Part shown: piece by piece, positions 1 through 64,000 of the stretch
Position numbering within the stretch: position 1 is the stretch's first letter
Layout of the letters: each line of letters starts with the position of its first letter
NCBI GenBank assembly: GCA_902792815.1
Contig: CADBAY010000012.1
Span: 41,807 to 105,806, forward strand
Reading direction: 5' to 3'
Length of the DNA stretch: 64,000 nucleotides
Source: an uncultured Bacteroidia bacterium
Lineage (GTDB): Bacteria; Bacteroidota; Bacteroidia; Bacteroidales; UBA932
Made by a program: the position numbers and the translations under genes
The notes under the pieces: model-generated
Database searches by the model: none
Told to the model about the DNA's origin: nothing
What the model saw: only the letters and a program-made list of their open reading frames with translations

Positions 1-170
1 CCGGTTACCTGTCGCGCAGGTGTGACCCCGTGGATTTGAAAGCCGGAGTGGAGTGGGTGCTTGAAGATGACACACGGTACTCCTCCCTTAGCACCGAAGC
101 CAGGCGTTACGTGCTGGAGTCATTCTCGTACGGCCGTTTAAAAGAGATTCATAAAGAGTTGCCTCTATGA
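1..170 (+). CDS. Glycosyltransferase family 4, C-terminal fragment
   Basis: An open frame enters from the left edge (first full codon at base 3) and stops with TGA at 168-170, giving about 55 residues. The fragment ends with the helical tail usual for GT4 (GT-B fold) enzymes: a nucleotide-binding-domain stretch of the type D-x-x-x-L-x-x-G-V-E-W-x-L-x-D followed by a closing amphipathic helix ending SFSYGRLKEIHKELPL. It overlaps the next start codon by 3 bp (ATGA), so it belongs to the same operon. The donor and acceptor sugars cannot be read from this fragment. The family call is fairly safe, but the catalytic part lies outside the window. Confidence 0.6.
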   Translation, partial: GYLSRRCDPVDLKAGVEWVLEDDTRYSSLSTEARRYVLESFSYGRLKEIHKELPL

Positions 171-1045
171 TTGTGGTAAGTGCTTGTGCCGGACTGGCAA
201 ACCAGATGTTCCAATATGCGTTTTATCTTTCGCTGAAAGAAAGATATCCGAAGGCTCTGTGGGACCAGTCAAATTATATACCCAATAAAAAGGCTACGTG
301 CGAGACTGTCCGTATTCAGGACGTATTCCCGAATGTGAAGCCTGACATTATGCCCGAAGGACATTTCAGGATGGCCTACTGGAAGCACAGATGGACTCCT
401 CTCAAACGCCTCAGCGGTCCTCTTACGGGGCAATGGTATCTGCTTCAGAGGGACTTCATGTATCATGAAGATGAGTTCGACCGCGTACACAAGAATTGTA
501 TTTACCTCGGCACCTGGCAGAACGAGAAGTATTTCAAGGGAATAAGCGGTATTGTCCGGGATGCCTATACTTTTCCTCCGTTCCGCTCGGAGCGCAATAT
601 CAAGCTGGCGGAGGAGATGTCAAAGCAGAACTCTGTCGCTATCCACGTGAGGAAGGCTCCGGATTATACCAAGGAGCTTCTCTTCCGGGGGACCTGCCCC
701 GATGACTATTATTCCAGAGCTCTTGAGTATGTCAGGGCTCACGTCGATTCTCCTGTGTTTTATGTGTTCGCCGACAACCCCGAATGGGTGAAAGAGCATT
801 TTTCGGGCTTTGAATACACTCTGGTGGACTGGAATCCCATCAGCGGCCCGGATAATTATCTGGATATGCAACTGATGACCTGTGCCAAGTATAATATCAT
901 TTCAAACAGTACATACAGCTGGTGGGGTGCGTGGCTTAACCCTAATCCCGGCAAGTTTGTGATAGCACCCGCAGTTTGGTTCAACCCGGACATGCCTTTT
1001 TACAATCCAAACGAAGTCGTTCCGGAAGGCTGGATAAAGTTATGA
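167..1045 (+). CDS. GT11-family glycosyltransferase (alpha-1,2-fucosyltransferase-like)
   Basis: This 292-residue protein resembles GT11 fucosyltransferases, which transfer L-fucose from GDP-fucose during glycan assembly at the inner face of the inner membrane. The N-terminus has the family signature G-L-A-N-Q-M-F-Q-Y-A (residues 9-18). The donor-binding motif lies in AIHVRKAPDY, and the C-terminal part has NSTYSWWGAWL, the usual GT11 S-x-F/Y-S-W-W-G-A-W-L block. The length is normal for the family. The HxR motif is slightly unusual: K-A-P-D follows HVR where R-G-D is common. The start overlaps the upstream stop. GDP-fucose synthesis would need Gmd, which is in this window, plus a GDP-fucose synthase, which is not. 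Acceptor specificity is unknown. Confidence 0.82.
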   Translation: MIVVSACAGLANQMFQYAFYLSLKERYPKALWDQSNYIPNKKATCETVRIQDVFPNVKPDIMPEGHFRMAYWKHRWTPLKRLSGPLTGQWYLLQRDFMYHEDEFDRVHKNCIYLGTWQNEKYFKGISGIVRDAYTFPPFRSERNIKLAEEMSKQNSVAIHVRKAPDYTKELLFRGTCPDDYYSRALEYVRAHVDSPVFYVFADNPEWVKEHFSGFEYTLVDWNPISGPDNYLDMQLMTCAKYNIISNSTYSWWGAWLNPNPGKFVIAPAVWFNPDMPFYNPNEVVPEGWIKL

Positions 1046-1590
1046 AAAAGCTGATTTACTCGTTACTGAATCTATGGTACAAGCCCCGTTTCAGGAGGCT
1101 TGAAGGGGAGGTGTGCTTCCCTAAGGAAATACGGGGTGCTAGGTACATATCTGTCGGCAAGGGCTCCGTCGTGCTGCGCGGCGCCATTCTCACGGCCTGG
1201 GATAAGTACGGGGACCGGCACTTCAGCCCGAGTATTACTATCGGGCGGAATTGTGCTCTTGGGGAGCATATTCACATAACTTCTTGCAATAGCATTACTA
1301 TCGGTGACAACCTGCTTACCGGCCGTTATGTTTATATCTCCGACAATGCTCATGGATTCACCGATGGCCGCGGCCTGGATGTCCATCCTCTCGACAGGGA
1401 ATTGAACAGTAAGGGCCCCGTGGTCATAGGGAACAATGTCTGGATAGGCGAGCGGGTTTGCATCCTTGCCGGTGTTACCGTCGGCGACGGGGCCATCATC
1501 GGCGCCGGGGCGGTGGTCACCAAAGACGTCCCTCCGTATTGCGTCGCCGCCGGGGTGCCTGCCAGGGTAGTAAAAAGAATGTCAGAATGA
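1042..1590 (+). CDS. Left-handed beta-helix acyltransferase (CatB/maltose acetyltransferase type)
   Basis: This 182-residue protein is built on hexapeptide repeats. They are readable as I-T-I-G-R-N-C, I-T-I-G-D-N-L, V-V-I-G-N-N-V-W-I-G and V-T-V-G-D-G-A-I-I-G-A-G-A-V-V-T-K-D-V, ending with the standard P-P-Y-C-V-A-A-G-V-P-A-R-V-V-K cap. Such enzymes use acetyl-CoA to O-acetylate sugars. The conserved catalytic His is probably the one in SDNAHGF. I chose the ATG at 1042, which overlaps the fucosyltransferase stop (ATGA), over an upstream in-frame start at 976 that would lie inside that gene. In this operon it most likely O-acetylates a sugar of the repeat unit, but the acceptor is unknown. Confidence 0.85.
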   Translation: MKKLIYSLLNLWYKPRFRRLEGEVCFPKEIRGARYISVGKGSVVLRGAILTAWDKYGDRHFSPSITIGRNCALGEHIHITSCNSITIGDNLLTGRYVYISDNAHGFTDGRGLDVHPLDRELNSKGPVVIGNNVWIGERVCILAGVTVGDGAIIGAGAVVTKDVPPYCVAAGVPARVVKRMSE

Positions 1591-2882
1591 GGAAGTGTAT
1601 TTTTACAATTTGCGCCAAGAACTATATTGCCCTTGCGCAAGTACTCGAGAGTTCCGTCCGGCAGTATGAAGAAGGCGTTGATTTCTTCATAGTGGTTGCG
1701 GATGAGTTTGACGCCGCCTCTTCGATGGAACATCCTGCAAATGTGCTGGTGGCAAAGGATATCCTGCCCATTCATGACGCCCTGTGGCGGAATATGTCTT
1801 TCAAGTACAACCTCACCGAGTTCTGTACATCCATCAAGCCATTCTGTGTCGAGCACTTCTTTGGCGAAGGCTACGATGCTGTCTGCTATCTCGACCCGGA
1901 CACATATCTTTTCAGCGATTTTTCATACGTATGGGATAGCCTTGGGGAGTATCTGGTCGTTACGGCACCTCACGTTACCATCCCGCAGTACCCCTACAAG
2001 GGCGATCTGCCGGACAGGAGTTTCCTCTTCAACGGAATCAGCAACCTTGGGTTCGGTGCGTTCCGCAAATCCGAAAAGGTGCTGAACGTGGTGAAATGGT
2101 GGCAGGACAGGCTCAAGAACCAGTGCTTCGGCGAGATGCTGTGGGCTCAGTGCACCGACCAAAAATGGACGGATTTCTTCCCTGCGTTCTTCGACAGCGG
2201 CGAATTGCTGTTTTCAAACAATCTCGGACTCAATCTTGCGCCCTGGAACTATTTCGAAAGGAAAGTTTCCTACGATCAGGGAGTATGGTATGTGGAAAGC
2301 AGGGACGGCTTGTCAGAAAGGAAAGACAAACTGGTTTTCTGCCATTTTGCCGGATACGACTACAAAGCTTTCGTTACAAGCGGAAAGGTTGACAATGCAT
2401 CCAGGGTGCGGATCAGCAATCTGGCTGCTTATGCCGATATAGAGCCTCTTGTGGAACTCTATGCCCAAACCATACACTCGCAGCGTGAAGTATTTGAAAA
2501 GTATTTGTCGCTTGACTATTCATACGGGCATTTTGATAACGGAGCGCCAATAGACAAGATGCACCGCCGCCTGTATAACGGTATGGCGACGTATTATGGG
2601 TATTCAGAGGACCCATTCTCTACAGGAGAGGGAAGCTTGTACAGCAATTTCAAAAAGAAGGGGATGATTTCGGCCGGCAAGCCTGTTGACTCTGTCAATG
2701 AGACCAACATGGGTTCTTTCCCAAAGAAGTTGCGTATCCTGTATTCTCTGCTGCGAGTGCTTTACCGTATCGTGGGGTACAGGAATTATGTGCTCTTGCT
2801 GCAATTCTTCAGAAGGATTTCTCTCTTCGACATGAACACCTTCCTTCTGGGCAAGGACTACGAGAACTATAAACTAAGATAA
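1587..2882 (+). CDS. GT-A-type glycosyltransferase, family not assigned
   Basis: A 431-residue protein that starts like a nucleotide-diphospho-sugar transferase: C-I-F-T-I-C-A-K-N-Y-I-A-L-A-Q-V-L. It carries a likely metal-binding DxD-type motif in CYLDPDTYLF (about residues 93-102). A second conserved-looking block is FNGISNLGFGAFRKS, followed by WWQDRL and the WTDFFP region, as in several uncharacterised Bacteroidota glycosyltransferases that resemble GT8. No signal peptide is visible. The C-terminal 100 residues are less recognisable and contain an aromatic, basic helix. The start at 1587 overlaps the acyltransferase stop by 4 bp. It is probably a cytoplasmic or membrane-peripheral enzyme of repeat-unit assembly. 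The sugar specificity is not predictable. Confidence 0.7.
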   Translation: MRKCIFTICAKNYIALAQVLESSVRQYEEGVDFFIVVADEFDAASSMEHPANVLVAKDILPIHDALWRNMSFKYNLTEFCTSIKPFCVEHFFGEGYDAVCYLDPDTYLFSDFSYVWDSLGEYLVVTAPHVTIPQYPYKGDLPDRSFLFNGISNLGFGAFRKSEKVLNVVKWWQDRLKNQCFGEMLWAQCTDQKWTDFFPAFFDSGELLFSNNLGLNLAPWNYFERKVSYDQGVWYVESRDGLSERKDKLVFCHFAGYDYKAFVTSGKVDNASRVRISNLAAYADIEPLVELYAQTIHSQREVFEKYLSLDYSYGHFDNGAPIDKMHRRLYNGMATYYGYSEDPFSTGEGSLYSNFKKKGMISAGKPVDSVNETNMGSFPKKLRILYSLLRVLYRIVGYRNYVLLLQFFRRISLFDMNTFLLGKDYENYKLR

Positions 2883-2883
2883 A

Positions 2884-4017
2884 ATGGTCGTTGGAATCAG
2901 CGGATATGTAGGCAACCGCCTTACGGGAATAGGCAGGGTTCTGGTCAATGTGGTCAGGGAACTCTCTGCCCAGAACCCGGGCGATGTGTATTACATCTTC
3001 AAGAACGACGACTACGACGGGTTCAGCCAGCTTGAAGGGGCCCAAAACGTGCGTCTTGTCAATACCGGAGTGAGCAAGGAGTCCGGGATGAAGAACCTGC
3101 TGTGGCATCAGTACGGCTTCCAGAGACTGCTAAAGAAGTATTCTTGCGATATTGCATACATCCCTAATTTCTCGCTGCTTTTGTGGAAAGTCGTTCCGAC
3201 AGCCGTTACGATTCATGACCTCATCGAGTTCAACGTTCCCGGCAAGTTCGGGAAGATGCGGATGTTCTACCGCAAGTATATATGCGATCCTCTTATGGCG
3301 CGCCGCAGCGATGTAATACTTACGGTCTCGGAGTCATCCAAGAGGGATATTATCAAATACCTCAAGGCACCGGAGTCAAAAATAACAGTTACTCCCAATG
3401 CTTCAGACGACTCGGTCTTCAGGAAGTATCCCGCAGATGAATGCGCCAGGGCCGCGGCCCGTTACGGTCTTGGGGCTAAAGATTTTTTCCTTTTTGTGGG
3501 AACAATAGATTATCCGGGGAAGAACATCAAGGCAGTCGTTGAGACGTATGTGAGCTTTAGGAAAGACGGCCTGTTTGCAGATAAGAAACTGGCTATCATA
3601 GGCAAGAAGGGATATAACGCCGAGGTTATTATGTCTTTGGTGGAGTCGAGCGGGTTCAAGGATGATATAGTTTTTCTCGGTTATGTGCCTGACGAAGATC
3701 TGGGCAGGCTGTGCGGCGCCGCCCTCCTTATGCTCTATCTGTCGCATTATGAGGGCTTCGGCCTTCCTGTGCTTGAGGCAATGTCGTGCGGCACTCCGGC
3801 AGTTTGCTCCGATACTTCAAGTTTTCCCGAGATTGCAGGGGATTTGGACATGTGCGTGCCGCCAGAAGATATTGAGGCCATCAAGCGTAAGGTCCTGGAG
3901 TTCGCCGACCCGGCCCGGTACGAAGAACTCAGCAATGCCATGTATGAGCGCTCAAGGCAGTTCTCGTGGTCCGCTTCGGCCGGTATCTACCATAGTGTAT
4001 TCGAGTCTTTGATATGA
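2884..4017 (+). CDS. Glycosyltransferase family 4
   Basis: A 377-residue GT-B fold enzyme. The N-terminal acceptor domain starts with VVGISGYVGNRLTGIGRVLVN, a glycine-rich loop (G-x-G-R-V) typical of GT4. The C-terminal donor domain has FLFVGTIDYPGKN and the E-x7-E block HYEGFGLPVLEAMSCGTPAV, with the two conserved glutamates, followed by SDTSSFPEIAGD. The gene starts one base after the previous stop and overlaps the next gene by 4 bp, so it is translationally linked. Enzymes of this subgroup often transfer mannose, rhamnose or glucose from a nucleotide donor. The donor cannot be read directly here. Confidence 0.88.
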   Translation: MVVGISGYVGNRLTGIGRVLVNVVRELSAQNPGDVYYIFKNDDYDGFSQLEGAQNVRLVNTGVSKESGMKNLLWHQYGFQRLLKKYSCDIAYIPNFSLLLWKVVPTAVTIHDLIEFNVPGKFGKMRMFYRKYICDPLMARRSDVILTVSESSKRDIIKYLKAPESKITVTPNASDDSVFRKYPADECARAAARYGLGAKDFFLFVGTIDYPGKNIKAVVETYVSFRKDGLFADKKLAIIGKKGYNAEVIMSLVESSGFKDDIVFLGYVPDEDLGRLCGAALLMLYLSHYEGFGLPVLEAMSCGTPAVCSDTSSFPEIAGDLDMCVPPEDIEAIKRKVLEFADPARYEELSNAMYERSRQFSWSASAGIYHSVFESLI

Positions 4018-5318
4018 AATTATTCCGTCATATCCTCTGTCTTGGCATATTGCTGATGCCGTTTGTCCTTCGCGCCGCGCCGCTGGTTTCTGTGCGGCTG
4101 GAGGATTATGGCTCCGTCAGGACTCCAGAGGATGCCGGAGAGACTTTTATCAGAGCCCTGAACGACATATCCGGCAAGCGTCTCCAGCTCCCGCCGGCAC
4201 TGATACGGATTACACGCGATTTTACTCTCAAGGACTGCAAGAAGTTTGAAATCGTGGGCAGCCCTAAAGGAGGCCGTATCGAATGCAAGATTTTCATGCT
4301 CCTGGATTGTCAGGATTTTGTAGTGGACGGACTTTCTTTCTACGGAACCCGGGAACAGTTCGCCAGCTTCTATGTGATAGGGAATTGCCGCGATTTCGAG
4401 ATCCGCAATTGCCGCTGCGATTCCGAACAGGATTTCGCCGGCAACAATACGTTTTACGGCATTCATGTATGCGGAAGGGCGGACGACCCGTATTCATCGT
4501 ACGCCAACTCCCCGAAGCACTTTAAGATTCATGACAATGTGGTTCGCAATACCCGCTACGACGGCATCCTGGTCCACGGCCACTGCTCCGATTTCGTTAT
4601 TGAGAACAATACCGTCATTGCGCCTCAGTGCATCGGTATCGAAGTAGAAGGCCGGTACGGCGAATTGAAGACAACCACCGTGCACCGTTGCCGCCGCGGG
4701 GTGATACGGAACAATCACATTTCCGACTGCGGCGACTGGGGTATCCTTCTGATGTGGTCCGACAATATAGTCGTTACCGACAACGAGAGCCGTAATGCCG
4801 CCGGCACCTTCCTGTCTATAGGCTGCAAGGACTTGCGGGTCACCCGTAACATCCTGGAAGGCACTCGGAAAGGATTTGAAATCTCGCAGGAATTCTTCGC
4901 CGTCGAAAAGGGCATCAACGAGCACATAGTTGTGCGGAACAATACAATAACCTGCATCGCACGTGCGGACGGCAGGGGCGCGGTCGACATCAGGCACAGC
5001 CGCGACGTGGTATTCCGTGGCAATAAGGTCAAAGTGGCCGGCCGCGTCTCAAGCGGAGCTATCAGCGTTTCCTCTTCCGTCGGGGTCAAGATAACCGACA
5101 ATGAGTTCAGCGGTGACGGCGAACTGCCGCGCTACGCTGTTTTATGCAGCAATGTGCTGGATCCCGAGACAGGCCAGGACGTGCCCGGCCTTGACTTGAC
5201 CCAGGTGAGGATCGTCCGGAACAAGCTTCCTCTCTCATTCCGTGATATGCGTGTAAAGGTGCCCAAAGGCTCAGATGCCGTGAACATACGCGGCAATTCT
5301 TTCCGTGATGACAAATAG
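4014..5318 (+). CDS. Secreted right-handed parallel beta-helix protein
   Basis: 434 residues with an N-terminal signal peptide (MKLFRHILCLGILLMPFVLRAAP). After it come many tandem beta-helix rungs of the type F-x-I-x-x-N-x-V / V-I-R-N-N-H-I-S-D, for example DFEIRNCRC, HFKIHDNVVRNTRYDGI, DFVIENNTVIAP, GVIRNNHISDCGDWGI and NIVVTDNES. This is the pattern of pectate-lyase or NosD/PbH1-like proteins. Such proteins in polysaccharide loci can be lyases, epimerases or glycan-binding scaffolds. No clear catalytic constellation is visible. It is exported, so it would act on the finished polymer in the periplasm or at the surface rather than on repeat-unit synthesis. Possible roles are trimming, length control or anchoring. 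Confidence 0.75.
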   Translation: MKLFRHILCLGILLMPFVLRAAPLVSVRLEDYGSVRTPEDAGETFIRALNDISGKRLQLPPALIRITRDFTLKDCKKFEIVGSPKGGRIECKIFMLLDCQDFVVDGLSFYGTREQFASFYVIGNCRDFEIRNCRCDSEQDFAGNNTFYGIHVCGRADDPYSSYANSPKHFKIHDNVVRNTRYDGILVHGHCSDFVIENNTVIAPQCIGIEVEGRYGELKTTTVHRCRRGVIRNNHISDCGDWGILLMWSDNIVVTDNESRNAAGTFLSIGCKDLRVTRNILEGTRKGFEISQEFFAVEKGINEHIVVRNNTITCIARADGRGAVDIRHSRDVVFRGNKVKVAGRVSSGAISVSSSVGVKITDNEFSGDGELPRYAVLCSNVLDPETGQDVPGLDLTQVRIVRNKLPLSFRDMRVKVPKGSDAVNIRGNSFRDDK

Positions 5319-5322
5319 TGAT

Positions 5323-6051
5323 ATGGCAAAGACAGTAGCAGTTATTCTGGCCGGAGGCTCCGGCGTACGCTTCGGCGCTGACAAGCCGAAGCAGTTTCTG
5401 GAAATAGATGGAAGGGCTTTGATCGAATATACTATCGACGCTTTTGAAAAGCACGCGCTAATAGACGAGATTGCGATTGTAACGCGCGCCGATTATATAG
5501 ACTGGTGCCGCGACATTGTGGAGCGTAACGCTTATAAAAAAGTGAATAGGATACTTCCCGGCGGGAAAGAGCGTTATCATTCGAGCCTGGCTGCCATAGA
5601 AGTCTATGCCAATGAGGACAAACTGATTTTCCACGATGCCGTGCGGCCGTTTGTCAGCGAGCGAATAATCAGCGATTGCGTTGAAGCTCTCAAACATTTT
5701 GATGCGGTGGATGTGGCAGTAAAGACCGTGGATACCATCATACAAGTGGGGGAGGACAATTGCATTACATCCATTCCTCCTCGTCCGCTGCTCAGGAACG
5801 GGCAGACGCCGCAGTGCTTCAAGCGGGCGGTCATCCGCCGAGCTTATGACCTGGCCTTGCAGGATCCCGGTTTCAGGACCACCGACGACTGCGGAGTAGT
5901 GGTGCGCTATCTTCCCGATGTACCCGTATATGTGGTGGAAGGGGAGTACTCGAATATGAAACTGACCAATTATGAAGATCTGGCAATTCTTCAAAAGTAT
6001 TGGGAACTGCTTGGTTACTCTTCCGGCGGCTCTGGCCGTTCTGAGCTGTAA
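5323..6051 (+). CDS. IspD/TarI-family cytidylyltransferase
   Basis: This 242-residue enzyme couples CTP to a polyol phosphate. The nucleotide-binding signature is VAVILAGGSGVRFGADKPKQF at the N-terminus. Downstream are GGKERYHSSL, FHDAVRPFVS and PQCFKRAVIRRAY, all in the order seen in IspD and in TarI/Bcs1 ribitol-5-phosphate cytidylyltransferases. The ATG at 5323 places the Rossmann-like strand directly at the N-terminus. In-frame GTG 5305 and ATG 5308 are alternatives, and both overlap the previous gene. Because it sits in a polysaccharide operon two genes from a LicD-like transferase, I favour synthesis of a CDP-activated alditol or glycerol for surface decoration over a role in isoprenoid synthesis. 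Motifs alone do not separate the two substrates. Confidence 0.8.
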   Translation: MAKTVAVILAGGSGVRFGADKPKQFLEIDGRALIEYTIDAFEKHALIDEIAIVTRADYIDWCRDIVERNAYKKVNRILPGGKERYHSSLAAIEVYANEDKLIFHDAVRPFVSERIISDCVEALKHFDAVDVAVKTVDTIIQVGEDNCITSIPPRPLLRNGQTPQCFKRAVIRRAYDLALQDPGFRTTDDCGVVVRYLPDVPVYVVEGEYSNMKLTNYEDLAILQKYWELLGYSSGGSGRSEL

Positions 6052-6880
6052 CTCTTTGCAGGAAGAAACCAATTTCAGCCCGACATTTACCGGTATCCGG
6101 GAGTTTTTCTCCCTGGATTCGGGAGATATTATAATCAGTGGACACAGGGGCGGTTTTATGGACGGCTATCCCGAGAACTGCCTTGAGTCGTTTCAGGCGA
6201 TAAGCAGCCGTATGCCTGTGTATTTCGAGATCGACCCGAGGTTCACCAAGGACAGTGTTGTTGTGCTCCTTCACGATGAAGACATATCGCGGAGCACCGA
6301 CGGCTCGGGTAAGATATCCGACAAGACATATGCAGATTTGAGCCTCCTTCGCCTCAAAGACCGCAAGGGCGCGTTGACCCGCTCGCATATTCCCACCTTC
6401 GACAGCGTGCTGGAGTGGAGCAAAGACAAGGTGATCCTCAATCTTGACCGCAAAAACGTGCCGGTCGCGACGCTGGTGAAAAAGCTTGAAGAGCACGGAG
6501 CCGACAACTGTATCTTCACGGTACATTACCCCTCCCAGGCCTTGGAAGTGCTTGAGAGTAAGCCTGACGCCCTGTTTTCGGCGTTTATCGGCTCTGAAGA
6601 GATATTGGGTGAGTATGAGGACCTTGGACTGCTTGACCATATCGTGGTGGCGTATGTCCTTGCCGCCTATCCTCAGGAAGATATGTATTCGCTATACAAC
6701 AAGATCCGCAGCCATGGAATACGCTGTATGGTCTCCATCGTAAACGAGCAGGATCTGTTTAGCGGCAGTAAACGCAAGGAGTATTACGGTTACCTCGTTG
6801 AAGCTCATCCTGACGTGATCGAGACCGACAGGCCGCTGGAGTTTATCGGGCTGAAAGGTGTCCGGGCATACCGGCGATAA
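5972..6880 (+). CDS. Glycerophosphodiester phosphodiesterase-family lipoprotein
   Basis: 302 residues. The first 26 form a lipoprotein signal peptide ending in VLSC. The GDPD domain follows: SGHRGGFMDGYPENCLESF (H58, R59, E68), then VYFEIDPRFTKD (E87, D89) and the second histidine in VLLHDEDISRSTDG (H101), which together make the usual metal and acid-base site. These enzymes hydrolyse glycerophosphodiesters to glycerol-3-phosphate and an alcohol. The gene overlaps the 3' end of the cytidylyltransferase by 80 bp, and the whole signal peptide is encoded inside that overlap. No later start would keep an export signal. Next to a cytidylyltransferase and a LicD homologue, it may remove or recycle phosphodiester substituents in the periplasm. 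Confidence 0.85.
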   Translation: MKIWQFFKSIGNCLVTLPAALAVLSCNSLQEETNFSPTFTGIREFFSLDSGDIIISGHRGGFMDGYPENCLESFQAISSRMPVYFEIDPRFTKDSVVVLLHDEDISRSTDGSGKISDKTYADLSLLRLKDRKGALTRSHIPTFDSVLEWSKDKVILNLDRKNVPVATLVKKLEEHGADNCIFTVHYPSQALEVLESKPDALFSAFIGSEEILGEYEDLGLLDHIVVAYVLAAYPQEDMYSLYNKIRSHGIRCMVSIVNEQDLFSGSKRKEYYGYLVEAHPDVIETDRPLEFIGLKGVRAYRR

Positions 6881-6887
6881 GCAGTAT

Positions 6888-7697
6888 ATGACAGCAATTA
6901 GCGACGCCGAATTAAAGACAGTTTCTTTCGATATTCTCCTGTTTGTGGATGAATTCTGCAAGCAGAAGGGGATTTGTTATTTCTTGTGCGGCGGCACTAT
7001 GCTGGGCGCTTTCCGCCACAAGGGTTTCATTCCCTGGGATGATGACATAGATATAATGATGCCCCGCGCCGACTACGACCGCTTTCTGTGTGAGTTCCCG
7101 GCCCATGACTGCTATGCTTTGGATGCGCCGGGGCTGACCCCGGGCTATCCTTTTGCTTATGCCAAAGTTGTAGACAAGCGCACGGTCAAGTATCAGGGAG
7201 CCGTGCGGGAGAGGTTCAAGAATGGATATGTTGACGTGGATGTGTTCCCGATCGACAATGTGCCCGACAGCGAGGAGGAACAGAAACGGTTCTTTGACAG
7301 TATAAAGCGCATCGAAGACCGAAGGACCTTCTTCCTTTTCCCGAAACGCGAAAAAGGGCTGAAGCCGCTTGCCGCCAGGATGGTCAGGGCGGTGCTTGAA
7401 TGGACCGGACTGATGAACATCGACAAAGCGGTGGCTGCATTCTGCCGTCTTGCCCGCAAGTATGAGTCTTCCGGCTCCGGGCACTGGGCGATCACCAGCA
7501 TACATCACTACGGAATAAAGGAAGTCAATACGGCCGCTGATTATTTCCCCGTACTGGAGGCAGAATTCGAAGGCCGCTCTTTCCCGGTGCCCTCGAATTA
7601 CGATACATACCTGACACGGCTCTATGGCGACTATATGAAGATGCCGCCGGCGGACAGGCAGAAGACACACCATCTTTTTGACGCTTACTGGAGATAG
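6888..7697 (+). CDS. LicD-family phosphotransferase
   Basis: 269 residues with the LicD nucleotidyltransferase-fold core: a helix with ILLFVDEFCKQKGICYFLCGG, then LGAFRHKGFIPWDDDID, in which the aspartate triad binds metal, then IMMPRADYDRF. LicD-type enzymes transfer phosphocholine or another phospho-alcohol from a CDP donor to a glycan. The relatives FKTN/FKRP and TarI-linked enzymes transfer ribitol phosphate. The start at ATG 6888 comes 7 bp after the previous stop, and a GTG at 6858 would lie inside that gene. No TM segment is evident. With the CDP-alditol-type cytidylyltransferase two genes upstream, the pair suggests a phosphodiester-linked substituent on the polysaccharide. Its identity is not determined. 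Confidence 0.88.
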   Translation: MTAISDAELKTVSFDILLFVDEFCKQKGICYFLCGGTMLGAFRHKGFIPWDDDIDIMMPRADYDRFLCEFPAHDCYALDAPGLTPGYPFAYAKVVDKRTVKYQGAVRERFKNGYVDVDVFPIDNVPDSEEEQKRFFDSIKRIEDRRTFFLFPKREKGLKPLAARMVRAVLEWTGLMNIDKAVAAFCRLARKYESSGSGHWAITSIHHYGIKEVNTAADYFPVLEAEFEGRSFPVPSNYDTYLTRLYGDYMKMPPADRQKTHHLFDAYWR

Positions 7698-9239
7698 ATG
7701 TCCACCGCAACCCGCATAATGAAGAATTCCGGCTTCCTGTACATCAGGATGGGCATAAACGTGTTCATCTCGCTGTACACCACGAGGATTGTGCTTGATT
7801 CCCTGGGAGCTTCCGATTTCGGAATCTTCAATATAGTGGGCGGAGCGATAGCGATGATGGGCTTCCTGAGCTCGACCCTGGTCAATGCAACACAGCGTTT
7901 TACTTCTTATGCTCTAGGGGCGGGAGACCTTGAAGAGAGCAAGAAGATGTTCAATATCAGCATTGTGCTGAATCTGCTCATAGGCATCGTTACTGTGCTT
8001 CTGTTGCTCGGAGTGATGTATCCGCTGTTCAACGGTATCCTTAACATAGCTCCAGAGCGCACCGCAGCGGCCAAGGTTGTGTACTATAGCTTGATAGTCA
8101 GCACTTTCCTGACTATAGTAAATGTGCCGTACGATGCTGTGATGAACGCCCACGAGAATATGCTGTACTATTCTGTGCTGGGTGTGTTCGAGGCCTTGCT
8201 GAAGCTCGGGATAGCGTTCTGCTGCGTCTATACTTCCAAGGACAAGCTCATAGTTTACGGCGTTCTGATGGCAATGATTCCTTTGCTCACCCTGTCCATC
8301 ATGAAAGTCTATTGCCACCGCAAATATCCCGAGTGCGTCTTTGCAATACGCCGCTACTGGGATCCGGTGCGCGTCAAGGGCATCCTGTCGTTTTCGGGGT
8401 GGAACTTCCTTACGGCCATCTCGAGCCTTTTCTCTGCACAGGGTATAGGAATAGTGCTTAACCATTTCTTCGGTACCGTGCTCAACGCCGCTCAGGGTAT
8501 AGCCCAGCAGCTGAACGGCTATATGTCGAGTTTTTCGGCCAATATGATGAAGGCGCTGAACCCGGTGATTGTCAAGAAGGCCGGGTCCAACGACCTGGAA
8601 TCAATGAACCGCTTCACTGTATCGGGCTGTAAGTTCTCGGCACTGTTGATAATGTTTTTTTCCATTCCCTGCATGATCGAGATGCCATATGTACTCGGCA
8701 TCTGGCTGAAGGAAATACCCGAATGGACCGTTCTGTTCTGCATTCTCCAGCTGGTACAGACCATAATAGTGCAGATGGCCGGCAGCGCTGCGACTGCCGT
8801 TTACGCGCAGGGACAGATTAAGTGGTATGCTATATGGAAGAGCCTTATGAATGCGGCGCCTGTTATACTGACATATATTGCATTCAAGACCGGGGGCGGC
8901 CCCGTATGGCTCTACCTCCCAATGATAGTCGTGTGGGGCATCGGCGGGGATATAGTTATCGTGGCCTATGCCCACAAGTTGTGCGGGCTCTCTCTCCGGG
9001 ACTATTTCCGCGGCTGCGTGCTGCCTCTCGCCGGTATAGCCGCAAGCATGCTGCTGTTCGGGTTCCTGCCTTCTCTTCTGATGGAGAAGAGTTTCGTGAG
9101 GCTGCTGCTGTGCGCTCTTCTCACCAGTGCGGCCATGTTAGTGTCTCTATGGACCATCGGCATGGATGCCAGGGAGAAAGAAGCCTTGATGGAACCCGTT
9201 AATAAATTGATACACAGAAAAAAAACTGATAATGAGTAA
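7698..9239 (+). CDS. Polysaccharide flippase (Wzx/MATE-like, MVF superfamily)
   Basis: A 513-residue integral membrane protein with roughly 12-14 hydrophobic segments. It opens with a Wzx-like helix pair ([44 protein letters not shown]), with the conserved Arg and Asp/Asn-rich loop of oligosaccharide flippases. The later segments, such as [19 protein letters not shown] and [18 protein letters not shown], fit the family. It moves undecaprenyl-diphosphate-linked repeat units from the cytoplasmic to the periplasmic face. The start codon is immediately after the LicD stop, and the 3' end overlaps gmd by 8 bp (ATGAGTAA). No Wzy polymerase is recognised in the window, so it may be encoded upstream. 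Confidence 0.87.
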
Positions 9240-10338
9240 AAAAGCATTGATCACCGGCGTGACCGGTCAGGACGGCAGCTATCTCTCTGAGTTCCTGCTG
9301 GAAAAAGGATATGAAGTACACGGTATAATCCGCCGCAGTTCGGTGGATTTCCGTGAGAGGATTGCCCATCTGGAGGGCAAGCCCCGTTTCCATCTGCATT
9401 ACGCTGACATGGGTGACTCTATGTCAATCGTAAAGGTGGTGGCCGCTGTGCGTCCGGACGAGATTTACAATCTGGCCGCCCAGAGCCATGTGCAAGTGAG
9501 CTTCGATTCGCCGGAGTTCACGGCCGACGTAGATGCCGTGGGCGTCCTCCGTATATTGGAGGCGGTCCGTGCCTGCGGCCTGGAATCGACCTGCCGTATC
9601 TATCAGGCATCGACGTCGGAACTCTACGGAAAGGTGGAGGAAGTGCCGCAGAACGAGAATACTCCGTTCCATCCTTACAGTCCCTACGCCGTGGCAAAAC
9701 TCTACGGCTACTGGATTGTGAAGGAGTACAGGGAGGCATACAATATGTTTTGCTGCAGCGGAATACTCTTCAACCACGAGAGCGAGCGCCGCGGCGAGAC
9801 ATTCGTCACGCGTAAGATTACCCTGGCGGCATCCAGGATCAAGCAGGGGCATCAAGACAAACTCTATCTGGGCAATCTCAGCTCGCTGCGCGACTGGGGC
9901 TACGCAAAGGACTATGTAGAGTGTATGTGGTTGATTCTTCAGCAGAAAGAACCGGAAGACTTTGTTATAGCCACGGGAGTCCAGCACAGCGTGAGGGATT
10001 TCTGCTACCTCGCTTTCAAGGAGGCCGGTATGGAACTCCGCTTCGAGGGTGAAGGTGCTGACGAGAAGGGTATATGCGTAGCGGGCCCTGAAGAACTGGT
10101 CGGAAAGACCCTGGTTGAGGTCAGTCCCGACTTCTACCGTCCCACCGATGTCGTCAACCTGTGGGGCGACCCTACGAAGGCCAAGGCCAAACTGGGCTGG
10201 AATCCATCCAGGACATCTTTCCAGCAGCTTGTCAAGCTTATGGTCGACCACGACATGGCCAAGGTGGCCGCGGAAGGCGCCGCCGCCAAGGTACGCACCA
10301 ACCTGGCCGAGTATCTCGAAAAAGGAATTGTAAAATGA
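9232..10338 (+). CDS. gmd: GDP-mannose 4,6-dehydratase (or GDP-heptose 4,6-dehydratase)
   Basis: A 368-residue short-chain dehydrogenase of the extended type. It has the NAD(P) loop [11 protein letters not shown] (G-x-x-G-x-x-G), the catalytic YxxxK in [10 protein letters not shown] with the serine/threonine in [10 protein letters not shown], and the Gmd-specific block [20 protein letters not shown]. The reaction gives GDP-4-keto-6-deoxy-mannose, precursor of fucose, rhamnose and perosamine. The region after RRSS is the short version ([20 protein letters not shown]) seen in one Gmd subgroup. No GDP-fucose synthase partner lies nearby, whereas a full GDP-heptose module does. Action on GDP-heptose, as in Campylobacter and Yersinia 6-deoxyheptose pathways, is therefore a possible alternative. 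Confidence 0.9.
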
Positions 10339-11420
10339 TGAAGCTCAACGGCACGGTCATAGTGACATACCGATGCAATGCGCGCTGCACGATGTGCAAC
10401 CGTTACAAGGCCCCTTCAAAGCCCGAAGACGAGATAAGCGTAGAGACGGTAAAGAAACTTCCCAAGATGTATTTTACCAACATCACGGGAGGCGAACCGT
10501 TTATCCGTGAGGACCTTAAGGATATAGTAAGGGAGCTTTTCAAACTGTCGGACCGTATCGTCATCAGTACCAACGGATACTTTACGGACCGCATTATCGA
10601 CCTCTGCAAGGAGTTCCCGCAGATAGGTATCCGTATCAGTATCGAAGGCCTGGAGCAGACCAACAACGAGATCCGCGGCCTCGAAAACGGCTACCAGAGG
10701 GGCTACCAGACACTCAAGAAACTGCGCGAGATGGGCATGAAGGACGTTGGCTTCGGAATGACCGTGCAGGACAAGAACGCCCCCGACCTTGTGCCGCTTT
10801 ACAAAATCAGCGAGCAGATGGGTATGGAGTTCGCCACGGCGAGCCTTCACAACAGTTTCTACTTTGTGGAGTCGAAGAACATAATCCACGACCGCCCGAT
10901 GGTTGCCGGGCATTTTGAGGAGCTTGTGAACGAGCTGCTTAAGTCGAACAGTCCCAAGAAGTGGTTCCGTGCCTATTTCAATCACGGACTTATCAATTAC
11001 ATCTACGGACAGAAACGCCTGCTGCCCTGCGATATGAGTTTCGACACCTTCTTTATCGATCCTTACGGCGATGTGATGCCCTGCAACGGCACTAAAGACA
11101 AGCTGGTGATGGGAAACCTTAACCGCCAGAGCTGGGATGAACTGTGGAATTCCCCGGAAGCCGAAAAGGTGCGTGCCGCTGTCCGCAAATGCGACAGGCA
11201 GTGCTGGATGATAGGGTCGGTGAGCCCTGCAATGCACAAATACATCTGGAATCCCGCCTGGTGGGTACTGACGCATAAACTGCGCCCGGGCAAGAAATAC
11301 TCGATGTACGAAATCCCGGCCGTACGCGATTACCGCGACGGACGCATAAGCAAAGAGCAGCTGGACGCCCTTTCTACCTGCGATCCAGGAGCAATTGCCA
11401 ACGACGGACTGAAAAAATGA
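10335..11420 (+). CDS. Radical SAM/SPASM domain protein
   Basis: 361 residues. The radical SAM cluster motif C-N-A-R-C-T-M-C (C14, C18, C21) follows VTYR, and [12 protein letters not shown] provides the GGE-type SAM-binding motif. The C-terminal part is SPASM-like, with cysteines in [17 protein letters not shown] and KCDRQCW that could bind auxiliary Fe-S clusters, and the usual [14 protein letters not shown] linker. The TTG-GMD junction overlaps: ATG 10335 lies within the gmd stop region. An ATG at 10338 is the alternative start. Members in polysaccharide operons have no settled function. Sugar epimerisation, dehydration or a modifying role on the glycan carrier are conceivable. A peptide substrate, common for SPASM enzymes, is not visible next to it. 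Confidence 0.87.
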
Positions 11421-12487
11421 AGATAGTAGTTACCGGAACCCGTGGAATACCCGATGTCATGGGGGGCGTAGAGACTCATTGCGAGGAGCTCTGTCCAAGG
11501 CTTGCCGCACTTGGCGCCGATGTGATAGTGGTGCGCAGGAAGAGCTATGTCTCTGACGGCCTTACCCAGTGGAAAGGTGTTAAGCTCGTAGACTTGCCTT
11601 CTCCCAAGCGTAAGGCGTTCGAGGCCATAGTCCATACTTTCCGGGCCATAAACTACGCTGCCCGTGCCAAAGCCGACATAGTGCATATCAACGCCATCGG
11701 ACCCGCCCTTCTTGCCCCTTATGCCAAACTGCGCGGACTCAAAGTAGTGTTCACTCACCACGGCCCCGACTACGACCGCGAGAAGTGGGGCCGTCTTGCA
11801 AAGGCGATGCTCTCTCTCGGCGAGAGGCTGGGCGTCAAGTATGCCGACGACGTTATAGTAATCTCTGACGTTATCCGCAATATCGTTAAGGACAAATACG
11901 GCAGGACGCAGAGGGTTCATCTTATCTACAACGGGGTCCCTTCTCCGGAGATCTGTGACTATCCGGAATATTTTTCTTCTCTTGGCATAGAGGCGGGTAA
12001 ATACATCCTTGGGATGTGCCGCTTTGTCCCTGAGAAGCGTTTGCATGACCTAGTCGAAGCTTGCCGGGGACTTGAAGGATACAAGTTGGTGCTTGCCGGA
12101 GACGCCGATTTTGAAGACGATTATTCCCGCAGGCTCAAGGCTGAAGCTAAAGAGTCAGGCGCAGTGCTGACAGGCTTTATCCGGGGACGCAAGCTTCATT
12201 CTCTGCTCAGCAATGCCGCCTGCTACGTTCTGCCTTCATCTCACGAAGGCCTTCCGATAGCCCTGCTGGAGGCGATGAGCTACAAGTGCAAGGTGCTTGT
12301 GAGCGATATTCCCGCCAATCTCGAAGTGGGACTCGGAGAGGGCAACTACTTCCATTGCGGCGATGTGGCCGGCCTCCGGGAGAAGCTGAATGCCATTCTG
12401 CGTTCGCCTGAAAAGGCTGAATATGATATGACCAAGTATAACTGGGACCGGATTGCCCGGCAAGTATTAGAAGTATATGAACACTAA
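11417..12487 (+). CDS. Glycosyltransferase family 4, DUF1972-like N-terminus
   Basis: A 356-residue GT-B enzyme. The N-terminus [20 protein letters not shown] matches the G-T-R-G-I-P-x-x-x-G-G-x-E pattern of the DUF1972/Glyco_trans_4_4 group often found beside WcaJ-type initiating enzymes. HINAIGPALLAPYAKLRGLKVVFTHHGPDYDREKW is likewise typical. The donor domain has GMCRFVPEKRLHDLVEA and the E-x7-E block SSHEGLPIALLEAMSYKCKVLVSDI. The family includes rhamnosyl- and mannosyltransferases that add the second or third sugar to the lipid-linked intermediate. It overlaps its neighbours by 4 and 11 bp. Position next to the initiating enzyme suggests an early step, but the donor is unknown. Confidence 0.88.
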   Translation: MKIVVTGTRGIPDVMGGVETHCEELCPRLAALGADVIVVRRKSYVSDGLTQWKGVKLVDLPSPKRKAFEAIVHTFRAINYAARAKADIVHINAIGPALLAPYAKLRGLKVVFTHHGPDYDREKWGRLAKAMLSLGERLGVKYADDVIVISDVIRNIVKDKYGRTQRVHLIYNGVPSPEICDYPEYFSSLGIEAGKYILGMCRFVPEKRLHDLVEACRGLEGYKLVLAGDADFEDDYSRRLKAEAKESGAVLTGFIRGRKLHSLLSNAACYVLPSSHEGLPIALLEAMSYKCKVLVSDIPANLEVGLGEGNYFHCGDVAGLREKLNAILRSPEKAEYDMTKYNWDRIARQVLEVYEH

Positions 12488-13847
12488 GACATTCTATACC
12501 AAGGAATTCTTCTTCCTGAGCGTGCCCGTGATGCTGGTGGACCTGGCTATCCATATCGGAATATTCGAGTGGATGTTGAGCTGGTTCTCTTTTACGGCAA
12601 CCGAAGATTACGTCTTGACAAGGCCCCGTTCACTGTATTTCCTCATCGTCGGATTCATTATCGCAATGGTGCTTGTACCGGTGCGGCTGCACGACAGGAG
12701 TTACAACTGGAAGAAGCAGATCATGAGCGTTGTCTATCAGTGCGTGATTACCTTGGGAGTGCTTGCCGCCTCGGTGAACATACTGTTCTACAGCTTTGCG
12801 GGCCATTTCTACCTGTATCAGGGCATCTTTGCCGTGGTAGCCATCAGCATATGGCATCTGGTGTTCCGCGCCATTATCCTTGCCGCCCGCAAGAGGGGAC
12901 GCAATAAGGTCCATGTGGTAATAGTGGGGGAGAATGAGAACGCACACCGGCTAGCCAATGTGCTTGAGAATTCCTCGGAGTTCGGCGATTATAAACTGGT
13001 CGCGACATTTAACGAAGACCTTCCAGCCATCTTCGATTACATCCGGAACAATAAAGTCCATCAGCTATACTGCAGCCTCAACCCGGCATTGAAGAGCGCC
13101 ACGGTCAATGAAATAATCCGGCATTGCGAGAACCTGTTCATCGATTTCTACTATGTGCCTAATATGGACGGCTATCTGCACCGTTCCATGACCTTCAGCG
13201 AACTGGGCCCTTTAACCGTGGTAAAGCTCCGCGACGAGCCTCTGTCCTATCCGCTTAACGCGGCCGTCAAGCGCTTTTTCGATATAGTGGCCAGTTTGCT
13301 TTTCCTATTGCTCGTTTACCCCTTCGTGTGGTGTTTCGTGGCAATAGGGACGAGCCTTTCATCGCCAGGCCCTATACTCTTCAAACAGAAGCGTACCGGC
13401 TACAAAGGCCGTCCGTTCACTATGTACAAGTTCCGTTCTATGAAAGTGAATGCCGACGCCGACAAGCTTCAGGCTACGGAAGACGATCCGCGCAAGACCA
13501 AGTTCGGGGACTTCCTGCGCCGGACTTCAATAGACGAACTGCCCCAGTTTATCAATGTCCTCAAGGGCGATATGTCCATTATCGGCCCGCGTCCCCATAT
13601 GGAACTGCATACTGAGATTTATACAAAACTGGTGGACGAGTACCTGGTGCGGCATATGGTAAAACCCGGCCTTACCGGCTGGGCACAGGTTAACGGCTGC
13701 CGCGGAGAAACGAAAACTACCGAAGATATGGCGGAGCGGGTGCGCTATGACATTTGGTATATAGAGCACTGGTCTTTCGGCCTTGACGTGAAGATAGTAT
13801 TAAAGACCATTGCACAGATTCTGGGGGGCGACAAACAGGCCTATTAG
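12477..13847 (+). CDS. Undecaprenyl-phosphate sugar-1-phosphate transferase (WcaJ-type)
   Basis: 456 residues. The N-terminal half has four hydrophobic helices (residues 10-110) followed by a CoA-binding-like Rossmann domain (KVHVVIVGENENAHRLANVL). The C-terminal bacterial sugar transferase domain has a reentrant membrane helix (AAVKRFFDIVASLLFLLLVYP), then SSPGPILFKQKRTGYKGRPFTMYKFRSMKV, the catalytic D-E context in RRTSIDELPQFINVLKGDMS, and IIGPRPHMELH. This is the polyisoprenyl-phosphate hexose-1-phosphate transferase family that starts repeat-unit synthesis on undecaprenyl phosphate, usually with glucose or galactose. It overlaps the upstream GT4 by 11 bp. The specific first sugar is not readable. 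Confidence 0.93.
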   Translation: MNTKTFYTKEFFFLSVPVMLVDLAIHIGIFEWMLSWFSFTATEDYVLTRPRSLYFLIVGFIIAMVLVPVRLHDRSYNWKKQIMSVVYQCVITLGVLAASVNILFYSFAGHFYLYQGIFAVVAISIWHLVFRAIILAARKRGRNKVHVVIVGENENAHRLANVLENSSEFGDYKLVATFNEDLPAIFDYIRNNKVHQLYCSLNPALKSATVNEIIRHCENLFIDFYYVPNMDGYLHRSMTFSELGPLTVVKLRDEPLSYPLNAAVKRFFDIVASLLFLLLVYPFVWCFVAIGTSLSSPGPILFKQKRTGYKGRPFTMYKFRSMKVNADADKLQATEDDPRKTKFGDFLRRTSIDELPQFINVLKGDMSIIGPRPHMELHTEIYTKLVDEYLVRHMVKPGLTGWAQVNGCRGETKTTEDMAERVRYDIWYIEHWSFGLDVKIVLKTIAQILGGDKQAY

Positions 13848-13848
13848 A

Positions 13849-14931
13849 ATGAATGCTTTTTTTGAACTGATACAAATTGCCATAGGTAAGCGTGAGTCGC
13901 TCTCCCGCGTGCCCCAAAGCAGGGAAGAGTGGGACGAACTGCTCAAGATAACCGGGCAGCATAACCTGCTGGCTTTCACCTTCCCTGTGATAGACCGCCT
14001 GCACGACGAGGTTAATGTGCCTCTGGGCGTCTATTCCCGTTGGGCTATGATGGCCGAGAAAGTGGCTGCAAAAGGCAGCTTCCAGAAAGATGCCTGCGTG
14101 AAGTTGTACAAGGGCTTCCTGGACAATGGTTTCCGAAGCTGTATCCTCAAGGGACAGGCAGCAGGGGCATTGTATCCCGACCCCTCGCTGCGGCAGGGGG
14201 GCGATATTGATATATGGGTGGAAGGGGAGCGCCGGGATGTCGTGAGCTTCCTCCGCTCGCGTTTCGAGGTGCACAAGGTGGTGTATCACCATTGTGATGT
14301 CAAAATGATCAAAGGCGTGAGCGTGGAGGTGCATTTTACTCCCACCTGGATGAATGCTCCGTTCTCCAACCGCCGCTTGCAGCGCTGGATAGCCGGCCAG
14401 GCCCCGGCCCAATTCTCCAACTTCGACCCCTCTCTTGGATTCAATGTGCCCACGCTCGAATTCGATGCGGTTTATATGCTGCTCCATATTTACAGGCATG
14501 TGCTCGAAGAGGGCATAGGCTTGCGTCAGCTGCTTGATTATTATTATGTCCTGCAGCATCTTGACGAGGATGGCCGCAAGGCAGTGATGGGGCATATAAA
14601 CTTTCTGCACCTCGGGAGATTCGCAGCGGCCGTGATGTATGTAATGCAGGAAGTTTTCCTGCTGGAAGGTGAAAAGCTACTCTGCCCTCCCCACAAGGGA
14701 GAAGGTGCCTTCCTGCTTGAAGAGATTATGCTTTCGGGCAATTTCGGCAAGTTCGACTCCCGCAACGCCCACGAAAAGGGCGAAGGCCTGGTGGGACACA
14801 GCAAGAGAAAACTCACCCGCGGATTAAGGTATCTGCTGCACTACCCTTCGGAAGTGCTTGGAATGCCGGTGTTTATGTGCTGGCAGTATTTCTGGAGGCG
14901 TAAAAACGGTTTTTTATATAAAGGAAGATGA
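13849..14931 (+). CDS. NTP_transf_5-like nucleotidyltransferase-fold protein
   Basis: 360 residues from the ATG at 13849, two bases after the previous stop. An upstream in-frame ATG (13810) lies inside the wcaJ-type gene. The central part reads LDNGFRSCILKGQAAGALYPDPSLRQGGDIDIWVE, which resembles the PF14907 (uncharacterised nucleotidyltransferase) pattern K-G-x10-Y-P-x-x-x-x-R-x-x-x-D-I-D. The D-I-D pair would bind metal. A conserved-looking HFTPTWMNAPFSN and a C-terminal helical part follow. Such proteins are frequent in Bacteroidota polysaccharide loci, but no activity is established. By fold they may transfer a nucleotidyl or phospho group to a sugar. No signal peptide is visible. Confidence 0.75.
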   Translation: MNAFFELIQIAIGKRESLSRVPQSREEWDELLKITGQHNLLAFTFPVIDRLHDEVNVPLGVYSRWAMMAEKVAAKGSFQKDACVKLYKGFLDNGFRSCILKGQAAGALYPDPSLRQGGDIDIWVEGERRDVVSFLRSRFEVHKVVYHHCDVKMIKGVSVEVHFTPTWMNAPFSNRRLQRWIAGQAPAQFSNFDPSLGFNVPTLEFDAVYMLLHIYRHVLEEGIGLRQLLDYYYVLQHLDEDGRKAVMGHINFLHLGRFAAAVMYVMQEVFLLEGEKLLCPPHKGEGAFLLEEIMLSGNFGKFDSRNAHEKGEGLVGHSKRKLTRGLRYLLHYPSEVLGMPVFMCWQYFWRRKNGFLYKGR

Positions 14932-15974
14932 TAATCAGAAGCAAAGCTCCGCTGCGCCTTGGCTTGGCAGGCGGCGGAAGCGACGTATCGCCCTACAGCG
15001 ATATGTTCGGAGGCCTGGTTTTGAATGCTACAATTAATCTGTACGCATACTGCACCATTGAAGAAACATCAGGGAGCAGTATATGCATCGATTCTTATGA
15101 TGCTCACTGCAATCTTACTTATGACCTTGCCGAGTCTCTCCCCATTGACGGACAGGCAGATCTGGTCAAAGGGGTTTACAACAGAGTTGTACGCGATTTC
15201 GGCATAACTCCGCGCCCGTTCCGCATCACCACATGGAACGATGCGCCTGCCGGCTCCGGCCTCGGAACTTCCAGCACTATGGTGGTGTGCATTCTCAAAG
15301 CATTCGTGGAGTGGTTCTCGCTCCCGATGGGCGATTATGAAATAGCACGCCTTGCTTATGAGATAGAAAGGAAGGACCTTTGCCTGTCCGGAGGCAAGCA
15401 GGACCAGTATGCCGCGGCGTTCGGCGGCTTCAATTTCATAGAATTCCTGCCGGACGACCGGGTAATAGTCAATCCCCTCAAGGTCAAGAGATGGATCGCC
15501 GACGAGCTGGAATCCAGCCTTTTGCTGTTTTTCACGGGCAAGTCAAGAGACGGTGCGAGCATTATCGACCAGCAGCGCAAGAATACTTCTTCGGGCAATG
15601 CCCGGGCTATAGAGGCTATGCACAAAATAAAGCAAAGCGCCGTAGATATGAAGGCTGCTCTGCTCAAGGGCGATATGAATGAGTTCTGCTCTATTTTGGG
15701 CAGCAGCTGGGAGAATAAGAAGAAAATGGCGGAGGGGATAACCAATGAGACCATCCAGCACGCTTTCGACGTGGCTATGGCTGCAGGGGCCAGGACCGGT
15801 AAAGTTAGCGGCGCGGGCGGCGGCGGTTTCATTATGTTCTTTGTCGATCCTCCTTGCAAAAAACGGGTCGAAGACGCCCTGAGCGCCCTTGACGGCTATG
15901 TGCTGCCGTTCCTGTTTACTGACGGAGGGGCTCACGGATGGAAGATTTACGATACTGATACTATAAACAAATGA
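14928..15974 (+). CDS. hddA: D-glycero-alpha-D-manno-heptose 7-phosphate kinase
   Basis: A 348-residue GHMP-family kinase. The start IIRSKAPLRLGLAGGGSDVSPY is the hallmark of HddA-like kinases. The ATP-binding P-loop is NDAPAGSGLGTSSTM, and the C-terminal motif 3 is TGKVSGAGGGGFIMF. HddA phosphorylates D-glycero-D-manno-heptose 7-phosphate at C1 with alpha configuration, which commits the sugar to the GDP-heptose branch. A related subgroup (fucose or arabinose kinases) shares the fold, but adjacency to gmhA and the hddC-gmhB fusion makes HddA by far the best reading. Both ends overlap neighbours by 4 bp. Confidence 0.9.
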   Translation: MIIRSKAPLRLGLAGGGSDVSPYSDMFGGLVLNATINLYAYCTIEETSGSSICIDSYDAHCNLTYDLAESLPIDGQADLVKGVYNRVVRDFGITPRPFRITTWNDAPAGSGLGTSSTMVVCILKAFVEWFSLPMGDYEIARLAYEIERKDLCLSGGKQDQYAAAFGGFNFIEFLPDDRVIVNPLKVKRWIADELESSLLLFFTGKSRDGASIIDQQRKNTSSGNARAIEAMHKIKQSAVDMKAALLKGDMNEFCSILGSSWENKKKMAEGITNETIQHAFDVAMAAGARTGKVSGAGGGGFIMFFVDPPCKKRVEDALSALDGYVLPFLFTDGGAHGWKIYDTDTINK

Positions 15975-16606
15975 AAGCTGTACTTGACAATCTCATCGAA
16001 CGTTATCCTGCTCTGGCTTGCTGCCGGGAGCAGATAGAAAAGGCTGCTGATATACTGGTAGAATGTTACCGTAAGGACGGCAAACTTCTGACGGCCGGAA
16101 ACGGGGGCAGTGCTGCCGATGCTGAGCACATAGTGGGGGAGATGATGAAGACGTTCTGTTATCAGAAGACTTTGCCCGAGGGCTATGCCGAAGCGCTTTA
16201 TGCCACCGACCTCGAGATGGGTAACGTCCTTGCCAGCCACCTGCAGGGAGCTCTTCCTGCAATTGCCCTGGACGGCCATATCTCGCTGAGTACCGCATAC
16301 ATGAACGACTGCGAGCCTCTGCTTTGTTTTGCACAGCAAGTGGCAGGGTACGGCCGCGAAGGGGATGTTTTGCTGGGGATAAGCACATCCGGCAACAGCC
16401 GTAACGTGCTCTATGCCGCTGTTGCTGCAAAGGCCCGCGGCATGAAAGTCATAGGTCTTACAGGCAGCCGCGAGAACCGCCTGGAGAAATTCGCCGATGT
16501 GTGCATCAAAGTGCCTGAGACACAGACATACAAGGTTCAGGAATTGCACCTTCCCGTGTATCATTGCATTTGCTTGATGGTCGAAAAGTACTTCTTCGGG
16601 AAATAA
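15971..16606 (+). CDS. gmhA: Sedoheptulose 7-phosphate isomerase
   Basis: A 211-residue SIS-domain protein. The phosphate-binding loop is LLTAGNGGSAADAEHIVGEMMK. The second SIS loop GDVLLGISTSGNSRNVLYAA and the C-terminal VQELHLPVYHCICLMVE, with the likely catalytic His/Glu, follow the GmhA order. It converts sedoheptulose 7-phosphate to D-glycero-D-manno-heptose 7-phosphate, the first step of nucleotide-heptose synthesis. The product is the substrate of the kinase encoded directly upstream, with which this gene overlaps by 4 bp. The length is slightly above the usual 190-200 residues because of an internal segment around residues 60-80. Confidence in the pathway assignment is high. Confidence 0.9.
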   Translation: MKAVLDNLIERYPALACCREQIEKAADILVECYRKDGKLLTAGNGGSAADAEHIVGEMMKTFCYQKTLPEGYAEALYATDLEMGNVLASHLQGALPAIALDGHISLSTAYMNDCEPLLCFAQQVAGYGREGDVLLGISTSGNSRNVLYAAVAAKARGMKVIGLTGSRENRLEKFADVCIKVPETQTYKVQELHLPVYHCICLMVEKYFFGK

Positions 16607-16624
16607 CTCCGGAGTGTCTGCTAA

Positions 16625-17842
16625 ATGGAGGTTATAATACTTGCAGGAGGCTTGGGGACGCGCCTGAGGAGCGTGGTAAGCGATGTGCCCAAATGCATGG
16701 CGCCCGTTGACGGTAAACCGTTTTTGTGGTACCTGCTCGAGCACCTCAGGCTCTTTAACGTTACGCACGTTATCCTTAGCGTAGGGTATCTGCGTGAATC
16801 CGTGCAGGACTGGGTGGAGCGGCACAAAGGTGATTATCCTTTCCGCTTCAGTTTTGCCGTAGAGGAGGAGCCCCTTGGCACTGGAGGCGGTATTGCGCTG
16901 GCATCGTCTATGGTTCACGGCCGTGAGGCGGTGGTCCTGAACGGTGACACTTTTTTTGACGCTGACCTGGACGAACTGCTTGAACTGCGCCGCAGCAGCG
17001 GCCGGCCTGTCGCTTTAGCCCTTAAGAAAATGCGCTCTTTCGACCGCTATGGTACGGTGGAACTCTCTTCTGAAGGATTGGTGATAGGTTTCCGTGAAAA
17101 GCAGTACTGCGCCGAAGGATTTATTAACGGGGGCGTTTATGCGCTGGATCTTGATGCTGGCGTTTTTGATGGACTTGAGGGCAAGTTCTCTTTCGAGCGC
17201 GATGTCCTGGAACCCTGCTGTGCCAAGGGTTTGATATGCGGAACGGAGCAGAGCGGCTATTTTCTGGATATAGGAATTCCCGCCGATTATTCTCGGGCTG
17301 TGGAGAAGCCCCGCTTGTTGCATCATCCGTGTGACCTCCTGGAAATAGTGCAGATGGCAGAAGGCTTCGAAACTTTGCTGCTCGACCGCGACGGGGTGAT
17401 CAACCGCCTGCACCCGGGGGACTACATCAAAGAACCCGGTGAATTTGAGTGGCTCCCCGGCGTAAAAGAGGCACTGCGGGAGGCGGTAGGCAAGTTCCGG
17501 GGTATTTACATAGTCTCCAATCAGCGCGGGGTCGGGAGGGGGATTATGAGCCGCGCCGCGCTTGATTCTCTGCATTCCTGGATGCTTGGGGAGATCGCGG
17601 CCGCTGGCGGCCGCATCGACGGCCTCTATATCTGCACCGCAGTTTCCGAAGACGACCCTCGCCGCAAGCCGCAGACAGGAATGTTCGAAGACCTTATGCG
17701 CGACCATCCGGGGATTGACCCTGATACGACCCTTATGGTTGGCGACAGCCCCTCCGACCGCCTCTTTGCCCGTCGCTGCGGTATTGCATTTTATATGGTT
17801 AGAGATTGCTCTGCCATGGCACTTGCGGCAGCTATGGCTTGA
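16625..17842 (+). CDS. HddC-GmhB fusion: heptose-1-phosphate guanylyltransferase / heptose bisphosphatase
   Basis: A 405-residue protein with two enzymes in one chain. Residues 1-235 are a sugar nucleotidyltransferase: EVIILAGGLGTRLRSVVSDVPKCMAPV, LNGDTFFDAD, FINGGVYAL. This fits HddC, which makes GDP-D-glycero-alpha-D-manno-heptose. Residues 248-405 are a HAD phosphatase of the GmhB/HisB-N type: LLLDRDGVIN (D254, D256), IVSNQRGVGRG (S298), RRKPQTGMF (K348) and MVGDSPSDRL (D374). It would remove the 7-phosphate from the bisphosphate. The Cys/His zinc loop common in GmhB is missing: the stretch 337-349 has a single cysteine. It follows gmhA by 18 bp and closes the operon. Confidence 0.88.
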   Translation: MEVIILAGGLGTRLRSVVSDVPKCMAPVDGKPFLWYLLEHLRLFNVTHVILSVGYLRESVQDWVERHKGDYPFRFSFAVEEEPLGTGGGIALASSMVHGREAVVLNGDTFFDADLDELLELRRSSGRPVALALKKMRSFDRYGTVELSSEGLVIGFREKQYCAEGFINGGVYALDLDAGVFDGLEGKFSFERDVLEPCCAKGLICGTEQSGYFLDIGIPADYSRAVEKPRLLHHPCDLLEIVQMAEGFETLLLDRDGVINRLHPGDYIKEPGEFEWLPGVKEALREAVGKFRGIYIVSNQRGVGRGIMSRAALDSLHSWMLGEIAAAGGRIDGLYICTAVSEDDPRRKPQTGMFEDLMRDHPGIDPDTTLMVGDSPSDRLFARRCGIAFYMVRDCSAMALAAAMA

Positions 17843-17868
17843 ATAATCAGAATTATTTTATATATTTG
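17838..17868 (+). promoter_or_regulatory. Predicted Bacteroidales-type promoter for the coiled-coil/zapA pair
   Basis: A TATATTTG element at 17861-17868 matches the TAnnTTTG -7 consensus. A CTTG at 17838-17841, 19 bp upstream, is one base off the TTTG -33 element. The next start codon is only 5 bp downstream of the -7 box, so the mRNA leader would be very short or absent. No terminator was seen between the polysaccharide operon and this promoter. Confidence 0.5.
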
Positions 17869-17873
17869 TTCCG

Positions 17874-18143
17874 ATGCTGGAAGATATTAAATCAAACATT
17901 GAGAAGCTGATCTCCCTCTACGAAACGGAGAAGCAGCGAGCCGACGCCCTGCAGGCCCAGTTGGAGCAGAGCCGCGAGACCATAGCCGCCTACAAAGAGA
18001 AGGTCACCGACCTGGACGGCCAGATTGACAATCTCCGTCTTCAGTATGCCTTTTCCGGGGCGGGCGATCCCGTGCTTGCCAAAGAACGCATTACCAAACT
18101 AATACGCGAAATCGACCGCTGTATCAAACTTCTCGAGAAATAG
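17874..18143 (+). CDS. Small coiled-coil protein upstream of ZapA
   Basis: An 89-residue, highly charged, almost entirely helical protein. Heptad-like spacing of Leu/Ile (MLEDIKSNIEKLISLYETEK, LQAQLEQSRETIAAYKEKV, LDGQIDNLRL) suggests a coiled coil for residues 1-57, then a second helix rich in Lys/Arg/Ile. There is no signal peptide, TM segment or catalytic motif. It is 2 bp upstream of zapA, so the two are co-transcribed and probably co-translated. A protein of this size and position is common next to zapA in Bacteroidales, to my knowledge without an assigned function. A structural or division-associated role is an inference from context only. Confidence 0.8.
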   Translation: MLEDIKSNIEKLISLYETEKQRADALQAQLEQSRETIAAYKEKVTDLDGQIDNLRLQYAFSGAGDPVLAKERITKLIREIDRCIKLLEK

Positions 18144-18145
18144 CT

Positions 18146-18430
18146 ATGGCACAGAATATAAAACTTAAGATAGCCGGCATAGAGTATCCTATGGTTGCCA
18201 ACTCTCCCGAGATGGAAGAGACCATGCGTACCGCCGCAGATGAGATAAACCGCAAGTTCAACTCCTACGATCTCAAGTATCCGGACAAGACTACGCTGGA
18301 CAAACTGATAATCGTAACGCTCAACGAAACGGTGAACCGCATTGCCTGCCAGAAAAAGATGCAGCAGCTCGGCTCCGAAGCCAAAGCCCTGCAGGAAGAT
18401 GTTGAAGCGTATCTCGCCAAATTGAAATAG
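18146..18430 (+). CDS. zapA: Cell division protein ZapA
   Basis: 94 residues with the ZapA pattern. A short beta hairpin (IKLKIAGIEYPMVANSPEMEE) is followed by an amphipathic helix (MRTAADEINRKFNSYDLKYP), then T-L-D-K-L-I-I-V-T-L-N-E-T-V-N-R and a C-terminal coiled coil. ZapA binds FtsZ filaments in the cytoplasm at midcell and cross-links them as a tetramer. The length is normal. It lies 2 bp after the coiled-coil gene and is followed by a structured RNA element. This arrangement recalls the zapA-ssrS order of other bacteria. Confidence 0.85.
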   Translation: MAQNIKLKIAGIEYPMVANSPEMEETMRTAADEINRKFNSYDLKYPDKTTLDKLIIVTLNETVNRIACQKKMQQLGSEAKALQEDVEAYLAKLK

Positions 18431-18434
18431 AGTT

Positions 18435-18597
18435 AAGCCGTCAGGCCCAAGAGGAGAAAACATCAAGTTTTTTACTTACCGGGTAAGCTCGGACCGGTGA
18501 AGGCAGGCCCGCCTCTGCAGCGGGATCCCCGAAACGGACCGGCCCCCAAATCATTCGAGCCAGACAATTTTCTGACTATTCGGCTGACGGCTTTTTT
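18435..18597 (+). ncRNA. Structured RNA downstream of zapA, candidate 6S RNA
   Basis: A non-coding stretch whose ends pair perfectly: AAGCCGTCAG... at 18435-18444 with CTGACGGCTT at 18584-18593, followed by a T run to 18597 that would end transcription. Nested stems are visible: GCTCG 18487-18491 with CGAGC 18556-18560, CCGGT 18494-18498 with ACCGG 18538-18542, and CCCGC 18508-18512 with GCGGG 18520-18524. A long rod with internal bulges, about 160 nt in length, directly after zapA is what is known for 6S RNA (ssrS) in other phyla. 6S RNA binds RNA polymerase holoenzyme. Identity as 6S is an inference; that it is a structured RNA is well supported. Confidence 0.62.
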
Positions 18598-18603
18598 ATA
18601 ACA

Positions 18604-18634
18604 AAAGACCGACCTCGTAACGGGGCCGGTCTTT
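18604..18634 (-). terminator. Terminator hairpin after the BACON-lipoprotein gene
   Basis: AAAGACCGACC at 18604-18614 pairs with GGCCGGTCTTT at 18624-18634, with one mismatch and a GTAAC-type loop. On the minus strand the stem is followed by a T-containing tract (TTTTGTTATAAAAAA). It lies 22 bp past the last stop of the SusC/SusD operon and back to back with the end of the upstream RNA gene. Confidence 0.7.
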
Positions 18635-18656
18635 CGCGTATCAGGGTAAGTCCTGG

Positions 18657-20912
18657 CTATCTGACCACTATCTTGATATTGTCAAGATACCAGCGGTTCT
18701 GGCCACGGGTGTTGCTTACATAAGGATCGACATTAGTGGGGCGCAGGACAATGCGTGATTCGGCGGTAATGCCGTTGAAGCTCGCGCTCGCATGCTGCCA
18801 CTCCAACTTTGTCTGGTCACCCTCGGTGGGCTGGGTGGAACTGAGTTCCACACTCTCACCGCCGGCTACTTCAGCTGTAAGTGTCATTATATCAGGCTTG
18901 CTTCCACCGGTCATGCACCAGCACCAGTCAAATGTGATGTCTATATTTGTGGCCGAACTGAGTGAACTGATAGCGGGCAGTACCAAACCGGAACTCCAGT
19001 CGCTCTTGCCGAACTTCAGATAGTTCTTCTGCAGGTACAGAGTGCGTCCGTTGCCGCTGTCAGGCTCCGTGGTGGCCCATTCAGTCATGCCTTTTCCTCC
19101 CCAGATGTAGGCATAACCCTTTTCAAGGAGAGTGGCCAGGATAGGCTGAAGACCTTCTGTGGTGAATATGTTGGGTGAAGAACCGACGGAATTGCTGGTT
19201 ATGTCATCGGGCGCATTTGCAGCCGTTGCGTAAGGCTCGAGCCACTCGAAGTCTTCCTCGAACAGTACGGTTCCGGGCTTGACGCCGCCACCGCCGCCAC
19301 CACCGCCGTCGGCGGGAGCGTCGGTCACTTCGAATACGGGACCTTCATCCTCTTTATCGTCATCATTGTCGGCTATTCGGCAGGTTCCTCCGTTAGGAGC
19401 GCCGAGAGGGCCCTTGTCGTTGGCCTGGGCATTGGCTACGCACCTCATCCTGAACATGGGCTCACGACAAGGAGCGGCAAGAGTCCAGTAGCATTCTACG
19501 GCAATGTTGGCAGTAGGTTCCTGGAAGTTGTACTGGGCATTGGTCCCCGACTCGGTTTCGGTCTGGATAGGATATTCTTCGGCCGGCTTCCAATCATTTC
19601 CGTCGAAGTATTCGAGCATCCAGTACCTTTGTCCGGTAGCGGATACACGGGTCAGGTACTTGATGTGGAGGTTGGTGCCTGCAGGATACTCATAATTGTC
19701 GGTTGCCGAGAAGAGCCAGTAGTCGCCGGGCCATGCGCCGGTTACATAAGGATGTCCGGTGCCTCCGATGATACGTTTAGGATTGCCTGAACCAGGATTC
19801 AGTCCGGTCTTGTCGATCTGGTAATACTGGATCTTTCCGTTGCCCTCGACATTCGAAGGAACGTACAATCCGCCGAAGCCCTCGGAAGCGTCAACGATAC
19901 CGGTTGTTCCGCCAAAGAAATCGGCATAGTTCGGGAACAGGCTGGTGGTGAAACGCCACTTTGCATACAAAAGCTTATCAGGTCTGGGCACGACGGAAGG
20001 ACCGTTGTCCTTGAAAGCGGTGGTCAGAATGCCGAACATATTGGCGCCCAGCAAACCGCAGGTGTAACCGCGCAGTTCAACCTTGTTGCCGGTAAGCTTG
20101 GATATGCTCAGTTCTGCAGGGCAATCGACCTGCTTGATGGAATAGTCGACATCGTTGACGGTGACCAGAAGATTTCCTCCTATCACCACGCCGTTTACTA
20201 CTATGTAGTCGATGGCTTCTCCCTTATAGGTGGCAATCTCGTCGTTGAGATTCCGGGCTTCGGGGTACTCGAAAGAACCGGACGATTTCACTGTGAGCTC
20301 GTCAACGGTCGTAATAGCGGGCACGCTGTTTATGCTGCCTTTAATGCCCTTTACGGCTACTTTGTCGCCGACCTTGACGGTAGAGGCATCTTTGACATAT
20401 ACATTAGTCGCTCCGCTGTTCAGTACAAAGCCTGCGGACGAAACTGCTGCGACAGTAGCTTCGTCCATCACGAAAGCCTTACCGTCGGCGAGCGCGGCCA
20501 CTTTGTCGAGCGTGAGGTGCTCGGCGTTGCGGTAGGCGTCACCTTCCTGGCTTACCAATATTATCAAGCGGCTCGCTTTAGTCTTGCCGGCAAAGAAGAT
20601 GGTATCTTTGCGGGGCTCGAGCATTCCGCTTCCGTCCACATTCTCCCGGGCGGTCACGGTCACGCTGACGACACCGTCGCCGGTGGCCGGGTCAACCGTG
20701 ATCCAGTCTGGCGTTTTGCTCTGCCAGGGGCCGTCGGAATACACCGTTACGGTCTGGGCCGCCGGGTTCTTGGCGGCGAAGGTCATTATGCTCTGGTCTC
20801 CCAGCACAGCCTTGGCTACGTTCTCTACCGGCTCCTTTTTACAGGAGGAGAGAACCGCAGCAAAGGCAGCTGAGATAGCAGCAACTCTTAGTATTTTGAC
20901 AAATGTGTTCAT
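18657..20912 (-). CDS. BACON-domain surface lipoprotein of the SusC/SusD locus
   Basis: A 751-residue lipoprotein. The signal peptide ends at VLSSC (about residue 24). Residues 40-125 form a BACON-like beta domain (VTVYSDGPWQSKTPDWITVDPATGDG...SRLIILVSQEG). Residues 130-300 contain two OB-like segments (NVYVKDASTVKVGDKVAVKG; EAIDYIVVNGVVIGGNLLV) of the kind often annotated as DUF5689. A middle region of beta strands follows. Next come an eight-glycine linker, made of mixed GGC/GGT codons, and a C-terminal jelly-roll-like domain starting LFEEDFEW and ending in WYLDNIKIVV. No catalytic motif is apparent, so a substrate-binding role on the cell surface is likely. It is last in the operon, 6 bp after susD. 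Confidence 0.7.
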   Translation of the reverse strand: MNTFVKILRVAAISAAFAAVLSSCKKEPVENVAKAVLGDQSIMTFAAKNPAAQTVTVYSDGPWQSKTPDWITVDPATGDGVVSVTVTARENVDGSGMLEPRKDTIFFAGKTKASRLIILVSQEGDAYRNAEHLTLDKVAALADGKAFVMDEATVAAVSSAGFVLNSGATNVYVKDASTVKVGDKVAVKGIKGSINSVPAITTVDELTVKSSGSFEYPEARNLNDEIATYKGEAIDYIVVNGVVIGGNLLVTVNDVDYSIKQVDCPAELSISKLTGNKVELRGYTCGLLGANMFGILTTAFKDNGPSVVPRPDKLLYAKWRFTTSLFPNYADFFGGTTGIVDASEGFGGLYVPSNVEGNGKIQYYQIDKTGLNPGSGNPKRIIGGTGHPYVTGAWPGDYWLFSATDNYEYPAGTNLHIKYLTRVSATGQRYWMLEYFDGNDWKPAEEYPIQTETESGTNAQYNFQEPTANIAVECYWTLAAPCREPMFRMRCVANAQANDKGPLGAPNGGTCRIADNDDDKEDEGPVFEVTDAPADGGGGGGGGVKPGTVLFEEDFEWLEPYATAANAPDDITSNSVGSSPNIFTTEGLQPILATLLEKGYAYIWGGKGMTEWATTEPDSGNGRTLYLQKNYLKFGKSDWSSGLVLPAISSLSSATNIDITFDWCWCMTGGSKPDIMTLTAEVAGGESVELSSTQPTEGDQTKLEWQHASASFNGITAESRIVLRPTNVDPYVSNTRGQNRWYLDNIKIVVR

Positions 20913-20918
20913 AATCTG

Positions 20919-22781
20919 TTACCAGTTAGGATTCTGATTGAGAGCCTGGTTCAGCAGAATCTCGTTCTCGGGAATAGGATAGAAGTAGTGCTTGCTCTCG
21001 TCGAAGGAATGGGGGATGCTGTGAAGGGCATCGCGGACACCTGAAGTTGCAAGCTTGCCTGTGTTGGGATCCACCAGGTAGAAGATCTCGTCGGTGGCTG
21101 TTTCGTCACCGGTTTCAGGATCGAAAATCTTGAACTTGATTCCGCTGGCGGCGGTGCTTCCGACATAGAACGTGTACTTGCTGTCATCGCCGAAGTTATA
21201 TTCGCCCGGCCCGGGAATGTACATTCCGTAGAAAGGCTGGTTGAGGCAGTAGCCGGCTTTCCAGCGCATCAGGTCGAAGTAACGGCCGTACCCTTCCTGG
21301 AAGAGCTCGATGGCCCTTTCGCGGCGGATCTCGAGTATTACACCCTTGTTGGCGCCGCTGACGTTAGGATAGCCGGTTTCTGAAGACATCAGGTACGGAT
21401 CGGGATTGGCGTTGGCTGCGGCCATATCCAGGCTTGGCATGCCGACGCGGGCCCTGATGAGGTTGACGGATATGTCAAGATCGCCCTGGGTAAGCTCTCC
21501 AAGCTCGGCCTTGGCCTCGGCATAGTCCAGCAGGACCTCGGCATAGCGGAACACCGGCATATCATTGAAACAGTTGTCGGTGGAGAAAGGCTTGGTGTCG
21601 TACGAAGGGATGTACTTGATGGTCTGGTAGCCTGTCTGGCAGTAAGAGAATTCAGGTCCGTCGTTGCTCTTGCCGGGATTCTTCCAACTGTACCCGGGGG
21701 TACGGATAGTCTGTGCAAGACGGGGATCGCGGTCCGCAACTTCCTCGGCGAAAGGCATTACATTCCAGCCGGGCTTGTCGGTGAAGCGGCTGCCGTCTTT
21801 CATTAGGTACTGGTCCACGAGTTTCTTGGTCATACCGTAGCGGGCGGAGGTCTGGTTGGTAATGTCGCGGCCGCAGTCGTGCTTTATCTTGAGGTCGCGG
21901 TCGTAGTTGATTGCCAGGATGATCTCGTCGGTATTTGCGTTGTCGGAGTTGAACAGGGTGAGGTAGTCCGAGTTGGGCTTGCCTGTGCTGAACAGCTTGT
22001 ACGCTCCGGCATCCATCAGCTGTTTGGCTGTCTTGGCCGCAAGGTCGAGGTAATACTGGTAGTCGTGGGTGGATCCGTCGGCCGCTTGGTACGAATTCTC
22101 AAAAGGAGCGGGGGAGGAGTGGTACTTGCGGAAGGTTCCTTCGAAAAGGCAGAACTGAGTCTTGACGAACATAGCCGTGTATTTGTTTACGCGGTATGCG
22201 GTCTGGGGCGCTGCTGCTTTGCCGGGCAGGTTCTCGATGGCCTCGTCGATGTCCTTGATCATGTTCTGCAGAACGGTCTCACGGGTGTCGCGAGGGAAGT
22301 AGAGATCCTTGTCGGCCGAGCCTAGCTCGTGGTCGATCCATGGCACATCTCCAAACTTCATGACCATAGTGGCATAGAAATATGCCCTCCAGAACTTGAC
22401 AAGTGCAGTGTACTCACGGATTGCGTTCTCGTCTTTGCAGTTGTTGATGTTGCCCAGCAGGGTGTTCATCTTGCGAAGGTCGCTCCAGGATCCTCTGCCT
22501 GCAGTCCAGCCGCCGCCGGTTGCCGGAACGGTGCGGTCGTTGCCACCGCGGATGAGGTCGGAGGGATTCATCTTGACGAAGACGTCGCTCTCCACTGCAA
22601 AGGGCTCCTTCTCCAGGAGGTTGTTATAGAAGGAATTCGAGAACAGCTGAAGGTCTTCGGCTGACCTGAAATACGACTCTGGTGTAATCTGGGACTCGGG
22701 AACAAGAGTTATGAGATTTTCCAGATTGCAGGAAACGGCCATGATTGATGTAAAGGCCAGAAGTAAAATACTCTTTTTCAT
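20919..22781 (-). CDS. SusD/RagB-family outer-membrane lipoprotein
   Basis: 620 residues with a lipoprotein signal (MKKSILLLAFTSIMAVSC) followed by the SusD N-terminal pattern LVPESQITPESYFRSAEDLQLFSNSFYNNL. The middle has TPR-like helices, including ALVKFWRAYFYATMVMKFGDVPWID, a hallmark of SusD proteins. The C-terminal part has DMPVFRYAEVLLDYAEAKAEL and ILEIRRERAIELFQEGYGRYFDLMRWK. SusD proteins form the lid over the paired SusC transporter and capture ligand at the cell surface. The gene is 11 bp downstream of susC and 6 bp upstream of the BACON protein gene. The ligand cannot be predicted from sequence. Confidence 0.95.
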   Translation of the reverse strand: MKKSILLLAFTSIMAVSCNLENLITLVPESQITPESYFRSAEDLQLFSNSFYNNLLEKEPFAVESDVFVKMNPSDLIRGGNDRTVPATGGGWTAGRGSWSDLRKMNTLLGNINNCKDENAIREYTALVKFWRAYFYATMVMKFGDVPWIDHELGSADKDLYFPRDTRETVLQNMIKDIDEAIENLPGKAAAPQTAYRVNKYTAMFVKTQFCLFEGTFRKYHSSPAPFENSYQAADGSTHDYQYYLDLAAKTAKQLMDAGAYKLFSTGKPNSDYLTLFNSDNANTDEIILAINYDRDLKIKHDCGRDITNQTSARYGMTKKLVDQYLMKDGSRFTDKPGWNVMPFAEEVADRDPRLAQTIRTPGYSWKNPGKSNDGPEFSYCQTGYQTIKYIPSYDTKPFSTDNCFNDMPVFRYAEVLLDYAEAKAELGELTQGDLDISVNLIRARVGMPSLDMAAANANPDPYLMSSETGYPNVSGANKGVILEIRRERAIELFQEGYGRYFDLMRWKAGYCLNQPFYGMYIPGPGEYNFGDDSKYTFYVGSTAASGIKFKIFDPETGDETATDEIFYLVDPNTGKLATSGVRDALHSIPHSFDESKHYFYPIPENEILLNQALNQNPNW

Positions 22782-22792
22782 AATCGAATCCG

Positions 22793-25700
22793 TTAGAAGG
22801 TGATGTCAATACCGAACATGAAGGTCTTCTGCCAAGGGTAGGAGGTGTTGTTCAGGTCATCCACGGGGTCGCTTCCACGGTTGAAGCAGCTTTCGGGATC
22901 CAGATGGTCTGTAACCTTGGTAATAGGAGACCAGTAAGCCAGATTCTCGCCGGAGAAGTAAACTCTCAGGCCTTCAAGTCCGACATGGGAGATGAGCTTC
23001 TTGGGAAGTTCGTATCCGACGGTGATGTTCTTGAAGCGCAGGTAGCGGATATTCTGCAGGTAGCGGTCGTTCACGCGGCCAAGCTCGCCGCCGCCGTTGG
23101 AGGCGACATTTGAACGGGGCCTCGGGAAATAGGCATTGGGATTGTCTTCACTCCAGCACTTGTCAAGGAAATTCTTGGCAAGGAAAGTAGGATAACCAAG
23201 GGAGAAAGGACCCCAGAAGTCGAAGTTGTATCGGGCGGGGTACCAATAATGGTCACCTGTACCCTCGAAGAATACGCTCACGTCGATTCCCTTCCAGGCA
23301 AAGCCTGTGCTCAAACCGTAGTGCAGACGGGGAAGGGAGTTGCCGAGATAGATTCTGTCGCCGTGGTCGGCGAGTGTGTTGGCTCCTATGCCTATGACGC
23401 CGTCGGGCTCGTTGGAAATGACGTTGCCCTTATCGTCGTAGGTGACCTTACCGCCAAGGTCGGCATACTTAAGGTCGCCGGCTTTCCACCCTCCGTTAAG
23501 GTTGGCGTTGCAGTACGACTGGTCAACCCTGCTGGTGTACTCCTTGGCTTCGGCGTCGGATGCGAAGAGACCGTCAACGTGGAAGCCCCAGATCTCACCG
23601 AGTTCCATGCCTTCGTAATAGTTGGAAAGCAGTTTCGTATCGTTTTTGAACTTGGTGATGTTGGAGCGGTACTCGCTGAGTATGGGTTTTACGAAATACT
23701 CGAACGGACTGCCCAGAAGATTGAAGGAATCCCTCCAGCTGATGGACAGTTCGTAGCCCTTGGTACGCAGGTCGGCAGCGTTCATCTGGGGAACGGTCGC
23801 TCCATATACGGCGGGCAGGTCCATACCGTCGGTAAGCATTCCCACAGTGTCGCGGATATATGCCTCGGCTGTGAATTCCAGCTTGTTGCCCCACATGGCA
23901 AGGTCAAGTCCGAGGTTCCATTGCTTGGAAGTTTCCCAGGTCTTGTCGGAGGCCACGGGAGCGTCGACGTTGGTGTAACGTGCCATCACGTTGTCGCCGA
24001 AATTGAAGGCGTCGAATGTTTTGAAGTTGATCAGCCGGATATAGGAGTAATTATCGACATTCTGGTTGCCCAGTGTGCCGTAGGAGGCGCGGAGCTTGAG
24101 ATTGTTGACAGTTGGCCTGAGGGGACTGAAGAAAGGCTCCTCGCTGATGCGCCAGCCCACTGAAACAGAGGGGAAGAATCCCCACTTGTGCCCGGTGGCA
24201 AAGCGGGAAGATCCGTCGTAACGTGCGGAAGCCTCAAAGAGGTAACGTCCCTTGAAATCATAGTTCAGACGGCCGAAGAAACCGGCCGTGCTCCAAGCCG
24301 TCTGGCCGCCGTTGACTTCGGGCTGGCGGGTGGCGGTGGAGATGAGGTCAAGGTCGGAGAGCTCGGTGGTGATAAGGTCGTAACCCTTGGCCCAGACATC
24401 CTTGTAGTGGTAGGCGTCGTAGTTGAAACCTGCCATAGCGGTGAAATGGTGTGCATCGGCCCAGGTGTTGTCATAGGTGCCGTACACGTTCCAGGTAGTG
24501 CGGATGTTTTCCGAGTTCTTTTCGGTCATGTAGTTGTCGAATGCACCGCCGTTGTTGTAGACGACCACCTGGCCGGGGTACTGCGAATACTCAATCAGGT
24601 TGCGCCTGTGCGTATCGTGATTGATGTAGCTGCGGTAGCTGTAATTGGCCTTGAGCGTAAAGTTTTTGACCGGAGTTACGGTCAGCTCGGTGGTGTTGGC
24701 GAAGTCGGTGCGCTTCTCGATGTTGAGGTTGTTGCTGGCATAAGCCCAGTGGCGGCCGTTGCAGACACGGTAGCCAAGGGCGTCCACGAAGTAGACCCAG
24801 GTGCCGTCGGGATTCTTGAGCGTAAAGCAAGCCGGTGCGTGGCGGTCACCGTACGCGAAGGAATCCTGGATGTCGGCCAGGCCGGGGAAATCGTAGGTTC
24901 CTACCCAGAAGTTGGTGTTGTTGCTGATGCGCGCATACTTGTTGATGCGGGCATCGATCTTTGCCCTGAGGTTGTATTTCTCATACACGTCGGGGCGGGC
25001 TTTGACCATACCTTGCTGGCGGTCATACTGTCCGGAAAGATAGTACTTTACGGCCTTGTTGCCGCCGCTGATGCTTACGCTGTGGTTGGTAGTCGGATGA
25101 ACGTCGTTGTAGAGTTCGTGCCACCAGTCGGTATTTGCATAGTACTTGTACTTGCCGTCCTTGATGACGACCCAGGGACGCTCGGGATTCTCGGTTTTGT
25201 CATGAACGCGTGCGAGGAGCTCACGCATATCCTCGGCGGTGTAGTTGACGTAGTTGGAACCCTTGCTCTCGTACCAGAACTTGTTGATGGTGTAAACGCT
25301 CCAGTAACCGGTGGTCTCCCAGTCGGTGGAGGTGGTGGGCATTTCAACGCCCCAGCGTCCGCTGTAGCGTACCGTAGCCTTGTTCTTGTCTTCACCGCCG
25401 TCTTTTGTGGTGACCAGAATCACACCGTAGGCTGCACGGGCGCCGTAAACTGCGGCGGACGATGCATCCTTGATAATGGAGATGGATTGGACATCCTGAG
25501 GGTTGATGCGGTTGATGTTACCCTCAATGCCGTCGATTAGCACAAGGGGAGAACCGCCGTTGATGGAGGTGTAGCCTCGGATGTTGAGCGATCCGGTAGA
25601 ACCGGGATTACCGCTTGAGGTAGAGATGTTCAGGCCCGGGACCGAACCCTGAAGCATTGTGGTAAGGTTGTGGGCGCTTCGGTTTTCGAGCTGTTTGCTC

Positions 25701-26083
25701 TCGACCTGAGTGATGGCGCCGGTCAGGTTGACCTTTTTCTGGACACCGTAACCTACGACCACAGTCTCTTCAAGAGTCATGGCGTCGTCCTCAAGGGTGA
25801 CGTTCACGACCTCCTGGCTTGCAGGCACAGGAACAGATTTTGACTGATAGCCGAGGCTGGAGAATACCAGGACCACATCTTTTGACGGCACTTTCAGTGA
25901 GAAACTGCCATCCGCTCCGGAGACGGTACCGTTGGTGGTGCCTTCTACGAGAACTCCTACTCCGGGCAGCGGTAGCTGCGAGGAGTCGAGAACCGTTCCC
26001 CGGACCGTACGGTTCTGCGCTTGCAGCCATGTGGCGGACAACAGCATCAGAGCCGTGATGGTGAGAATTTTGGCTAATCTCAT
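22793..26083 (-). CDS. SusC/RagA-family TonB-dependent transporter
   Basis: A 1096-residue outer-membrane protein. It has a signal peptide (residues 1-22, ending LQAQ), then a carboxypeptidase-D regulatory-like domain (VRGTVLDSSQLPLPGVGVLVEGT), and a TonB box region LEETVVVGYG near residue 110. The plug domain has SVPGLNI and LNIRGYTSINGGSPLVLIDGIEG, and a long beta-barrel ends in the aromatic C-terminus FGIDITF. There is no N-terminal STN domain, so signalling to an anti-sigma factor is not expected, and no sigma/anti-sigma pair is nearby. It imports ligand captured by SusD, with energy from TonB-ExbBD. The preceding gene is a phosphoesterase, 41 bp upstream. Confidence 0.96.
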   Translation of the reverse strand: MRLAKILTITALMLLSATWLQAQNRTVRGTVLDSSQLPLPGVGVLVEGTTNGTVSGADGSFSLKVPSKDVVLVFSSLGYQSKSVPVPASQEVVNVTLEDDAMTLEETVVVGYGVQKKVNLTGAITQVESKQLENRSAHNLTTMLQGSVPGLNISTSSGNPGSTGSLNIRGYTSINGGSPLVLIDGIEGNINRINPQDVQSISIIKDASSAAVYGARAAYGVILVTTKDGGEDKNKATVRYSGRWGVEMPTTSTDWETTGYWSVYTINKFWYESKGSNYVNYTAEDMRELLARVHDKTENPERPWVVIKDGKYKYYANTDWWHELYNDVHPTTNHSVSISGGNKAVKYYLSGQYDRQQGMVKARPDVYEKYNLRAKIDARINKYARISNNTNFWVGTYDFPGLADIQDSFAYGDRHAPACFTLKNPDGTWVYFVDALGYRVCNGRHWAYASNNLNIEKRTDFANTTELTVTPVKNFTLKANYSYRSYINHDTHRRNLIEYSQYPGQVVVYNNGGAFDNYMTEKNSENIRTTWNVYGTYDNTWADAHHFTAMAGFNYDAYHYKDVWAKGYDLITTELSDLDLISTATRQPEVNGGQTAWSTAGFFGRLNYDFKGRYLFEASARYDGSSRFATGHKWGFFPSVSVGWRISEEPFFSPLRPTVNNLKLRASYGTLGNQNVDNYSYIRLINFKTFDAFNFGDNVMARYTNVDAPVASDKTWETSKQWNLGLDLAMWGNKLEFTAEAYIRDTVGMLTDGMDLPAVYGATVPQMNAADLRTKGYELSISWRDSFNLLGSPFEYFVKPILSEYRSNITKFKNDTKLLSNYYEGMELGEIWGFHVDGLFASDAEAKEYTSRVDQSYCNANLNGGWKAGDLKYADLGGKVTYDDKGNVISNEPDGVIGIGANTLADHGDRIYLGNSLPRLHYGLSTGFAWKGIDVSVFFEGTGDHYWYPARYNFDFWGPFSLGYPTFLAKNFLDKCWSEDNPNAYFPRPRSNVASNGGGELGRVNDRYLQNIRYLRFKNITVGYELPKKLISHVGLEGLRVYFSGENLAYWSPITKVTDHLDPESCFNRGSDPVDDLNNTSYPWQKTFMFGIDITF

Positions 26084-26124
26084 AATAATAGTTTGTGGTT
26101 AAACAATTGTGGTTGAATAAAGAA

Positions 26125-28080
26125 TTATTTGTTCTTGTAGTCGGCGATGTTGAAAGCCTTGGGCCGGACCATCGTTTCGGTGTAAGTCTTGCCGTTGCGG
26201 TCCGTGACCGTTACGGTGACGGTCGAATTGGCGCTGGAGGCCTTGGCCTGGAAGAAGTGAGGCCAGGAAGTGGTCAGGAAGCTGGGCGTAGATGAACCGG
26301 CGGTCTTGCAGCGTTCCGCCGATAACGCTACCACGTGTACGGGGTCGTAAGCTGTAACCTGCGATACGGCAAGTTCTTTGCCGTTCTCAGTAATGCTCAC
26401 CGTCCAATCCGGATCGTAGTCCCATACATTGACCAGTATCGTGTTTGCCGGATAATTGGCGACCGCGGTGGAGAACTTGATGAAATCTTTGTGGTTGGCA
26501 CCTAAAGAAGGAACAATGACCTCCTTGACCTTGTTCATGTCGTATGCGCGGAACTGGTAATCAATGTCATGACCGGCACTCTGGTAAGTGTGGGTGAAGT
26601 TCTTGCCGTTGAAAGTCCAAATACCAAAGCCGCCCGGTGCTCCGTCCTGCGAGAGGTGGATGCCGTTGGTAAGGTACCCCGACCACCACCACGACGCGCA
26701 TACGGCGCCGCAGTTATGCTCCGAGAAGATAGCCGAATGCTTGCGGTTGAATACGTTGTGGGTATGTCCGCTGAGGAAGTGGACGTTATGGGTCTTGACG
26801 GCGGATATGAACTCGGAAAGGTTGCCCTCGCCCGGCGCATCGGCTCCGTTGAGATAGGTGTTGCTCCAGCCGGTGGCTCCCGAAGGGTAAGATACAGGAG
26901 CGTGAGAAGTGATGAAAACGGGCGTGTCTTTGTCAACGTAAGCGAGGTCCTTTACGAGCCATGCCATCTGTTCGGCGGTATAGTTGCGCTTGTAGTCGCC
27001 GCGCAGCTCCGAACCGGTGCCTACATTGTTGTAGTCTATGTTGTCCATCACGATGAAGTGGATCTGCCCCAAGTTGAATGAATAGTATGTGGGGGCGATG
27101 TCACGGGTGTAACGGAACGACTTGTTGTAATCTCCCACGGAGTTCATGTCGTTGTCGTGATTGCCCATCGTGTGGAAGAAGGTGACGTTGCTGAAAGAGC
27201 TGTTCATGGTCCCCAGATACTGAGGGAACTGGTATGACTTGCTGTACCAGTACAGGTCCCAGGTCATGTCGCCGAGGGTCATGACGTAGTTCTTTCCTCC
27301 GGTGGCGGAAAGGGCTGAGTTAAAAGTCTTGGCCAGCTGGTTGAACTGCTTGATGTCGTCGGTGCGGTTGGCCAGGTGCATGTCTCCGCAGACGAAAAGG
27401 GTGAAACGGTCGTTATCGGTTTTGATAAGTTCGAAATCCTTGCGCTCGGGCACGCTCTCGGGCTGGCTGAGAGTGGCGTGGAACTGCGGCAGAACGCCCT
27501 GGCAGGGGACTTCATAGCCGCTGGGGATTATGACGAACACATATTTCCATTTTTTGTTGGATTTGATCTGGTAAATGCCGTGGCTGTCGGTCTTTACTAT
27601 TTCCGCGCCGTCAGATACCAGAACGTCGCTGACGGGCTTGCCTCCGCACAGGACAAGGCCGTAGATGTTGGTGCCGGGGTCGGGCTCGACGTTAAGAGAT
27701 GCAATAATGTTGAGGTTGATGGTGCCTACATAATTGTTGACTTCGTTGCGGCGGATATAAACTCTGTATGTGCCGCTGGTGACTCCCTCCGGCAGGGAAA
27801 AAGTGAGGAGCGAGCCATCGTTGATATAGGTGATGGGACAAATGTAGTCGGTGTTGGCGGCGGAGCGTAGGACTACTGCGTCCGAGGAGTTTATGTGGGT
27901 GAGTCCGCGAAGCTCGATACTGATGTCGTTTCCTTCTTCTATTTCTATGTCGGAAGAGAGCGAAACGTTGGTAACTACAATCTTGGGAAGTTGCTCAGGC
28001 TCCGGCTGTTTGGTGCAGGAAACAGCGGCAAAAGCCAGCAAAACCACAATTGGAAGCATTCTAAGATGTCTAGTGTTCAT
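26125..28080 (-). CDS. Calcineurin-like metallophosphoesterase lipoprotein
   Basis: A 651-residue lipoprotein (signal MNTRHLRMLPIVVLLAFAAVSC). Residues 35-130 are an Ig/TIG-like beta domain. The following segment (IYGLVLCGGKPVSDVLVSDG...) resembles the N-terminal metallophosphoesterase accessory domain. The catalytic domain has the metal ligands in order: FVCGDMHLANR, MTLGDMTWD, TMGNHDNDMNS, FITSHAPVS and LSGHTHNVFNR. The C-terminal 130 residues are an accessory beta domain. It should hydrolyse a phosphomonoester or phosphodiester at the cell surface or in the periplasm. It is the first gene of the four-gene SusC/SusD operon, which implies that the imported ligand is phosphorylated or is freed by removing phosphate. 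Confidence 0.87.
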   Translation of the reverse strand: MNTRHLRMLPIVVLLAFAAVSCTKQPEPEQLPKIVVTNVSLSSDIEIEEGNDISIELRGLTHINSSDAVVLRSAANTDYICPITYINDGSLLTFSLPEGVTSGTYRVYIRRNEVNNYVGTINLNIIASLNVEPDPGTNIYGLVLCGGKPVSDVLVSDGAEIVKTDSHGIYQIKSNKKWKYVFVIIPSGYEVPCQGVLPQFHATLSQPESVPERKDFELIKTDNDRFTLFVCGDMHLANRTDDIKQFNQLAKTFNSALSATGGKNYVMTLGDMTWDLYWYSKSYQFPQYLGTMNSSFSNVTFFHTMGNHDNDMNSVGDYNKSFRYTRDIAPTYYSFNLGQIHFIVMDNIDYNNVGTGSELRGDYKRNYTAEQMAWLVKDLAYVDKDTPVFITSHAPVSYPSGATGWSNTYLNGADAPGEGNLSEFISAVKTHNVHFLSGHTHNVFNRKHSAIFSEHNCGAVCASWWWSGYLTNGIHLSQDGAPGGFGIWTFNGKNFTHTYQSAGHDIDYQFRAYDMNKVKEVIVPSLGANHKDFIKFSTAVANYPANTILVNVWDYDPDWTVSITENGKELAVSQVTAYDPVHVVALSAERCKTAGSSTPSFLTTSWPHFFQAKASSANSTVTVTVTDRNGKTYTETMVRPKAFNIADYKNK

Positions 28081-28110
28081 CTATGTGAGTTGGTTTTGTT
28101 TTATAATTTA

Positions 28111-28142
28111 TAAAAGTAGTATAATAAGATGAGAAAAACAAG
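28111..28142 (-). promoter_or_regulatory. Possible promoter of the SusC/SusD operon
   Basis: On the minus strand CTTG (28139-28142) and TACTTTTA (28111-28118) are 20 bp apart. Each differs by one base from the TTTG and TAnnTTTG consensus. The gap to the phosphoesterase start is 30 bp. A small AT-rich hairpin (28143-28159, loop TCG) with a T run on the plus strand lies just beside it. Confidence 0.4.
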
Positions 28143-28201
28143 CAAAACTTCGAGTTTTGGTTTTTTGCAACTTGCTATTGCGGATTTAGCTGAAAAAACA
28201 T

Positions 28202-28209
28202 TAAATTTG
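28202..28209 (+). promoter_or_regulatory. Predicted -7 element of the rny promoter
   Basis: TAAATTTG matches TAnnTTTG exactly and lies 18 bp upstream of the rny start codon. A TTTA at 28184-28187 occupies roughly the -33 position but is a poor match. The promoter sits in the 147 bp gap shared with the divergent SusC/SusD operon. Confidence 0.55.
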
Positions 28210-28227
28210 TAGGTTCTAAATATAAAA

Positions 28228-29769
28228 ATGATGATTTTGTACTATATCCTAGCAGCCATTGCAGGCGCAGTTATTGCCCTGGCAATTTATATAGCGGCAA
28301 GCCGTATCGCCCTGAAGGGCCGGGCAGCCGCAATCATTGAAAAAGCGGAACTCGAAGGTGAGAATATCAAACAGCAGAAAATCCTTCAGGCAAAAGAGCG
28401 TTTCCTTCAGCTCAAGAGCGAGCACGACCAAAAAGTCGGTCAGCGTAACAACGAACTCCGCGAGAGAGAAAACAATATCAAGAGCCGCGAACTCCAGCTC
28501 AAAGAACAGGAAAAAGATCTTGGAAAGCGCCAGCATGACCTTGACTCGCAGCGCGGGCAGGTGAATGCTCAGAAGGCGGTTCTCGAATCGAAAATGGAAG
28601 AGGCTGAGCAGCTTCGCTCGCAGGCCAACCGCCAGCTTGAAACCATTGCCGGAATGAGCGCTCAGGAAGCCAAGAATATGCTCGTCGAAAACATGAAGGC
28701 CGAGGCCCGAACCGAGGCTCAGGCATACATCAACGAGACCATGGACGAGGCCAGGCTGAATGCGGCCAAGGAGGCTAAACGTATTGTTATCAATACTATA
28801 CAGCGCACTGCCACTGAGACGGCCATCGAGAATGCCGTAACTACTTTCCCTATTGACAACGACGAGGTCAAGGGCCGCATCATCGGACGTGAAGGCCGTA
28901 ACATACGCGCCCTGGAAGCCGCAACAGGTGTCGAGATTGTGGTGGACGATACTCCGGATGCCATCCTGATCAGCGCTTTCGACCCTGTGCGCCGTGAGGT
29001 AGCCCGCCTGTCGCTTCACCAGCTGGTCATCGACGGCCGCATTCATCCCGCACGTATCGAGGAAGTGGTGGCCAAGGTGAGCAAGCAGCTTGAGGAAGAA
29101 ATACTCGAAACCGGTAAGCGTACCTGCATCGACCTGGGCATCCACGGTCTTAACCTCGAACTTGTGAGGATGATAGGCCGCATGAAGTACCGCAGCTCCT
29201 ATGGACAGAACCTGCTGCAGCACTCACGTGAAGTTGCAAATATCTGTGCCATAATGGCTTCCGAACTTGGCCTCAATCCCAAGATTGCAAAGCGCGCAGG
29301 CCTCCTGCACGATATCGGCAAGGTGTCGGAAGATGAGCCTGAACTGCCTCACGCCCTTCTTGGCGCCCGCCTTGCCGAGCAATACAAGGAGCGTCCCGAG
29401 ATTGTGAACTGTATCGGAGCTCACCACGAGGAGATGGAGATGACCAGCATCTACGCACCTCTCGTGCTGGTGGGAGACGCAATATCCGGAGCCCGTCCCG
29501 GTGCCCGCCGCGAGGTCATAGAGTCTTACATCAAGCGTCTTAAGGGCATGGAAGACCTGGCAGCTTCTTATCCGGGCGTTACCAAGTCTTACGCCATCCA
29601 GGCCGGCCGCGAGCTTCGTGTCATCGTGGGTGCCGACGAAGTCAGCGACGATCAGGCTGCACGCCTCTCTACCGATATCGCACAGCGCATCCAGGACGAA
29701 ATGACTTATCCCGGACAGGTCAAGATTACGGTTATCCGTGAGACCCGCAGCGTAGCAATCGCCAAGTAA
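28228..29769 (+). CDS. rny: Ribonuclease Y
   Basis: A 513-residue membrane-anchored endoribonuclease. There is an N-terminal TM helix (residues 1-25) and a long coiled coil (about 30-190, with repeated E/K/Q-rich heptads). A KH domain contains [31 protein letters not shown]. The HD domain has [25 protein letters not shown] and [10 protein letters not shown], and the protein ends with [32 protein letters not shown]. The domain order and length are those of the family. It initiates mRNA decay at the inner membrane. In many Bacteroidales rny directly follows zapA. Here a 9.4 kb SusC/SusD locus lies between them. Confidence 0.97.
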
Positions 29770-29778
29770 GTTCAGGCG

Positions 29779-29856
29779 CGGTCAAAAAGCACTGATCCCT
29801 CCGGAGCCCATAAAACTTGGGAAAAGGGCTCCGGAGGGATCAGTGCTTTTTGACCG
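29779..29856. terminator. Perfect 30-bp inverted repeat, bidirectional terminator
   Basis: Bases 29780-29809 are the exact reverse complement of 29826-29855. The pair 29779/29856 adds one more, and the loop is 16 nt. The outer part of the stem is A/T-rich (TCAAAAAGC / GCTTTTTGA), so each strand ends in a T run. It lies between convergent rny and the L,D-transpeptidase gene and abuts the stop codon of the latter. The stem is far longer than a normal intrinsic terminator. Confidence 0.8.
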
Positions 29857-30444
29857 TCAGCGGATTGATATGACGAGTCCGCTGTCGGCCGTGGTGAGAA
29901 TCTTTTTCATGAGGCGCTTTTCAAGTGCGACACATCCGCCGGTCCAGCTTTTGGCCCCTTTGCAGTGGATAAAGATGGCCGACCCGAGTGGCCAAACGCA
30001 CTCTTTGTTGAAGTCGGTCTCCAGGCCATAGTCGTATTCGGGCGAAATCTCCCACATGTACTCTCCGCTTATGTCGGTCTGGTCGCCGTTGCCCCAGCCG
30101 GCCAGCTGCAGTATGCGGTTGTAGCAAGGGCCCTCCTCATCGCAAGCTATGGTGCCGGGACGTACATCAATCCAGGGGAGAGCAGTGCCGGGGTTGGGGA
30201 GTATGCCGAAAGCCCTTAGGGGGCGTAACTCCCCGACGGGCGTTTTGGCGTCGCCTTCCCGCGTTTTCCCAATGCCGTTTTTGCCGATAAATGCTTTGCA
30301 GCGGCCGGACAGTTTCCACCTTCCGTCATCCTGCTTTAAATAATACCGGGCAAGAGCGTCGGAACCGCCCGTGTGCTCTACAATCAACAGCTGGCGGACG
30401 GCTGCGTCCGCGGCAAGACGTCGTTTAATACTGCTCCAGTCCAT
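29857..30444 (-). CDS. L,D-transpeptidase (YkuD)-like protein
   Basis: 195 residues with the YkuD fold. FIGKNGIGKTREGDAKTPVGEL (residues 52-73) is the typical substrate-channel region (G-x-x-x-T-P-x-G). The catalytic site is FIHCKGAKSWTGGCVAL, with H160 and nucleophile C171 (T-G-G-C-V replaces the more common S-H-G-C-V/I). These enzymes form or exchange meso-DAP cross-links in peptidoglycan, or attach proteins to it. No signal peptide or TM helix is visible at the start, which is odd for a periplasmic enzyme. The true start may differ, or the protein may belong to a YafK-like cytoplasmic-looking subgroup. It lies alone between two long inverted repeats. Confidence 0.8.
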   Translation of the reverse strand: MDWSSIKRRLAADAAVRQLLIVEHTGGSDALARYYLKQDDGRWKLSGRCKAFIGKNGIGKTREGDAKTPVGELRPLRAFGILPNPGTALPWIDVRPGTIACDEEGPCYNRILQLAGWGNGDQTDISGEYMWEISPEYDYGLETDFNKECVWPLGSAIFIHCKGAKSWTGGCVALEKRLMKKILTTADSGLVISIR

Positions 30445-30461
30445 AATGATACTCTTTTTGC

Positions 30462-30516
30462 ACGGTTAAGCTGCTGCTGAGCGCAGACGGTCTGCCCTCA
30501 GCAGCAACTTAACCGT
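30462..30516. repeat. Near-perfect 27-bp inverted repeat
   Basis: Bases 30462-30488 pair with 30490-30516 with two mismatches; the effective loop is CGG inside GCAGA/TCTGC. One arm ends on the first base of the permease stop codon. On the minus strand it follows that stop directly, but it is followed by an A run rather than a T run. It looks more like an mRNA 3'-end stabiliser than a textbook terminator. Confidence 0.7.
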
Positions 30517-31304
30517 CATTTCTTTATAAACAATATTGCCATTAGCGGCAGGGCCAGAAGCGCCATCGTGGCGCTGACCGGCAGGTAAATGCCAAAGTTG
30601 ACATATTGCACCACCATATAGGTGATAAGCAACAGCGCCACACCCATTCCCGATGAAATGAGATAATGCACCCGTATGTCTTCCTTTTTGCATATTATCC
30701 TGCTCAGGTTGGGGACGCCAAGTGATATGAAACCTATTGGCCCGCAAATGCTTACGGCACTTGTCACCAGGCACATGATGGCCAGCAGGCTGAGCGCTTT
30801 GTGAGGCTTGCTCAATTCTATTTCGCTGCGGAAATGCCGCGTCAGATGGCCGCTGTCAATCAAGGCCGCCGCAAGACCTGCGGCAAACAAGCAAAGCGAA
30901 AATATTATATCTCCGGTCGTGACCCCTTCAAGCCTGAAGTTGGCCGCGCCCCAGAGGTAGTACTGCTTGAGCAAGTCTCCGTTAGGAGCATTGGTTACCA
31001 CGATCGTGCCCAGAGAACCGATGAAAGTACCGAACAGGATTCCGAATGTGATGAGACTCTGTGTATTAACTCGAAGGGTTACAAAAAAGCACACCAAAGT
31101 GCATATCAGGGTGCAGACAAAACTGCCTACGGTCAGCGAGCACCAACCCGACATGGTCGCGGCGGCCGCTCCAAGGCATGCGGCGCTGCCAAGGCCCAGA
31201 GAATAAACGTCTCCCAGCTGGTTACGCCACAGATACTGCATCTGGATTCCTCCAACGGGGAGGGCGATGCCGGAGATAAGAACGTAAAGAAGGCTCAGCA
31301 GCAT
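30516..31304 (-). CDS. FecCD-type ABC transporter permease, N-terminally short
   Basis: A 262-residue membrane protein with about eight hydrophobic segments. The C-terminal part SICGPIGFISLGVPNLSRIICKKEDIRVHY matches the FecCD motif G-P-I-G-F-x-x-L-x-x-P-x-L-x-R, and LPVSATMALLALPLMAILF matches the family's end. The N-terminus (LISGIALPVGGIQMQYLWRNQLGDVYSLGLGSAACLGAA) corresponds to the region after the first helix of full-length permeases, so about 60-70 residues are missing at the front. Family members import iron siderophores, haem or cobalamin with an ATPase and a binding protein, and neither is encoded nearby. The gene starts 3 bp after the FAD oxidoreductase stop. It may be a degenerate or specialised permease. 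Confidence 0.72.
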   Translation of the reverse strand: MLLSLLYVLISGIALPVGGIQMQYLWRNQLGDVYSLGLGSAACLGAAAATMSGWCSLTVGSFVCTLICTLVCFFVTLRVNTQSLITFGILFGTFIGSLGTIVVTNAPNGDLLKQYYLWGAANFRLEGVTTGDIIFSLCLFAAGLAAALIDSGHLTRHFRSEIELSKPHKALSLLAIMCLVTSAVSICGPIGFISLGVPNLSRIICKKEDIRVHYLISSGMGVALLLITYMVVQYVNFGIYLPVSATMALLALPLMAILFIKK

Positions 31305-31307
31305 ACC

Positions 31308-32786
31308 TTATCCGAGGAATACATTCTGCTCCAGGAGGCTCTTTCGCAGGTCGGCGTAATCCAGAGACGAGGGCGTAGTGCCGTTGAGCAGGCATAGCGC
31401 AGCCGCGGTACCGGCGGCCTGGCCTATGGCCATGGCCGGAGGCATTACGCGTATTGCTCCCGCGGCGGCTGAATCGGCGCTGATGCACCGTCCGGCTAGC
31501 AGCAGGCCGCCTACGCCGGCGGGAAGCAGGCAACGGTAGGGGACTCCGTACATATCTTTTTGAATTGGCATGTACAGGCCTCCCGCGGGCCCTCCCATGG
31601 CACCGTGGACATCGATCGAATTGGCCGAAAGAAAAATGTTGTCATCGGGGATGACGCCGTCGATGAGATCCTGAACCGGAAGGACAAAATCGCCATGAAC
31701 GTGGCGTGACTCCCGTATGCCCATGGTTGAGCCCGTGCCCATAAGGGTGGCTTTTTCGCAACCGGGTACATATTTGTGGAAGAAGTTCATAAGCTCTTCC
31801 ACCTGTCGGCGGCCTTCGACTTCTGCAGCTGTGAGGTTCTCGGCGTCAGTAGCATCTACTCCATGAATACGGGTGCAGTTTATCACCCACTGGTCTTTCT
31901 CGACGCTGCGCCATATATTTACGCTTTTGCGTGCCAGGTCCCATTCGCCGGCCGCTTCGGCCTGGGCCACTCTCCAGTGAAGGCATCGGTAGCTTACCCC
32001 GTTGACGCGGCGGAATTCCGGCAGGTGGGGAACCACATCGGCGATCAGGCGGTCGGTATCGACGTTGTTGATGCGGAAAAACAGCGATGCCGGCTGGACC
32101 CTTCCGCTCTCGGGGTCTCCGAATACGCAAGGCGCCCCGGCACGATATGCGACGGTACCGTCGCCTGTGGCGTCGATTACCATTCGCGCGCGGGCAGCTT
32201 CAAGGCCGGAGGGCGTGAGCAGTACGGCGCCGCGTATGCTGTCGCCTTTCATGATGGGGCCGACAAAATTTGCATGGAAAAGAACTTTCACGCCGGCCTC
32301 GGCGCACAGCCGGTCATATACTTTTTTAAGGATTTCCGGATCGAAGGGCGTGCAATGGTCGTGGCCCTCGGTGATCCAGGCGGTAAACTCTGAAGTGTGG
32401 CGTATCTTTGACGGATGGATGGCGCCGCCTTCGGCAATCAGGCGGTCTACAATTTCTTCAAAGAGGCCACGGATGATCTGCCTCTCGCCCTTGGCGTCGT
32501 AACAAGTCATAAAAGGCCCTACAAGGCCTTTGGTGCCCATTCCGCCCAGGCAGTTGCCGTTGTCGATGAGCAGTACTTTGAGCCCTTTGCGGGCTGCTGC
32601 CACAGCTGCGCATACGCCGGCGGGTCCGCCTCCGACTACCAGCAGGTCGGCTTGGTATGATTCTTTAACATTGTCTAGCGCCGGGCAGTCGGCAAAACCG
32701 CCGTCCGCACAAGATGCTACTGACGGAAGCACTGCGGCTCCTGCAGCGGCAAGGCCTAAACGGCCCAGAAAAGAGCGTCTGTCCAT
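31308..32786 (-). CDS. Tat-exported FAD-dependent oxidoreductase
   Basis: 492 residues. The N-terminus MDRRSFLGRLGLAAAGAAVL is a twin-arginine signal (R-R-S-F-L), followed by a lipobox-like VASC. The FAD-binding motif is LLVVGGGPAGVCAAVAAARKG (G-x-G-x-x-G), then the family block LGGMGTKGLVGPF. A second FAD motif is ARMVIDATGDGTVAYRAGAP, and ICADSAAAGAIRVMPPAMAIGQAAGTAA-type sequence closes the fold. This matches the FAD_oxidored (PF12831) group, frequent in Bacteroidota and usually uncharacterised. Folding with cofactor before export through Tat fits a flavoprotein, and tatA and tatC are encoded elsewhere in this window. The substrate is unknown. The neighbours are a short FecCD-like permease and a 30-residue peptide gene. 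Confidence 0.85.
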   Translation of the reverse strand: MDRRSFLGRLGLAAAGAAVLPSVASCADGGFADCPALDNVKESYQADLLVVGGGPAGVCAAVAAARKGLKVLLIDNGNCLGGMGTKGLVGPFMTCYDAKGERQIIRGLFEEIVDRLIAEGGAIHPSKIRHTSEFTAWITEGHDHCTPFDPEILKKVYDRLCAEAGVKVLFHANFVGPIMKGDSIRGAVLLTPSGLEAARARMVIDATGDGTVAYRAGAPCVFGDPESGRVQPASLFFRINNVDTDRLIADVVPHLPEFRRVNGVSYRCLHWRVAQAEAAGEWDLARKSVNIWRSVEKDQWVINCTRIHGVDATDAENLTAAEVEGRRQVEELMNFFHKYVPGCEKATLMGTGSTMGIRESRHVHGDFVLPVQDLIDGVIPDDNIFLSANSIDVHGAMGGPAGGLYMPIQKDMYGVPYRCLLPAGVGGLLLAGRCISADSAAAGAIRVMPPAMAIGQAAGTAAALCLLNGTTPSSLDYADLRKSLLEQNVFLG

Positions 32787-32833
32787 TATTCGTAAGTTAG
32801 TCCTACCAAGATACGAATAATTGTTCAGAAAAG

Positions 32834-32926
32834 CTAAAATGCGGCCTCGAATTCGAGATCCAGATCGTCGATGAGGTTTTCGATTTCGGAGTAGTTCTCA
32901 ATCCAGAGTTTAATTTCCTTTGACAT
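32834..32926 (-). CDS. Small acidic peptide, 30 residues, unknown function
   Basis: An ATG at 32926 opens a 30-codon frame ending in TAG at 32834. The product begins MSKEIKLWIENYSEIENL and ends DLDLEFEAAF. It is strongly acidic, lacks cysteine and has no hydrophobic signal. It has its own canonical -7 element (TACCTTTG) 26 bp upstream and lies 47 bp before the FAD oxidoreductase start, so it may be the first gene or a leader peptide of that operon. It is too short for homology by eye. Coding potential is supported by start, stop and promoter placement only. Confidence 0.5.
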   Translation of the reverse strand: MSKEIKLWIENYSEIENLIDDLDLEFEAAF

Positions 32927-32951
32927 GGCACTTTCGTTTTAAATTCTGATG

Positions 32952-32988
32952 CAAAGGTACTGCCCTGTTTTGACAACTCTTGACAACT
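32952..32988 (-). promoter_or_regulatory. Promoter with tandem TTGACAACT repeats
   Basis: On the minus strand TACCTTTG (32952-32959) is an exact TAnnTTTG -7 element for the small peptide gene. No TTTG lies at the expected -33 position. Instead the 9-mer TTGACAACT (plus-strand reading) occurs twice, at 32970-32978 and 32980-32988, exactly 10 bp apart, one helical turn. This placement suggests an activator or repressor site. Confidence 0.55.
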
Positions 32989-33615
32989 TTAAAAAGAATC
33001 CCAAATATTTTCAAAAATTCTTTTCAGCCTTTCTTCATCCCTTATTATCTTTCGCAGTTCTTCGAGGCGGGCGGCATTGGAGGATTGGGGAATCCAGAGT
33101 TTAAGATAGCCCCCGTCACCGTATTTCTCTTTCAGGTGCTCAAGGGTGCGCTGCCAGTGCCCTTTTTTGTCCAGGTCCGGGTAATGGTCAAGTCCGTACT
33201 GGACCGTGCGGCGTATGATTGTGAGAGGTTCTATGAGCCTGTCGGCTTCGGCCACGATGCGCCCGTAGATGCTGCGCGGTGCGGTTTCGGACGAAGCCCT
33301 GTGGTCTTCGGCCGCGCAAGCGGCGGCCTCCAGCCCTTCCGACCCAAGGATGCCTGCCAGAGTGGCGTCGGAGCGGATTATGCGGCCCGACTCAAGGTGA
33401 TGGGTCTTGCGGTCTACTGCAAGTCCCAGATCGTGGCATGCGGCAGCGGCATAAACAATATTGATATCAACGTCGTAATGGGCCGAGAGTTCCAGAGCCC
33501 GTTCTATTACCGCCCGGGCATGGTCTTCGCGGTGGGCGGAGTCAAATGCGGCATAACGGGGGATAATCCGCTGCTCCACGTATTCTATAAGGTCGGGATT
33601 GATGTCGTTGGTCAT
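32989..33615 (-). CDS. HD-domain phosphohydrolase
   Basis: 208 residues with an HD-type metal site. An early H is in REDHARAVIERALELS, the H-D pair in VYAAAACHDLGLAVDRKTHHLES, a further ligand in AAEDHRAS, and the last aspartate in GRIVAEADRLIE. It resembles the YedJ-like group of HD hydrolases that act on small phosphorylated compounds or nucleotides. There is no signal or TM helix. It overlaps umuC by 4 bp and is the third gene of the umuDC operon. It might therefore be expressed with translesion synthesis, although a functional link is only inferred. The C-terminal helix (ERLKRIFENIWDSF) is amphipathic. Confidence 0.8.
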   Translation of the reverse strand: MTNDINPDLIEYVEQRIIPRYAAFDSAHREDHARAVIERALELSAHYDVDINIVYAAAACHDLGLAVDRKTHHLESGRIIRSDATLAGILGSEGLEAAACAAEDHRASSETAPRSIYGRIVAEADRLIEPLTIIRRTVQYGLDHYPDLDKKGHWQRTLEHLKEKYGDGGYLKLWIPQSSNAARLEELRKIIRDEERLKRIFENIWDSF

Positions 33616-34877
33616 TTTACGCTGGCTTTGGGTATATCTTTCCAGAGAGTTGTATAGTGGGGCGACTGGTGCTCGCGGGACATTTTGATGCGCCCGTCTC
33701 CCTGAACCCCGAACAATATTGTTCCCCTTCCGAAACTGCGGTTGATCGTATCTATGCTCTCGGACAGTTTTTCTTCTTTATTGTCGGAGAGTTCGTCGCT
33801 GAACAGCGATTTGACGTAGTCGCTCTGTTGTACAAGCTTGGTAATCACCACTCCGGCTTTTTTGTAGCCATAACCGGCCCTGAAGAGCTCTCGTGCCGCT
33901 TTTACTGCAGCCGATACGATTATACGGTGCTCGCTGGTGGCATCGGCAAAAACGCTCAGCCGGGAGCTGAAAGCCTGCGGCGCATTCTCTTTGAACCGGT
34001 TGGTGAATGCGAATACCGCCATCTCGAGTGCAAGCGATTGCTGTTCGCGAAGCTTGCGTACGACCCCTTCGGCAAAGTTGGCCACTTGCTCGCACAGCAG
34101 GGGAGCGTCGTTTATCTCCTTGGTGAAGCTGCGCGACACGCATATGCTCTGCCGTGGTTCTATCATGTCTTCGAACTCAATACTGGGAATGCCCCGCAGC
34201 TCACTCCACGTGCGCCATCCTGGCAGGGCGAACAGTTTCCGGACGTCGGCTTCGGGCAGATTGGCGTATTCCCAGGCAGTATCGATGCCCATCCCGGCAA
34301 GTTTGGCGGCAGAGCGCCTGCCGATTCCCCACACATCGGAGACGGGGAACCGGCGCAGTACTTTTTCGATGTCTTGCGGGCGGTGCATGTAGCATCCTCC
34401 CTGCAGCTTCGGGTACTGCTTGCATAGTTTTGACGCTATCTTGGCCAGTGTCTTGGTCGGCGCTATGCCCACCGACACCGGGATCGCCGTCAGCTGCCTG
34501 CAGCGCCGTGAGATTTCTTTTGCCAGTGCATCGTAGTCGTCAATGCGCATTCCCCGGAAGTCCATGAACGCCTCATCGATGGAATACTGCTCTACAGAAG
34601 GCGCAAAAGTGCGCAGCACCTCCTGGACCCTTCCAGACATATCACCATAGAGTGCGAAATTGGAACTGAATACCGCCACATCGTTCTTTTCAATGATGTC
34701 GCGAATCTTGAAGTAAGGGGCGCCCATCTTGATGCCGAGCGCTTTGGCTTCGTTTGAGCGTGCTACAGCGCAACCGTCGTTGTTGCTGAGCACGATTACA
34801 GGCCGCCCGTTAAGGTCGGGGCGGAACACTCTCTCGCAGGAAGCAAAGAAATTATTGCAGTCGGCAAGGGCGAACAT
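33612..34877 (-). CDS. umuC: Y-family DNA polymerase V catalytic subunit
   Basis: 421 residues with all the landmarks of UmuC. FALADCNNFFASCERVFRPDL carries the first catalytic aspartate, and VIVLSNNDGCAVARSNEAKALGI follows. YSIDEAFMDFRGM carries the D-E pair. A helix-hairpin-helix region reads VSDVWGIGRRSAAKLAGMGI, and there is a little-finger domain. A C-terminal stretch (GTILFGVQGDGRIKMSREHQSPHYTTLWKDIP) corresponds to the DUF4113 tail typical of this subgroup. It performs error-prone translesion synthesis with UmuD'. The gene is 3 bp after umuD. The length equals that of E. coli UmuC (422). Confidence 0.96.
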   Translation of the reverse strand: MFALADCNNFFASCERVFRPDLNGRPVIVLSNNDGCAVARSNEAKALGIKMGAPYFKIRDIIEKNDVAVFSSNFALYGDMSGRVQEVLRTFAPSVEQYSIDEAFMDFRGMRIDDYDALAKEISRRCRQLTAIPVSVGIAPTKTLAKIASKLCKQYPKLQGGCYMHRPQDIEKVLRRFPVSDVWGIGRRSAAKLAGMGIDTAWEYANLPEADVRKLFALPGWRTWSELRGIPSIEFEDMIEPRQSICVSRSFTKEINDAPLLCEQVANFAEGVVRKLREQQSLALEMAVFAFTNRFKENAPQAFSSRLSVFADATSEHRIIVSAAVKAARELFRAGYGYKKAGVVITKLVQQSDYVKSLFSDELSDNKEEKLSESIDTINRSFGRGTILFGVQGDGRIKMSREHQSPHYTTLWKDIPKASVK

Positions 34878-34880
34878 AGC

Positions 34881-35300
34881 TCAGGCTTTCTTGATAACCC
34901 ACGTCACGACCCCCCAGATAAGGAAGTCGTCGTCCGGCCCTACGGGGATGGGCTTATAAGTGCTGTTCTGTTCGTTACACGGCAGCAGGAGGGCTCCGCT
35001 CCGGGTGATCTTCACCCTTTTGACAGTGTATTCTCCGTCTATGAAGCACACTGCCTTGCAGCCGTCGTATGGCTCTACGGCGCGGTCCACTATTATTATG
35101 TCGCCCTCATCCATGTCGGCATCCACCATCGACACGCCGTCGATGCGGAAAAAGAATGTGGATGCGCTGTGCCTGACCAGAAGCTTGACAAGGTCAAGTT
35201 TCTCGCGTACGTCCTCTGCAGGCGAAGGAAATCCTGCTTTGACCCCTCCCAGCATAAGCGCTTCCAGGGAGTCGTTGTCTTCTATTTTGTGCGGATCCAT
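34881..35300 (-). CDS. umuD: DNA polymerase V subunit UmuD, self-cleaving S24 peptidase
   Basis: 139 residues, the same length as E. coli UmuD. The self-cleavage site is the A22-G23 bond in VKAGFPSPAED. The catalytic serine is S57 in RIDGVSMVDADMDEGDIIIVDR, and the lysine is K94 in DGEYTVKRVKI. Cleavage yields UmuD', the active partner of UmuC. This supports a damage-inducible operon umuD-umuC-HD. Upstream a TATCTTAG element lies at 35320-35327, with a possible TTTG 22 bp further, so the promoter is weak by consensus. I see no convincing LexA box, but the Bacteroidota consensus is not known to me. Confidence 0.94.
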   Translation of the reverse strand: MDPHKIEDNDSLEALMLGGVKAGFPSPAEDVREKLDLVKLLVRHSASTFFFRIDGVSMVDADMDEGDIIIVDRAVEPYDGCKAVCFIDGEYTVKRVKITRSGALLLPCNEQNSTYKPIPVGPDDDFLIWGVVTWVIKKA

Positions 35301-35319
35301 TCAGCTATGGTTTGAGATG

Positions 35320-35367
35320 CTAAGATACAATTTTTTGGACCGAATTCCTCAAAAATCCTTATCTTGC
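35320..35367. promoter_or_regulatory. Divergent promoter region umuD / GNAT
   Basis: The 80 bp gap holds two imperfect, nearly symmetric promoters. Minus strand: TTTG 35350-35353 and TATCTTAG 35320-35327. Plus strand: TTTG 35334-35337 and TATCTTGC 35360-35367. Each has a 22 bp spacer and a -7 box two bases off consensus. The central GAATTC palindrome lies at 35342-35347. Weak matches could mean dependence on induction. Confidence 0.35.
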
Positions 35368-35380
35368 ACAAAAATGCAGC

Positions 35381-35911
35381 ATGAACGGCGCGGGACGCAT
35401 TGTAAGTATCCGGAAAGCGGGGAAGGAAGATCTTCCGCTCATCCATGACATGGCCGATGTGGTGTTCCGCCATACATACAAAGACATACTCTCTCCGGAG
35501 CAGATGGAGTATATGATGGAATGGATGTACTCGCTGCCAAATCTTGAGCGCCAGCTGCTGGAAGGGCACACTTATTATATCGCCAGCATCGGCGGCGTGC
35601 CGGCCGGTTACGTCTCAATCCAGGGGCCCGCAGATCCGGGTGCCTCGCCGCAGGTATTCCATCTTCAGAAGATTTACGTGATGCCCGGGGCTCAGAAGCA
35701 AGGGCTGGGATTGAAGCTTCTGGAAAAGGCCAAAGAGCACGTCAGGAGCCTTGGCGGAGGAAAGCATTGCCGGATAGAGCTAAACGTGAACCGCGGCAAC
35801 GGAGCCTTAGGCTTTTACGAAAAAATGGGCTTTAGAATACTGCGGCAGGGGAATTTCCCCATAGGCGGGGGCTTTTACATGAACGATTATATAATGGGAC
35901 TCGACATCTGA
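35381..35911 (+). CDS. GNAT-family N-acetyltransferase
   Basis: A 176-residue acetyltransferase. The N-terminal strand-helix reads RIVSIRKAGKEDLPLIHDMADVVFRHTY. The acetyl-CoA site is LQKIYVMPGAQKQGLGLKLLEKAKEHV (Q-x-x-G-x-G/A), followed by ELNVNRGNGALGFYEKMGFRI, the usual motif B. This places it in the RimI/YjcF-like GNAT group. The substrate, a protein N-terminus or small molecule, is unknown. It is followed after one base by a WYL regulator and then a serine hydrolase, forming a three-gene operon divergent from umuDC. The start at 35381 is the only ATG in frame with the first strand. Confidence 0.9.
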   Translation: MNGAGRIVSIRKAGKEDLPLIHDMADVVFRHTYKDILSPEQMEYMMEWMYSLPNLERQLLEGHTYYIASIGGVPAGYVSIQGPADPGASPQVFHLQKIYVMPGAQKQGLGLKLLEKAKEHVRSLGGGKHCRIELNVNRGNGALGFYEKMGFRILRQGNFPIGGGFYMNDYIMGLDI

Positions 35912-35912
35912 G

Positions 35913-36815
35913 ATGGACCAGCCGAAACTCGAAAGAATGCTGCGCCTGATGAAGTATCTTTCAGGCAATGTCAACTACACCGTAGGCGAACTTGGACGCA
36001 AACTGGAATTGTCGCCCCGTACTGTTTACCGGTACCTCGATACATTTAAAAGCGCGGGCTTTTCGGTGACCAAGCTTTACGGCGACGTGTACAAACTGGC
36101 CTCAATGCCCAGGGAGGCCATAGAGATAGACAAGCTGATTTACTTCTCCGAAGAGGAGGCGTACCTTGTGAATTCCCTTATAGATCAACTGGTTCCGACC
36201 AATAGCCTCAAGGCGAACTTGAAGCAGAAACTGTCGGCCATCTACCGCTCTACAAGCATTGCCGATTATGTCGCCGACAGGAGCAATGCGGCTCATGTGG
36301 AGGCTCTCGGCAGGGCGGTCCAGGACAAATTGAAAGCCCGCCTCAATGACTATGAATCGGGTAATTCCCACACTATCAGGGACCGCCTCATAGAACCCTT
36401 CGCTTTTACTGCCGACTATGCCGACGTATGGGCTTTCGACCTTGAAGACGGGCGTAACAAAACTTTCAAGATTTCCCGCATAGGAGGTGAAGTCGAAGTG
36501 CTTGATGAGACCTGGGCGAACGAAGAAAAACACCATCGCAGCAGTATGGACATATTCCGCACCACAGGCGAAGAGCCCGAACATATCGTGCTCCGAATGA
36601 GCCTGCTCGCAAAGAACCTGCTGGAAGAAGAATACCCGATGGCGGCAAAATATATAAGTAAAGGCAAGGACTGCTGGATACTTGAGACCGATATTTACCA
36701 GATGCGCGGAGTGGCGCGTTTCGTGGCCGGGCTGATGGGCGAGATAAGCATTCTGGAAGGCTCCAGACTGATGGACTATATGAAAGAATACGGACATAAA
36801 TATTTCTGCGAATGA
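35913..36815 (+). CDS. WYL-domain transcriptional regulator
   Basis: 300 residues. The N-terminal winged helix (residues 5-60) reads LERMLRLMKYLSGNVNYTVGELGRKLELSPRTVYRYLDTFKSAGFSV, a DeoR/HTH_11-type DNA-binding unit. After a helical linker, residues 140-230 form the WYL-type beta domain (IRDRLIEPFAFTADYADVWAFDLEDGRNKTFKISRIG), in which the W-Y-L trio is replaced by D-V-W-A-F. The C-terminal extension follows. WYL proteins bind nucleotide or single-stranded nucleic acid ligands and often control DNA-damage or defence genes, which is notable next to umuDC. It overlaps the hydrolase gene by 4 bp. Confidence 0.87.
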   Translation: MDQPKLERMLRLMKYLSGNVNYTVGELGRKLELSPRTVYRYLDTFKSAGFSVTKLYGDVYKLASMPREAIEIDKLIYFSEEEAYLVNSLIDQLVPTNSLKANLKQKLSAIYRSTSIADYVADRSNAAHVEALGRAVQDKLKARLNDYESGNSHTIRDRLIEPFAFTADYADVWAFDLEDGRNKTFKISRIGGEVEVLDETWANEEKHHRSSMDIFRTTGEEPEHIVLRMSLLAKNLLEEEYPMAAKYISKGKDCWILETDIYQMRGVARFVAGLMGEISILEGSRLMDYMKEYGHKYFCE

Positions 36816-38035
36816 AACGGTTTTGGTCTATAATTGCAGTGGCAGTCCTTCTTGCCGCCTGCTCGGCTCCCCGGACGCCCCGCCCGCTCGATTACGTGAC
36901 TCCTTCCCAGGCCGGCCTCGACTCAGCCCTTCTCTCAAGAGTAGATACCGCGATACTGAACGCAATAGAGTGTAAAACCATCCCGGGAGCGGTCCTGTCG
37001 GTGGTGCGCGGCGACAAAATAGCCTACCTGAAGGCCTACGGTAACAGCCAGGTGGTCCCTGATACCGTCCAGATGACTGCAGGCACCGTATTCGACCTTG
37101 CTTCGGTGTCGAAATGTGTGGGCACTACGTTGAGCGTAATGCAACTGCTGGAACGGCAACTTATCGGGCTCGAGGACAATGTGAGCGACTATATTCCCGG
37201 ATTCCTTCCTTTCAGGGATACTTTGATCGACGAAGACGTGAACATAACGATACGTGAGCTTCTTTCCCATTCGTCAGGTCTCGACCCTTATGCGAATGTG
37301 GAGAGTCTCTCAAAGCGCTACGGTGAGCCATGCCCTGATTCGCTGATGCAGTACATCGCCCGCGAAGCACACCGTAATTTCAAGCCCGGCACTGACTTCA
37401 TGTACAGCTGCCTCAACTTTGTGACCCTCCAGAATATTCTCCAGAAAGTGACAGGGGAGCGCCTGTGCGATTATGCACAGAGAGAAGTCTTCGATGCTCT
37501 GGGCCTGGAGCATACTTGCTATCTGCCTGATGTCAACCGTCCCGATTTGATGGAATCCATTGCTCCTACAACGGTGCAGCCTGACGGGAAGCCGTTCAAG
37601 GGAGTTGTACACGACCCTCTGGCACGCCGGCTTAACGGTGGCAATTCGGGCAATGCAGGAGTATTCTCCAACGCCGAAGACCTGTCGGTGATTGCAGCGG
37701 CCATAATGTGTGGAGGAGAGGTAAACGGCAGACGTATCTTGAAGAGCGAAACCGTGCAGCTGATGTGTACCGTTCCTTATAAAAACGACCCCCGCATCGG
37801 CAGGGCTCTCGGCTGGGATATGTATAGTTCGCACTCAAGCTGTAAAGGCACCCTTACGAGCCCCCGCAGGACTCTCTGCCATACCGGTTATACGGGGCCG
37901 TCGATGGTAATAGACCTCGACAACCGGCTTGCCATTATACTCCTTGCACACCGCTGCCACCCCTACGACGTAGGTTCCATGAAGGAACTTCGCGCAGAAG
38001 TGGCAGATATAGTGGCGGGCGCTCTTATTCGTTGA
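36812..38035 (+). CDS. Beta-lactamase-fold serine hydrolase lipoprotein
   Basis: 407 residues with a lipoprotein signal (MKRFWSIIAVAVLLAAC). The penicillin-binding fold is recognised by FDLASVSKCVGTTLSVMQLL (S98-V-S-K101), a tyrosine motif in FMYSCLNF where Y198-S-C takes the place of the usual Y-S/A-N, and HTG at residue 357 (CHTGYTGPS). The family includes class C beta-lactamases, D-aminopeptidases and esterases. In Bacteroidota such lipoproteins are commonly peptidoglycan- or ester-active rather than resistance determinants. The missing Asn makes beta-lactamase activity less likely. The 3' end overlaps the convergent mscS-like gene by 11 bp. Confidence 0.86.
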   Translation: MKRFWSIIAVAVLLAACSAPRTPRPLDYVTPSQAGLDSALLSRVDTAILNAIECKTIPGAVLSVVRGDKIAYLKAYGNSQVVPDTVQMTAGTVFDLASVSKCVGTTLSVMQLLERQLIGLEDNVSDYIPGFLPFRDTLIDEDVNITIRELLSHSSGLDPYANVESLSKRYGEPCPDSLMQYIAREAHRNFKPGTDFMYSCLNFVTLQNILQKVTGERLCDYAQREVFDALGLEHTCYLPDVNRPDLMESIAPTTVQPDGKPFKGVVHDPLARRLNGGNSGNAGVFSNAEDLSVIAAAIMCGGEVNGRRILKSETVQLMCTVPYKNDPRIGRALGWDMYSSHSSCKGTLTSPRRTLCHTGYTGPSMVIDLDNRLAIILLAHRCHPYDVGSMKELRAEVADIVAGALIR

Positions 38036-40628
38036 TAACGTGAATGTCCCTCTGAGGGAACGGAATGCTGATACCCGCGTTTGTGAGCGCTTCGTAGATA
38101 ACTTCCTTAGCCTTATCTACATAGGCAATGCGTTCGGCTACAAGTATAAACTGCTTGACGGCCACGTTGATGCTGCTCTCGTCAAAGGCGTCGAATGTGA
38201 CGTAGATGCCCTTCTTGGGATCTACTATCTCACGCCCGTAAGAGTCTTTGGTGCGCATCTGCTGCATTGCGTCCACGAGGACCTCCCTCACCTTGTTCAT
38301 ATCGCTTCCGTAGCTTACGCCCACCACGATTTTCACAAATTCGTATGAGTTGTTGTGGGTAAGGTTGCTGAAGTTCTTGTTGAACAGCGATGCGTTAAGG
38401 AATGACATAACTGCACCTTCAATAGTCTCTATCTGGGTGCTCTGGTAGCTGATGCCCGTTACCCTTCCCCTCACTCCGTCGCACTCGATCCAGTCGCCGA
38501 CCCTTACCCGGCCCGACATGAGCTGGATACCATAGACGAAGTTGTTGATAATATCCTTGAGGGCGATACCGATACCGGCAGACAGACCACCGGCGATAAT
38601 GGTCAGCGAAGTGGTCGGAATTTTGAGCATTACGATAATCACTATCACGTAGATTATCCAGGTTATGGCGTTGATAATGCTCTTGCCGAGCGAGAGGTTG
38701 ATTTCGTTCTTGCGCACGGTCTTGCGGCCGTTCTTCTTCATGAAGGTGGCGTAGCGTACGTTCTGGTAAATACCATAAGCCGCATAATTGAGGTAGCGGA
38801 ACACGAAGAACAGTACGCAGGCGACAACTATTATACGGAAAGAGAGCCTTAACACTACAGCACCTTCGGAGTTGGTAAGATTGACGAAGGGGTGGGTATA
38901 AATGGTATCGTACAAGTCGCTGAAATCGAATACTCCGAGCCCGAGTTTGATGCTGAACGGAACGGAAAGCAGGGCCAGGACAGGCAGGGCGACCATTTTC
39001 ACCATATCGTAGAACCAGGTGGCTCCGAACAGCATGCTGTCCCTCTCGGCAGGGCTTACAAAGGTCAGATGCTTTTTATAAGCTTCGATACTGCGGGTAA
39101 GGTATTTCTCGCGGAACTGTTCGAGCAGGTGTGATATGGTGACCAGGGTGAGCACGGCCGACAGGAGGAAGAACCACCATATCATAATAAGCAGAGCAAC
39201 GAAAATGTAGCCCGCCAGAGCCGTGACCAGCGCAACTCCGATGATGAGCAGCGACGTCCATCCTGCCAGCCTGTCACTTGTATGCACCAGGTTGCGGTGC
39301 CTCAGGCAGGCTATCAGCTGCCAGATGAAGAACACCAGCAGAACGGGAGGGAAGATGATGTTCATCATCGAATTGGGCATGAATATTATACGCAGCCCGA
39401 TGACGATGACAGCCATTACCATGGTAGGCATATAGAGCAGCAGGCCGTTCTTGAGCTGATTGGGCTTAAGGCGTATCAGGAGCGCTGCGATGATAGCGGC
39501 GAGGAGCCAAAGATAGGTTCTCATCAGCCCCGACGCCGACTGAAGGAAGCCTGTAGCATCTTTCTGCCAGAAGGTGAGAAGGCCGTTAAGCAAAATGCCG
39601 GACAGGAGTATGATGCAGAAATACTGCTGCTTGGGAATTGCTTCGCGAAGGCGCTTGAAGATACGCAGGAGCACGAAGAAGATAAGTGCCGCTATGAGCG
39701 TGGTGATCAGCAGGATAGCGAACTGGATGAGCAGGAAATATACAAGGAATGGTCCCTTCCAGATGCTCTGGAAACTGCCCTCGTCGCGGGTGTATTTCTC
39801 GCGGAAGTCCTGTACGGCCCTGGTCCAGTAGCGCCCCAGGCCGGGCAGTATGCGGTTATAAGGTGTCTGCCCCTGTACGAAGATGCGGTTCTGCAGAATC
39901 TTGTAGCGCTGCTGGGCGTAGTCGTACGACTCTTTGAGGCGAAGGAAAGTATGCTGGTAATGAGTGCTGTCCCTGATTATCTGCTTCTTGCTTGCGGCGC
40001 ACATCTTGAGCATTTCCGAAGCGTAGAAGATGCAGGAATCGCGGTCGGCGCATTCCTCCTCGTTCAGGAAGAAAGGCCGCTCGGTACGGAGCGAATCGGG
40101 TATGCGGGGGATGCGGAATCCTTGCATGGAGGCGTTAGACGGCCTGCGGAAAGTATAGCGGTCGAGGCTGTCGTTGTGATATGCAAGGCTGTCGGGAACG
40201 CTATCGATATGGGCGATTTCCGGAGGGAGGCGGCGCAGCGACTCGATGAGTCGGGCGTAGCGGTCTATGTCCCAGTCCAGGCGGGTGACAATCTGGTCGT
40301 AGGGGAGGCGCTTGGATGTGAATTCATCGTACTCGTGCGACACGGAGCCCAGGGCGTAAGTAAGGTCGAAAGTGAAATCCTGCTTCTGGGAGTACAGTAT
40401 GAGCGACAGCTCATTGCACTTCTTCATAGTGGAGATCATCTGGCGCCTCTGGCCGCGATATTGCTCCGAGAGCCGTTTTTCGGCTGCGACGCGTTTCTTA
40501 TAATCACGGTTGAGTTCCGAGCGCAGGGTGTGTATGGTCTGGCCCAGGTCCCTTTCGTTGAACACAGCGAGTGCGGGACCGGCTATAAGCAGTGCCGCCG
40601 CGAGGATAATTAAGTGTTTGCGTTTCAT
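38025..40628 (-). CDS. Large MscS-family mechanosensitive channel
   Basis: 867 residues. The signal peptide (MKRKHLIILAAALLIAGPALA) precedes a periplasmic helical, coiled-coil-rich domain up to about residue 280. About eight to eleven TM helices follow. The MscS core near residues 640-800 contains SLTIIAGGLSAGIGIALKDIINNFVYGIQLMSGRVRVGDW, the pore helix TM3 with its Gly/Ala pattern. Then come the beta domain (IECDGVRGRVTGISYQSTQIETIEG) and the C-terminal alpha/beta domain. It resembles the MscK/YbdG type and protects against osmotic downshock. I chose ATG 40628 over an upstream TTG. It shares the A of the stop codon TAATG with the upstream gene. Confidence 0.9.
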   Translation of the reverse strand: MKRKHLIILAAALLIAGPALAVFNERDLGQTIHTLRSELNRDYKKRVAAEKRLSEQYRGQRRQMISTMKKCNELSLILYSQKQDFTFDLTYALGSVSHEYDEFTSKRLPYDQIVTRLDWDIDRYARLIESLRRLPPEIAHIDSVPDSLAYHNDSLDRYTFRRPSNASMQGFRIPRIPDSLRTERPFFLNEEECADRDSCIFYASEMLKMCAASKKQIIRDSTHYQHTFLRLKESYDYAQQRYKILQNRIFVQGQTPYNRILPGLGRYWTRAVQDFREKYTRDEGSFQSIWKGPFLVYFLLIQFAILLITTLIAALIFFVLLRIFKRLREAIPKQQYFCIILLSGILLNGLLTFWQKDATGFLQSASGLMRTYLWLLAAIIAALLIRLKPNQLKNGLLLYMPTMVMAVIVIGLRIIFMPNSMMNIIFPPVLLVFFIWQLIACLRHRNLVHTSDRLAGWTSLLIIGVALVTALAGYIFVALLIMIWWFFLLSAVLTLVTISHLLEQFREKYLTRSIEAYKKHLTFVSPAERDSMLFGATWFYDMVKMVALPVLALLSVPFSIKLGLGVFDFSDLYDTIYTHPFVNLTNSEGAVVLRLSFRIIVVACVLFFVFRYLNYAAYGIYQNVRYATFMKKNGRKTVRKNEINLSLGKSIINAITWIIYVIVIIVMLKIPTTSLTIIAGGLSAGIGIALKDIINNFVYGIQLMSGRVRVGDWIECDGVRGRVTGISYQSTQIETIEGAVMSFLNASLFNKNFSNLTHNNSYEFVKIVVGVSYGSDMNKVREVLVDAMQQMRTKDSYGREIVDPKKGIYVTFDAFDESSINVAVKQFILVAERIAYVDKAKEVIYEALTNAGISIPFPQRDIHVINE

Positions 40629-42025
40629 TACCAATCTACTGATATAGAATAGGGGACTCCGTTAAGGACTCCGGTCTTTCCTGAATATATAAAGCGCCTG
40701 CCCTTGCCTGTGGCAGGATTGATTATGGTTTCGGTGGCGGTGACGGTGGTGGCGCACCTGACGGTTACATACCAAAGGCCTTCGCTCAGAAGGGGCGTCT
40801 CGATTTGCTGAACCGGCCCTCCAGTGCAGGAGCTGTAATCGGGGGAATCCCACGGGAAGGCGAAGCCGTCTTTCTTAAGGTAAAGCTCCAGGTCGTAGTC
40901 TCCTTCGCCCTCGATCCTGAGCGTGACGGACGGGACCGGAGCGTTCAAGTAAAACACGAAGTGGTGGCATTGCAGGTCGCCTATGCAAGTATACTCCGGA
41001 CGGTTGTCCTGAGTGCCGTATTTCATAGGGACAAGGTCTCCTTTGCGGAGTATGCCTTTGACCTTGGCGCATCCGCTGCCTTCGTATCCGTAACGGAACA
41101 TTGAAGCGGTAAGCTTGAGTATATCGCCGTCAGGAGCGTCTTCGGGGTGTGACCCGGTAACGACTACGCGTCCCGACCGGGGGGATGCTTTGTACGCCCA
41201 GACTGCCGGCTGCATGTAAAAGGAACGTGAAGAAGAGTCCATCCCTTTCTGATTGAGGAAACGGGCGATTACTTCGGTGCAGGGAGGCGCGTTGTCCACA
41301 TCCATGTAGCCGCCGCCGTTGTGCCTTGCTCCTTTGATGACGGTGTTGATGGAGGGACCGAAATAAGGTACGAAAGAGTCGGAAACCATTTCGATGTCTA
41401 TGCTGGAGTTGCCGACTCCGGTGGCGTTCATATTGCCTCCCTTCCACAGGTCGAAATAGTGTGACGAGCCGCCTCCGGCATATCTTCCTGCTAGATAGGC
41501 TCCGGCGCATGACCCGACATATGAGCCGCCATTGGTATAGAAAACGTTTACCAGGCGCCGGCCGTGCACGCCTATGGTCTTGCCGTGGGGACTTGAATGC
41601 CCGCCGAATACATACATCATCCTGAACCGGGGCTCCCCGTCGGGATACAGCAGGACGCCGTTGAGGTCTTCGGGCGTGCCGGAAATGATGTCGGTCTGAA
41701 GCTGCAGGTCGGAGGGGATATATCCGTTATCTACGTCGTCGATAGTAGAAAGGAAATACTCGCAACTCTTTATTCCTGCTGTGGCTATGGCGTAAGGAAG
41801 GCGCCCGTTGATAACGATTCCGTTCTCTTTGATTCCAGGATTGAGCTCGCACCCGCCGTCCAGGAACAACTCTTTATAATAAGCGGTGTTGGGGACGTTC
41901 GTGGGAATCATTGCCAGGATCTCGGCCTCGTCCGGCTCGGGCAGGGGAGGAGGGGCGGGAGTGACGGGCTCCTTGGTACAACAGGCCAGTGTTATCAATA
42001 GAAGTAGTATGGGCGCGCGTTTCAT
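40628..42025 (-). CDS. Glutamine-amidotransferase-like lipoprotein (BPL_N type)
   Basis: 465 residues from ATG 42025, which gives a clean lipoprotein signal (MKRAPILLLLITLACC); an in-frame extension to 42163 would add a non-signal leader. The body shows a class I amidotransferase-like fold: FYTNGGSYVGSCAGAYLAGRYAGG places a nucleophile cysteine in G-S-C-A-G, as in biotin-protein-ligase N-terminal domains (BPL_N). The C-terminal 120 residues look like a beta-sandwich (VTLRIEGEGDYDLELYLKKDG). It is exported, so biotin ligation is unlikely; a periplasmic hydrolase or amidase role is possible. It is translationally coupled to the MscS gene. The function is unknown. Confidence 0.7.
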   Translation of the reverse strand: MKRAPILLLLITLACCTKEPVTPAPPPLPEPDEAEILAMIPTNVPNTAYYKELFLDGGCELNPGIKENGIVINGRLPYAIATAGIKSCEYFLSTIDDVDNGYIPSDLQLQTDIISGTPEDLNGVLLYPDGEPRFRMMYVFGGHSSPHGKTIGVHGRRLVNVFYTNGGSYVGSCAGAYLAGRYAGGGSSHYFDLWKGGNMNATGVGNSSIDIEMVSDSFVPYFGPSINTVIKGARHNGGGYMDVDNAPPCTEVIARFLNQKGMDSSSRSFYMQPAVWAYKASPRSGRVVVTGSHPEDAPDGDILKLTASMFRYGYEGSGCAKVKGILRKGDLVPMKYGTQDNRPEYTCIGDLQCHHFVFYLNAPVPSVTLRIEGEGDYDLELYLKKDGFAFPWDSPDYSSCTGGPVQQIETPLLSEGLWYVTVRCATTVTATETIINPATGKGRRFIYSGKTGVLNGVPYSISVDW

Positions 42026-42100
42026 TAAATGCAAATGTATGAAAAAACTTGAAATAACAAACTGTTGAAAACTTGTGCAAAACCATACTGCCTTTTTACT

Positions 42101-42108
42101 TACCTTTG
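42101..42108 (+). promoter_or_regulatory. Predicted -7 element of the nucleobase operon
   Basis: TACCTTTG is an exact match to TAnnTTTG, 40 bp upstream of the uracil permease start. No clear TTTG lies 19-21 bp further upstream; CTTG at 42072-42075 is 25 bp away. The 123 bp gap is shared with the divergent amidotransferase-like gene, for which I could not place a promoter. Confidence 0.6.
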
Positions 42109-42148
42109 TATGCTGATGTAGAGAAGAGTCACCATCAAATTCAATATT

Positions 42149-43501
42149 ATGACGAAAACTCAATCTGAAGGCATTTACGACGCCCGTACTTTAGGTGGCG
42201 GTAAAATGCTAACGCTGGGCCTCCAGCACATGTTTGCAATGTTCGGAGCCACGGTCCTCGTGCCAGTCATCACGGGACTGTCAATGTCAGCAACTCTGTT
42301 GTTTGCAGGTCTCGGCACACTGATTTTCCATCTCTGCACCAAATTGAAGGTTCCGGCATTCCTGGGATCTTCATTTGCTTTTCTTGGGGGCTATGCCACC
42401 GTGGTGCAGATGGGTATGGCCGGCGGTTTGACGCAGGCACAAGCTCTGCCTTACGCTTGTATCGGCGTATTCTGTGCGGGTCTGATTTACTTTATCCTTG
42501 CAGGCCTCTTTGCGGCTTTCGGGCCCCGGAAGGTCATGCGCTTCTTCCCGCCCATCGTTACCGGTCCAATCATCATTGCCATCGGTCTGATTCTTTCCGG
42601 TTCTGCAATCAACAACTGCAACAACAACTGGTGGATCGCCCTGCTGGCCATCGTGATCATCATCGTGTGCAACATCTGGGGCAAGGGCATGATCAAAATC
42701 ATCCCCATCCTCCTGGGCGTCCTGGGCTCCTACATCGTGGCCGCATGCTTCGGGCTCTGTGATTTCAGCCCTGTTAAAGATGCTGCCTGGGTAGGTCTTC
42801 CCGTCAAGTGGGAGAATACCGCCATCTCGGTTTTCGCCAATCCTAACTGGGGCCTTGTGCTAGCGGCCATCATCGCAATCATCCCCATCTCGCTTGCTAC
42901 CATGATGGAGCATATCGGGGATATGTGCGCGATTTCTTCTACGACCGGCGTCAACTATCTTGAGAATCCCGGTCTGCACCGCACCTTGCTGGGAGATGGT
43001 CTTGCAACTGCGCTTGCTTCTCTGTTCGGCGCTCCTGCCAACACCACCTACGGAGAGAATACCGGCGTGCTCAACCTTACCAAGGTTTATGATCCCAGGG
43101 TGATCCGCATCGCTGCGGTTTTTGCCATCATCCTCTCTTTCTGCCCCAAGTTCTCCGCAATAATCAGTTGCATGCCTGCTGCTACCATCGGCGGCGTATC
43201 GCTGGTGCTCTACGGTATGATTTCAGCTGTCGGCGTACGCAATGTGGTTGAAAACCAGGTCAATTTCAAGTCGTCCCGCAACGTTATCATTATGGCCCTC
43301 ATCCTTGTCCTTTCCATCGGTATCTCCTATAGCGAGAAAGGCTCCCTGGATATCGGCTTCACTTCGCTTTCCGGTCTTGCTGTCGGCGCTCTTGTAGGTA
43401 TTATCCTGAATGCCATACTGCCGGGAAAGGATTATGAATTCGGTAAGAACATTGCCGGAGACAAATCTGTGGATTTCGAGATTAACCAGAGTCGCAAATA
43501 A
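42149..43501 (+). CDS. uraA: Uracil/uracil-xanthine permease (NCS2 family)
   Basis: A 450-residue membrane protein with about 12-14 TM segments. The start GGKMLTLGLQHMFAMFGATVLVPVITG is the classic NCS2 TM1 with the QH motif, and GSSFAFLGGYATVVQ matches TM3 with its substrate-binding region. ATMMEHIGDMCAISSTTG carries the conserved Glu of the core motif (E-H-I-G-D). GDGLATALASLFGAPANTTYGENTGVL is the second signature, with the essential Glu. It imports uracil with protons. It is the first gene of the operon uraA-apt-porin-AzgA and overlaps apt by 1 bp. Confidence 0.94.
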   Translation: MTKTQSEGIYDARTLGGGKMLTLGLQHMFAMFGATVLVPVITGLSMSATLLFAGLGTLIFHLCTKLKVPAFLGSSFAFLGGYATVVQMGMAGGLTQAQALPYACIGVFCAGLIYFILAGLFAAFGPRKVMRFFPPIVTGPIIIAIGLILSGSAINNCNNNWWIALLAIVIIIVCNIWGKGMIKIIPILLGVLGSYIVAACFGLCDFSPVKDAAWVGLPVKWENTAISVFANPNWGLVLAAIIAIIPISLATMMEHIGDMCAISSTTGVNYLENPGLHRTLLGDGLATALASLFGAPANTTYGENTGVLNLTKVYDPRVIRIAAVFAIILSFCPKFSAIISCMPAATIGGVSLVLYGMISAVGVRNVVENQVNFKSSRNVIIMALILVLSIGISYSEKGSLDIGFTSLSGLAVGALVGIILNAILPGKDYEFGKNIAGDKSVDFEINQSRK

Positions 43502-44034
43502 TGACTGACGAACAACTTGTCTCTACGATTCGTATAGTGCCGGATTACCCGATTGAAGGTATCCAGTTCTTCGATGTTACCACGCTTTTCAAGAATCCCG
43601 CGGCATACGAAGAAGTAATCCGGCGCATATGCGATATTTATAAAGATAAAGGCATTACCAAGGTTGCCGGTATCGAGTCGCGCGGTTTCATAGCAGGCGC
43701 TGCGGTGGCTGCCCGTCTGGGCGCGGGATTCGTCCCAATACGGAAACCCGGCAAACTGCCTGCCCAGACCATAAGCGAGAGCTATTCAAAGGAGTATGGC
43801 ACGGATACCATTGAGATTCACGCCGATGCCATAGGCCCCGACGATGTGGTGCTTATCCACGACGACATCCTCGCCACAGGAGGCACTGCGTCGGCAGCGG
43901 TCAGGCTCGTTAAGGGCTTTGGTCCCAAGGGCGTTTTCGCCAACTTTATTATAGACATTGTTGATGTGCCCCGCAGCGCGCCCATCCCCGAGGATGTGCC
44001 CGTGAGCGCCATACTCAAATTGTCCGAAAGATAA
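43501..44034 (+). CDS. apt: Adenine phosphoribosyltransferase
   Basis: 177 residues, the family's usual size. VPDYPIEGIQFFDVTTLFKNP is the Apt N-terminal signature (usually P-x-x-G-I-x-F-x-D). VAGIESRGFIAGAAVAARLGAGFVPIRKPGKLP covers the flexible-loop region, and the PRPP-binding motif is VVLIHDDILATGGTASAAVRLV. It converts adenine and PRPP to AMP in the cytoplasm. Its place between two nucleobase permeases makes a trap-and-salvage unit: import followed by phosphoribosylation. It overlaps the permease stop (TAATG). Confidence 0.96.
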   Translation: MTDEQLVSTIRIVPDYPIEGIQFFDVTTLFKNPAAYEEVIRRICDIYKDKGITKVAGIESRGFIAGAAVAARLGAGFVPIRKPGKLPAQTISESYSKEYGTDTIEIHADAIGPDDVVLIHDDILATGGTASAAVRLVKGFGPKGVFANFIIDIVDVPRSAPIPEDVPVSAILKLSER

Positions 44035-44066
44035 CCCAAATATATTAAGTTCATAAATTACATTTT

Positions 44067-44795
44067 ATGTCCAAAAAACTATTCCTTGCTGCAGCGTTTG
44101 CTGTGCTGGCCTTCACTCAAGGAGCCAAGGCCCAAACCAATCTCCAGACTTTCTACGATTTCGGAAAGAACAGAGGACATTTTACCACCACCCTTGAAGG
44201 TTTTTATGGAGACAATTGGGGTAACACCTTTTTCTTCATTGATTACGACTTCAACCACAAGGACACCAATGGTGTGAACCAAGCTCCAAGCGGTAGCTAC
44301 ATGGAGATCGCCCGTTGCCTGAATTTCTGGCAGAATACGGCGCTTGCACCTCTCAGCCTGCAGGTCGAGTATAACGGCCTCGTCGGGGTGAATCAGAACT
44401 TCCTGTTCGGTCTGGATTACTTTGTTCACAACAGCGACTTCAGCAATACTTTCAACTTCAAAGTATTGTACAAGACCTTCAGCATCGGCGTGACCAGTGA
44501 CGTGCCCGTACAGTTTACCTTCGTCTGGGGCATGCAGGATCTGTTCGGCCTCAAGGGCCTTCGTTTCTCCGGCTTCGCCGATATCTGGGGCGAGAATGTC
44601 ATCAACTTCATGGAAGGATTGGATAAACCCAGGAAGTTTGTCTTCATCTCCGAGCCTCAGCTGTGGTATTGCATCGGCCAGCACTTTGGAGTTCCCAACC
44701 TGAACATCGGCGGCGAGGTCGAGTTTTCCTGCAACTTTGCCGGATACGACGGTTTCTATGCCCGTCCTTGTATCGGAACCAAGTGGGTTTTCTAA
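44067..44795 (+). CDS. Tsx-like nucleoside channel, outer membrane (DUF5020 type)
   Basis: 242 residues with a signal peptide (MSKKLFLAAAFAVLAFTQGAKAQ). The mature part is a small beta-barrel: alternating aromatic strands such as FTTTLEGFYGDNWGNTFFFIDYDF, LSLQVEYNGLVGV and SIGVTSDVPVQFTFVWGMQD, ending with IGTKWVF and its terminal phenylalanine. The N-W-G-N-T-F-F-F-I-D-Y motif resembles Tsx-like nucleoside-specific channels. As an outer-membrane pore between a pyrimidine and a purine permease gene it supplies the first step of nucleobase or nucleoside uptake. It lies 32 bp after apt and 12 bp before the next permease. Confidence 0.8.
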   Translation: MSKKLFLAAAFAVLAFTQGAKAQTNLQTFYDFGKNRGHFTTTLEGFYGDNWGNTFFFIDYDFNHKDTNGVNQAPSGSYMEIARCLNFWQNTALAPLSLQVEYNGLVGVNQNFLFGLDYFVHNSDFSNTFNFKVLYKTFSIGVTSDVPVQFTFVWGMQDLFGLKGLRFSGFADIWGENVINFMEGLDKPRKFVFISEPQLWYCIGQHFGVPNLNIGGEVEFSCNFAGYDGFYARPCIGTKWVF

Positions 44796-44807
44796 ACTAA
44801 GTAGACT

Positions 44808-46127
44808 ATGGCAAATTTCTGGAATAAGGCTTTGGGATTCAAAGCCGGTGAGCACAGCGTCCGCACCGAGATAGTGGCCGGTCTCACCACTTTCCTTACG
44901 ATGGCATATATCCTTGCCGTCAACCCTAGCATATTCGGGGCTCTGGATATGCCCAAGGGCTCCGTGTTTACCGCAACTGCCCTGGCCGCCCTTGTGGGTA
45001 CCTTGGTAATGGCACTTTATGCGCGTAAGCCTTTTGCCCTGGCTCCCGGTATGGGCCTGAACGCATTCTTTGTGTTCACTGTGTGCCTTACCATGGGACA
45101 CAGCTGGCAGTTCGCCCTGACTGCGGTTTTCCTTGAGGGTATCATCTTCATTATCCTTACGCTGACCAAGGTCCGTTCCTGGATACTTAATGCCATTCCG
45201 CTCAGCCTCAAGCATGCTATAGGTGCGGGTATCGGTCTGTTCATTGCTTTCATCGGTCTTCAGAATGCTGGTATTATTGCCAATAACGACGCTACTCTGG
45301 TGTCGCTTGGCGATATCTGCCACGGAAAGGCTCTTCTTGCAATCATCGGTATAGCCATCACCGGCGCCCTGGTTATCCTTAAGGTCAAGGGCGGCATACT
45401 GCTCGGCATCCTCATTACTACTCTCATTGGCCTTCTTATCAAGGATCCGGCCACAGGTGCCGCTATCACCACCTTCAGCGGCGTGGTTTCGCTCCCTGAC
45501 GGCCTTGGCCCCATTTTCTGCAAGTTCGAGTGGGGAAGCATCCTGAGCTGGGATATGCTGGCGGTTGTCTTTACCTTCCTGTTCATCGATATGTTCGACA
45601 CCATGGGAACCGTTATCGGCGTGTCCCAGAAGGCCGGAATGGTAGATGAGAAAGGCAACGTGGACGGCATTGACAAGATGTTCCTCGCCGACTCCATCGC
45701 CACCGTCGCAGGTGCTTGCTTCGGTACTTCCACCACCACTACCTACGTAGAGAGCGCATCCGGTGTGGGTGCAGGCGGCCGTACGGGTCTCACCGCCCTT
45801 ACCACTGCGGCATGCTTTGCCCTGGCGCTTCTCTTCTCGCCCCTCTTCCTCGCTATCCCCGGCGCAGCTACCGCTCCCGCCCTTGTGATAGTGGGTGTCA
45901 TGATGATGGGCCCTGTGGTGAAGATTGACTGGGAAGACTTCTCCGAGAGTATTCCGGCATTCATTACCGTGCTGCTCATGCCCGTCGCATACTCCATTTC
46001 CGACGGTATCCTCATCGGCGTTATCTCCTATGTGGTACTCAACGCCCTGAGCGGTAAGTTCAAGAAGATTTCAGTGACAATGTGGATATTGGCAGTACTG
46101 TTCGTGCTGAAGTATATCTTTATCTAG
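44808..46127 (+). CDS. AzgA-type purine (adenine/guanine/hypoxanthine) permease
   Basis: 439 residues, 12-14 TM segments. TEIVAGLTTFLTMAYILAVNPSIF and FALAPGMGLNAFFVFTVCLTMGHSW are the landmark AzgA/AdeP TM1 and TM3 motifs. AVVFTFLFIDMFDTMGTVIGVSQKAGM and CFGTSTTTTYVESASGVGAGGRTGLTA are the core TM8 and TM10 motifs with the conserved acidic residues (D-M-F-D; E-S-A). It is a proton-driven importer of purine bases, related to AdeP/PbuG. It is the last gene of the nucleobase operon, and its end overlaps the convergent acid phosphatase gene by 8 bp. The exact base preference is not readable. Confidence 0.94.
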   Translation: MANFWNKALGFKAGEHSVRTEIVAGLTTFLTMAYILAVNPSIFGALDMPKGSVFTATALAALVGTLVMALYARKPFALAPGMGLNAFFVFTVCLTMGHSWQFALTAVFLEGIIFIILTLTKVRSWILNAIPLSLKHAIGAGIGLFIAFIGLQNAGIIANNDATLVSLGDICHGKALLAIIGIAITGALVILKVKGGILLGILITTLIGLLIKDPATGAAITTFSGVVSLPDGLGPIFCKFEWGSILSWDMLAVVFTFLFIDMFDTMGTVIGVSQKAGMVDEKGNVDGIDKMFLADSIATVAGACFGTSTTTTYVESASGVGAGGRTGLTALTTAACFALALLFSPLFLAIPGAATAPALVIVGVMMMGPVVKIDWEDFSESIPAFITVLLMPVAYSISDGILIGVISYVVLNALSGKFKKISVTMWILAVLFVLKYIFI

Positions 46128-46869
46128 CTCTCTGCAGTCTTTTAAATTCGGCTCGCGCCTTTCGGACCTGGGTCCGGAAGGCGCTGCTTGTTTGCAGCTT
46201 GGCGTAGCCTATGCTGGCCGCCACCCGGCTCACGTCCACGTCGCTCTGCCAGTGGGCGCCTACAAGTACGCGGCTCTCGCCGTATTGCCATGCCCGTTTG
46301 AAAAGGGCGTCAGCGGACGAAGGGTTGACTTCCGTGAGCAGTAATGCGGTTCCCCAGCCGCGTATTGTATGCCCGGACGGATAGGAGCCCTCACCGCGAA
46401 GGAAATCTTCTTCCCATTCGGTATAAGTGTGCTCGTTGAAGTATTCGAACGGCCTTATGCGGTGGAAATAGGCTTTGGGCCGGATGCGTATCAATTCGAT
46501 AGTTGATATTCCGCTCTCGAGGAGTGTCCATATCTGGGGCGTGGCGGCAGGGGAGAGCTCCATGCCGAACGGCTCGAAGAATTGGGCGAAGAGAGTGTCC
46601 AGCGACCATACTGCGTCGCTGTTTGCCATAGCCATCCGCGCATTGTCGCTCCTGAGTTCTTTCCCGCGGTAATAGCGCAGGGAGTCGTATGCGAATTCGG
46701 GACTGCCGGCAGAAGGCGGAGCCGGGAGGCACTTGACCAGGTCCGGCATATCGTCGATGCTGAAATATGTAGGTATGTCACCTGAACCCGCCGTTGTGCG
46801 GACGGCGCTGCAGGAAGAAATAAGCATTGCGGCCAGAGCAAGACCGTCCAGAGCGAGTTTGCGCATCAT
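46120..46869 (-). CDS. Class A acid phosphatase, PAP2 superfamily, lipoprotein
   Basis: 249 residues with a lipoprotein signal (LALAAMLISSC). The PAP2 active site is spread over RPKAYFHRIRPFEYF (K-x6-R-P), GEGSYPSGHTIRGWGTAL (P-S-G-H) and GESRVLVGAHWQSDVDVSR (S-R-x5-H-x3-D), in the arrangement of PhoN/AphA class A non-specific acid phosphatases. It removes phosphate from organic esters in the periplasm or at the surface. It would make nucleosides and sugars available for uptake, in line with the nucleobase operon that ends at the same point. It overlaps the upstream lipoprotein gene by 4 bp. Confidence 0.92.
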   Translation of the reverse strand: MMRKLALDGLALAAMLISSCSAVRTTAGSGDIPTYFSIDDMPDLVKCLPAPPSAGSPEFAYDSLRYYRGKELRSDNARMAMANSDAVWSLDTLFAQFFEPFGMELSPAATPQIWTLLESGISTIELIRIRPKAYFHRIRPFEYFNEHTYTEWEEDFLRGEGSYPSGHTIRGWGTALLLTEVNPSSADALFKRAWQYGESRVLVGAHWQSDVDVSRVAASIGYAKLQTSSAFRTQVRKARAEFKRLQRAR

Positions 46870-47399
46870 TTAATGTGTGCGGTGAGGTAAATGTTGTCGA
46901 TAAGCCTGTCTACATCTTCTTCCTTCGTGCCCTGGGCGACGGCGGTGATTCGGTAGTTCCTGAGCATTGTGGCGCGCAGCGACCCACAATAAGGACCGCC
47001 CTTATAGGTGCCGTCGAAGAAAGCATAGACTTCCATATCGGAATCGTCACTGTCGACTTTTATGTCGTCTTTGCTGAACGGGGCTGATAGGCTGATATTC
47101 TCGGAGCCTATCACAAAGATATCCATTATCTGATATGCGTTGTCGATGAGGTATGCCGAGAGTATCTCGGGGTCGGGATCGGCAACCGCTTCCGGGTCTT
47201 CTTCAACAACTTCTATGAAGATATAGGAGTTGCCGTCAGGATTGGAAATAGAAATGGCCATTGTATTCCCGTCGGTGTCGTGATGGTCGATAGTACAGTC
47301 GGAAGGGTAGTCGAATTCCAGGTCTTCAAAAGAGAAATGGTTTTTGCAGCCGGTGAATACAAGTGCGGCAGCTGCGAGGAGGATGAGCAGATTTTTCAT
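46866..47399 (-). CDS. Hypothetical lipoprotein
   Basis: 177 residues with a signal ending VFTGC (residue 18). The mature part is acidic and appears to be an alternating beta-strand domain of about 150 residues: FEDLEFDYPSDCTIDHHDTDGNTMAISISNPDG, YIFIEVVEED and IDNAYQIMDIFVIGSENISL. No known motif is recognised. The pattern resembles small periplasmic lipoproteins of the PsbP/DUF type, but that is only a shape comparison. It is the first gene of a two-gene operon with the acid phosphatase and has a consensus promoter. Its function is unknown. Confidence 0.75.
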   Translation of the reverse strand: MKNLLILLAAAALVFTGCKNHFSFEDLEFDYPSDCTIDHHDTDGNTMAISISNPDGNSYIFIEVVEEDPEAVADPDPEILSAYLIDNAYQIMDIFVIGSENISLSAPFSKDDIKVDSDDSDMEVYAFFDGTYKGGPYCGSLRATMLRNYRITAVAQGTKEEDVDRLIDNIYLTAHIK

Positions 47400-47415
47400 G
47401 GGACTTGGGTTTTTA

Positions 47416-47446
47416 CAAAGATATCAGTTTTGGAGAATAAAACAAA
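47416..47446 (-). promoter_or_regulatory. Consensus promoter of the lipoprotein/phosphatase operon
   Basis: On the minus strand TTTG (47443-47446) and TATCTTTG (47416-47423) are separated by 19 bp. Both boxes match the Bacteroidales consensus exactly. The start codon is 16 bp downstream. Confidence 0.75.
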
Positions 47447-47489
47447 TACCCGCGCTCCGGGCAAGGCTGCCGACAACCCAGGGGTAAAT

Positions 47490-47520
47490 TTTGGAAATAA
47501 GCAAAATATGCCTATATTCA
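47490..47520 (+). promoter_or_regulatory. Probable promoter of the PepSY-like gene
   Basis: TTTG (47490-47493), a 19 bp spacer, and TATATTCA (47513-47520), which differs from TAnnTTTG at the last two bases. The coding start is 28 bp downstream. Confidence 0.5.
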
Positions 47521-47548
47521 CGCCGATAAGTCAATTACTACAACCGTT

Positions 47549-47992
47549 ATGAAATCATTATTGAAAATCTTTGTGGCTCTTGCCGCTATGTTAGCCTCAT
47601 CAACCCTTGTATCCTGCAAGGACATTATCATCTCTCCGGACAAACTGCCTGCAGCGGCACAGTCCTTTATCAAGGAGTATTTTCCTGAAACAGCAATTTC
47701 CTACGCAAAGAAGGATGCCGAACTGTCAAAGACGACCTATGAAGTCACCCTGCAGGATGGAACCGGGATCGATTTCAACTCCAAGGGCGAATGGGACAAG
47801 GTTGATTGTAAAAGGGCGGCTGTCCCTGCAGCACTGGTCCCCGCTTTCATCGCCGATTATGTCCAGACTTCTTTCCCCGGCCAGATCATTGTAAAAATAG
47901 ATAAAGAGCGTTACGGCTACGAAATCGAACTGGGCAACGATCTGGAGCTCAAATTCGACAAGAACGGAAAACTTCTCAATATCGACGACTGA
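47549..47992 (+). CDS. PepSY-like periplasmic lipoprotein
   Basis: 147 residues with a lipoprotein signal (ALAAMLASSTLVSC). Two tandem PepSY-like units follow. Unit one is LPAAAQSFIKEYFPETAISYAKKDAELSKTTYEVTLQDGTGIDFNSKGEWDKVD; unit two is LVPAFIADYVQTSFPGQIIVKIDKERYGYEIELGNDLELKFDKNGKLLNI. Each has a helix, a P-x-x-x-I turn, then two strands with Y-E-V/I and a D/N-x-x-G turn. The group (PepSY_like, related to BLIP-like folds) is common in Bacteroidota and thought to bind or inhibit proteins in the periplasm. It is monocistronic between a promoter and a bidirectional terminator. Confidence 0.85.
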   Translation: MKSLLKIFVALAAMLASSTLVSCKDIIISPDKLPAAAQSFIKEYFPETAISYAKKDAELSKTTYEVTLQDGTGIDFNSKGEWDKVDCKRAAVPAALVPAFIADYVQTSFPGQIIVKIDKERYGYEIELGNDLELKFDKNGKLLNIDD

Positions 47993-48050
47993 TATCCGGT
48001 TGGTGCGCTCTTTGCCATCCGTTCGATAAACCGGGATATATCAACATAAC

Positions 48051-48079
48051 AAATGCCCCTGAACACTTCAGGGGCATTT
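48051..48079. terminator. Bidirectional intrinsic terminator
   Basis: AAATGCCCCTGAA (48051-48063) and TTCAGGGGCATTT (48067-48079) form a perfect 13-bp stem with a CAC loop, flanked by T residues on the plus strand. It lies between the PepSY-like gene and the 3' end of tRNA-Cys and can stop both transcripts. Confidence 0.85.
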
Positions 48080-48080
48080 T

Positions 48081-48154
48081 TGGAGGTGCGTAGCGGAATC
48101 GAACCACTGTGACAGGTTTTGCAGACCTGCGCCTAGCCACTCGGCCAACGCACC
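48081..48154 (-). tRNA. tRNA-Cys, anticodon GCA
   Basis: The minus strand folds as a tRNA: acceptor stem GGTGCGT with ACGCACC, D arm with GAGTGGCTAGGC, anticodon loop CTGCAAA (anticodon GCA), and T arm with GTTCGATTC. A T discriminator and an encoded CCA end the 74-nt gene. An exact-consensus promoter lies 12 bp upstream and a strong terminator directly downstream, so it is transcribed alone. Confidence 0.95.
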
Positions 48155-48165
48155 GTAAGGGATTG

Positions 48166-48196
48166 CAAAGATACAACTATTATTTGAATTTGCAAA
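48166..48196 (-). promoter_or_regulatory. Consensus promoter of tRNA-Cys
   Basis: Minus strand TTTG (48193-48196), a 19 bp spacer, and TATCTTTG (48166-48173): exact matches to both consensus boxes. The mature tRNA 5' end is 12 bp downstream of the -7 box. Confidence 0.8.
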
Positions 48197-48294
48197 ATGT
48201 AAGGATTGCTATACTTTAGTGAAATTTTTGTTTAATCGTAAGTGCTTGAAAATCAGCAACAGTAAAGAAATATTAAAATTTTTTCAAAAAATAT

Positions 48295-48325
48295 TTTGGA
48301 AATTAAAATAAAAGTCTTACCTTTG
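48295..48325 (+). promoter_or_regulatory. Consensus promoter with no gene on its strand, drives candidate sRNA
   Basis: TTTG (48295-48298), a 19 bp spacer, and TACCTTTG (48318-48325): exact consensus on the plus strand, preceded by an A/T-rich tract resembling an UP element (48262-48294). The only thing downstream on this strand before the convergent pseudouridine synthase is a 100-nt non-coding stretch ending in a hairpin. Confidence 0.75.
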
Positions 48326-48331
48326 TATCGG

Positions 48332-48437
48332 GTTGTTAACGAGGGTTCTCCTCGCAGCCTATTGGTTATTAGTTTTAGTGTTATTAATTATGTGGTTAGT
48401 ATGAGTTGTTGTCGTGAGACACCAACTCATTTCTTTT
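48332..48437 (+). ncRNA. Candidate small RNA, about 105 nt
   Basis: Transcription from the promoter at 48295-48325 would start near 48332 and run into a hairpin with a T-rich tail near 48437. No convincing reading frame lies inside. The 5' part has a small GAGGGTTCTCCTC hairpin (48342-48354 region), and the middle is U/A-rich and probably single-stranded, as in base-pairing regulatory RNAs. The 3' end meets the stop codon of the convergent pseudouridine synthase gene, with only a few bases of overlap. The function is unknown. Confidence 0.6.
48401..48437 (+). terminator. Terminator of the candidate sRNA
   Basis: ATGAGTTG (48401-48408) pairs with CAACTCAT (48423-48430). An inner GTC/GAC pair with a GTGA loop (48411-48420) extends the hairpin. 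It is followed by TTCTTTT (48431-48437). Confidence 0.65.
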
Positions 48438-49707
48438 ATACCCCTTCCCCAAAGCTCATAAGTTTCCCGGTAGCCGGGTGAGTGAAAGCGATTCCGCATG
48501 CCCTTAGCATCAGCGGCGTCTCTGTAGAAGGGGTACCGTACAGACGGTCGCCGACTATCGGATGCCCAAGTCCGCGGATGTGGGCGGCGTGTACGCGTAT
48601 CTGGTGAGAGCGTCCTGTAAGCGGCCGGAAAAGCACGTCCAGAGTGCCGTCCGGCAGGACCTCCACGAGCTCATATTCCGTAATAGCCTTTTTGCCGGCC
48701 AGGCTGTCCACCATCTGGCGCGGCCTGTCATAGTAGTCCAGGGCGAGCGGCAAGGCGATGGTGCCTTTGGCAGCGTGGTTCCACGGCCCGCCTTCAAGCC
48801 TTGCCCGGTACGCCTTCCGTACTTTCCTCTCTGCGAACTGAAACTCCAGGCTGCTTTTGTCCTTAACCGAGCGGGCGAATACCATCAGTCCTGATGTGTC
48901 CATATCCAGCCGGTGGCAGCTCTCCACCCCGGCCCCGTATCTTTCGCGCAGCCATCCAAGCAGTGACGGCGCTCCGGTGCGGCCCGGCACGGAAAGCATT
49001 CCGGAGGGCTTGTCGGCTACTATGATACTCTCGTCGGTATATATCACCCGTGGTTCGTCCGGAGATGCAAGCGCCCCGTCCAGCGGGTTCCGGTCCACAT
49101 CGAGCCCCCGCATCATCCACGTGAGCAGCGGCCCGCACTTGCCGGTACAGGACGGATAGAAGCGCCCTTGCTGCCTGACTTCTTTCTCGGGGCTGGCGCC
49201 ATACCAGAATTCCCCCATGGCAAGTGGCTTAAAGCCGTTGCGGAACGCATAGTTGAGCAGTTTGGGGGCGGCGCAGTCGCCGGTGCCGCCCGGCGGGACG
49301 AGGCCTCTGAGCGCGAAAATTTCCTTGACGCTGAGTTCTTCGCCAAGCGCGTTGTGCACACGGTACTGATTGAAGATCCATTCCTGCAGTTCGGAAGATG
49401 CTGCCGATTTCCCGGGGCCTGCCGGCATGAGGCTTATTTCTTTTTCACGTTGCTTGTAGAAGCCCTGCGTAAGATCGAAAACGGGAGGTACGAATCCATC
49501 GACAACCGCTTTCCCGCCAGCCAGACCGCTGAATGCGTATAGCGGCCCCCTGTCGGTAATCAGCACGCCCATCATTTTACCTTCTGCAAACAGGCTTCCG
49601 ATGGCGGGGTCGGAGTCAAGGCGCTCTATTAGCGCACGCGCCGCATCTTGGACTAGCGGATGCGGCACGTAGCAGAATGGATAAGTGAAGCGGGGCGGGG
49701 GATTCAT
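48436..49707 (-). CDS. RluA-family pseudouridine synthase with long N-terminal region
   Basis: 423 residues. The C-terminal half (about 215-423) is a pseudouridine synthase: IIVADKPSGMLSVPGRTG, the catalytic SCHRLDMDTSGLMVFARS with its aspartate, RKVRKAYRARLEGG, and RPLTGRSHQIRVHAAHIRGLGHPIVGDRLYG. It converts specific uridines of rRNA or tRNA to pseudouridine. The N-terminal 200 residues are not an S4 domain. They contain FCYVPHPLVQDAARALI, GMMGVLIT-like strands and a cysteine-containing PSCTGKCGPLLTWMMRGL, and form a conserved-looking extension of unknown role. The stop codon of maf overlaps the start by one base, so it is in the DUF3467-kdsC-maf operon. Confidence 0.88.
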   Translation of the reverse strand: MNPPPRFTYPFCYVPHPLVQDAARALIERLDSDPAIGSLFAEGKMMGVLITDRGPLYAFSGLAGGKAVVDGFVPPVFDLTQGFYKQREKEISLMPAGPGKSAASSELQEWIFNQYRVHNALGEELSVKEIFALRGLVPPGGTGDCAAPKLLNYAFRNGFKPLAMGEFWYGASPEKEVRQQGRFYPSCTGKCGPLLTWMMRGLDVDRNPLDGALASPDEPRVIYTDESIIVADKPSGMLSVPGRTGAPSLLGWLRERYGAGVESCHRLDMDTSGLMVFARSVKDKSSLEFQFAERKVRKAYRARLEGGPWNHAAKGTIALPLALDYYDRPRQMVDSLAGKKAITEYELVEVLPDGTLDVLFRPLTGRSHQIRVHAAHIRGLGHPIVGDRLYGTPSTETPLMLRACGIAFTHPATGKLMSFGEGV

Positions 49708-50285
49708 CAGTCAAATTGCCTAAGCAGTTCCCACACCCGATGCACCGGGAATCCCATGACATTGTAAAATGACCCTTCGATGCGGCCTATTGCAGCGAAG
49801 CCCAGCCATTCTTGGATGCCGTAGCCTCCGGCTTTGTCGAACGGACGGTAAGTATCGACGTAATAAGCTATTTCCTCGTCGCTCAAAGGCGAAACGAACA
49901 CCTTTGTAGTGTCTTTGACGCTGAGTTCCTTGGCCGTTGAACGAAAGGTTACGGCCGATACCACCTCGTGCTCGCGCCCCGACAGCTCGCGCAGCATTTC
50001 TATTGCCTGCTCTCTCCCGTGGGGCTTGCCCAGCACGCGGGAGTCCACAATCACCACGGTGTCGGCGGTGATGAGCAGTTCGTCATCTTCAAGCGGCCGG
50101 TGAAAACCATGCGATTTCCCCTCTGACATCAGCAGGGGCACATCTTCAGGCCTGGCTCCATCCGGGATTGATTCCTCGAATGTGTTGGCGGTATCTACGG
50201 TGAAATCCACGTCAAGCCCGGCGAGCAGCTCGCGCCTGCGGGGCGATCCGCTTCCGAGAATGATGCGTTTAGAACATTTTTTCAT
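49707..50285 (-). CDS. maf: Maf-like nucleotide pyrophosphatase
   Basis: 192 residues from ATG 50285; an ATG at 50297 would add four residues. The N-terminal ILGSGSPRRRELLAGLDVDF is the Maf signature S-x-S-P-R-R-x-x-L-L. LLITADTVVIVDSRVLGKPHGREQAIEMLRELSGREHEVVSAV provides the D-T-V and K-P motifs, and DKAGGYGIQEWLGFAAIGRIEGSFYNVMGFPVHRVWELL the catalytic glutamine region. Maf proteins hydrolyse dTTP, UTP or modified nucleotides to monophosphates and limit their incorporation. It overlaps kdsC by 17 bp. Confidence 0.93.
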   Translation of the reverse strand: MKKCSKRIILGSGSPRRRELLAGLDVDFTVDTANTFEESIPDGARPEDVPLLMSEGKSHGFHRPLEDDELLITADTVVIVDSRVLGKPHGREQAIEMLRELSGREHEVVSAVTFRSTAKELSVKDTTKVFVSPLSDEEIAYYVDTYRPFDKAGGYGIQEWLGFAAIGRIEGSFYNVMGFPVHRVWELLRQFD

Positions 50286-50796
50286 ACTTGTCAACATCGA
50301 AAATCCACCTGCCCTGGGCTTTCATAACAAGTTCGAGAGTCCAGCGCACGAAGCCCTTGCCGCCTGCGACGGGCGAAACGATATCAGCTGCCTGACGCGC
50401 CTCCTCAACTGCGTCGGCGGGAGCGACTCCGATGCCCGCGAACTCCATCGCCGGCACGTCGGGAATATCGTCGCCCATATAAAGTATTTCTTCAGGTTGG
50501 AGATTGAAACGCTCACATATTCCGGTAAGTATGCGACGCTTGTTACGCGCTTTGAGATACACATTCTCATAAGGAACACCATATGCCGTCATGCGCTTGC
50601 GCACCGCCTCGGTGTGCCCTCCGGTAACTACCGCCAGAGTATATCCGTTCAAGGCGGCCATACGGAGTCCGTGGCCGTCTTTTTCGTTGAAAATCCTCAA
50701 AGGCTCCGCATCGGAATTACACAGGACGCTGCCGTCCGTCATAACTCCGTCGATGTCAAAAACAAAGGCCTTGACGGCACTAAGATTTAGTTCCAT
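50269..50796 (-). CDS. kdsC: 3-deoxy-D-manno-octulosonate 8-phosphate phosphatase (KdsC-like HAD)
   Basis: 175 residues from ATG 50796, chosen because upstream in-frame starts run far into the previous gene. The HAD motifs are KAFVFDIDGVMTDGSV (D-x-D), LAVVTGGHTEAVRKR (T), and MGDDIPDVPAMEFAGIGVAPADAVEEARQAADIV (D-D). The small size without a cap domain and the V-x-T-D-G-S start are typical of KdsC, which forms the substrate for Kdo activation in lipopolysaccharide synthesis. It overlaps DUF3467 (17 bp) and maf (17 bp). Confidence 0.88.
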   Translation of the reverse strand: MELNLSAVKAFVFDIDGVMTDGSVLCNSDAEPLRIFNEKDGHGLRMAALNGYTLAVVTGGHTEAVRKRMTAYGVPYENVYLKARNKRRILTGICERFNLQPEEILYMGDDIPDVPAMEFAGIGVAPADAVEEARQAADIVSPVAGGKGFVRWTLELVMKAQGRWIFDVDKYEKMF

Positions 50797-51091
50797 TCGG
50801 ATTGAAATCGGCAAGGTTGAATGTGGCTTTAGGGGAGCCGGGGAGCTCGATCCTGCCAAACTGGGACTCATATTTGCCGATATTGTCGGTCAGGGCGTTG
50901 AGCAACCTTTTGGCATGCTCGGGCGTCATGAGGATGCGGTTGCTGATCTCGGGCTTGACAAGTCCGGGAAGCATGGTTGCGAAGTCTATGACAAACTCAC
51001 TGTGCGAGTGGCTTATGATGGCCAGGTTCGAATAATTGCCTTTTGCGACCTCGGGCTTGAGCTCGAGTTGTATTTGCTTGTTTTCTTCCAT
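50780..51091 (-). CDS. DUF3467-family protein
   Basis: 103 residues. The pattern IQLELKPEVAKGNYSNLAIISHSHSEFVIDFATMLPGLVKPEISNRILMTPEHAKRLLNALTDNIGKYESQFG matches the DUF3467 family: a G-x-Y-S/A-N-x-x-x-I-x-H-S-x-x-E-F-x-x-D-F core, then R-I-x-x-x-P-x-H-A-K-x-L-x-x-x-L. It is probably a small cytoplasmic protein of unknown function. It is the first gene of the four-gene operon DUF3467-kdsC-maf-pseudouridine synthase and has a consensus promoter in the 54 bp gap to valS. Confidence 0.85.
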   Translation of the reverse strand: MEENKQIQLELKPEVAKGNYSNLAIISHSHSEFVIDFATMLPGLVKPEISNRILMTPEHAKRLLNALTDNIGKYESQFGRIELPGSPKATFNLADFNPNGTKS

Positions 51092-51111
51092 AATTTCGTG
51101 TGTTTCACGGG

Positions 51112-51143
51112 CAAAATTAGTGTAAAAATGTTATCTTTGCAAA
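51112..51143 (-). promoter_or_regulatory. Consensus promoter of the DUF3467-kdsC-maf operon
   Basis: Minus strand TTTG (51140-51143), a 20 bp spacer and TAATTTTG (51112-51119): exact consensus. The -33 box directly abuts the -7 box of the divergent valS promoter, so both polymerases cannot bind at once. Confidence 0.7.
51132..51139 (+). promoter_or_regulatory. -7 element of the valS promoter
   Basis: TATCTTTG is an exact match. The valS ATG at 51146 is only 6 bp downstream, so the mRNA would be leaderless or nearly so. The region 19-21 bp upstream shows no TTTG; TTTC at 51103-51106 is the closest candidate. Confidence 0.6.
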
Positions 51144-51145
51144 CT

Positions 51146-53779
51146 ATGGAACTGAATACTAAATACAATCCTGCGGAAGTAGAGGACAAGTGGTACGCCT
51201 TTTGGCTTAAGAACAGATGCTTCCATTCAGAACCGGACTCCAGGGAGCCCTACACGATTGTTATCCCCCCGCCCAACGTAACGGGCATACTCCATATGGG
51301 CCATGTGCTCAACAACACCCTGAACGACGTGCTCATACGCAAGGCGCGTATGGACGGCAAGAACGCCTGCTGGGTGCCCGGTACCGATCACGCAAGCATA
51401 GCCACCGAGAGCAAGGTCGTGGCCAGGCTTGCCGAGAGGGGCATCAAGAAGGAGGACCTGACTCGCGAGGAGTTCCTCAAATATGCCTGGGAGTGGAAAG
51501 AGGAGCACGGCGGCATCATTCTCCAGCAGCTTCGTAAGCTCGGAGCATCCTGCGACTGGGACCGTACCAAGTTTACCATGGAGCCGGCACTGAGCGACGC
51601 CGTCACTGCCACTTTCGTGTATTTCTACAAGAAGGGGCTGATCTATCACGGCTACCGCATGGTCAACTGGGATCCCGTGGCACACACCGCCATATCTGAC
51701 GACGAGGTTATCCACCGCGATACCAAGAGCCATTTCTACCATCTCCGCTATTTTATTTCGGACGGTAAAGGCAATCCTACCGATGACTTCCTGGTAATCG
51801 CCACTACCCGTCCCGAAACCATTATGGCAGATGCCGCTATTTGCGTGAATCCCGCCGACGAGCGCTATCACGGACTGCGTGGCAAGAAGGTGCTTATTCC
51901 GTTGATCAACAGGGAGATACCTGTTATCGAAGACGACTACGTCGAGATGGACTTCGGAACCGGCTGCCTTAAAGTGACCCCCGCCCACGACGCTCACGAC
52001 TATGAGATTGGCCAGAGGCACAATCTGCCCATAATGGAAATACTCGACGATGACGGCCGCCTGAACGAGCAGGCGCAGATACTTGTAGGCCAGGACCGTT
52101 TCGTGGCCCGCAAGAACATAGTCAAGATGCTTGAAGAGGCCGGCAACCTGGTCAAGATCGAAGAGTACATTTCACCGGTCGGATATAGCGAGCGTACCGA
52201 CGCCGTCATAGAGCCCAAGCTCAGCAAGCAGTGGTTCCTCAAACTTGAGGGGCTGGCCAAGCAGGCCCTGGAGTCGGTGGAATCGGGCAAGATCAAACTC
52301 ATTCCTGACAAATACCGCAATGTGTACCGTCACTGGATGGAGAATGCCCACGATTGGTGCATTTCCCGTCAGTTGTGGTGGGGACAGAGAATCCCCGCCT
52401 GGTATACTCCCGACGGGGAAGTGGTGGTGGAAGAAACCGCCGAAAAGGCGCTCAAGGCCGCTAAAGCCATCAATCCTTCACTTACCGCAGCCGACCTGCG
52501 CCAAGATGAAGACGTGCTCGACACCTGGTTCAGCAGCTGGCTTTGGCCGATCAGCGTTTTCGATGCAGCACGCCCCGGCCACCCTTCACACAAACCCAAC
52601 AGGGACCTTCAGTATTACTATCCCACAAGCGACCTGGTGACTGGCCCGGATATCATTTTCTTCTGGGTGGCCAGAATGGTCATGGCCGGCGGGGAGTTCA
52701 TGGGAGACGTGCCTTTCCGCAACGTTTACTTTACCGGCATAGTGCGTGACAAGTTGGGACGCAAGATGAGCAAGACCCTGGGCAACAGCCCCGACCCTCT
52801 GGTGCTCATCGAAAAGTATGGCGCCGATTCGGTCAGGCTAGGAATGCTCCTTTGCTCGTCGGCCGGCAACGATATTCTGTACGATGAGTCTCAGGTAGAG
52901 CAGGGCCGTAACTTCTGCGGCAAGATCTGGAATTCCTGGCGTTTGGTAAACGGCTGGAGGGTTGACGAGAACGGCCGCCAGAGCGAGTCTTCCCGCGTGG
53001 CCGTCAAGTGGTTCGACAACCTGCTGTCGCGCACCATCACCATAGTCGAGGATCATTATCGCAAATTCCGCATCAACGATGCCCTGATGGCGATTTACAA
53101 GCTCTTCTGGGACGATTACTGTAGCTGGTACCTGGAGCTGGTCAAGCCCGCATACGGCGAGGCGGTGGACGGCTATACGTATGAGGCTACCGTGGGCTTT
53201 TTCGACAAGCTTCTCAAACTCATACATCCTGTGATGCCTTTCATCACCGAAGAGATCTGGCACGCCATGGCCGAGCGCCGCAGCGGCGAGACCATCATGT
53301 ATGAGCGCACGCCTGTGGCTGGCCCATACGACGATGCTTTCCTCGAGGGTTTCGATCAGGCCCGTCAGATTATCACGGGAGTCCGCGGGATACGTGCACA
53401 AAAGCAGATAGCTCCCAAGGATGCTCTCAAGCTCTGCATCGAGGGACCTTTCTCGAAGGAGTTCCTGCCCATCGTCGGCAAATCCGCGAATATTTCGGCA
53501 TTCCTCGACAGCCTTGACGGCCCCGCACAGAGTTTCATAGTGGGAACCGTCAAGTGCAGTGTACCTCTTGAGGGTCTTGTGGATACTCAGCAGGAGCGCG
53601 CACGCATCCTTGCCGAACTGGAGCATCAGCGTAAGTTCCTTGCAGGCGTGAGAGCAAAGCTTGGCAATGCGGGTTTCGTCGCTCATGCACCTCAGGCGGT
53701 TATCGATACAGAACGCAAGAAAGAATCTGACGCCCTGTCGCGTATCGAGGCACTTGAGGCGTCGTTGAATTCACTTTAA
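51146..53779 (+). CDS. valS: Valine--tRNA ligase
   Basis: 877 residues, the usual size in this phylum. Class I synthetase signatures: PPPNVTGILHMGHVLNNTL (HIGH motif as HMGH) and KMSKTLGNSPDP (KMSKS motif as KMSKT). The editing (CP1) domain includes TTRPETIMADAAICVNPAD. An anticodon-binding domain and a C-terminal coiled coil (QERARILAELEHQRKFLAGVRAKLGNAGFVAHAP...) complete it. It charges tRNA-Val and hydrolyses mischarged Thr-tRNA. ATG 51146 gives MELNTKYNPAEVEDKWY; an in-frame ATG at 51128 lies upstream of the -7 box and is unlikely. Confidence 0.97.
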   Translation: MELNTKYNPAEVEDKWYAFWLKNRCFHSEPDSREPYTIVIPPPNVTGILHMGHVLNNTLNDVLIRKARMDGKNACWVPGTDHASIATESKVVARLAERGIKKEDLTREEFLKYAWEWKEEHGGIILQQLRKLGASCDWDRTKFTMEPALSDAVTATFVYFYKKGLIYHGYRMVNWDPVAHTAISDDEVIHRDTKSHFYHLRYFISDGKGNPTDDFLVIATTRPETIMADAAICVNPADERYHGLRGKKVLIPLINREIPVIEDDYVEMDFGTGCLKVTPAHDAHDYEIGQRHNLPIMEILDDDGRLNEQAQILVGQDRFVARKNIVKMLEEAGNLVKIEEYISPVGYSERTDAVIEPKLSKQWFLKLEGLAKQALESVESGKIKLIPDKYRNVYRHWMENAHDWCISRQLWWGQRIPAWYTPDGEVVVEETAEKALKAAKAINPSLTAADLRQDEDVLDTWFSSWLWPISVFDAARPGHPSHKPNRDLQYYYPTSDLVTGPDIIFFWVARMVMAGGEFMGDVPFRNVYFTGIVRDKLGRKMSKTLGNSPDPLVLIEKYGADSVRLGMLLCSSAGNDILYDESQVEQGRNFCGKIWNSWRLVNGWRVDENGRQSESSRVAVKWFDNLLSRTITIVEDHYRKFRINDALMAIYKLFWDDYCSWYLELVKPAYGEAVDGYTYEATVGFFDKLLKLIHPVMPFITEEIWHAMAERRSGETIMYERTPVAGPYDDAFLEGFDQARQIITGVRGIRAQKQIAPKDALKLCIEGPFSKEFLPIVGKSANISAFLDSLDGPAQSFIVGTVKCSVPLEGLVDTQQERARILAELEHQRKFLAGVRAKLGNAGFVAHAPQAVIDTERKKESDALSRIEALEASLNSL

Positions 53780-53790
53780 TTCCATAGTCT

Positions 53791-53985
53791 ATGTTGTACT
53801 ATCCTTTGGTTTTCGGCTGGTGGGAATTAGTCATCATCGCATTCGTCATTCTTCTGTTCTTCGGGGGAAGGAAGCTTCCCGAACTCATGAAAGGCCTTGG
53901 CAAGGGCGTCAAAAGTTTCAAAGACGGAATGAAGGAGATCGATGACCAGACCGGCCTCTCGGACGAGACTGACAAAAAAGAATAG
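53791..53985 (+). CDS. tatA: Twin-arginine translocase subunit TatA
   Basis: 64 residues: one short N-terminal TM helix (WWELVIIAFVILLFFGGRKLPEL), a hinge with F-G-G-R-K-L-P-E-L, an amphipathic helix (MKGLGKGVKSFKDGMKEI) and an acidic tail. This is the standard TatA layout. It oligomerises to make the Tat pore. It is followed after 3 bp by tatC. No tatB is present, which is the minimal TatAC type. A likely substrate, the Tat-signal flavoprotein at 31308-32786, is encoded in the same window. Confidence 0.93.
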   Translation: MLYYPLVFGWWELVIIAFVILLFFGGRKLPELMKGLGKGVKSFKDGMKEIDDQTGLSDETDKKE

Positions 53986-53988
53986 GCT

Positions 53989-54765
53989 GTGGCCTCTACG
54001 GAACGCAGCGGCGGCGAGATGTCCTTCTGGGACCATCTCGAAGAACTGAGATGGACCCTGCTCCGCTCGGTAATAGCCGTCTGCGTGTTCTGTGTGGCGG
54101 GCTTATTGTTCAGGGAGCCTCTTTTTGACGTCGTACTCTGGCCTTCCAAGCCCGATTTCATTGTGTATAAATGGCTTGGGTGGAATCTTAACATGAGCCT
54201 TATAAATGTTGAGATTTCCGCCCAGTTTTTTACTCACCTTAAAGCTGCGCTTGCAGCCGGAGTGGTGCTGGCTTTCCCGTATATAGTTTTTGAGATCTGG
54301 CGCTTTGTGGCGCCGGCTCTATACGACAGCGAGAAGAAAGCTGTGCGTACGGCTTTCATAATGTCGTCGGGATTCTTTTACCTGGGAGTAGTGGTGGGTT
54401 ACTTTTTCGTGCTCCCGGTATGCCTGCAGTTCTTTATGAACTACAGCGTGAGCCCCGAAATAGCCAATACCATCACCCTGAGCTCATACATGTCGATGTT
54501 TACTTCCATGTCGCTGCTCATTGGCATTGTATTCGAGTTCCCGACGGTGATTTCCGTGCTGTCGCGCCTTGGCGTCGTGGGCCGTTCCACTCTCCGCAAG
54601 GGACGTAAATATGCTTTCGTAGCCGTGCTGGCTCTGGCTGCCCTTATTACGCCGTCCGATCCTTTCTCCATGCTGGTGCTGTCGGCTCCTCTATATCTGC
54701 TGTATGAGCTTTCTATCCTTCTGTGCCGTAAAGACCCCGTAAAAGAACAAGATGATATCGATTGA
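53989..54765 (+). CDS. tatC: Sec-independent protein translocase TatC
   Basis: 258 residues with six TM helices. The N-terminal MSFWDHLEELRWTLLRSVIAV contains the conserved E-L-R signal-peptide recognition motif. Then YIVFEIWRFVAPALYDSEKK, the region VVGYFFVLPVCLQFFMNYSV, FEFPTVISVLSRLGVV and LALAALITPSDPFSMLVLSAPLYLLYELSI all follow TatC order. It recognises twin-arginine signals. The start is GTG 53989 (3 bp after tatA); ATG 54019 is an alternative that begins just before F-W-D-H-L. It overlaps the ABC-F gene by 14 bp. Confidence 0.94.
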   Translation: MASTERSGGEMSFWDHLEELRWTLLRSVIAVCVFCVAGLLFREPLFDVVLWPSKPDFIVYKWLGWNLNMSLINVEISAQFFTHLKAALAAGVVLAFPYIVFEIWRFVAPALYDSEKKAVRTAFIMSSGFFYLGVVVGYFFVLPVCLQFFMNYSVSPEIANTITLSSYMSMFTSMSLLIGIVFEFPTVISVLSRLGVVGRSTLRKGRKYAFVAVLALAALITPSDPFSMLVLSAPLYLLYELSILLCRKDPVKEQDDID

Positions 54766-56656
54766 TGATGTGAGCGTTGCCTACGGCGGCTTCGTGCTTC
54801 TGGATAAGATTAATTTCCATATCAGCAGTGCCGACAAGATAGGCCTGGTGGGGCGTAACGGTGCGGGGAAATCGACCATAATGAAGCTCATAATGGGTTT
54901 GCAAAGCCCCACGTCGGGACATATCGACAAACCTTCTGGCATCACCATCGGCTATCTGCCCCAGATTATGGAGCACCATAAGGGGCTTAGCGTGCTGGAC
55001 GAGACCATGACCGTGTTCAGCGAGACTTCCGGCCTCCAGTCGGAAATCGATGCCATCAGCGTCGAACTCTCCGAGCGAACCGACTATGAATCGGAGTCTT
55101 ATGCCGATCTGATAGAAAGGCTCTCGGAACTTAATGACCGCCTTGCGGTTTCGCATAGCGAACCTCCCGAGGTGCAGGCCCGCAAGACTCTCCGGGGCCT
55201 CGGCTTCAAGGACGATGAGCTGGGGCGCTTGACCGACACTTTCAGCCAGGGGTGGAACATGCGCATCGAACTGGCCAAGATACTTCTGCGTCAGCCCGAA
55301 CTGCTGATGCTTGACGAGCCCACGAACCACCTTGACATCGAGTCTATCGAGTGGCTGGAAGAGTATCTGAAGGCCCGCCGCGGGGCTCTCCTGCTGGTGA
55401 GCCACGACCGGAAGTTCCTGGATAACGTTACCAACCGTACGGTGGAGATAATGCTCGCCCATATCCACGATTACAAGGTCCCGTATTCCAAGTATCTCGA
55501 ATTGCGCGCCGAGCGCATCTCTCAGCAGACCGCTGCTTATGAGAACCAGCAGCGCATGATCCAGAAGACCGAAGAATTCATCCAGGCTTTTCGCTACAAG
55601 CCTACTAAATCCAATCAGGTGCAGTCGCGTATCAAGGCGCTCGAAAAGCTTGAACGCCTGGAGATTGACGAAACTGACAATGTGCGCCTGACTGTAAAAT
55701 TCCCTCCGGCACCCCGCTCGGGAGACGTTGTGTACAAGGCGACCGGACTTGTGGCTGGATATCCCCAGAAGATTGTTTTCAGCGACGCCGACATAGAAAT
55801 CAAGCGCGGAGAGAAAGTGGCCCTGGTGGGGCGCAACGGCGAGGGTAAGACTACGCTTATGCGCATCATAGCAGGCGAGCTGGAGCCCCTGGGAGGAGAG
55901 TCCCGCCTGGGATATAATGTCGACCTGGGCTACTTTGCTCAGAATCAGGAAGACAAACTCGATAAAACCGAGACGGTGTTCAGCACCCTTGACCGGATCG
56001 CGGTGGGGGATATACGCACCCGTCTGCGCGATATCCTTGCCCAGTTCCTGTTCCGCGGAGAGGACATCGACAAGAGGGTAGGAGTATTGTCGGGAGGCGA
56101 GCGTGCACGTCTGGGAATGGCCAAGCTGATGCTGCAGAATCACAATCTGCTGGCCCTCGACGAGCCTACCAACCATATGGATATCAAGTCGAAAGACATT
56201 CTTAAGCAGGCGCTCAAATCTTTCGATGGCACGCTCATTGTTGTAAGTCACGACAGAGACTTCCTTGAAGGGCTGGTTGATAAGCTCTATGAGTTCCGTG
56301 ACGGGAAGGTAAGGGAGCACCTCGGAGGCGTTAAAGAGTTCCTGCAGCGCCGGAAACTTGAAAACCTTCAGGAGTTGGAACGCAATGCGGCCGTACAGCA
56401 AAAGGCCGCGGAGCCTAAGAACAACGCACTGAGAGAGGAAATGAAAGAAAAAAGTCGGCAAGACCGTAAGAAAAAGAACAGAATTTCTTATCTTGAGTGC
56501 GAAATTGAAAAATTAGAGTCCCGAATGGGCGAAATAGAGAAGGTTCTCTCCGCCCCGGGTGCTAACGATGACATAATGGAGCTCACCCGCGAGTATCTTG
56601 AGTGCAAGCGTGAGTTGGATGCGAAAACGGACGAGTGGGGCTCGTTAATAGAATAG
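54752..56656 (+). CDS. ABC-F family ATPase
   Basis: 634 residues with two ABC domains and no TM helices. Domain 1: Walker A GLVGRNGAGKSTIMK, altered signature FSQGWNMRIELA, Walker B LLMLDEPTNHLD. The inter-domain linker (about 240-310) is charged and helical. Domain 2: ALVGRNGEGKTTLMR, LSGGERARLG, LLALDEPTNHMD. A C-terminal coiled coil (about 540-634) ends the chain. ABC-F proteins bind the ribosomal E site and rescue stalled translation; a few confer antibiotic resistance. The long C-terminal coil and linker resemble EttA/Uup-type members more than resistance types. It overlaps tatC by 14 bp. Confidence 0.93.
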   Translation: MISIDDVSVAYGGFVLLDKINFHISSADKIGLVGRNGAGKSTIMKLIMGLQSPTSGHIDKPSGITIGYLPQIMEHHKGLSVLDETMTVFSETSGLQSEIDAISVELSERTDYESESYADLIERLSELNDRLAVSHSEPPEVQARKTLRGLGFKDDELGRLTDTFSQGWNMRIELAKILLRQPELLMLDEPTNHLDIESIEWLEEYLKARRGALLLVSHDRKFLDNVTNRTVEIMLAHIHDYKVPYSKYLELRAERISQQTAAYENQQRMIQKTEEFIQAFRYKPTKSNQVQSRIKALEKLERLEIDETDNVRLTVKFPPAPRSGDVVYKATGLVAGYPQKIVFSDADIEIKRGEKVALVGRNGEGKTTLMRIIAGELEPLGGESRLGYNVDLGYFAQNQEDKLDKTETVFSTLDRIAVGDIRTRLRDILAQFLFRGEDIDKRVGVLSGGERARLGMAKLMLQNHNLLALDEPTNHMDIKSKDILKQALKSFDGTLIVVSHDRDFLEGLVDKLYEFRDGKVREHLGGVKEFLQRRKLENLQELERNAAVQQKAAEPKNNALREEMKEKSRQDRKKKNRISYLECEIEKLESRMGEIEKVLSAPGANDDIMELTREYLECKRELDAKTDEWGSLIE

Positions 56657-56659
56657 ATT

Positions 56660-57595
56660 ATGAAAAAGTTGATTGTCAGCCTTCTGTGCATCTCTCTCCT
56701 CGTGTCGGGGACGGGAGCTGCGGCGGCTACGCGGCAGTATAGCCGTCATCTCTCTCCTTTCAAGAGCATCGAGGTGTCGGGCCAGTTTACCGTAAGCCTG
56801 GTAAGGGGCTCCGATTATAGGGCGCTCCTGTCGGTGGAAGAGGCCTATATCGATTATGTAACTTGCGAGGTTCAGGGCTCTTCTTTAGTTATCTCGCTTG
56901 CCGAGCGCAAGGTCCCCTCTGAAGTCAAGCGCCAGTTCCGCGGCAAAGGGACGCCCGATCCTGTATTCTCCGCGGTCGTTTATGTGCCCGACCTTCTGCA
57001 GGGAGTGACCCTTTCCGAAAAAGCCGTGCTCCAGGATACCGAAGACCTGTTCGATAAGTCGAGGGTAAGCTTCGAGCTGTCGGATAACGCTGTTGTCAAA
57101 CCGCTTAAAATCAGCTCCTTGTCTTTTAATCTTACGGCCCGCAACAAGTCGTCGGCAGAGTTTGACGTTACTTGCAAGGAGTGCTCCGTCGAGGCCTTCA
57201 ATTCTGCTCAGCTGAAGATAGTGGAGCAGCAGTCCGAGGAGTCGGAATACTCTCTGCAGGGCACATCAAAAGTGGTATCTTATTGCACTACCGAAAAGCT
57301 GTCCGTCAGCACCAAGTCAAACTGCTATATGGTTGTCAGCGGAAGCGGCAACAAGGCAGAGTTCAACATCAACGGAACATCCGAAGTGGATGCGGCGTCA
57401 TTTGAAGTGCCCGATGCCGAGGTCAAGATGTCGAGCGTGAGCAAGCTCACCGAAGCTGCATATAAAACTTTGAAGGTGAATCTGAACGGCGGGTCCACGC
57501 TATATTTCATCAATGACCCGTCCGTTACAATAGAGAACATCCGTTCTGCAACCATGACGCCCGGATATTCGGGCAGAAAGTCCGTAAGCCTATGA
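56660..57595 (+). CDS. DUF2807 (head GIN domain-like) secreted protein
   Basis: 311 residues with a signal peptide (MKKLIVSLLCISLLVSGTGAAAA). The body is a repetitive beta-solenoid of the putative auto-transporter adhesin head GIN domain type (DUF2807): PFKSIEVSGQFTVSLVRGSDYRALLSVEE, then rows such as LQGVTLSEKAVLQ, SVEAFNSAQLKIV and KAEFNINGTSEVDAASFEVPDAEVKMSSVSKLTEAAYKTLKVNLNGGSTLYF. Each row has the strand-turn-strand S-x-x-x-x-x-x-L rhythm. It is probably a periplasmic or surface structural protein of unknown function. The 3' end overlaps the symporter start by 4 bp. Confidence 0.8.
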   Translation: MKKLIVSLLCISLLVSGTGAAAATRQYSRHLSPFKSIEVSGQFTVSLVRGSDYRALLSVEEAYIDYVTCEVQGSSLVISLAERKVPSEVKRQFRGKGTPDPVFSAVVYVPDLLQGVTLSEKAVLQDTEDLFDKSRVSFELSDNAVVKPLKISSLSFNLTARNKSSAEFDVTCKECSVEAFNSAQLKIVEQQSEESEYSLQGTSKVVSYCTTEKLSVSTKSNCYMVVSGSGNKAEFNINGTSEVDAASFEVPDAEVKMSSVSKLTEAAYKTLKVNLNGGSTLYFINDPSVTIENIRSATMTPGYSGRKSVSL

Positions 57596-58548
57596 AAGAA
57601 GTCTTTGATTTCCTCGACGGCCTTCAGGTAACCCTGAATGCCGGAGGTATGAACACTATCAACATTGTACTTGCCTTCGTCATGTTCGGCGTGGCTCTTG
57701 GAATCAAGCCCAAGATGTTCGTTGAGGTGTTCCGTAAACCTAAGTCGGTTATTCTTGGAATGTGTTGTCAGCTGGTACTCCTGCCATTGCTGACTTTTTT
57801 GCTCGCTATAGCGCTCGGCCCCAGAATCAGCTGGTCCATGGCGCTGGGTATGATTCTGGTGGCATCCTGCCCGGGCGGCAACATCTCCAATTTCATGTCG
57901 TCGCTTTCCAAGGCAAACGTTGAACTATCCGTATCGCTTACCGCCATCAGCACCGCCCTCTGCATACTGATGACTCCTTTCAATTTCTGGCTATACGGTA
58001 ATCTCTACCTCGATATCGCCAGCGTCAAGGCCGATGTGCCTCAGCTGGTTATTCCGCTTTGGGACGTATTCAAGACAATATTCATACTGCTTGGCATTCC
58101 CCTTACCCTCGGTATCCTCACTTCGCATTATCTGCCCAAGGTAGCGGACAAGCTCAAGAAGCCTCTGCAGTGGCTGAGCATAATTTTCTTCCTTGCTATG
58201 GTAGTGCTTTCGTTCTGGGGCAACAGGGAGAGTTTCCTCGCGTGCATCAAGTACATCTTCCTCATCGTACTTGTGCATAACTTGCTGGCGCTCACCATTG
58301 GTTTTTCGGTGGGCAGCGCCTTCAAGCTGCCTTTCCGTGACAGGCGTACTCTCACCATCGAGACCGGAATCCAGAACAGCGGCCTTGGCCTTGTCCTGCT
58401 GCTTGGAACCAGCATCTTTTCCAATCTTCCGCCTCACGGAGGAATGCTGGTCATTACGGCCTGGTGGGGCGTATGGCATATTGTGAGCGGCCTTACCGTG
58501 AGCAGCCTCTTCCTTCTTGCCGACCGCCGCAAAGAGCGTAAGCAATGA
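57592..58548 (+). CDS. Bile acid:sodium symporter-family transporter
   Basis: A 318-residue membrane protein with about ten hydrophobic helices. The family is indicated by LGIKPKMFVEVFRKPKSVILGMCCQLVLLPLLTFLLA, by LVASCPGGNISNFMSSLSKANVELSVSLTAISTALCILMTPFNFWLYG (the crossover region with the S/N-rich sodium-site motif), and by RTLTIETGIQNSGLGLVLL (E-x-G-x-Q-N). Members move bile acids or other organic anions with sodium. In a gut or rumen Bacteroidales a bile salt substrate is plausible but not proven. It overlaps the preceding and following genes by 4 bp each, so the three are co-translated. Confidence 0.9.
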   Translation: MKEVFDFLDGLQVTLNAGGMNTINIVLAFVMFGVALGIKPKMFVEVFRKPKSVILGMCCQLVLLPLLTFLLAIALGPRISWSMALGMILVASCPGGNISNFMSSLSKANVELSVSLTAISTALCILMTPFNFWLYGNLYLDIASVKADVPQLVIPLWDVFKTIFILLGIPLTLGILTSHYLPKVADKLKKPLQWLSIIFFLAMVVLSFWGNRESFLACIKYIFLIVLVHNLLALTIGFSVGSAFKLPFRDRRTLTIETGIQNSGLGLVLLLGTSIFSNLPPHGGMLVITAWWGVWHIVSGLTVSSLFLLADRRKERKQ

Positions 58549-60728
58549 GTTTTAAGTTACCGCTGCCGGTTTTACTTTTATTAGCATGCATTGCGTGCAC
58601 TCCTGCGCCCGTAGAGCAGCCTGACCCTGACAATCCGCAGCAAATCAATCCGGACCCGGAACCCGAACCCGGGCCGGAACCGGCAAGGCATGTGGAGAGT
58701 GTGGATCTGGCATTTGTAAGCAAGAATATCTTTGATATGACCATGTCATTCAACGAGTCTTCGGGTGAATGGCTGCTTACAACCACGGGTACGGATCCTT
58801 ACATTTTTACGGAGGGCATCAAAAGCGACCTGGAGCCGGAACACCGTGTTTTAACTTTTGATTATCAGTGTAACGCGGGTGTAAGTGACCTTCAGGTCTT
58901 TTACGGCAATTCCATTACCGAGGCCCGTTCCCGCCATTTCGGCGCTATTTCTTCTACGATGGGGACGGCCTGGAAGAATTACAGTTGCAGCATTGCAGCC
59001 GACCGCAGCGCCTTTTCCTGGGGCAGGACTGGCGAGTTCCTCCGCCTTGATTTCGGCTCTAAAAAAGGGGTGGTCATCCACATCAAGAATTTCCGGATAA
59101 GAGAGATGAACGAGGAGGAGCTGAAGGCCTATGAATCCGAACTTGCCAAAGCGCAGGGCAAGCAGGCAGAGGCTGAGCGCATTGCAAATTATGTCGTCAA
59201 GTCTTTTCCCTGCTCGGTGTCAAGTGTTGCAGCGGGAGATTCCGAAATTACAATAAAAGGCCGGACAGATGGAGGCAGCGGGTATTATATTGCCGAAATC
59301 GCGCCGTGGGAGAATCCTGCCGAGATGAGTTCCTTCAGTCAGAAAAAAGCTGTTGACGGCAGCAGTTTCAGCATAACCGTGCCACGGAAAGTAAACCGTG
59401 ACGGCCTTCCGGCGTATGACAGATTGCTGTCGCGTTTTGCTGTGGTGAAAGTGGACGGCACCTCCCAGACTCTTTGCTCGCATGCCCGTTACCCCGACAA
59501 GATCAGCGCCGTGCGCAGCCCTTCTGCGCTTAAGCCCAGGAGCAAGAAAGGACTGGGCGGCTTTGTGGTTAACGACAATCTTCCGGACCTGGACAATCTG
59601 GGCATAAGCAGCGTGACTGTAAATATCCTGATCAATTCTCTTGTGAACACTGTCCGCAGCGGCAACTATACGGTCGAGCGCAAGTTCGGCGGGCTTACAT
59701 ATTACATGGACAAGGGGTATGTTTCCGCTCTGGACAAGATAATGACGGAATGTCGCAAACGCGGGATAGTTGTATCGGCTATCTTGCTTAACCGTCAGAG
59801 CGACACCCATTCACAAGCGACGGCGCTTCTTAAGCATCCCGAATGCGATGGCGGAAATTACAGTATGCCCAACCTTACCACGGCTCAAAGCGTGAACGTG
59901 TATGCCGCCGCTCTCGATTATCTTGCCGACCGCTACTCGTCGGAATCGATAGGGCGCATCCACAACTGGATTCTTCACAATGAGGTGGATTTCCAGAAGG
60001 AATGGACCAATATGGGCGATCAGCCCGAGTGGCGCTATATGGACAGTTATGTGCGTTCCATGCGTATCTGCCACAATATTGCTCATCAATATGATCCTAA
60101 TGCAGTGGTTATGATTTCTTTGACGCACTGCTGGGCAAAGGCTGAAGGTCAGTATGCTCCAAAGAGCCTGCTTGACGACTTGTGCAAATGTAGCGCGGCC
60201 GAAGGTGACTTCCTGTGGGGTGTCGCTTATCACCCTTACCCGCAGAACCTTGCAAAACCTGAGTTCTGGAAGGACGATAAAGCTGCCACTTATTCTACTT
60301 CGTCACCTTATTGCACTTTCAAGAATCTGGAAGTAATAAATGCGTGGATTCTTGACAAGGCACATTATTATAACGGCAATACAAAGCGCCTCCTATTCCT
60401 TTCCGAGAACGGTACCAATTCGCCCAGTTACTCAGATGCCGACCTGGCCCTTCAGGCGGCCGGCGCCGCCTGGGCCTGGAAGAAAACCGCAGCCCTGGAA
60501 GGTATCGACGGGATTCAGTGGCACAATTGGCAGGATAACAGGGCGGAGGGAGGCTTGAGAATCGGCTTGAGGCGTTTCCCTGACGATGCTCAGGAGCCTG
60601 GCGGCAAGAAGCCCTCCTGGTTCGTGTGGGCGGCCGCCGGTACTCCGGATGAGGAGAGTGTGTTTGCGCCATATTTGACCACCATAGGAGTAGGGGCCTG
60701 GTCCGAGATATTCAGTACTGTTCAGTAG
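58545..60728 (+). CDS. Secreted DUF5722 / clan GH-A-like glycoside hydrolase
   Basis: 727 residues with a lipoprotein signal (LLLLACIAC) followed by a Pro/Glu/Asp-rich linker (residues 20-50). Residues 55-190 look like a beta-sandwich accessory module. Residues about 340-720 are a TIM-barrel-like hydrolase domain (DUF5722). The acid/base candidate is E480 in WILHNEVDFQ and the nucleophile candidate E621 in LLFLSENGTNSP, in the order of clan GH-A. The surroundings (GVAYHPYP, GIQWHNWQDN) are aromatic, as expected for a sugar site. It is exported and lipid-anchored. The substrate is unknown. Confidence 0.75.
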   Translation: MSFKLPLPVLLLLACIACTPAPVEQPDPDNPQQINPDPEPEPGPEPARHVESVDLAFVSKNIFDMTMSFNESSGEWLLTTTGTDPYIFTEGIKSDLEPEHRVLTFDYQCNAGVSDLQVFYGNSITEARSRHFGAISSTMGTAWKNYSCSIAADRSAFSWGRTGEFLRLDFGSKKGVVIHIKNFRIREMNEEELKAYESELAKAQGKQAEAERIANYVVKSFPCSVSSVAAGDSEITIKGRTDGGSGYYIAEIAPWENPAEMSSFSQKKAVDGSSFSITVPRKVNRDGLPAYDRLLSRFAVVKVDGTSQTLCSHARYPDKISAVRSPSALKPRSKKGLGGFVVNDNLPDLDNLGISSVTVNILINSLVNTVRSGNYTVERKFGGLTYYMDKGYVSALDKIMTECRKRGIVVSAILLNRQSDTHSQATALLKHPECDGGNYSMPNLTTAQSVNVYAAALDYLADRYSSESIGRIHNWILHNEVDFQKEWTNMGDQPEWRYMDSYVRSMRICHNIAHQYDPNAVVMISLTHCWAKAEGQYAPKSLLDDLCKCSAAEGDFLWGVAYHPYPQNLAKPEFWKDDKAATYSTSSPYCTFKNLEVINAWILDKAHYYNGNTKRLLFLSENGTNSPSYSDADLALQAAGAAWAWKKTAALEGIDGIQWHNWQDNRAEGGLRIGLRRFPDDAQEPGGKKPSWFVWAAAGTPDEESVFAPYLTTIGVGAWSEIFSTVQ

Positions 60729-62441
60729 CTATATTTCGCTGAGTTCGAGCCAGCGGGTTTCTTTGGCGTCTATTTGAGCGCGGATCTGCTCGTACCGCTC
60801 AGAGGCCTGAGCTATCTTCTGATAGTCGGGAGTGCCGCCTGCAAGTATTGCTTCCAGTTCCTTTTGCTCGGCTCCCAGCGCCTCCAAATCGGCCTCCAGC
60901 TGTTCCATCTCCTTCTTCTCTTTCCAGCTGAGCTTGCGGGGAGCGGCGGGCTTTTCGCGGACCGGGGCTTTGGGCGCTGATGCGTTTGCACGCGCCTTCT
61001 CTTCTTTCCGGAGGTCGGAAATAAACGTCCGGTATGCGCTGTAGCCCCCGATGAAATCTTTGATGACCCCATCGCCGCAGAACACGAACAGATGATCTAC
61101 CAGACGGTCCAGGAAATGCCGGTCATGAGTAACGATGATCAGGCTGCCCTTGAATTCCAGCAGATACTCTTCAAGAATATTGAGGGTTACTATATCCAGG
61201 TCGTTGGTAGGCTCGTCCAGTATCAGCAGGTTAGGATTCTGCAAAAGAACTGTCAGCAGGTACAAACGCCTTTTTTCTCCTCCTGAAAGGCGCCCGATGC
61301 GGTTGTTCCACATTTCGTGCGGAAACAGGAACTTCTCGAGCAGGCGCGTGTCCGGAACGGTTTCAAGTACCGTGTCCCCGTCGCTGAAAGATCCGCCTTT
61401 TTGCTTGTAATAGCCTATCCGTACCGACTCGCCCCTTTTGACGGAAGGAGAGTCGCTATATGCCAGCAGGTCGAGGAAAGTACTTTTCCCGATGCCGTTT
61501 CCTCCTACTATGCCAACCCTCTCGTATCGCTGGAAGTTATAGCTGAAATGGCTTACGATCTTTTTGTCTCCGAATGAAAAAGAAAGGTCCCGGCAGTCGA
61601 TTACCTGCTTGCCCAGATAGCCTCCGGAGCTGAGGCCTTCCATTGTTATATTGCTGGTTATGTACGCGTCGGATGCTCTTTCCTTGAGCTCCTCGAAAGC
61701 TTGCTTTCGGTATTTGGCCTTACCGCTCCTCGCGCATGGAGTGGCATGGATCCATTCCAGCTCGCGGCGCAGGATGTTGCGTACCCTGTCGGTCTCGGCA
61801 TTGTAGTTTGAAACTCTTTCCGAGCGTTTGGCCAGGAAGTTCTCATAATCGCCACGGTAGATATAAATTGCCCCGCGGTCCATTTCCATGACAGTGTTGC
61901 ATACCCTGTCGAGGAAATAGCGGTCATGCGATACCATGAACAGAGTGCAGCGGGAACGCTTCAAGGCGTTTTCGAGATACTCTATGGCGTCGATATCCAG
62001 GTGGTTGGTAGGCTCGTCCATTATCAGGAATTCCGCACCCGATGCAAGTAAGCCGGCAATGGCGACTCTCTTGATTTCGCCTCCCGACAATTCCCCCATA
62101 GATTGCGAGGGAGACAAGCCCAGCTCATCCAGTATGCGTATGGTCCGAAGCTGCACGTCTGCATCGTCGGAATAAAGCTGCTGGCCGATGCTGAGCGAGG
62201 GGTCGAATTCGTACTCCTGTTCGAGAAAAGCGATCCGTATATCTTTCAGGAAGGTTATCTTGCCGCCGGAGTCGGACTTGTCTTTGCCGGCCAGGATGCG
62301 CAGCAGCGAAGTCTTGCCGGTACCGTTTGGAGCAACGAGGGCGATTTTGTCGCCCTCATTGATGTTGAACCCTATGTGGTCAAAGAGAATCTTTGTGCCG
62401 TAGGATTTGGATATGTTGTCAATTTGCAGGAACGACGGCAT
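60729..62441 (-). CDS. ABC-F family ATPase, Uup-like
   Basis: 570 residues, two ABC domains. Domain 1: Walker A ALVAPNGTGKTSLLR, signature LSGGEIKRVAIAG, Walker B LIMDEPTNHLD. Domain 2: GIVGGNGIGKSTFLD, LSGGEKRRLYLL, LILDEPTNDLD. A C-terminal coiled coil (KKEMEQLEADLEALGAEQKELEAIL) follows a Lys/Pro-rich linker, the layout of Uup. It acts on ribosomes and, in E. coli, affects transposon excision. The stop codon abuts the convergent hydrolase gene with no intergenic base. The start overlaps the GH5-like gene by 23 bp. Confidence 0.93.
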   Translation of the reverse strand: MPSFLQIDNISKSYGTKILFDHIGFNINEGDKIALVAPNGTGKTSLLRILAGKDKSDSGGKITFLKDIRIAFLEQEYEFDPSLSIGQQLYSDDADVQLRTIRILDELGLSPSQSMGELSGGEIKRVAIAGLLASGAEFLIMDEPTNHLDIDAIEYLENALKRSRCTLFMVSHDRYFLDRVCNTVMEMDRGAIYIYRGDYENFLAKRSERVSNYNAETDRVRNILRRELEWIHATPCARSGKAKYRKQAFEELKERASDAYITSNITMEGLSSGGYLGKQVIDCRDLSFSFGDKKIVSHFSYNFQRYERVGIVGGNGIGKSTFLDLLAYSDSPSVKRGESVRIGYYKQKGGSFSDGDTVLETVPDTRLLEKFLFPHEMWNNRIGRLSGGEKRRLYLLTVLLQNPNLLILDEPTNDLDIVTLNILEEYLLEFKGSLIIVTHDRHFLDRLVDHLFVFCGDGVIKDFIGGYSAYRTFISDLRKEEKARANASAPKAPVREKPAAPRKLSWKEKKEMEQLEADLEALGAEQKELEAILAGGTPDYQKIAQASERYEQIRAQIDAKETRWLELSEI

Positions 62442-63492
62442 TGTTGCAGCGTTTGATGACTTCTATCTCGGCTGGATCGAAAGGAGTGTGGTCGGTGCGG
62501 AAAATATCGTGGAACCAAAGATCCGGCTCGTCCTCATCGGGCAGGGGAGTGTCCCAGGCAAAGATGGTATTGGTCTTGCCGGATACGAAACCCCAGTTGA
62601 TCGCGGCTGCGTTGTTCTCTTTCAACAGCGGCATAACGTTGCCGAACAGGCTTCCTCGGGTGCGTGCCATATACTCGGTGCAGATAAGCGGGCGGCCTCT
62701 GGTCTTGAGTGTATCGATGGTATGCTGCATGTGCTCCGGGGTGCCGTAGTCGTGGAAAGAAATAATATCGGAATTCTCAAGCTGGTATGCATTCAGGGCA
62801 GGCAGCGATTCTGTCCATACACCAACAGTAAGCGGCTGGGATGGTGCTGCATTCCGTGCCCAACGGAACACGTTCTTCACCAGTTGAAGGCTGCTTTCGC
62901 CGTACCCGCTGTTGCCTGGTTCGTTGTAGAGGTCCCATCCGAGGATGCGGTTGTCGAGTCCGAAAGTGCCGAGAATATCGCTCACATATTTTTCGAGCTC
63001 GGGGTATGTGAGGGATGTGTCGGCCCTGCGTGCCTTTGACGGATCCTGGACCCATCCAGAATTGTGCACTCCTTTCTTGGGCGCGCGCTGCACGCCGTAT
63101 GACGATTCGGGATCCCAGCAATCGTCGAAGAACACGAACAGGGGCAGTATGTCGTAGCGGTCGCAGATGGTCAGGAATTCATCGATGTGGCGCTTGAAAG
63201 CTTCCGGCTCATTGGCATAGACGACACTGCTCAGGAACACCCTCATAGTGTTGAATCCAAGCTCCTCCGCCCAACTGAGTTCGGTATTGATCAGATCGGG
63301 CGACCATGTGCCCGAACTCCACATTTCAATCTGGTTTATGGCATTGGACGGAATGAAGTTACATCCCGACAGCCAGGGCTGGGCCCCATACCACAGATTG
63401 GCTTTCTCTGCGCTCCAGGGTGCCTGTGAAGGCTTTGAAGTGCAGGCGCATAAAAGAAAGGTCAGAATCGCGAAGCTGAATAGTTTTCTCAT
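62419..63492 (-). CDS. GH5-like glycoside hydrolase lipoprotein
   Basis: 357 residues with a lipoprotein signal (MRKLFSFAILTFLLCAC). It is a TIM-barrel hydrolase of the clan GH-A type: GFNTMRVFLSS, LPLFVFFDDCW, the acid/base E191 in GWDLYNEPGNSGYG, and the nucleophile candidate E273 in PLICTEYMARTRGS, with an aromatic strand end IISFHDYGTPEHM. The N-E-P motif places it near GH5 endo-glucanases and mannanases. It is anchored to the outer membrane or periplasm. The following esterase-like gene overlaps it by 4 bp, suggesting coordinated degradation of an esterified polysaccharide such as acetylated xylan or mannan. Confidence 0.84.
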   Translation of the reverse strand: MRKLFSFAILTFLLCACTSKPSQAPWSAEKANLWYGAQPWLSGCNFIPSNAINQIEMWSSGTWSPDLINTELSWAEELGFNTMRVFLSSVVYANEPEAFKRHIDEFLTICDRYDILPLFVFFDDCWDPESSYGVQRAPKKGVHNSGWVQDPSKARRADTSLTYPELEKYVSDILGTFGLDNRILGWDLYNEPGNSGYGESSLQLVKNVFRWARNAAPSQPLTVGVWTESLPALNAYQLENSDIISFHDYGTPEHMQHTIDTLKTRGRPLICTEYMARTRGSLFGNVMPLLKENNAAAINWGFVSGKTNTIFAWDTPLPDEDEPDLWFHDIFRTDHTPFDPAEIEVIKRCNNAVVPAN

Positions 63493-64000
63493 TTATAGAT
63501 ATCGTTGAGCGTGATGTTGTTCCAGACAGGCATGGAAGGATCGTCGAGCGTGGCGTCTATAATCCTGCGCTTGCCTCCTATTACATTCTCTTCCAGGAAT
63601 CTCTTCTGCTCCGGCCAGGTAGCTTCCATGCTGCCGGCAACGTCGTGCGTATGATTCTCGTAACGGAAGAAGTTGTAAACATATCCCTTTTTGGAGAAAA
63701 CTTCCTTCACCAGAGAGCTGCTGCCGTACATGCCCCAGCGTCCGAAGGCTATCTTGTTGTAAGCTACCGCCTCGTCCACGGTCCCGTGGAACAGCAGGTG
63801 AGGGGCGGGCTCCGTCTTGTATGAAGGCAGTCCGCTGTCGGACATGACTGCGCCGGCAAAAGACATAACTCCCTTGAAATTGAATCCTTCGGGAAGAATT
63901 GCGGTGCGCTCGGTGGGGCTGCAGACTTCAAGGGCGCAGCTGAGTGAAATCATTGCACCAGCTGAGCTTCCCGAGATAACCAGATTGTTGGGATCTACGC
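63489..64000 (-). CDS. Alpha/beta hydrolase (esterase-like), 5' end outside the window
   Basis: The frame is open to the right edge. Reading inward from base 63998 gives VDPNNLVISGSSAGAMISL, which holds the nucleophile elbow G-S-S-A-G of alpha/beta hydrolases. Downstream are FKGVMSFAGAVMS, then PHLLFHGTVDEAVAYN with the aspartate, and NHTHDVAGSM with the active-site histidine, in the order Ser-Asp-His. About 170 residues are visible. The family includes acetyl-xylan and feruloyl esterases. It overlaps the GH5-like gene by 4 bp. The signal peptide and N-terminal part are outside the window. Confidence 0.75.
   Translation of the reverse strand, partial: VDPNNLVISGSSAGAMISLSCALEVCSPTERTAILPEGFNFKGVMSFAGAVMSDSGLPSYKTEPAPHLLFHGTVDEAVAYNKIAFGRWGMYGSSSLVKEVFSKKGYVYNFFRYENHTHDVAGSMEATWPEQKRFLEENVIGGKRRIIDATLDDPSMPVWNNITLNDIYK

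Follow-up and report, generated by a model that had tools for sequence, protein, structure and literature searches.

A stand-alone TarI-like cytidylyltransferase beside a predicted exported phosphodiesterase and a LicD protein in a Bacteroidales polysaccharide operon

Three adjoining genes of a surface-polysaccharide operon in a gut-type Bacteroidales bacterium encode an IspD-family cytidylyltransferase (IspD2), a GDPD-family phosphodiesterase with a lipoprotein-like start, and a LicD phosphotransferase. Judged from sequence comparison, IspD2 is a descendant of Bcs1-type TarI–SDR fusions that has lost its reductase domain, and it is not the MEP cytidylyltransferase of its genome. We give roughly even chances to a reading in which the trio constitutes a writer plus an extracytoplasmic phosphodiesterase for a phospho-alditol on a Wzx/Wzy-type surface polysaccharide.

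The trio and its operon

In the window, by which we mean the whole 64,000-nt stretch of DNA analysed, IspD2 (5323-6051, + strand, 242 aa) matches PF01128 (IspD, E 3.5e-44; 151.6 bits against a gathering score of 27), placing it in the IspD/TarI superfamily. The GDPD, predicted to be exported (5972-6880, + strand, 302 aa), matches PF03009 (E 1.6e-18; 68.2 bits against 23.6) with the catalytic His/Arg, Glu-x-Asp and His, and LicD (6888-7697, + strand, 269 aa), the sole PF04991 match in the genome (E 1.1e-45; 156.9 bits against 22.6), keeps its IPWDDDIDI motif intact. These matches, the shared strand and the tight spacing, including an 80-nt overlap between the IspD2 and GDPD reading frames, bear out the initial annotation, which had described the three genes as contiguous. 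A related MAG (L102) carries a collinear operon whose counterparts of IspD2, GDPD and LicD are 90, 86 and 91% identical to them, with dN/dS values of 0.072, 0.068 and 0.079 that indicate purifying selection; because these ratios are low and the counterparts conserved, we regard all three as real genes.

The trio sits within a run of 17 polysaccharide genes (167-17842) separated by gaps of -80 to +18 nt. On the same + strand lie a Wzx-type flippase (7698-9239; PF01554, 25.3 bits, cut-off 24.9), a GDP-mannose 4,6-dehydratase (9232-10338; TIGR01472) and a WcaJ-type initiating glycosylphosphotransferase (12477-13847; TIGR03023), the latter two above their cut-offs, as well as HddA-like, GmhA-like and HddC-GmhB-like genes (14928-17842), whose best NCBIfam matches, each below its own cut-off, would make them a GDP-D-glycero-D-manno-heptose-type sugar supply. 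Sixteen of the 17 genes were scanned with Pfam or NCBIfam, one of which (1584-2882) matched no family, and the last (11417-12487) was judged by eye; over this set neither a choline kinase nor a TarJ-like reductase nor a TagD was seen, as had been noted initially, and there was no LicA or LicC beside LicD, so that choline was rejected as the donor. A promoter and terminator scan of positions 1-18300 gave counts close to those in shuffles.

The same three genes also occur together in another species of this genus (G447), which has them in the order LicD-IspD2-GDPD within a different operon. In both operon types IspD2 and GDPD are adjacent with overlapping reading frames, despite the differing gene order and neighbours, and the GDPDs of the two types are 41% identical. 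Among the loci scanned, GDPD is present in three only (the window, L102 and L234), always with a form of IspD2 lacking an SDR domain. Since the trio recurs rearranged in a second species, GDPD probably belongs to the module, as a trimming or releasing enzyme or as a supplier, and the three genes, originally grouped as a functional set, probably do belong together.

Descent of IspD2 and its likely substrate

Relatives were examined at the best 80 of 261 confirmed loci, most of them Bacteroidota by title, with neighbours found by six-frame scan. IspD–SDR fusions make up 46 of these 80; a same-strand LicD gene lies within 3 kb of 25 of the 46 and a same-strand TagF-like gene within 3 kb of six, one of which also has LicD. 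The C-terminal SDR reductase domain of Bcs1-type enzymes is absent from IspD2, which consists of an IspD domain only, and from five relatives in its genus. These six form a single branch in a 107-row tree (99/94), nested within a branch that also holds 12 fusions (92/94, not starred). In a subset of 34 rows, picked after the first tree had been seen, a grouping of the six with 12 stand-alone rows was rejected at a p-AU of 6e-5.

A single residue follows the same division. Gly160 occurs in 46/46 SDR-fused rows, in all four TarI-type enzymes from the PDB and in 6/6 SDR-less members of the genus, against 0/75 other rows and 0/4 housekeeping references, and four further loci fit the pattern. Four GQSPE-type enzymes without an SDR share the glycine, which therefore marks a reductase partner imperfectly. 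Around the active site, IspD2 and the fusions agree at the invariant positions. Near the active site, position 134 is Pro in 37/46 fusions and Lys, Arg or Met in the SDR-less rows, which also differ from most fusions at positions 209 and 216; these shifts may leave room for some change of substrate. Given the descent from TarI–SDR fusions and Gly160, a ribitol-5-phosphate-type substrate appears likeliest, which narrows what the initial annotation had left as an open choice of donor alcohol.

Profile cut-offs separate the two enzyme types poorly here. IspD2 falls short of the TarI model NF001183 (161 vs 166 bits) and passes the IspD model TIGR00453 by 0.6 bits (181.9 vs 181.3); on NF001183 an SDR fusion also scores below the cut-off (L023, 158.5) and an SDR-less relative above it (L232, 172.5). 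The best PDB matches of IspD2 are 2vsh (top), 4kt7, 4jis, 3f1c and 6xhp. Two of these, 4jis and 6xhp, bear the name ribitol-5-phosphate cytidylyltransferase; 2vsh carries an IspD-like name and 4kt7 an IspD name. We take 2vsh to be the TarI of pneumococcus, and 3f1c is presumably a TarI as well.

A second gene above the Pfam cut-off for PF01128 (G000:C14:9651-10310) encodes the housekeeping IspD: the five top-ranking PDB matches to it carry the name IspD, and it groups with the ordinary IspDs of the family (100/98), apart from IspD2 in the TarI–SDR fusion clade. The possibility, raised at the outset, that the cytidylyltransferase groups with the only IspD of the genome fails because the genome carries this separate gene, and a housekeeping role for IspD2 was rejected on that gene and its PDB matches, the trees and the p-AU test. 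It would be very surprising if IspD2 were a second MEP cytidylyltransferase or a maker of CDP-methylerythritol for LicD; the narrow pass over the TIGR00453 cut-off and the existence of relatives at 44-53% that seem to be the sole IspD of other genera speak for it, and the normal IspD, Gly160 and the placement within the fusion clade speak against it.

In the fusions, ribitol-5-phosphate is normally made by the reductase domain that IspD2 has lost, so its alditol phosphate would have to be made elsewhere in the genome. No ribulose-5-phosphate reductase adjoins IspD2, and none lies next to it in the six SDR-less loci over the stretches covered, two of which (G563, G423) are near contig ends; SDR matches in the genome reach at most 31% identity to the SDR domain of the fusion. 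The only zinc alcohol dehydrogenase domain (PF08240) in the whole genome belongs to a GatD-like polyol-phosphate dehydrogenase (C14:22310-23335), a weak candidate for the source, which scores 219.6 against the NCBIfam GatD cut-off of 550. Close orthologues (at least 83% identity, one a fragment) occur in 14/300 genomes of the genus, including 4/6 with IspD2, and any match at 1e-35 in 69/300, including 6/6 with IspD2; a plain count gives 1.2e-4 and 4.3e-5 for these co-occurrences, which look stronger than warranted as the genomes are related. This relatedness, the 10/14 carriers of close orthologues without IspD2, and the match in G447 and G467 being another dehydrogenase (31-32% identity) led us to reject the enzyme as a proven partner and to keep it as a candidate.

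Proposed mechanism and alternatives

In the mechanism we favour, IspD2 would couple CTP with an alditol phosphate supplied from elsewhere in the genome, perhaps through the GatD-like enzyme. The substrate would most likely be D-ribitol-5-phosphate and the product CDP-ribitol, as suggested by descent, Gly160 and the conserved catalytic residues. With LicD as the second half of the writer pair, the activated alditol phosphate would be attached to the polysaccharide. When the AlphaFold model of LicD (mean pLDDT 81.1) is compared with the PDB, ranks 1-13 are all taken by chains of human FKRP, at TM-scores of about 0.44-0.52 by query length and 13-15% identity; FKRP is a ribitol-phosphate transferase. 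In the LicD tree the window protein stands apart from the LicDs beside TarI–SDR fusions in a weakly supported grouping, from which the donor is not readable. Once the glycan has been exported and polymerised, GDPD, as a putative lipoprotein, would hydrolyse phosphodiester bonds in the periplasm or on the cell surface and so trim the group or set it free, which is the weakest step of the mechanism. Its N-terminus, MKIWQFFKSIGNCLVTLPAALAVLSC, reads by eye as a lipoprotein signal, its closest PDB match is 3mz2 (E 2.4e-51), and a by-eye comparison with GlpQ residues (PMC7086022) finds H58/R59, E86, D88 and H101 present, with D159 at the third metal-ligand site where GlpQ has Glu152. A fuller version, which we hold less likely than not, is a write-and-erase module: the genus would have acquired a CDP-alditol synthase, dropped its built-in reductase and joined the remaining cytidylyltransferase and LicD to an exported phosphodiesterase that takes off the phospho-alditol, or exposes it, once the glycan is assembled.

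GlpQ-type GDPDs are strictly specific for sn-glycerol-3-phosphoryl groups and free glycerol-3-phosphate from polymers (PMC7086022), and on this specificity glycerol suits the GDPD better than ribitol. We nevertheless consider it doubtful that the donor is CDP-glycerol, with IspD2 shifted, after loss of the reductase, to a glycerol phosphate of central metabolism, LicD adding glycerol phosphate and GDPD removing sn-glycerol-3-phosphate. Such a donor needs no reductase, which would explain why none is found beside IspD2 in the six SDR-less loci, and it fits both the restriction of GDPD to the SDR-less form among the loci scanned and the shifted residues 134, 209 and 216; against it count Gly160 and the fusion-like invariant positions, the presence of GDPD in only three loci, and the Asp, by eye, in place of Glu152 of GlpQ.

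GDPD could act upstream instead, working outside the cytoplasm on glycerophosphodiesters of dietary or membrane origin and so providing the writer pair with an alcohol or its phosphate. GlpQ has a published role of this kind, supplying choline to the LicD pathway of Haemophilus influenzae (PMC10434233), and such a role would explain an operon without an alcohol-making enzyme; we judge it unlikely, as the operon shows no transporter for the freed alcohol and no alcohol kinase except the HddA-like sugar kinase, and the three FGGY kinases of the whole genome lie elsewhere. That GDPD is a general scavenging lipoprotein placed by accident, leaving IspD2–LicD as the pair that matters, seems to us quite improbable: in its favour, the trio was seen in just three loci and two operon types, the GDPDs of these types share 41% identity, and half of the six SDR-less loci (G563, G423 and G467) have no GDPD match within the stretches scanned, but GDPD overlaps IspD2 in both operon types though order and neighbours differ, and it is under purifying selection. 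Hydroxyethylphosphonate, hinted at as a donor by the G467 operon, was discarded, as the PEP mutase there bears its own nucleotidyltransferase domains; no PEP mutase was seen in the window operon.

Relation to known systems

The nearest known systems combine Bcs1 or TarI–TarJ with LicD or TagF-like proteins, in Haemophilus influenzae type b and many Bacteroidales; Bcs1, an IspD–SDR fusion, converts ribulose-5-phosphate to CDP-ribitol (PMC10299916). The window shares with them an IspD2 of fusion descent, Gly160, the invariant active-site-region positions and a nearby LicD, but has no SDR domain or adjacent reductase and adds an exported GDPD gene. Human ISPD with FKTN and FKRP follows a common enzyme logic of CDP-ribitol and LicD-type transferases, FKRP being nearest to the LicD model, and there too the reductase is not identified in PMC4873967; the window trio differs in its bacterial polysaccharide operon and phosphodiesterase partner. 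With the Lic-1 phosphorylcholine pathway (LicA-LicB-LicC-LicD, GlpQ) it shares LicD and a GDPD-family enzyme, but the operon has no visible choline kinase, permease or LicC, and IspD2 comes from a different cytidylyltransferase family. The GlpQ teichoicase, a polymer glycerophosphodiesterase, resembles the window GDPD in family, His/Arg, Glu-x-Asp and His residues and predicted export, and differs from it in that the latter is lipoprotein-like and closest to 3mz2.

A phospho-alditol decoration is the likeliest product, but the initial suggestion that it could be undescribed holds only in part: LicD near 25 of the 46 fusions (among the best 80 of 261 loci), and the ISPD–LicD pairing already in print (PMC4873967), mean that CDP-alditol with LicD is known as a kind. 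What seems to be undescribed is the combination of an SDR-less cytidylyltransferase with an exported GDPD. The fused synthase at 46 of those 80 loci suggests that Bacteroidales often use the CDP-alditol/LicD route known from teichoic acids, the Hib capsule and human dystroglycan; one lineage seems to have rebuilt it, with the reductase out and a phosphodiesterase in. If GDPD edits the group, commensals would have a surface modification that can be reversed, and if writing and erasing both occur, surface charge or antigen could be changed without new synthesis. Gly160 offers a cheap one-residue discriminator of TarI-like from IspD-like enzymes where HMM cut-offs confuse them. Immediately 5' of the trio, a right-handed beta-helix protein (4014-5318, + strand; PF13229, PF05048) with a signal-like start by eye is possibly a second exported glycan-modifying enzyme; its gene is also kept in L102.

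The trio and its operon

The trio proposed in the initial annotation is borne out by the gene calls: an IspD-family cytidylyltransferase (IspD2, 5323-6051), a GDPD whose start is lipoprotein-like (5972-6880) and a LicD (6888-7697) are all present on the + strand, each with a Pfam match above its cut-off. They belong to a series of 17 + strand genes (167-17842; intergenic gaps of -80 to +18 nt). Before the trio come, 5' to 3', GT11, hexapeptide acyltransferase, a glycosyltransferase-like gene (by eye, without a Pfam match), GT4 and a beta-helix protein whose start is signal-like; after it follow Wzx flippase, GMD, radical SAM, GT4 (by eye), WcaJ and NTP_transf_5 genes, and then the HddA-, GmhA- and HddC-GmhB-like genes. 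Beyond the window, 5' of the operon, three further genes (by eye) encode proteins of Wza/SLBB type and of chain-length type and a polymerase-like membrane protein. The genome (2.37 Mb, 48 contigs) is 97% complete. The operon is matched gene for gene (by eye) across 20.7 kb in RGIG9677, a yak omasum MAG of a related species, at identities of 90% (IspD2), 86% (GDPD) and 91% (LicD). Because dN/dS (NG86) between the two is low, at 0.072, 0.068 and 0.079, respectively, we regard the trio as working genes, not relics.

Gene content, descent, conservation and recurrence are established directly; the mechanism is a proposal, in which IspD2 would form a CDP-alditol, the alditol phosphate would be transferred onto the repeat unit prior to export, and the GDPD would cleave outside the cytoplasm. 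A phospho-alditol writer in this broad sense is quite probable; for ribitol in particular as the alcohol, the chances are about even.

Three side observations concern the surroundings. Immediately ahead of the window (L005 near 19800), unknown bases (X in translation) break up the upstream glycosyltransferase in this assembly. The right-handed beta-helix protein (4014-5318), directly before IspD2, is a second probably exported product. The heptose-type genes (14928-17842) together with GMD (9232-10338) could supply GDP-(6-deoxy)-heptose; the trio of G447, another species of the genus, likewise has a related GmhA nearby (L234:3491-4129).

Descent and substrate of IspD2

IspD2 is not the housekeeping ispD of its genome, where two ispD genes exceed the Pfam cut-off and a partial match falls short of it. 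The second, housekeeping copy that the initial annotation suggested seeking is found separate from IspD2, at C14:9651-10310, in the vicinity of mreB and topoisomerase genes (by eye). Its five best PDB matches are all named IspD, and it clusters with the ordinary IspDs of the family at support 100/98, its link to E. coli and two other IspD references being weaker (84/78, 90/53). The best PDB matches of IspD2 are 2vsh, 4kt7, 4jis, 3f1c and 6xhp; 4jis and 6xhp are listed as ribitol-5-phosphate cytidylyltransferase and 4kt7 as IspD, and we take 2vsh and 3f1c to be TarI.

A GTDB genome scan confirmed 261 stretches, of which the best 80 loci were retained; among these, a six-frame scan gave 46 IspD-SDR fusions and 34 genes without SDR, and at one locus (L142) the two halves are adjoining genes. 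Within the same best 80 of 261, 25 of the 46 fusions have a same-strand LicD no more than 3 kb away and 6 have a TagF-like gene so placed, one fusion having both. These fusions resemble Bcs1, which in extracts of PMC10299916 both reduces ribulose-5-phosphate and synthesises CDP-ribitol. In the tree of 107 rows, IspD2 and five SDR-less relatives from its genus form one branch (99/94), nested in a larger one that includes 12 fusions (92/94, not starred). Since the six are nested among fusions, and a topology uniting them with 12 stand-alone enzymes fails (p-AU 6e-5, on 34 rows chosen after the first tree was seen), the reductase domain was most likely lost once in the IspD2 lineage. A family search gave no match below 3e-27 in 18 other genomes of the genus; when 300 genomes of the genus were sampled more broadly at 1e-35, 6 had IspD2-like genes, among them the window's own.

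A glycine at window position 160 (xGQTPQ) marks all 46 SDR-fused rows, all four TarI-type PDB rows and all six SDR-less genus members, and is absent from all 75 other rows lacking a fused SDR and from all 4 housekeeping references (136 related rows, hence not independent events; two duplicate genomes removed; 4kt7, with Ile, in no group). The adjoining residue contacts MEP in E. coli IspD. Four further loci fit the pattern, with Gly in L120 (fused) and L142 (split), and Val and Ile in L157 and L172 (both without SDR); it is broken by four divergent GQSPE enzymes that lack SDR (L090, L091, L093, L217). Nine positions are at least 85% uniform in fusions and altered in five or all of the six SDR-less rows, and none falls among the 37 positions compared, which we take to be the active-site region. 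A looser comparison shows Pro134 in 37 of 46 fusions and Lys, Arg or Met in the SDR-less six, with further shifts near the active site at 209 and 216. The pocket core seems retained, with a possible change at its edge. The donor alcohol, left open in the initial annotation, can be narrowed: fusion descent and Gly160 point to a substrate of ribitol-5-phosphate type as the likeliest.

Two other enzyme groups are worth recording. Cytidylyltransferases with GQSPE instead of GQTPQ occur at L090/L214, L091/L215 and L093 (genus g145) and at L217 (G275, window's genus); those of g145 directly adjoin LicD, and no reductase was detected at GQSPE loci. In 17 of the 18 genomes from genera g152, g153 and g155 of the window's family (L036-L053), nothing matched at 1e-12 except an IspD2-like enzyme (44-53% to IspD2) that lacks Gly160, as though the housekeeping IspD had given way to a TarI-like paralogue.

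LicD, GDPD and recurrence of the trio

The window's LicD is the sole one of its genome. Its AlphaFold model (25 sequences, pLDDT 81.1, pTM 0.79) finds FKRP, the human ribitol-phosphate transferase, at PDB ranks 1-13 (TM 0.44-0.52 by query length). LicD alone does not name the donor, because its tree, with weak support, does not group it with LicDs beside TarI-SDR fusions. Elsewhere, at L135:7369-10672 and L152:7414-10660, two different genes of the IspD family stand in a row with LicD and an extended SDR (by eye), and one operon of G315 (L216:7154-10527) holds LicA-like kinase, LicC-like, IspD-like and LicD genes (by eye), perhaps for phosphocholine plus a second donor.

The nearest structure to the GDPD is 3mz2 (E 2.4e-51). 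Compared by eye with the GlpQ residues in extracts of PMC7086022, it retains the His-Arg, Glu-x-Asp and His of the site but has Asp in place of Glu152. The same extracts describe GlpQ as strictly sn-glycerol-3-phosphoryl specific, with a neighbouring hydroxyl proposed as necessary; ribitol-5-phosphate also has one, so cleavage of a ribitol phosphodiester by the GDPD is conceivable, although the parts of the GDPD literature consulted yielded no ribitol-cleaving GDPD. The role of the enzyme may be to trim or to free the group or, like GlpQ with choline in H. influenzae (PMC10434233, in extract), to provide substrate.

The trio recurs in G447 in a different operon and in the order LicD (L234:9734-10549), IspD2 (L234:9042-9737), GDPD (L234:8177-9085), at 34%, 59% and 41% identity to the window's proteins, respectively. 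With the window GDPD as query (1e-8; some loci with only ~1.5 kb of flank), GDPD and an IspD-family gene occur together only in the window, RGIG9677 and G447 among the loci scanned; the same scan gave no GDPD match near the SDR-less genes of G563, G423 (both close to contig ends) and G467. In G563 and G423 a LicD lies a few genes off; in G467 the operon contains phosphonate genes and encodes a TagF-like protein (under the Pfam cut-off). That glycan operon (L233:16922-19501, L237:2922-7193) combines a TPP enzyme and an iron alcohol dehydrogenase with a PEP mutase that carries fused nucleotidyltransferase domains, suggesting a hydroxyethylphosphonate-type route. In G423, a gene resembling metallophosphoesterases (L231:9677-11269), its start signal-like by eye, is divergent from the SDR-less IspD2 and runs off the contig, perhaps another exported phosphoesterase beside an IspD2-type enzyme.

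The initial annotation's suggestion of an undescribed decoration holds in part. ISPD-LicD pairs and fusions are already in print (extracts of PMC4873967), whereas the open-licence PMC texts, as far as sampled, yielded no description of a TarI-LicD-GDPD trio, the one paper there that names both a GDPD and LicD dealing with choline; on those sources, a known kind of pairing seems to occur here in a new form, without SDR and with an exported GDPD.

Candidates for the missing reductase

A search of the window's genome with the SDR domain of the fusion gives six SDR places, at no more than 31% identity. NCBIfam scoring of four put two above the general SDR model cut-off and two under those of 3-ketodihydrosphingosine reductase and gluconate 5-dehydrogenase. 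The genome's one zinc alcohol dehydrogenase (PF08240), a lone gene (by eye), has GatD, galactitol-1-phosphate dehydrogenase, as its best relatives; a polyol-phosphate dehydrogenase by kinship, it could in principle reduce ribulose-5-phosphate, its co-occurrence with IspD2 being confounded by genome kinship. The genome's three FGGY kinases could phosphorylate ribitol, as FGGY does in human cells (PMC4873967, in part). In SDR-less G467, the iron alcohol dehydrogenase belongs to the phosphonate route, and an SDR-like gene lies farther off in the same region.
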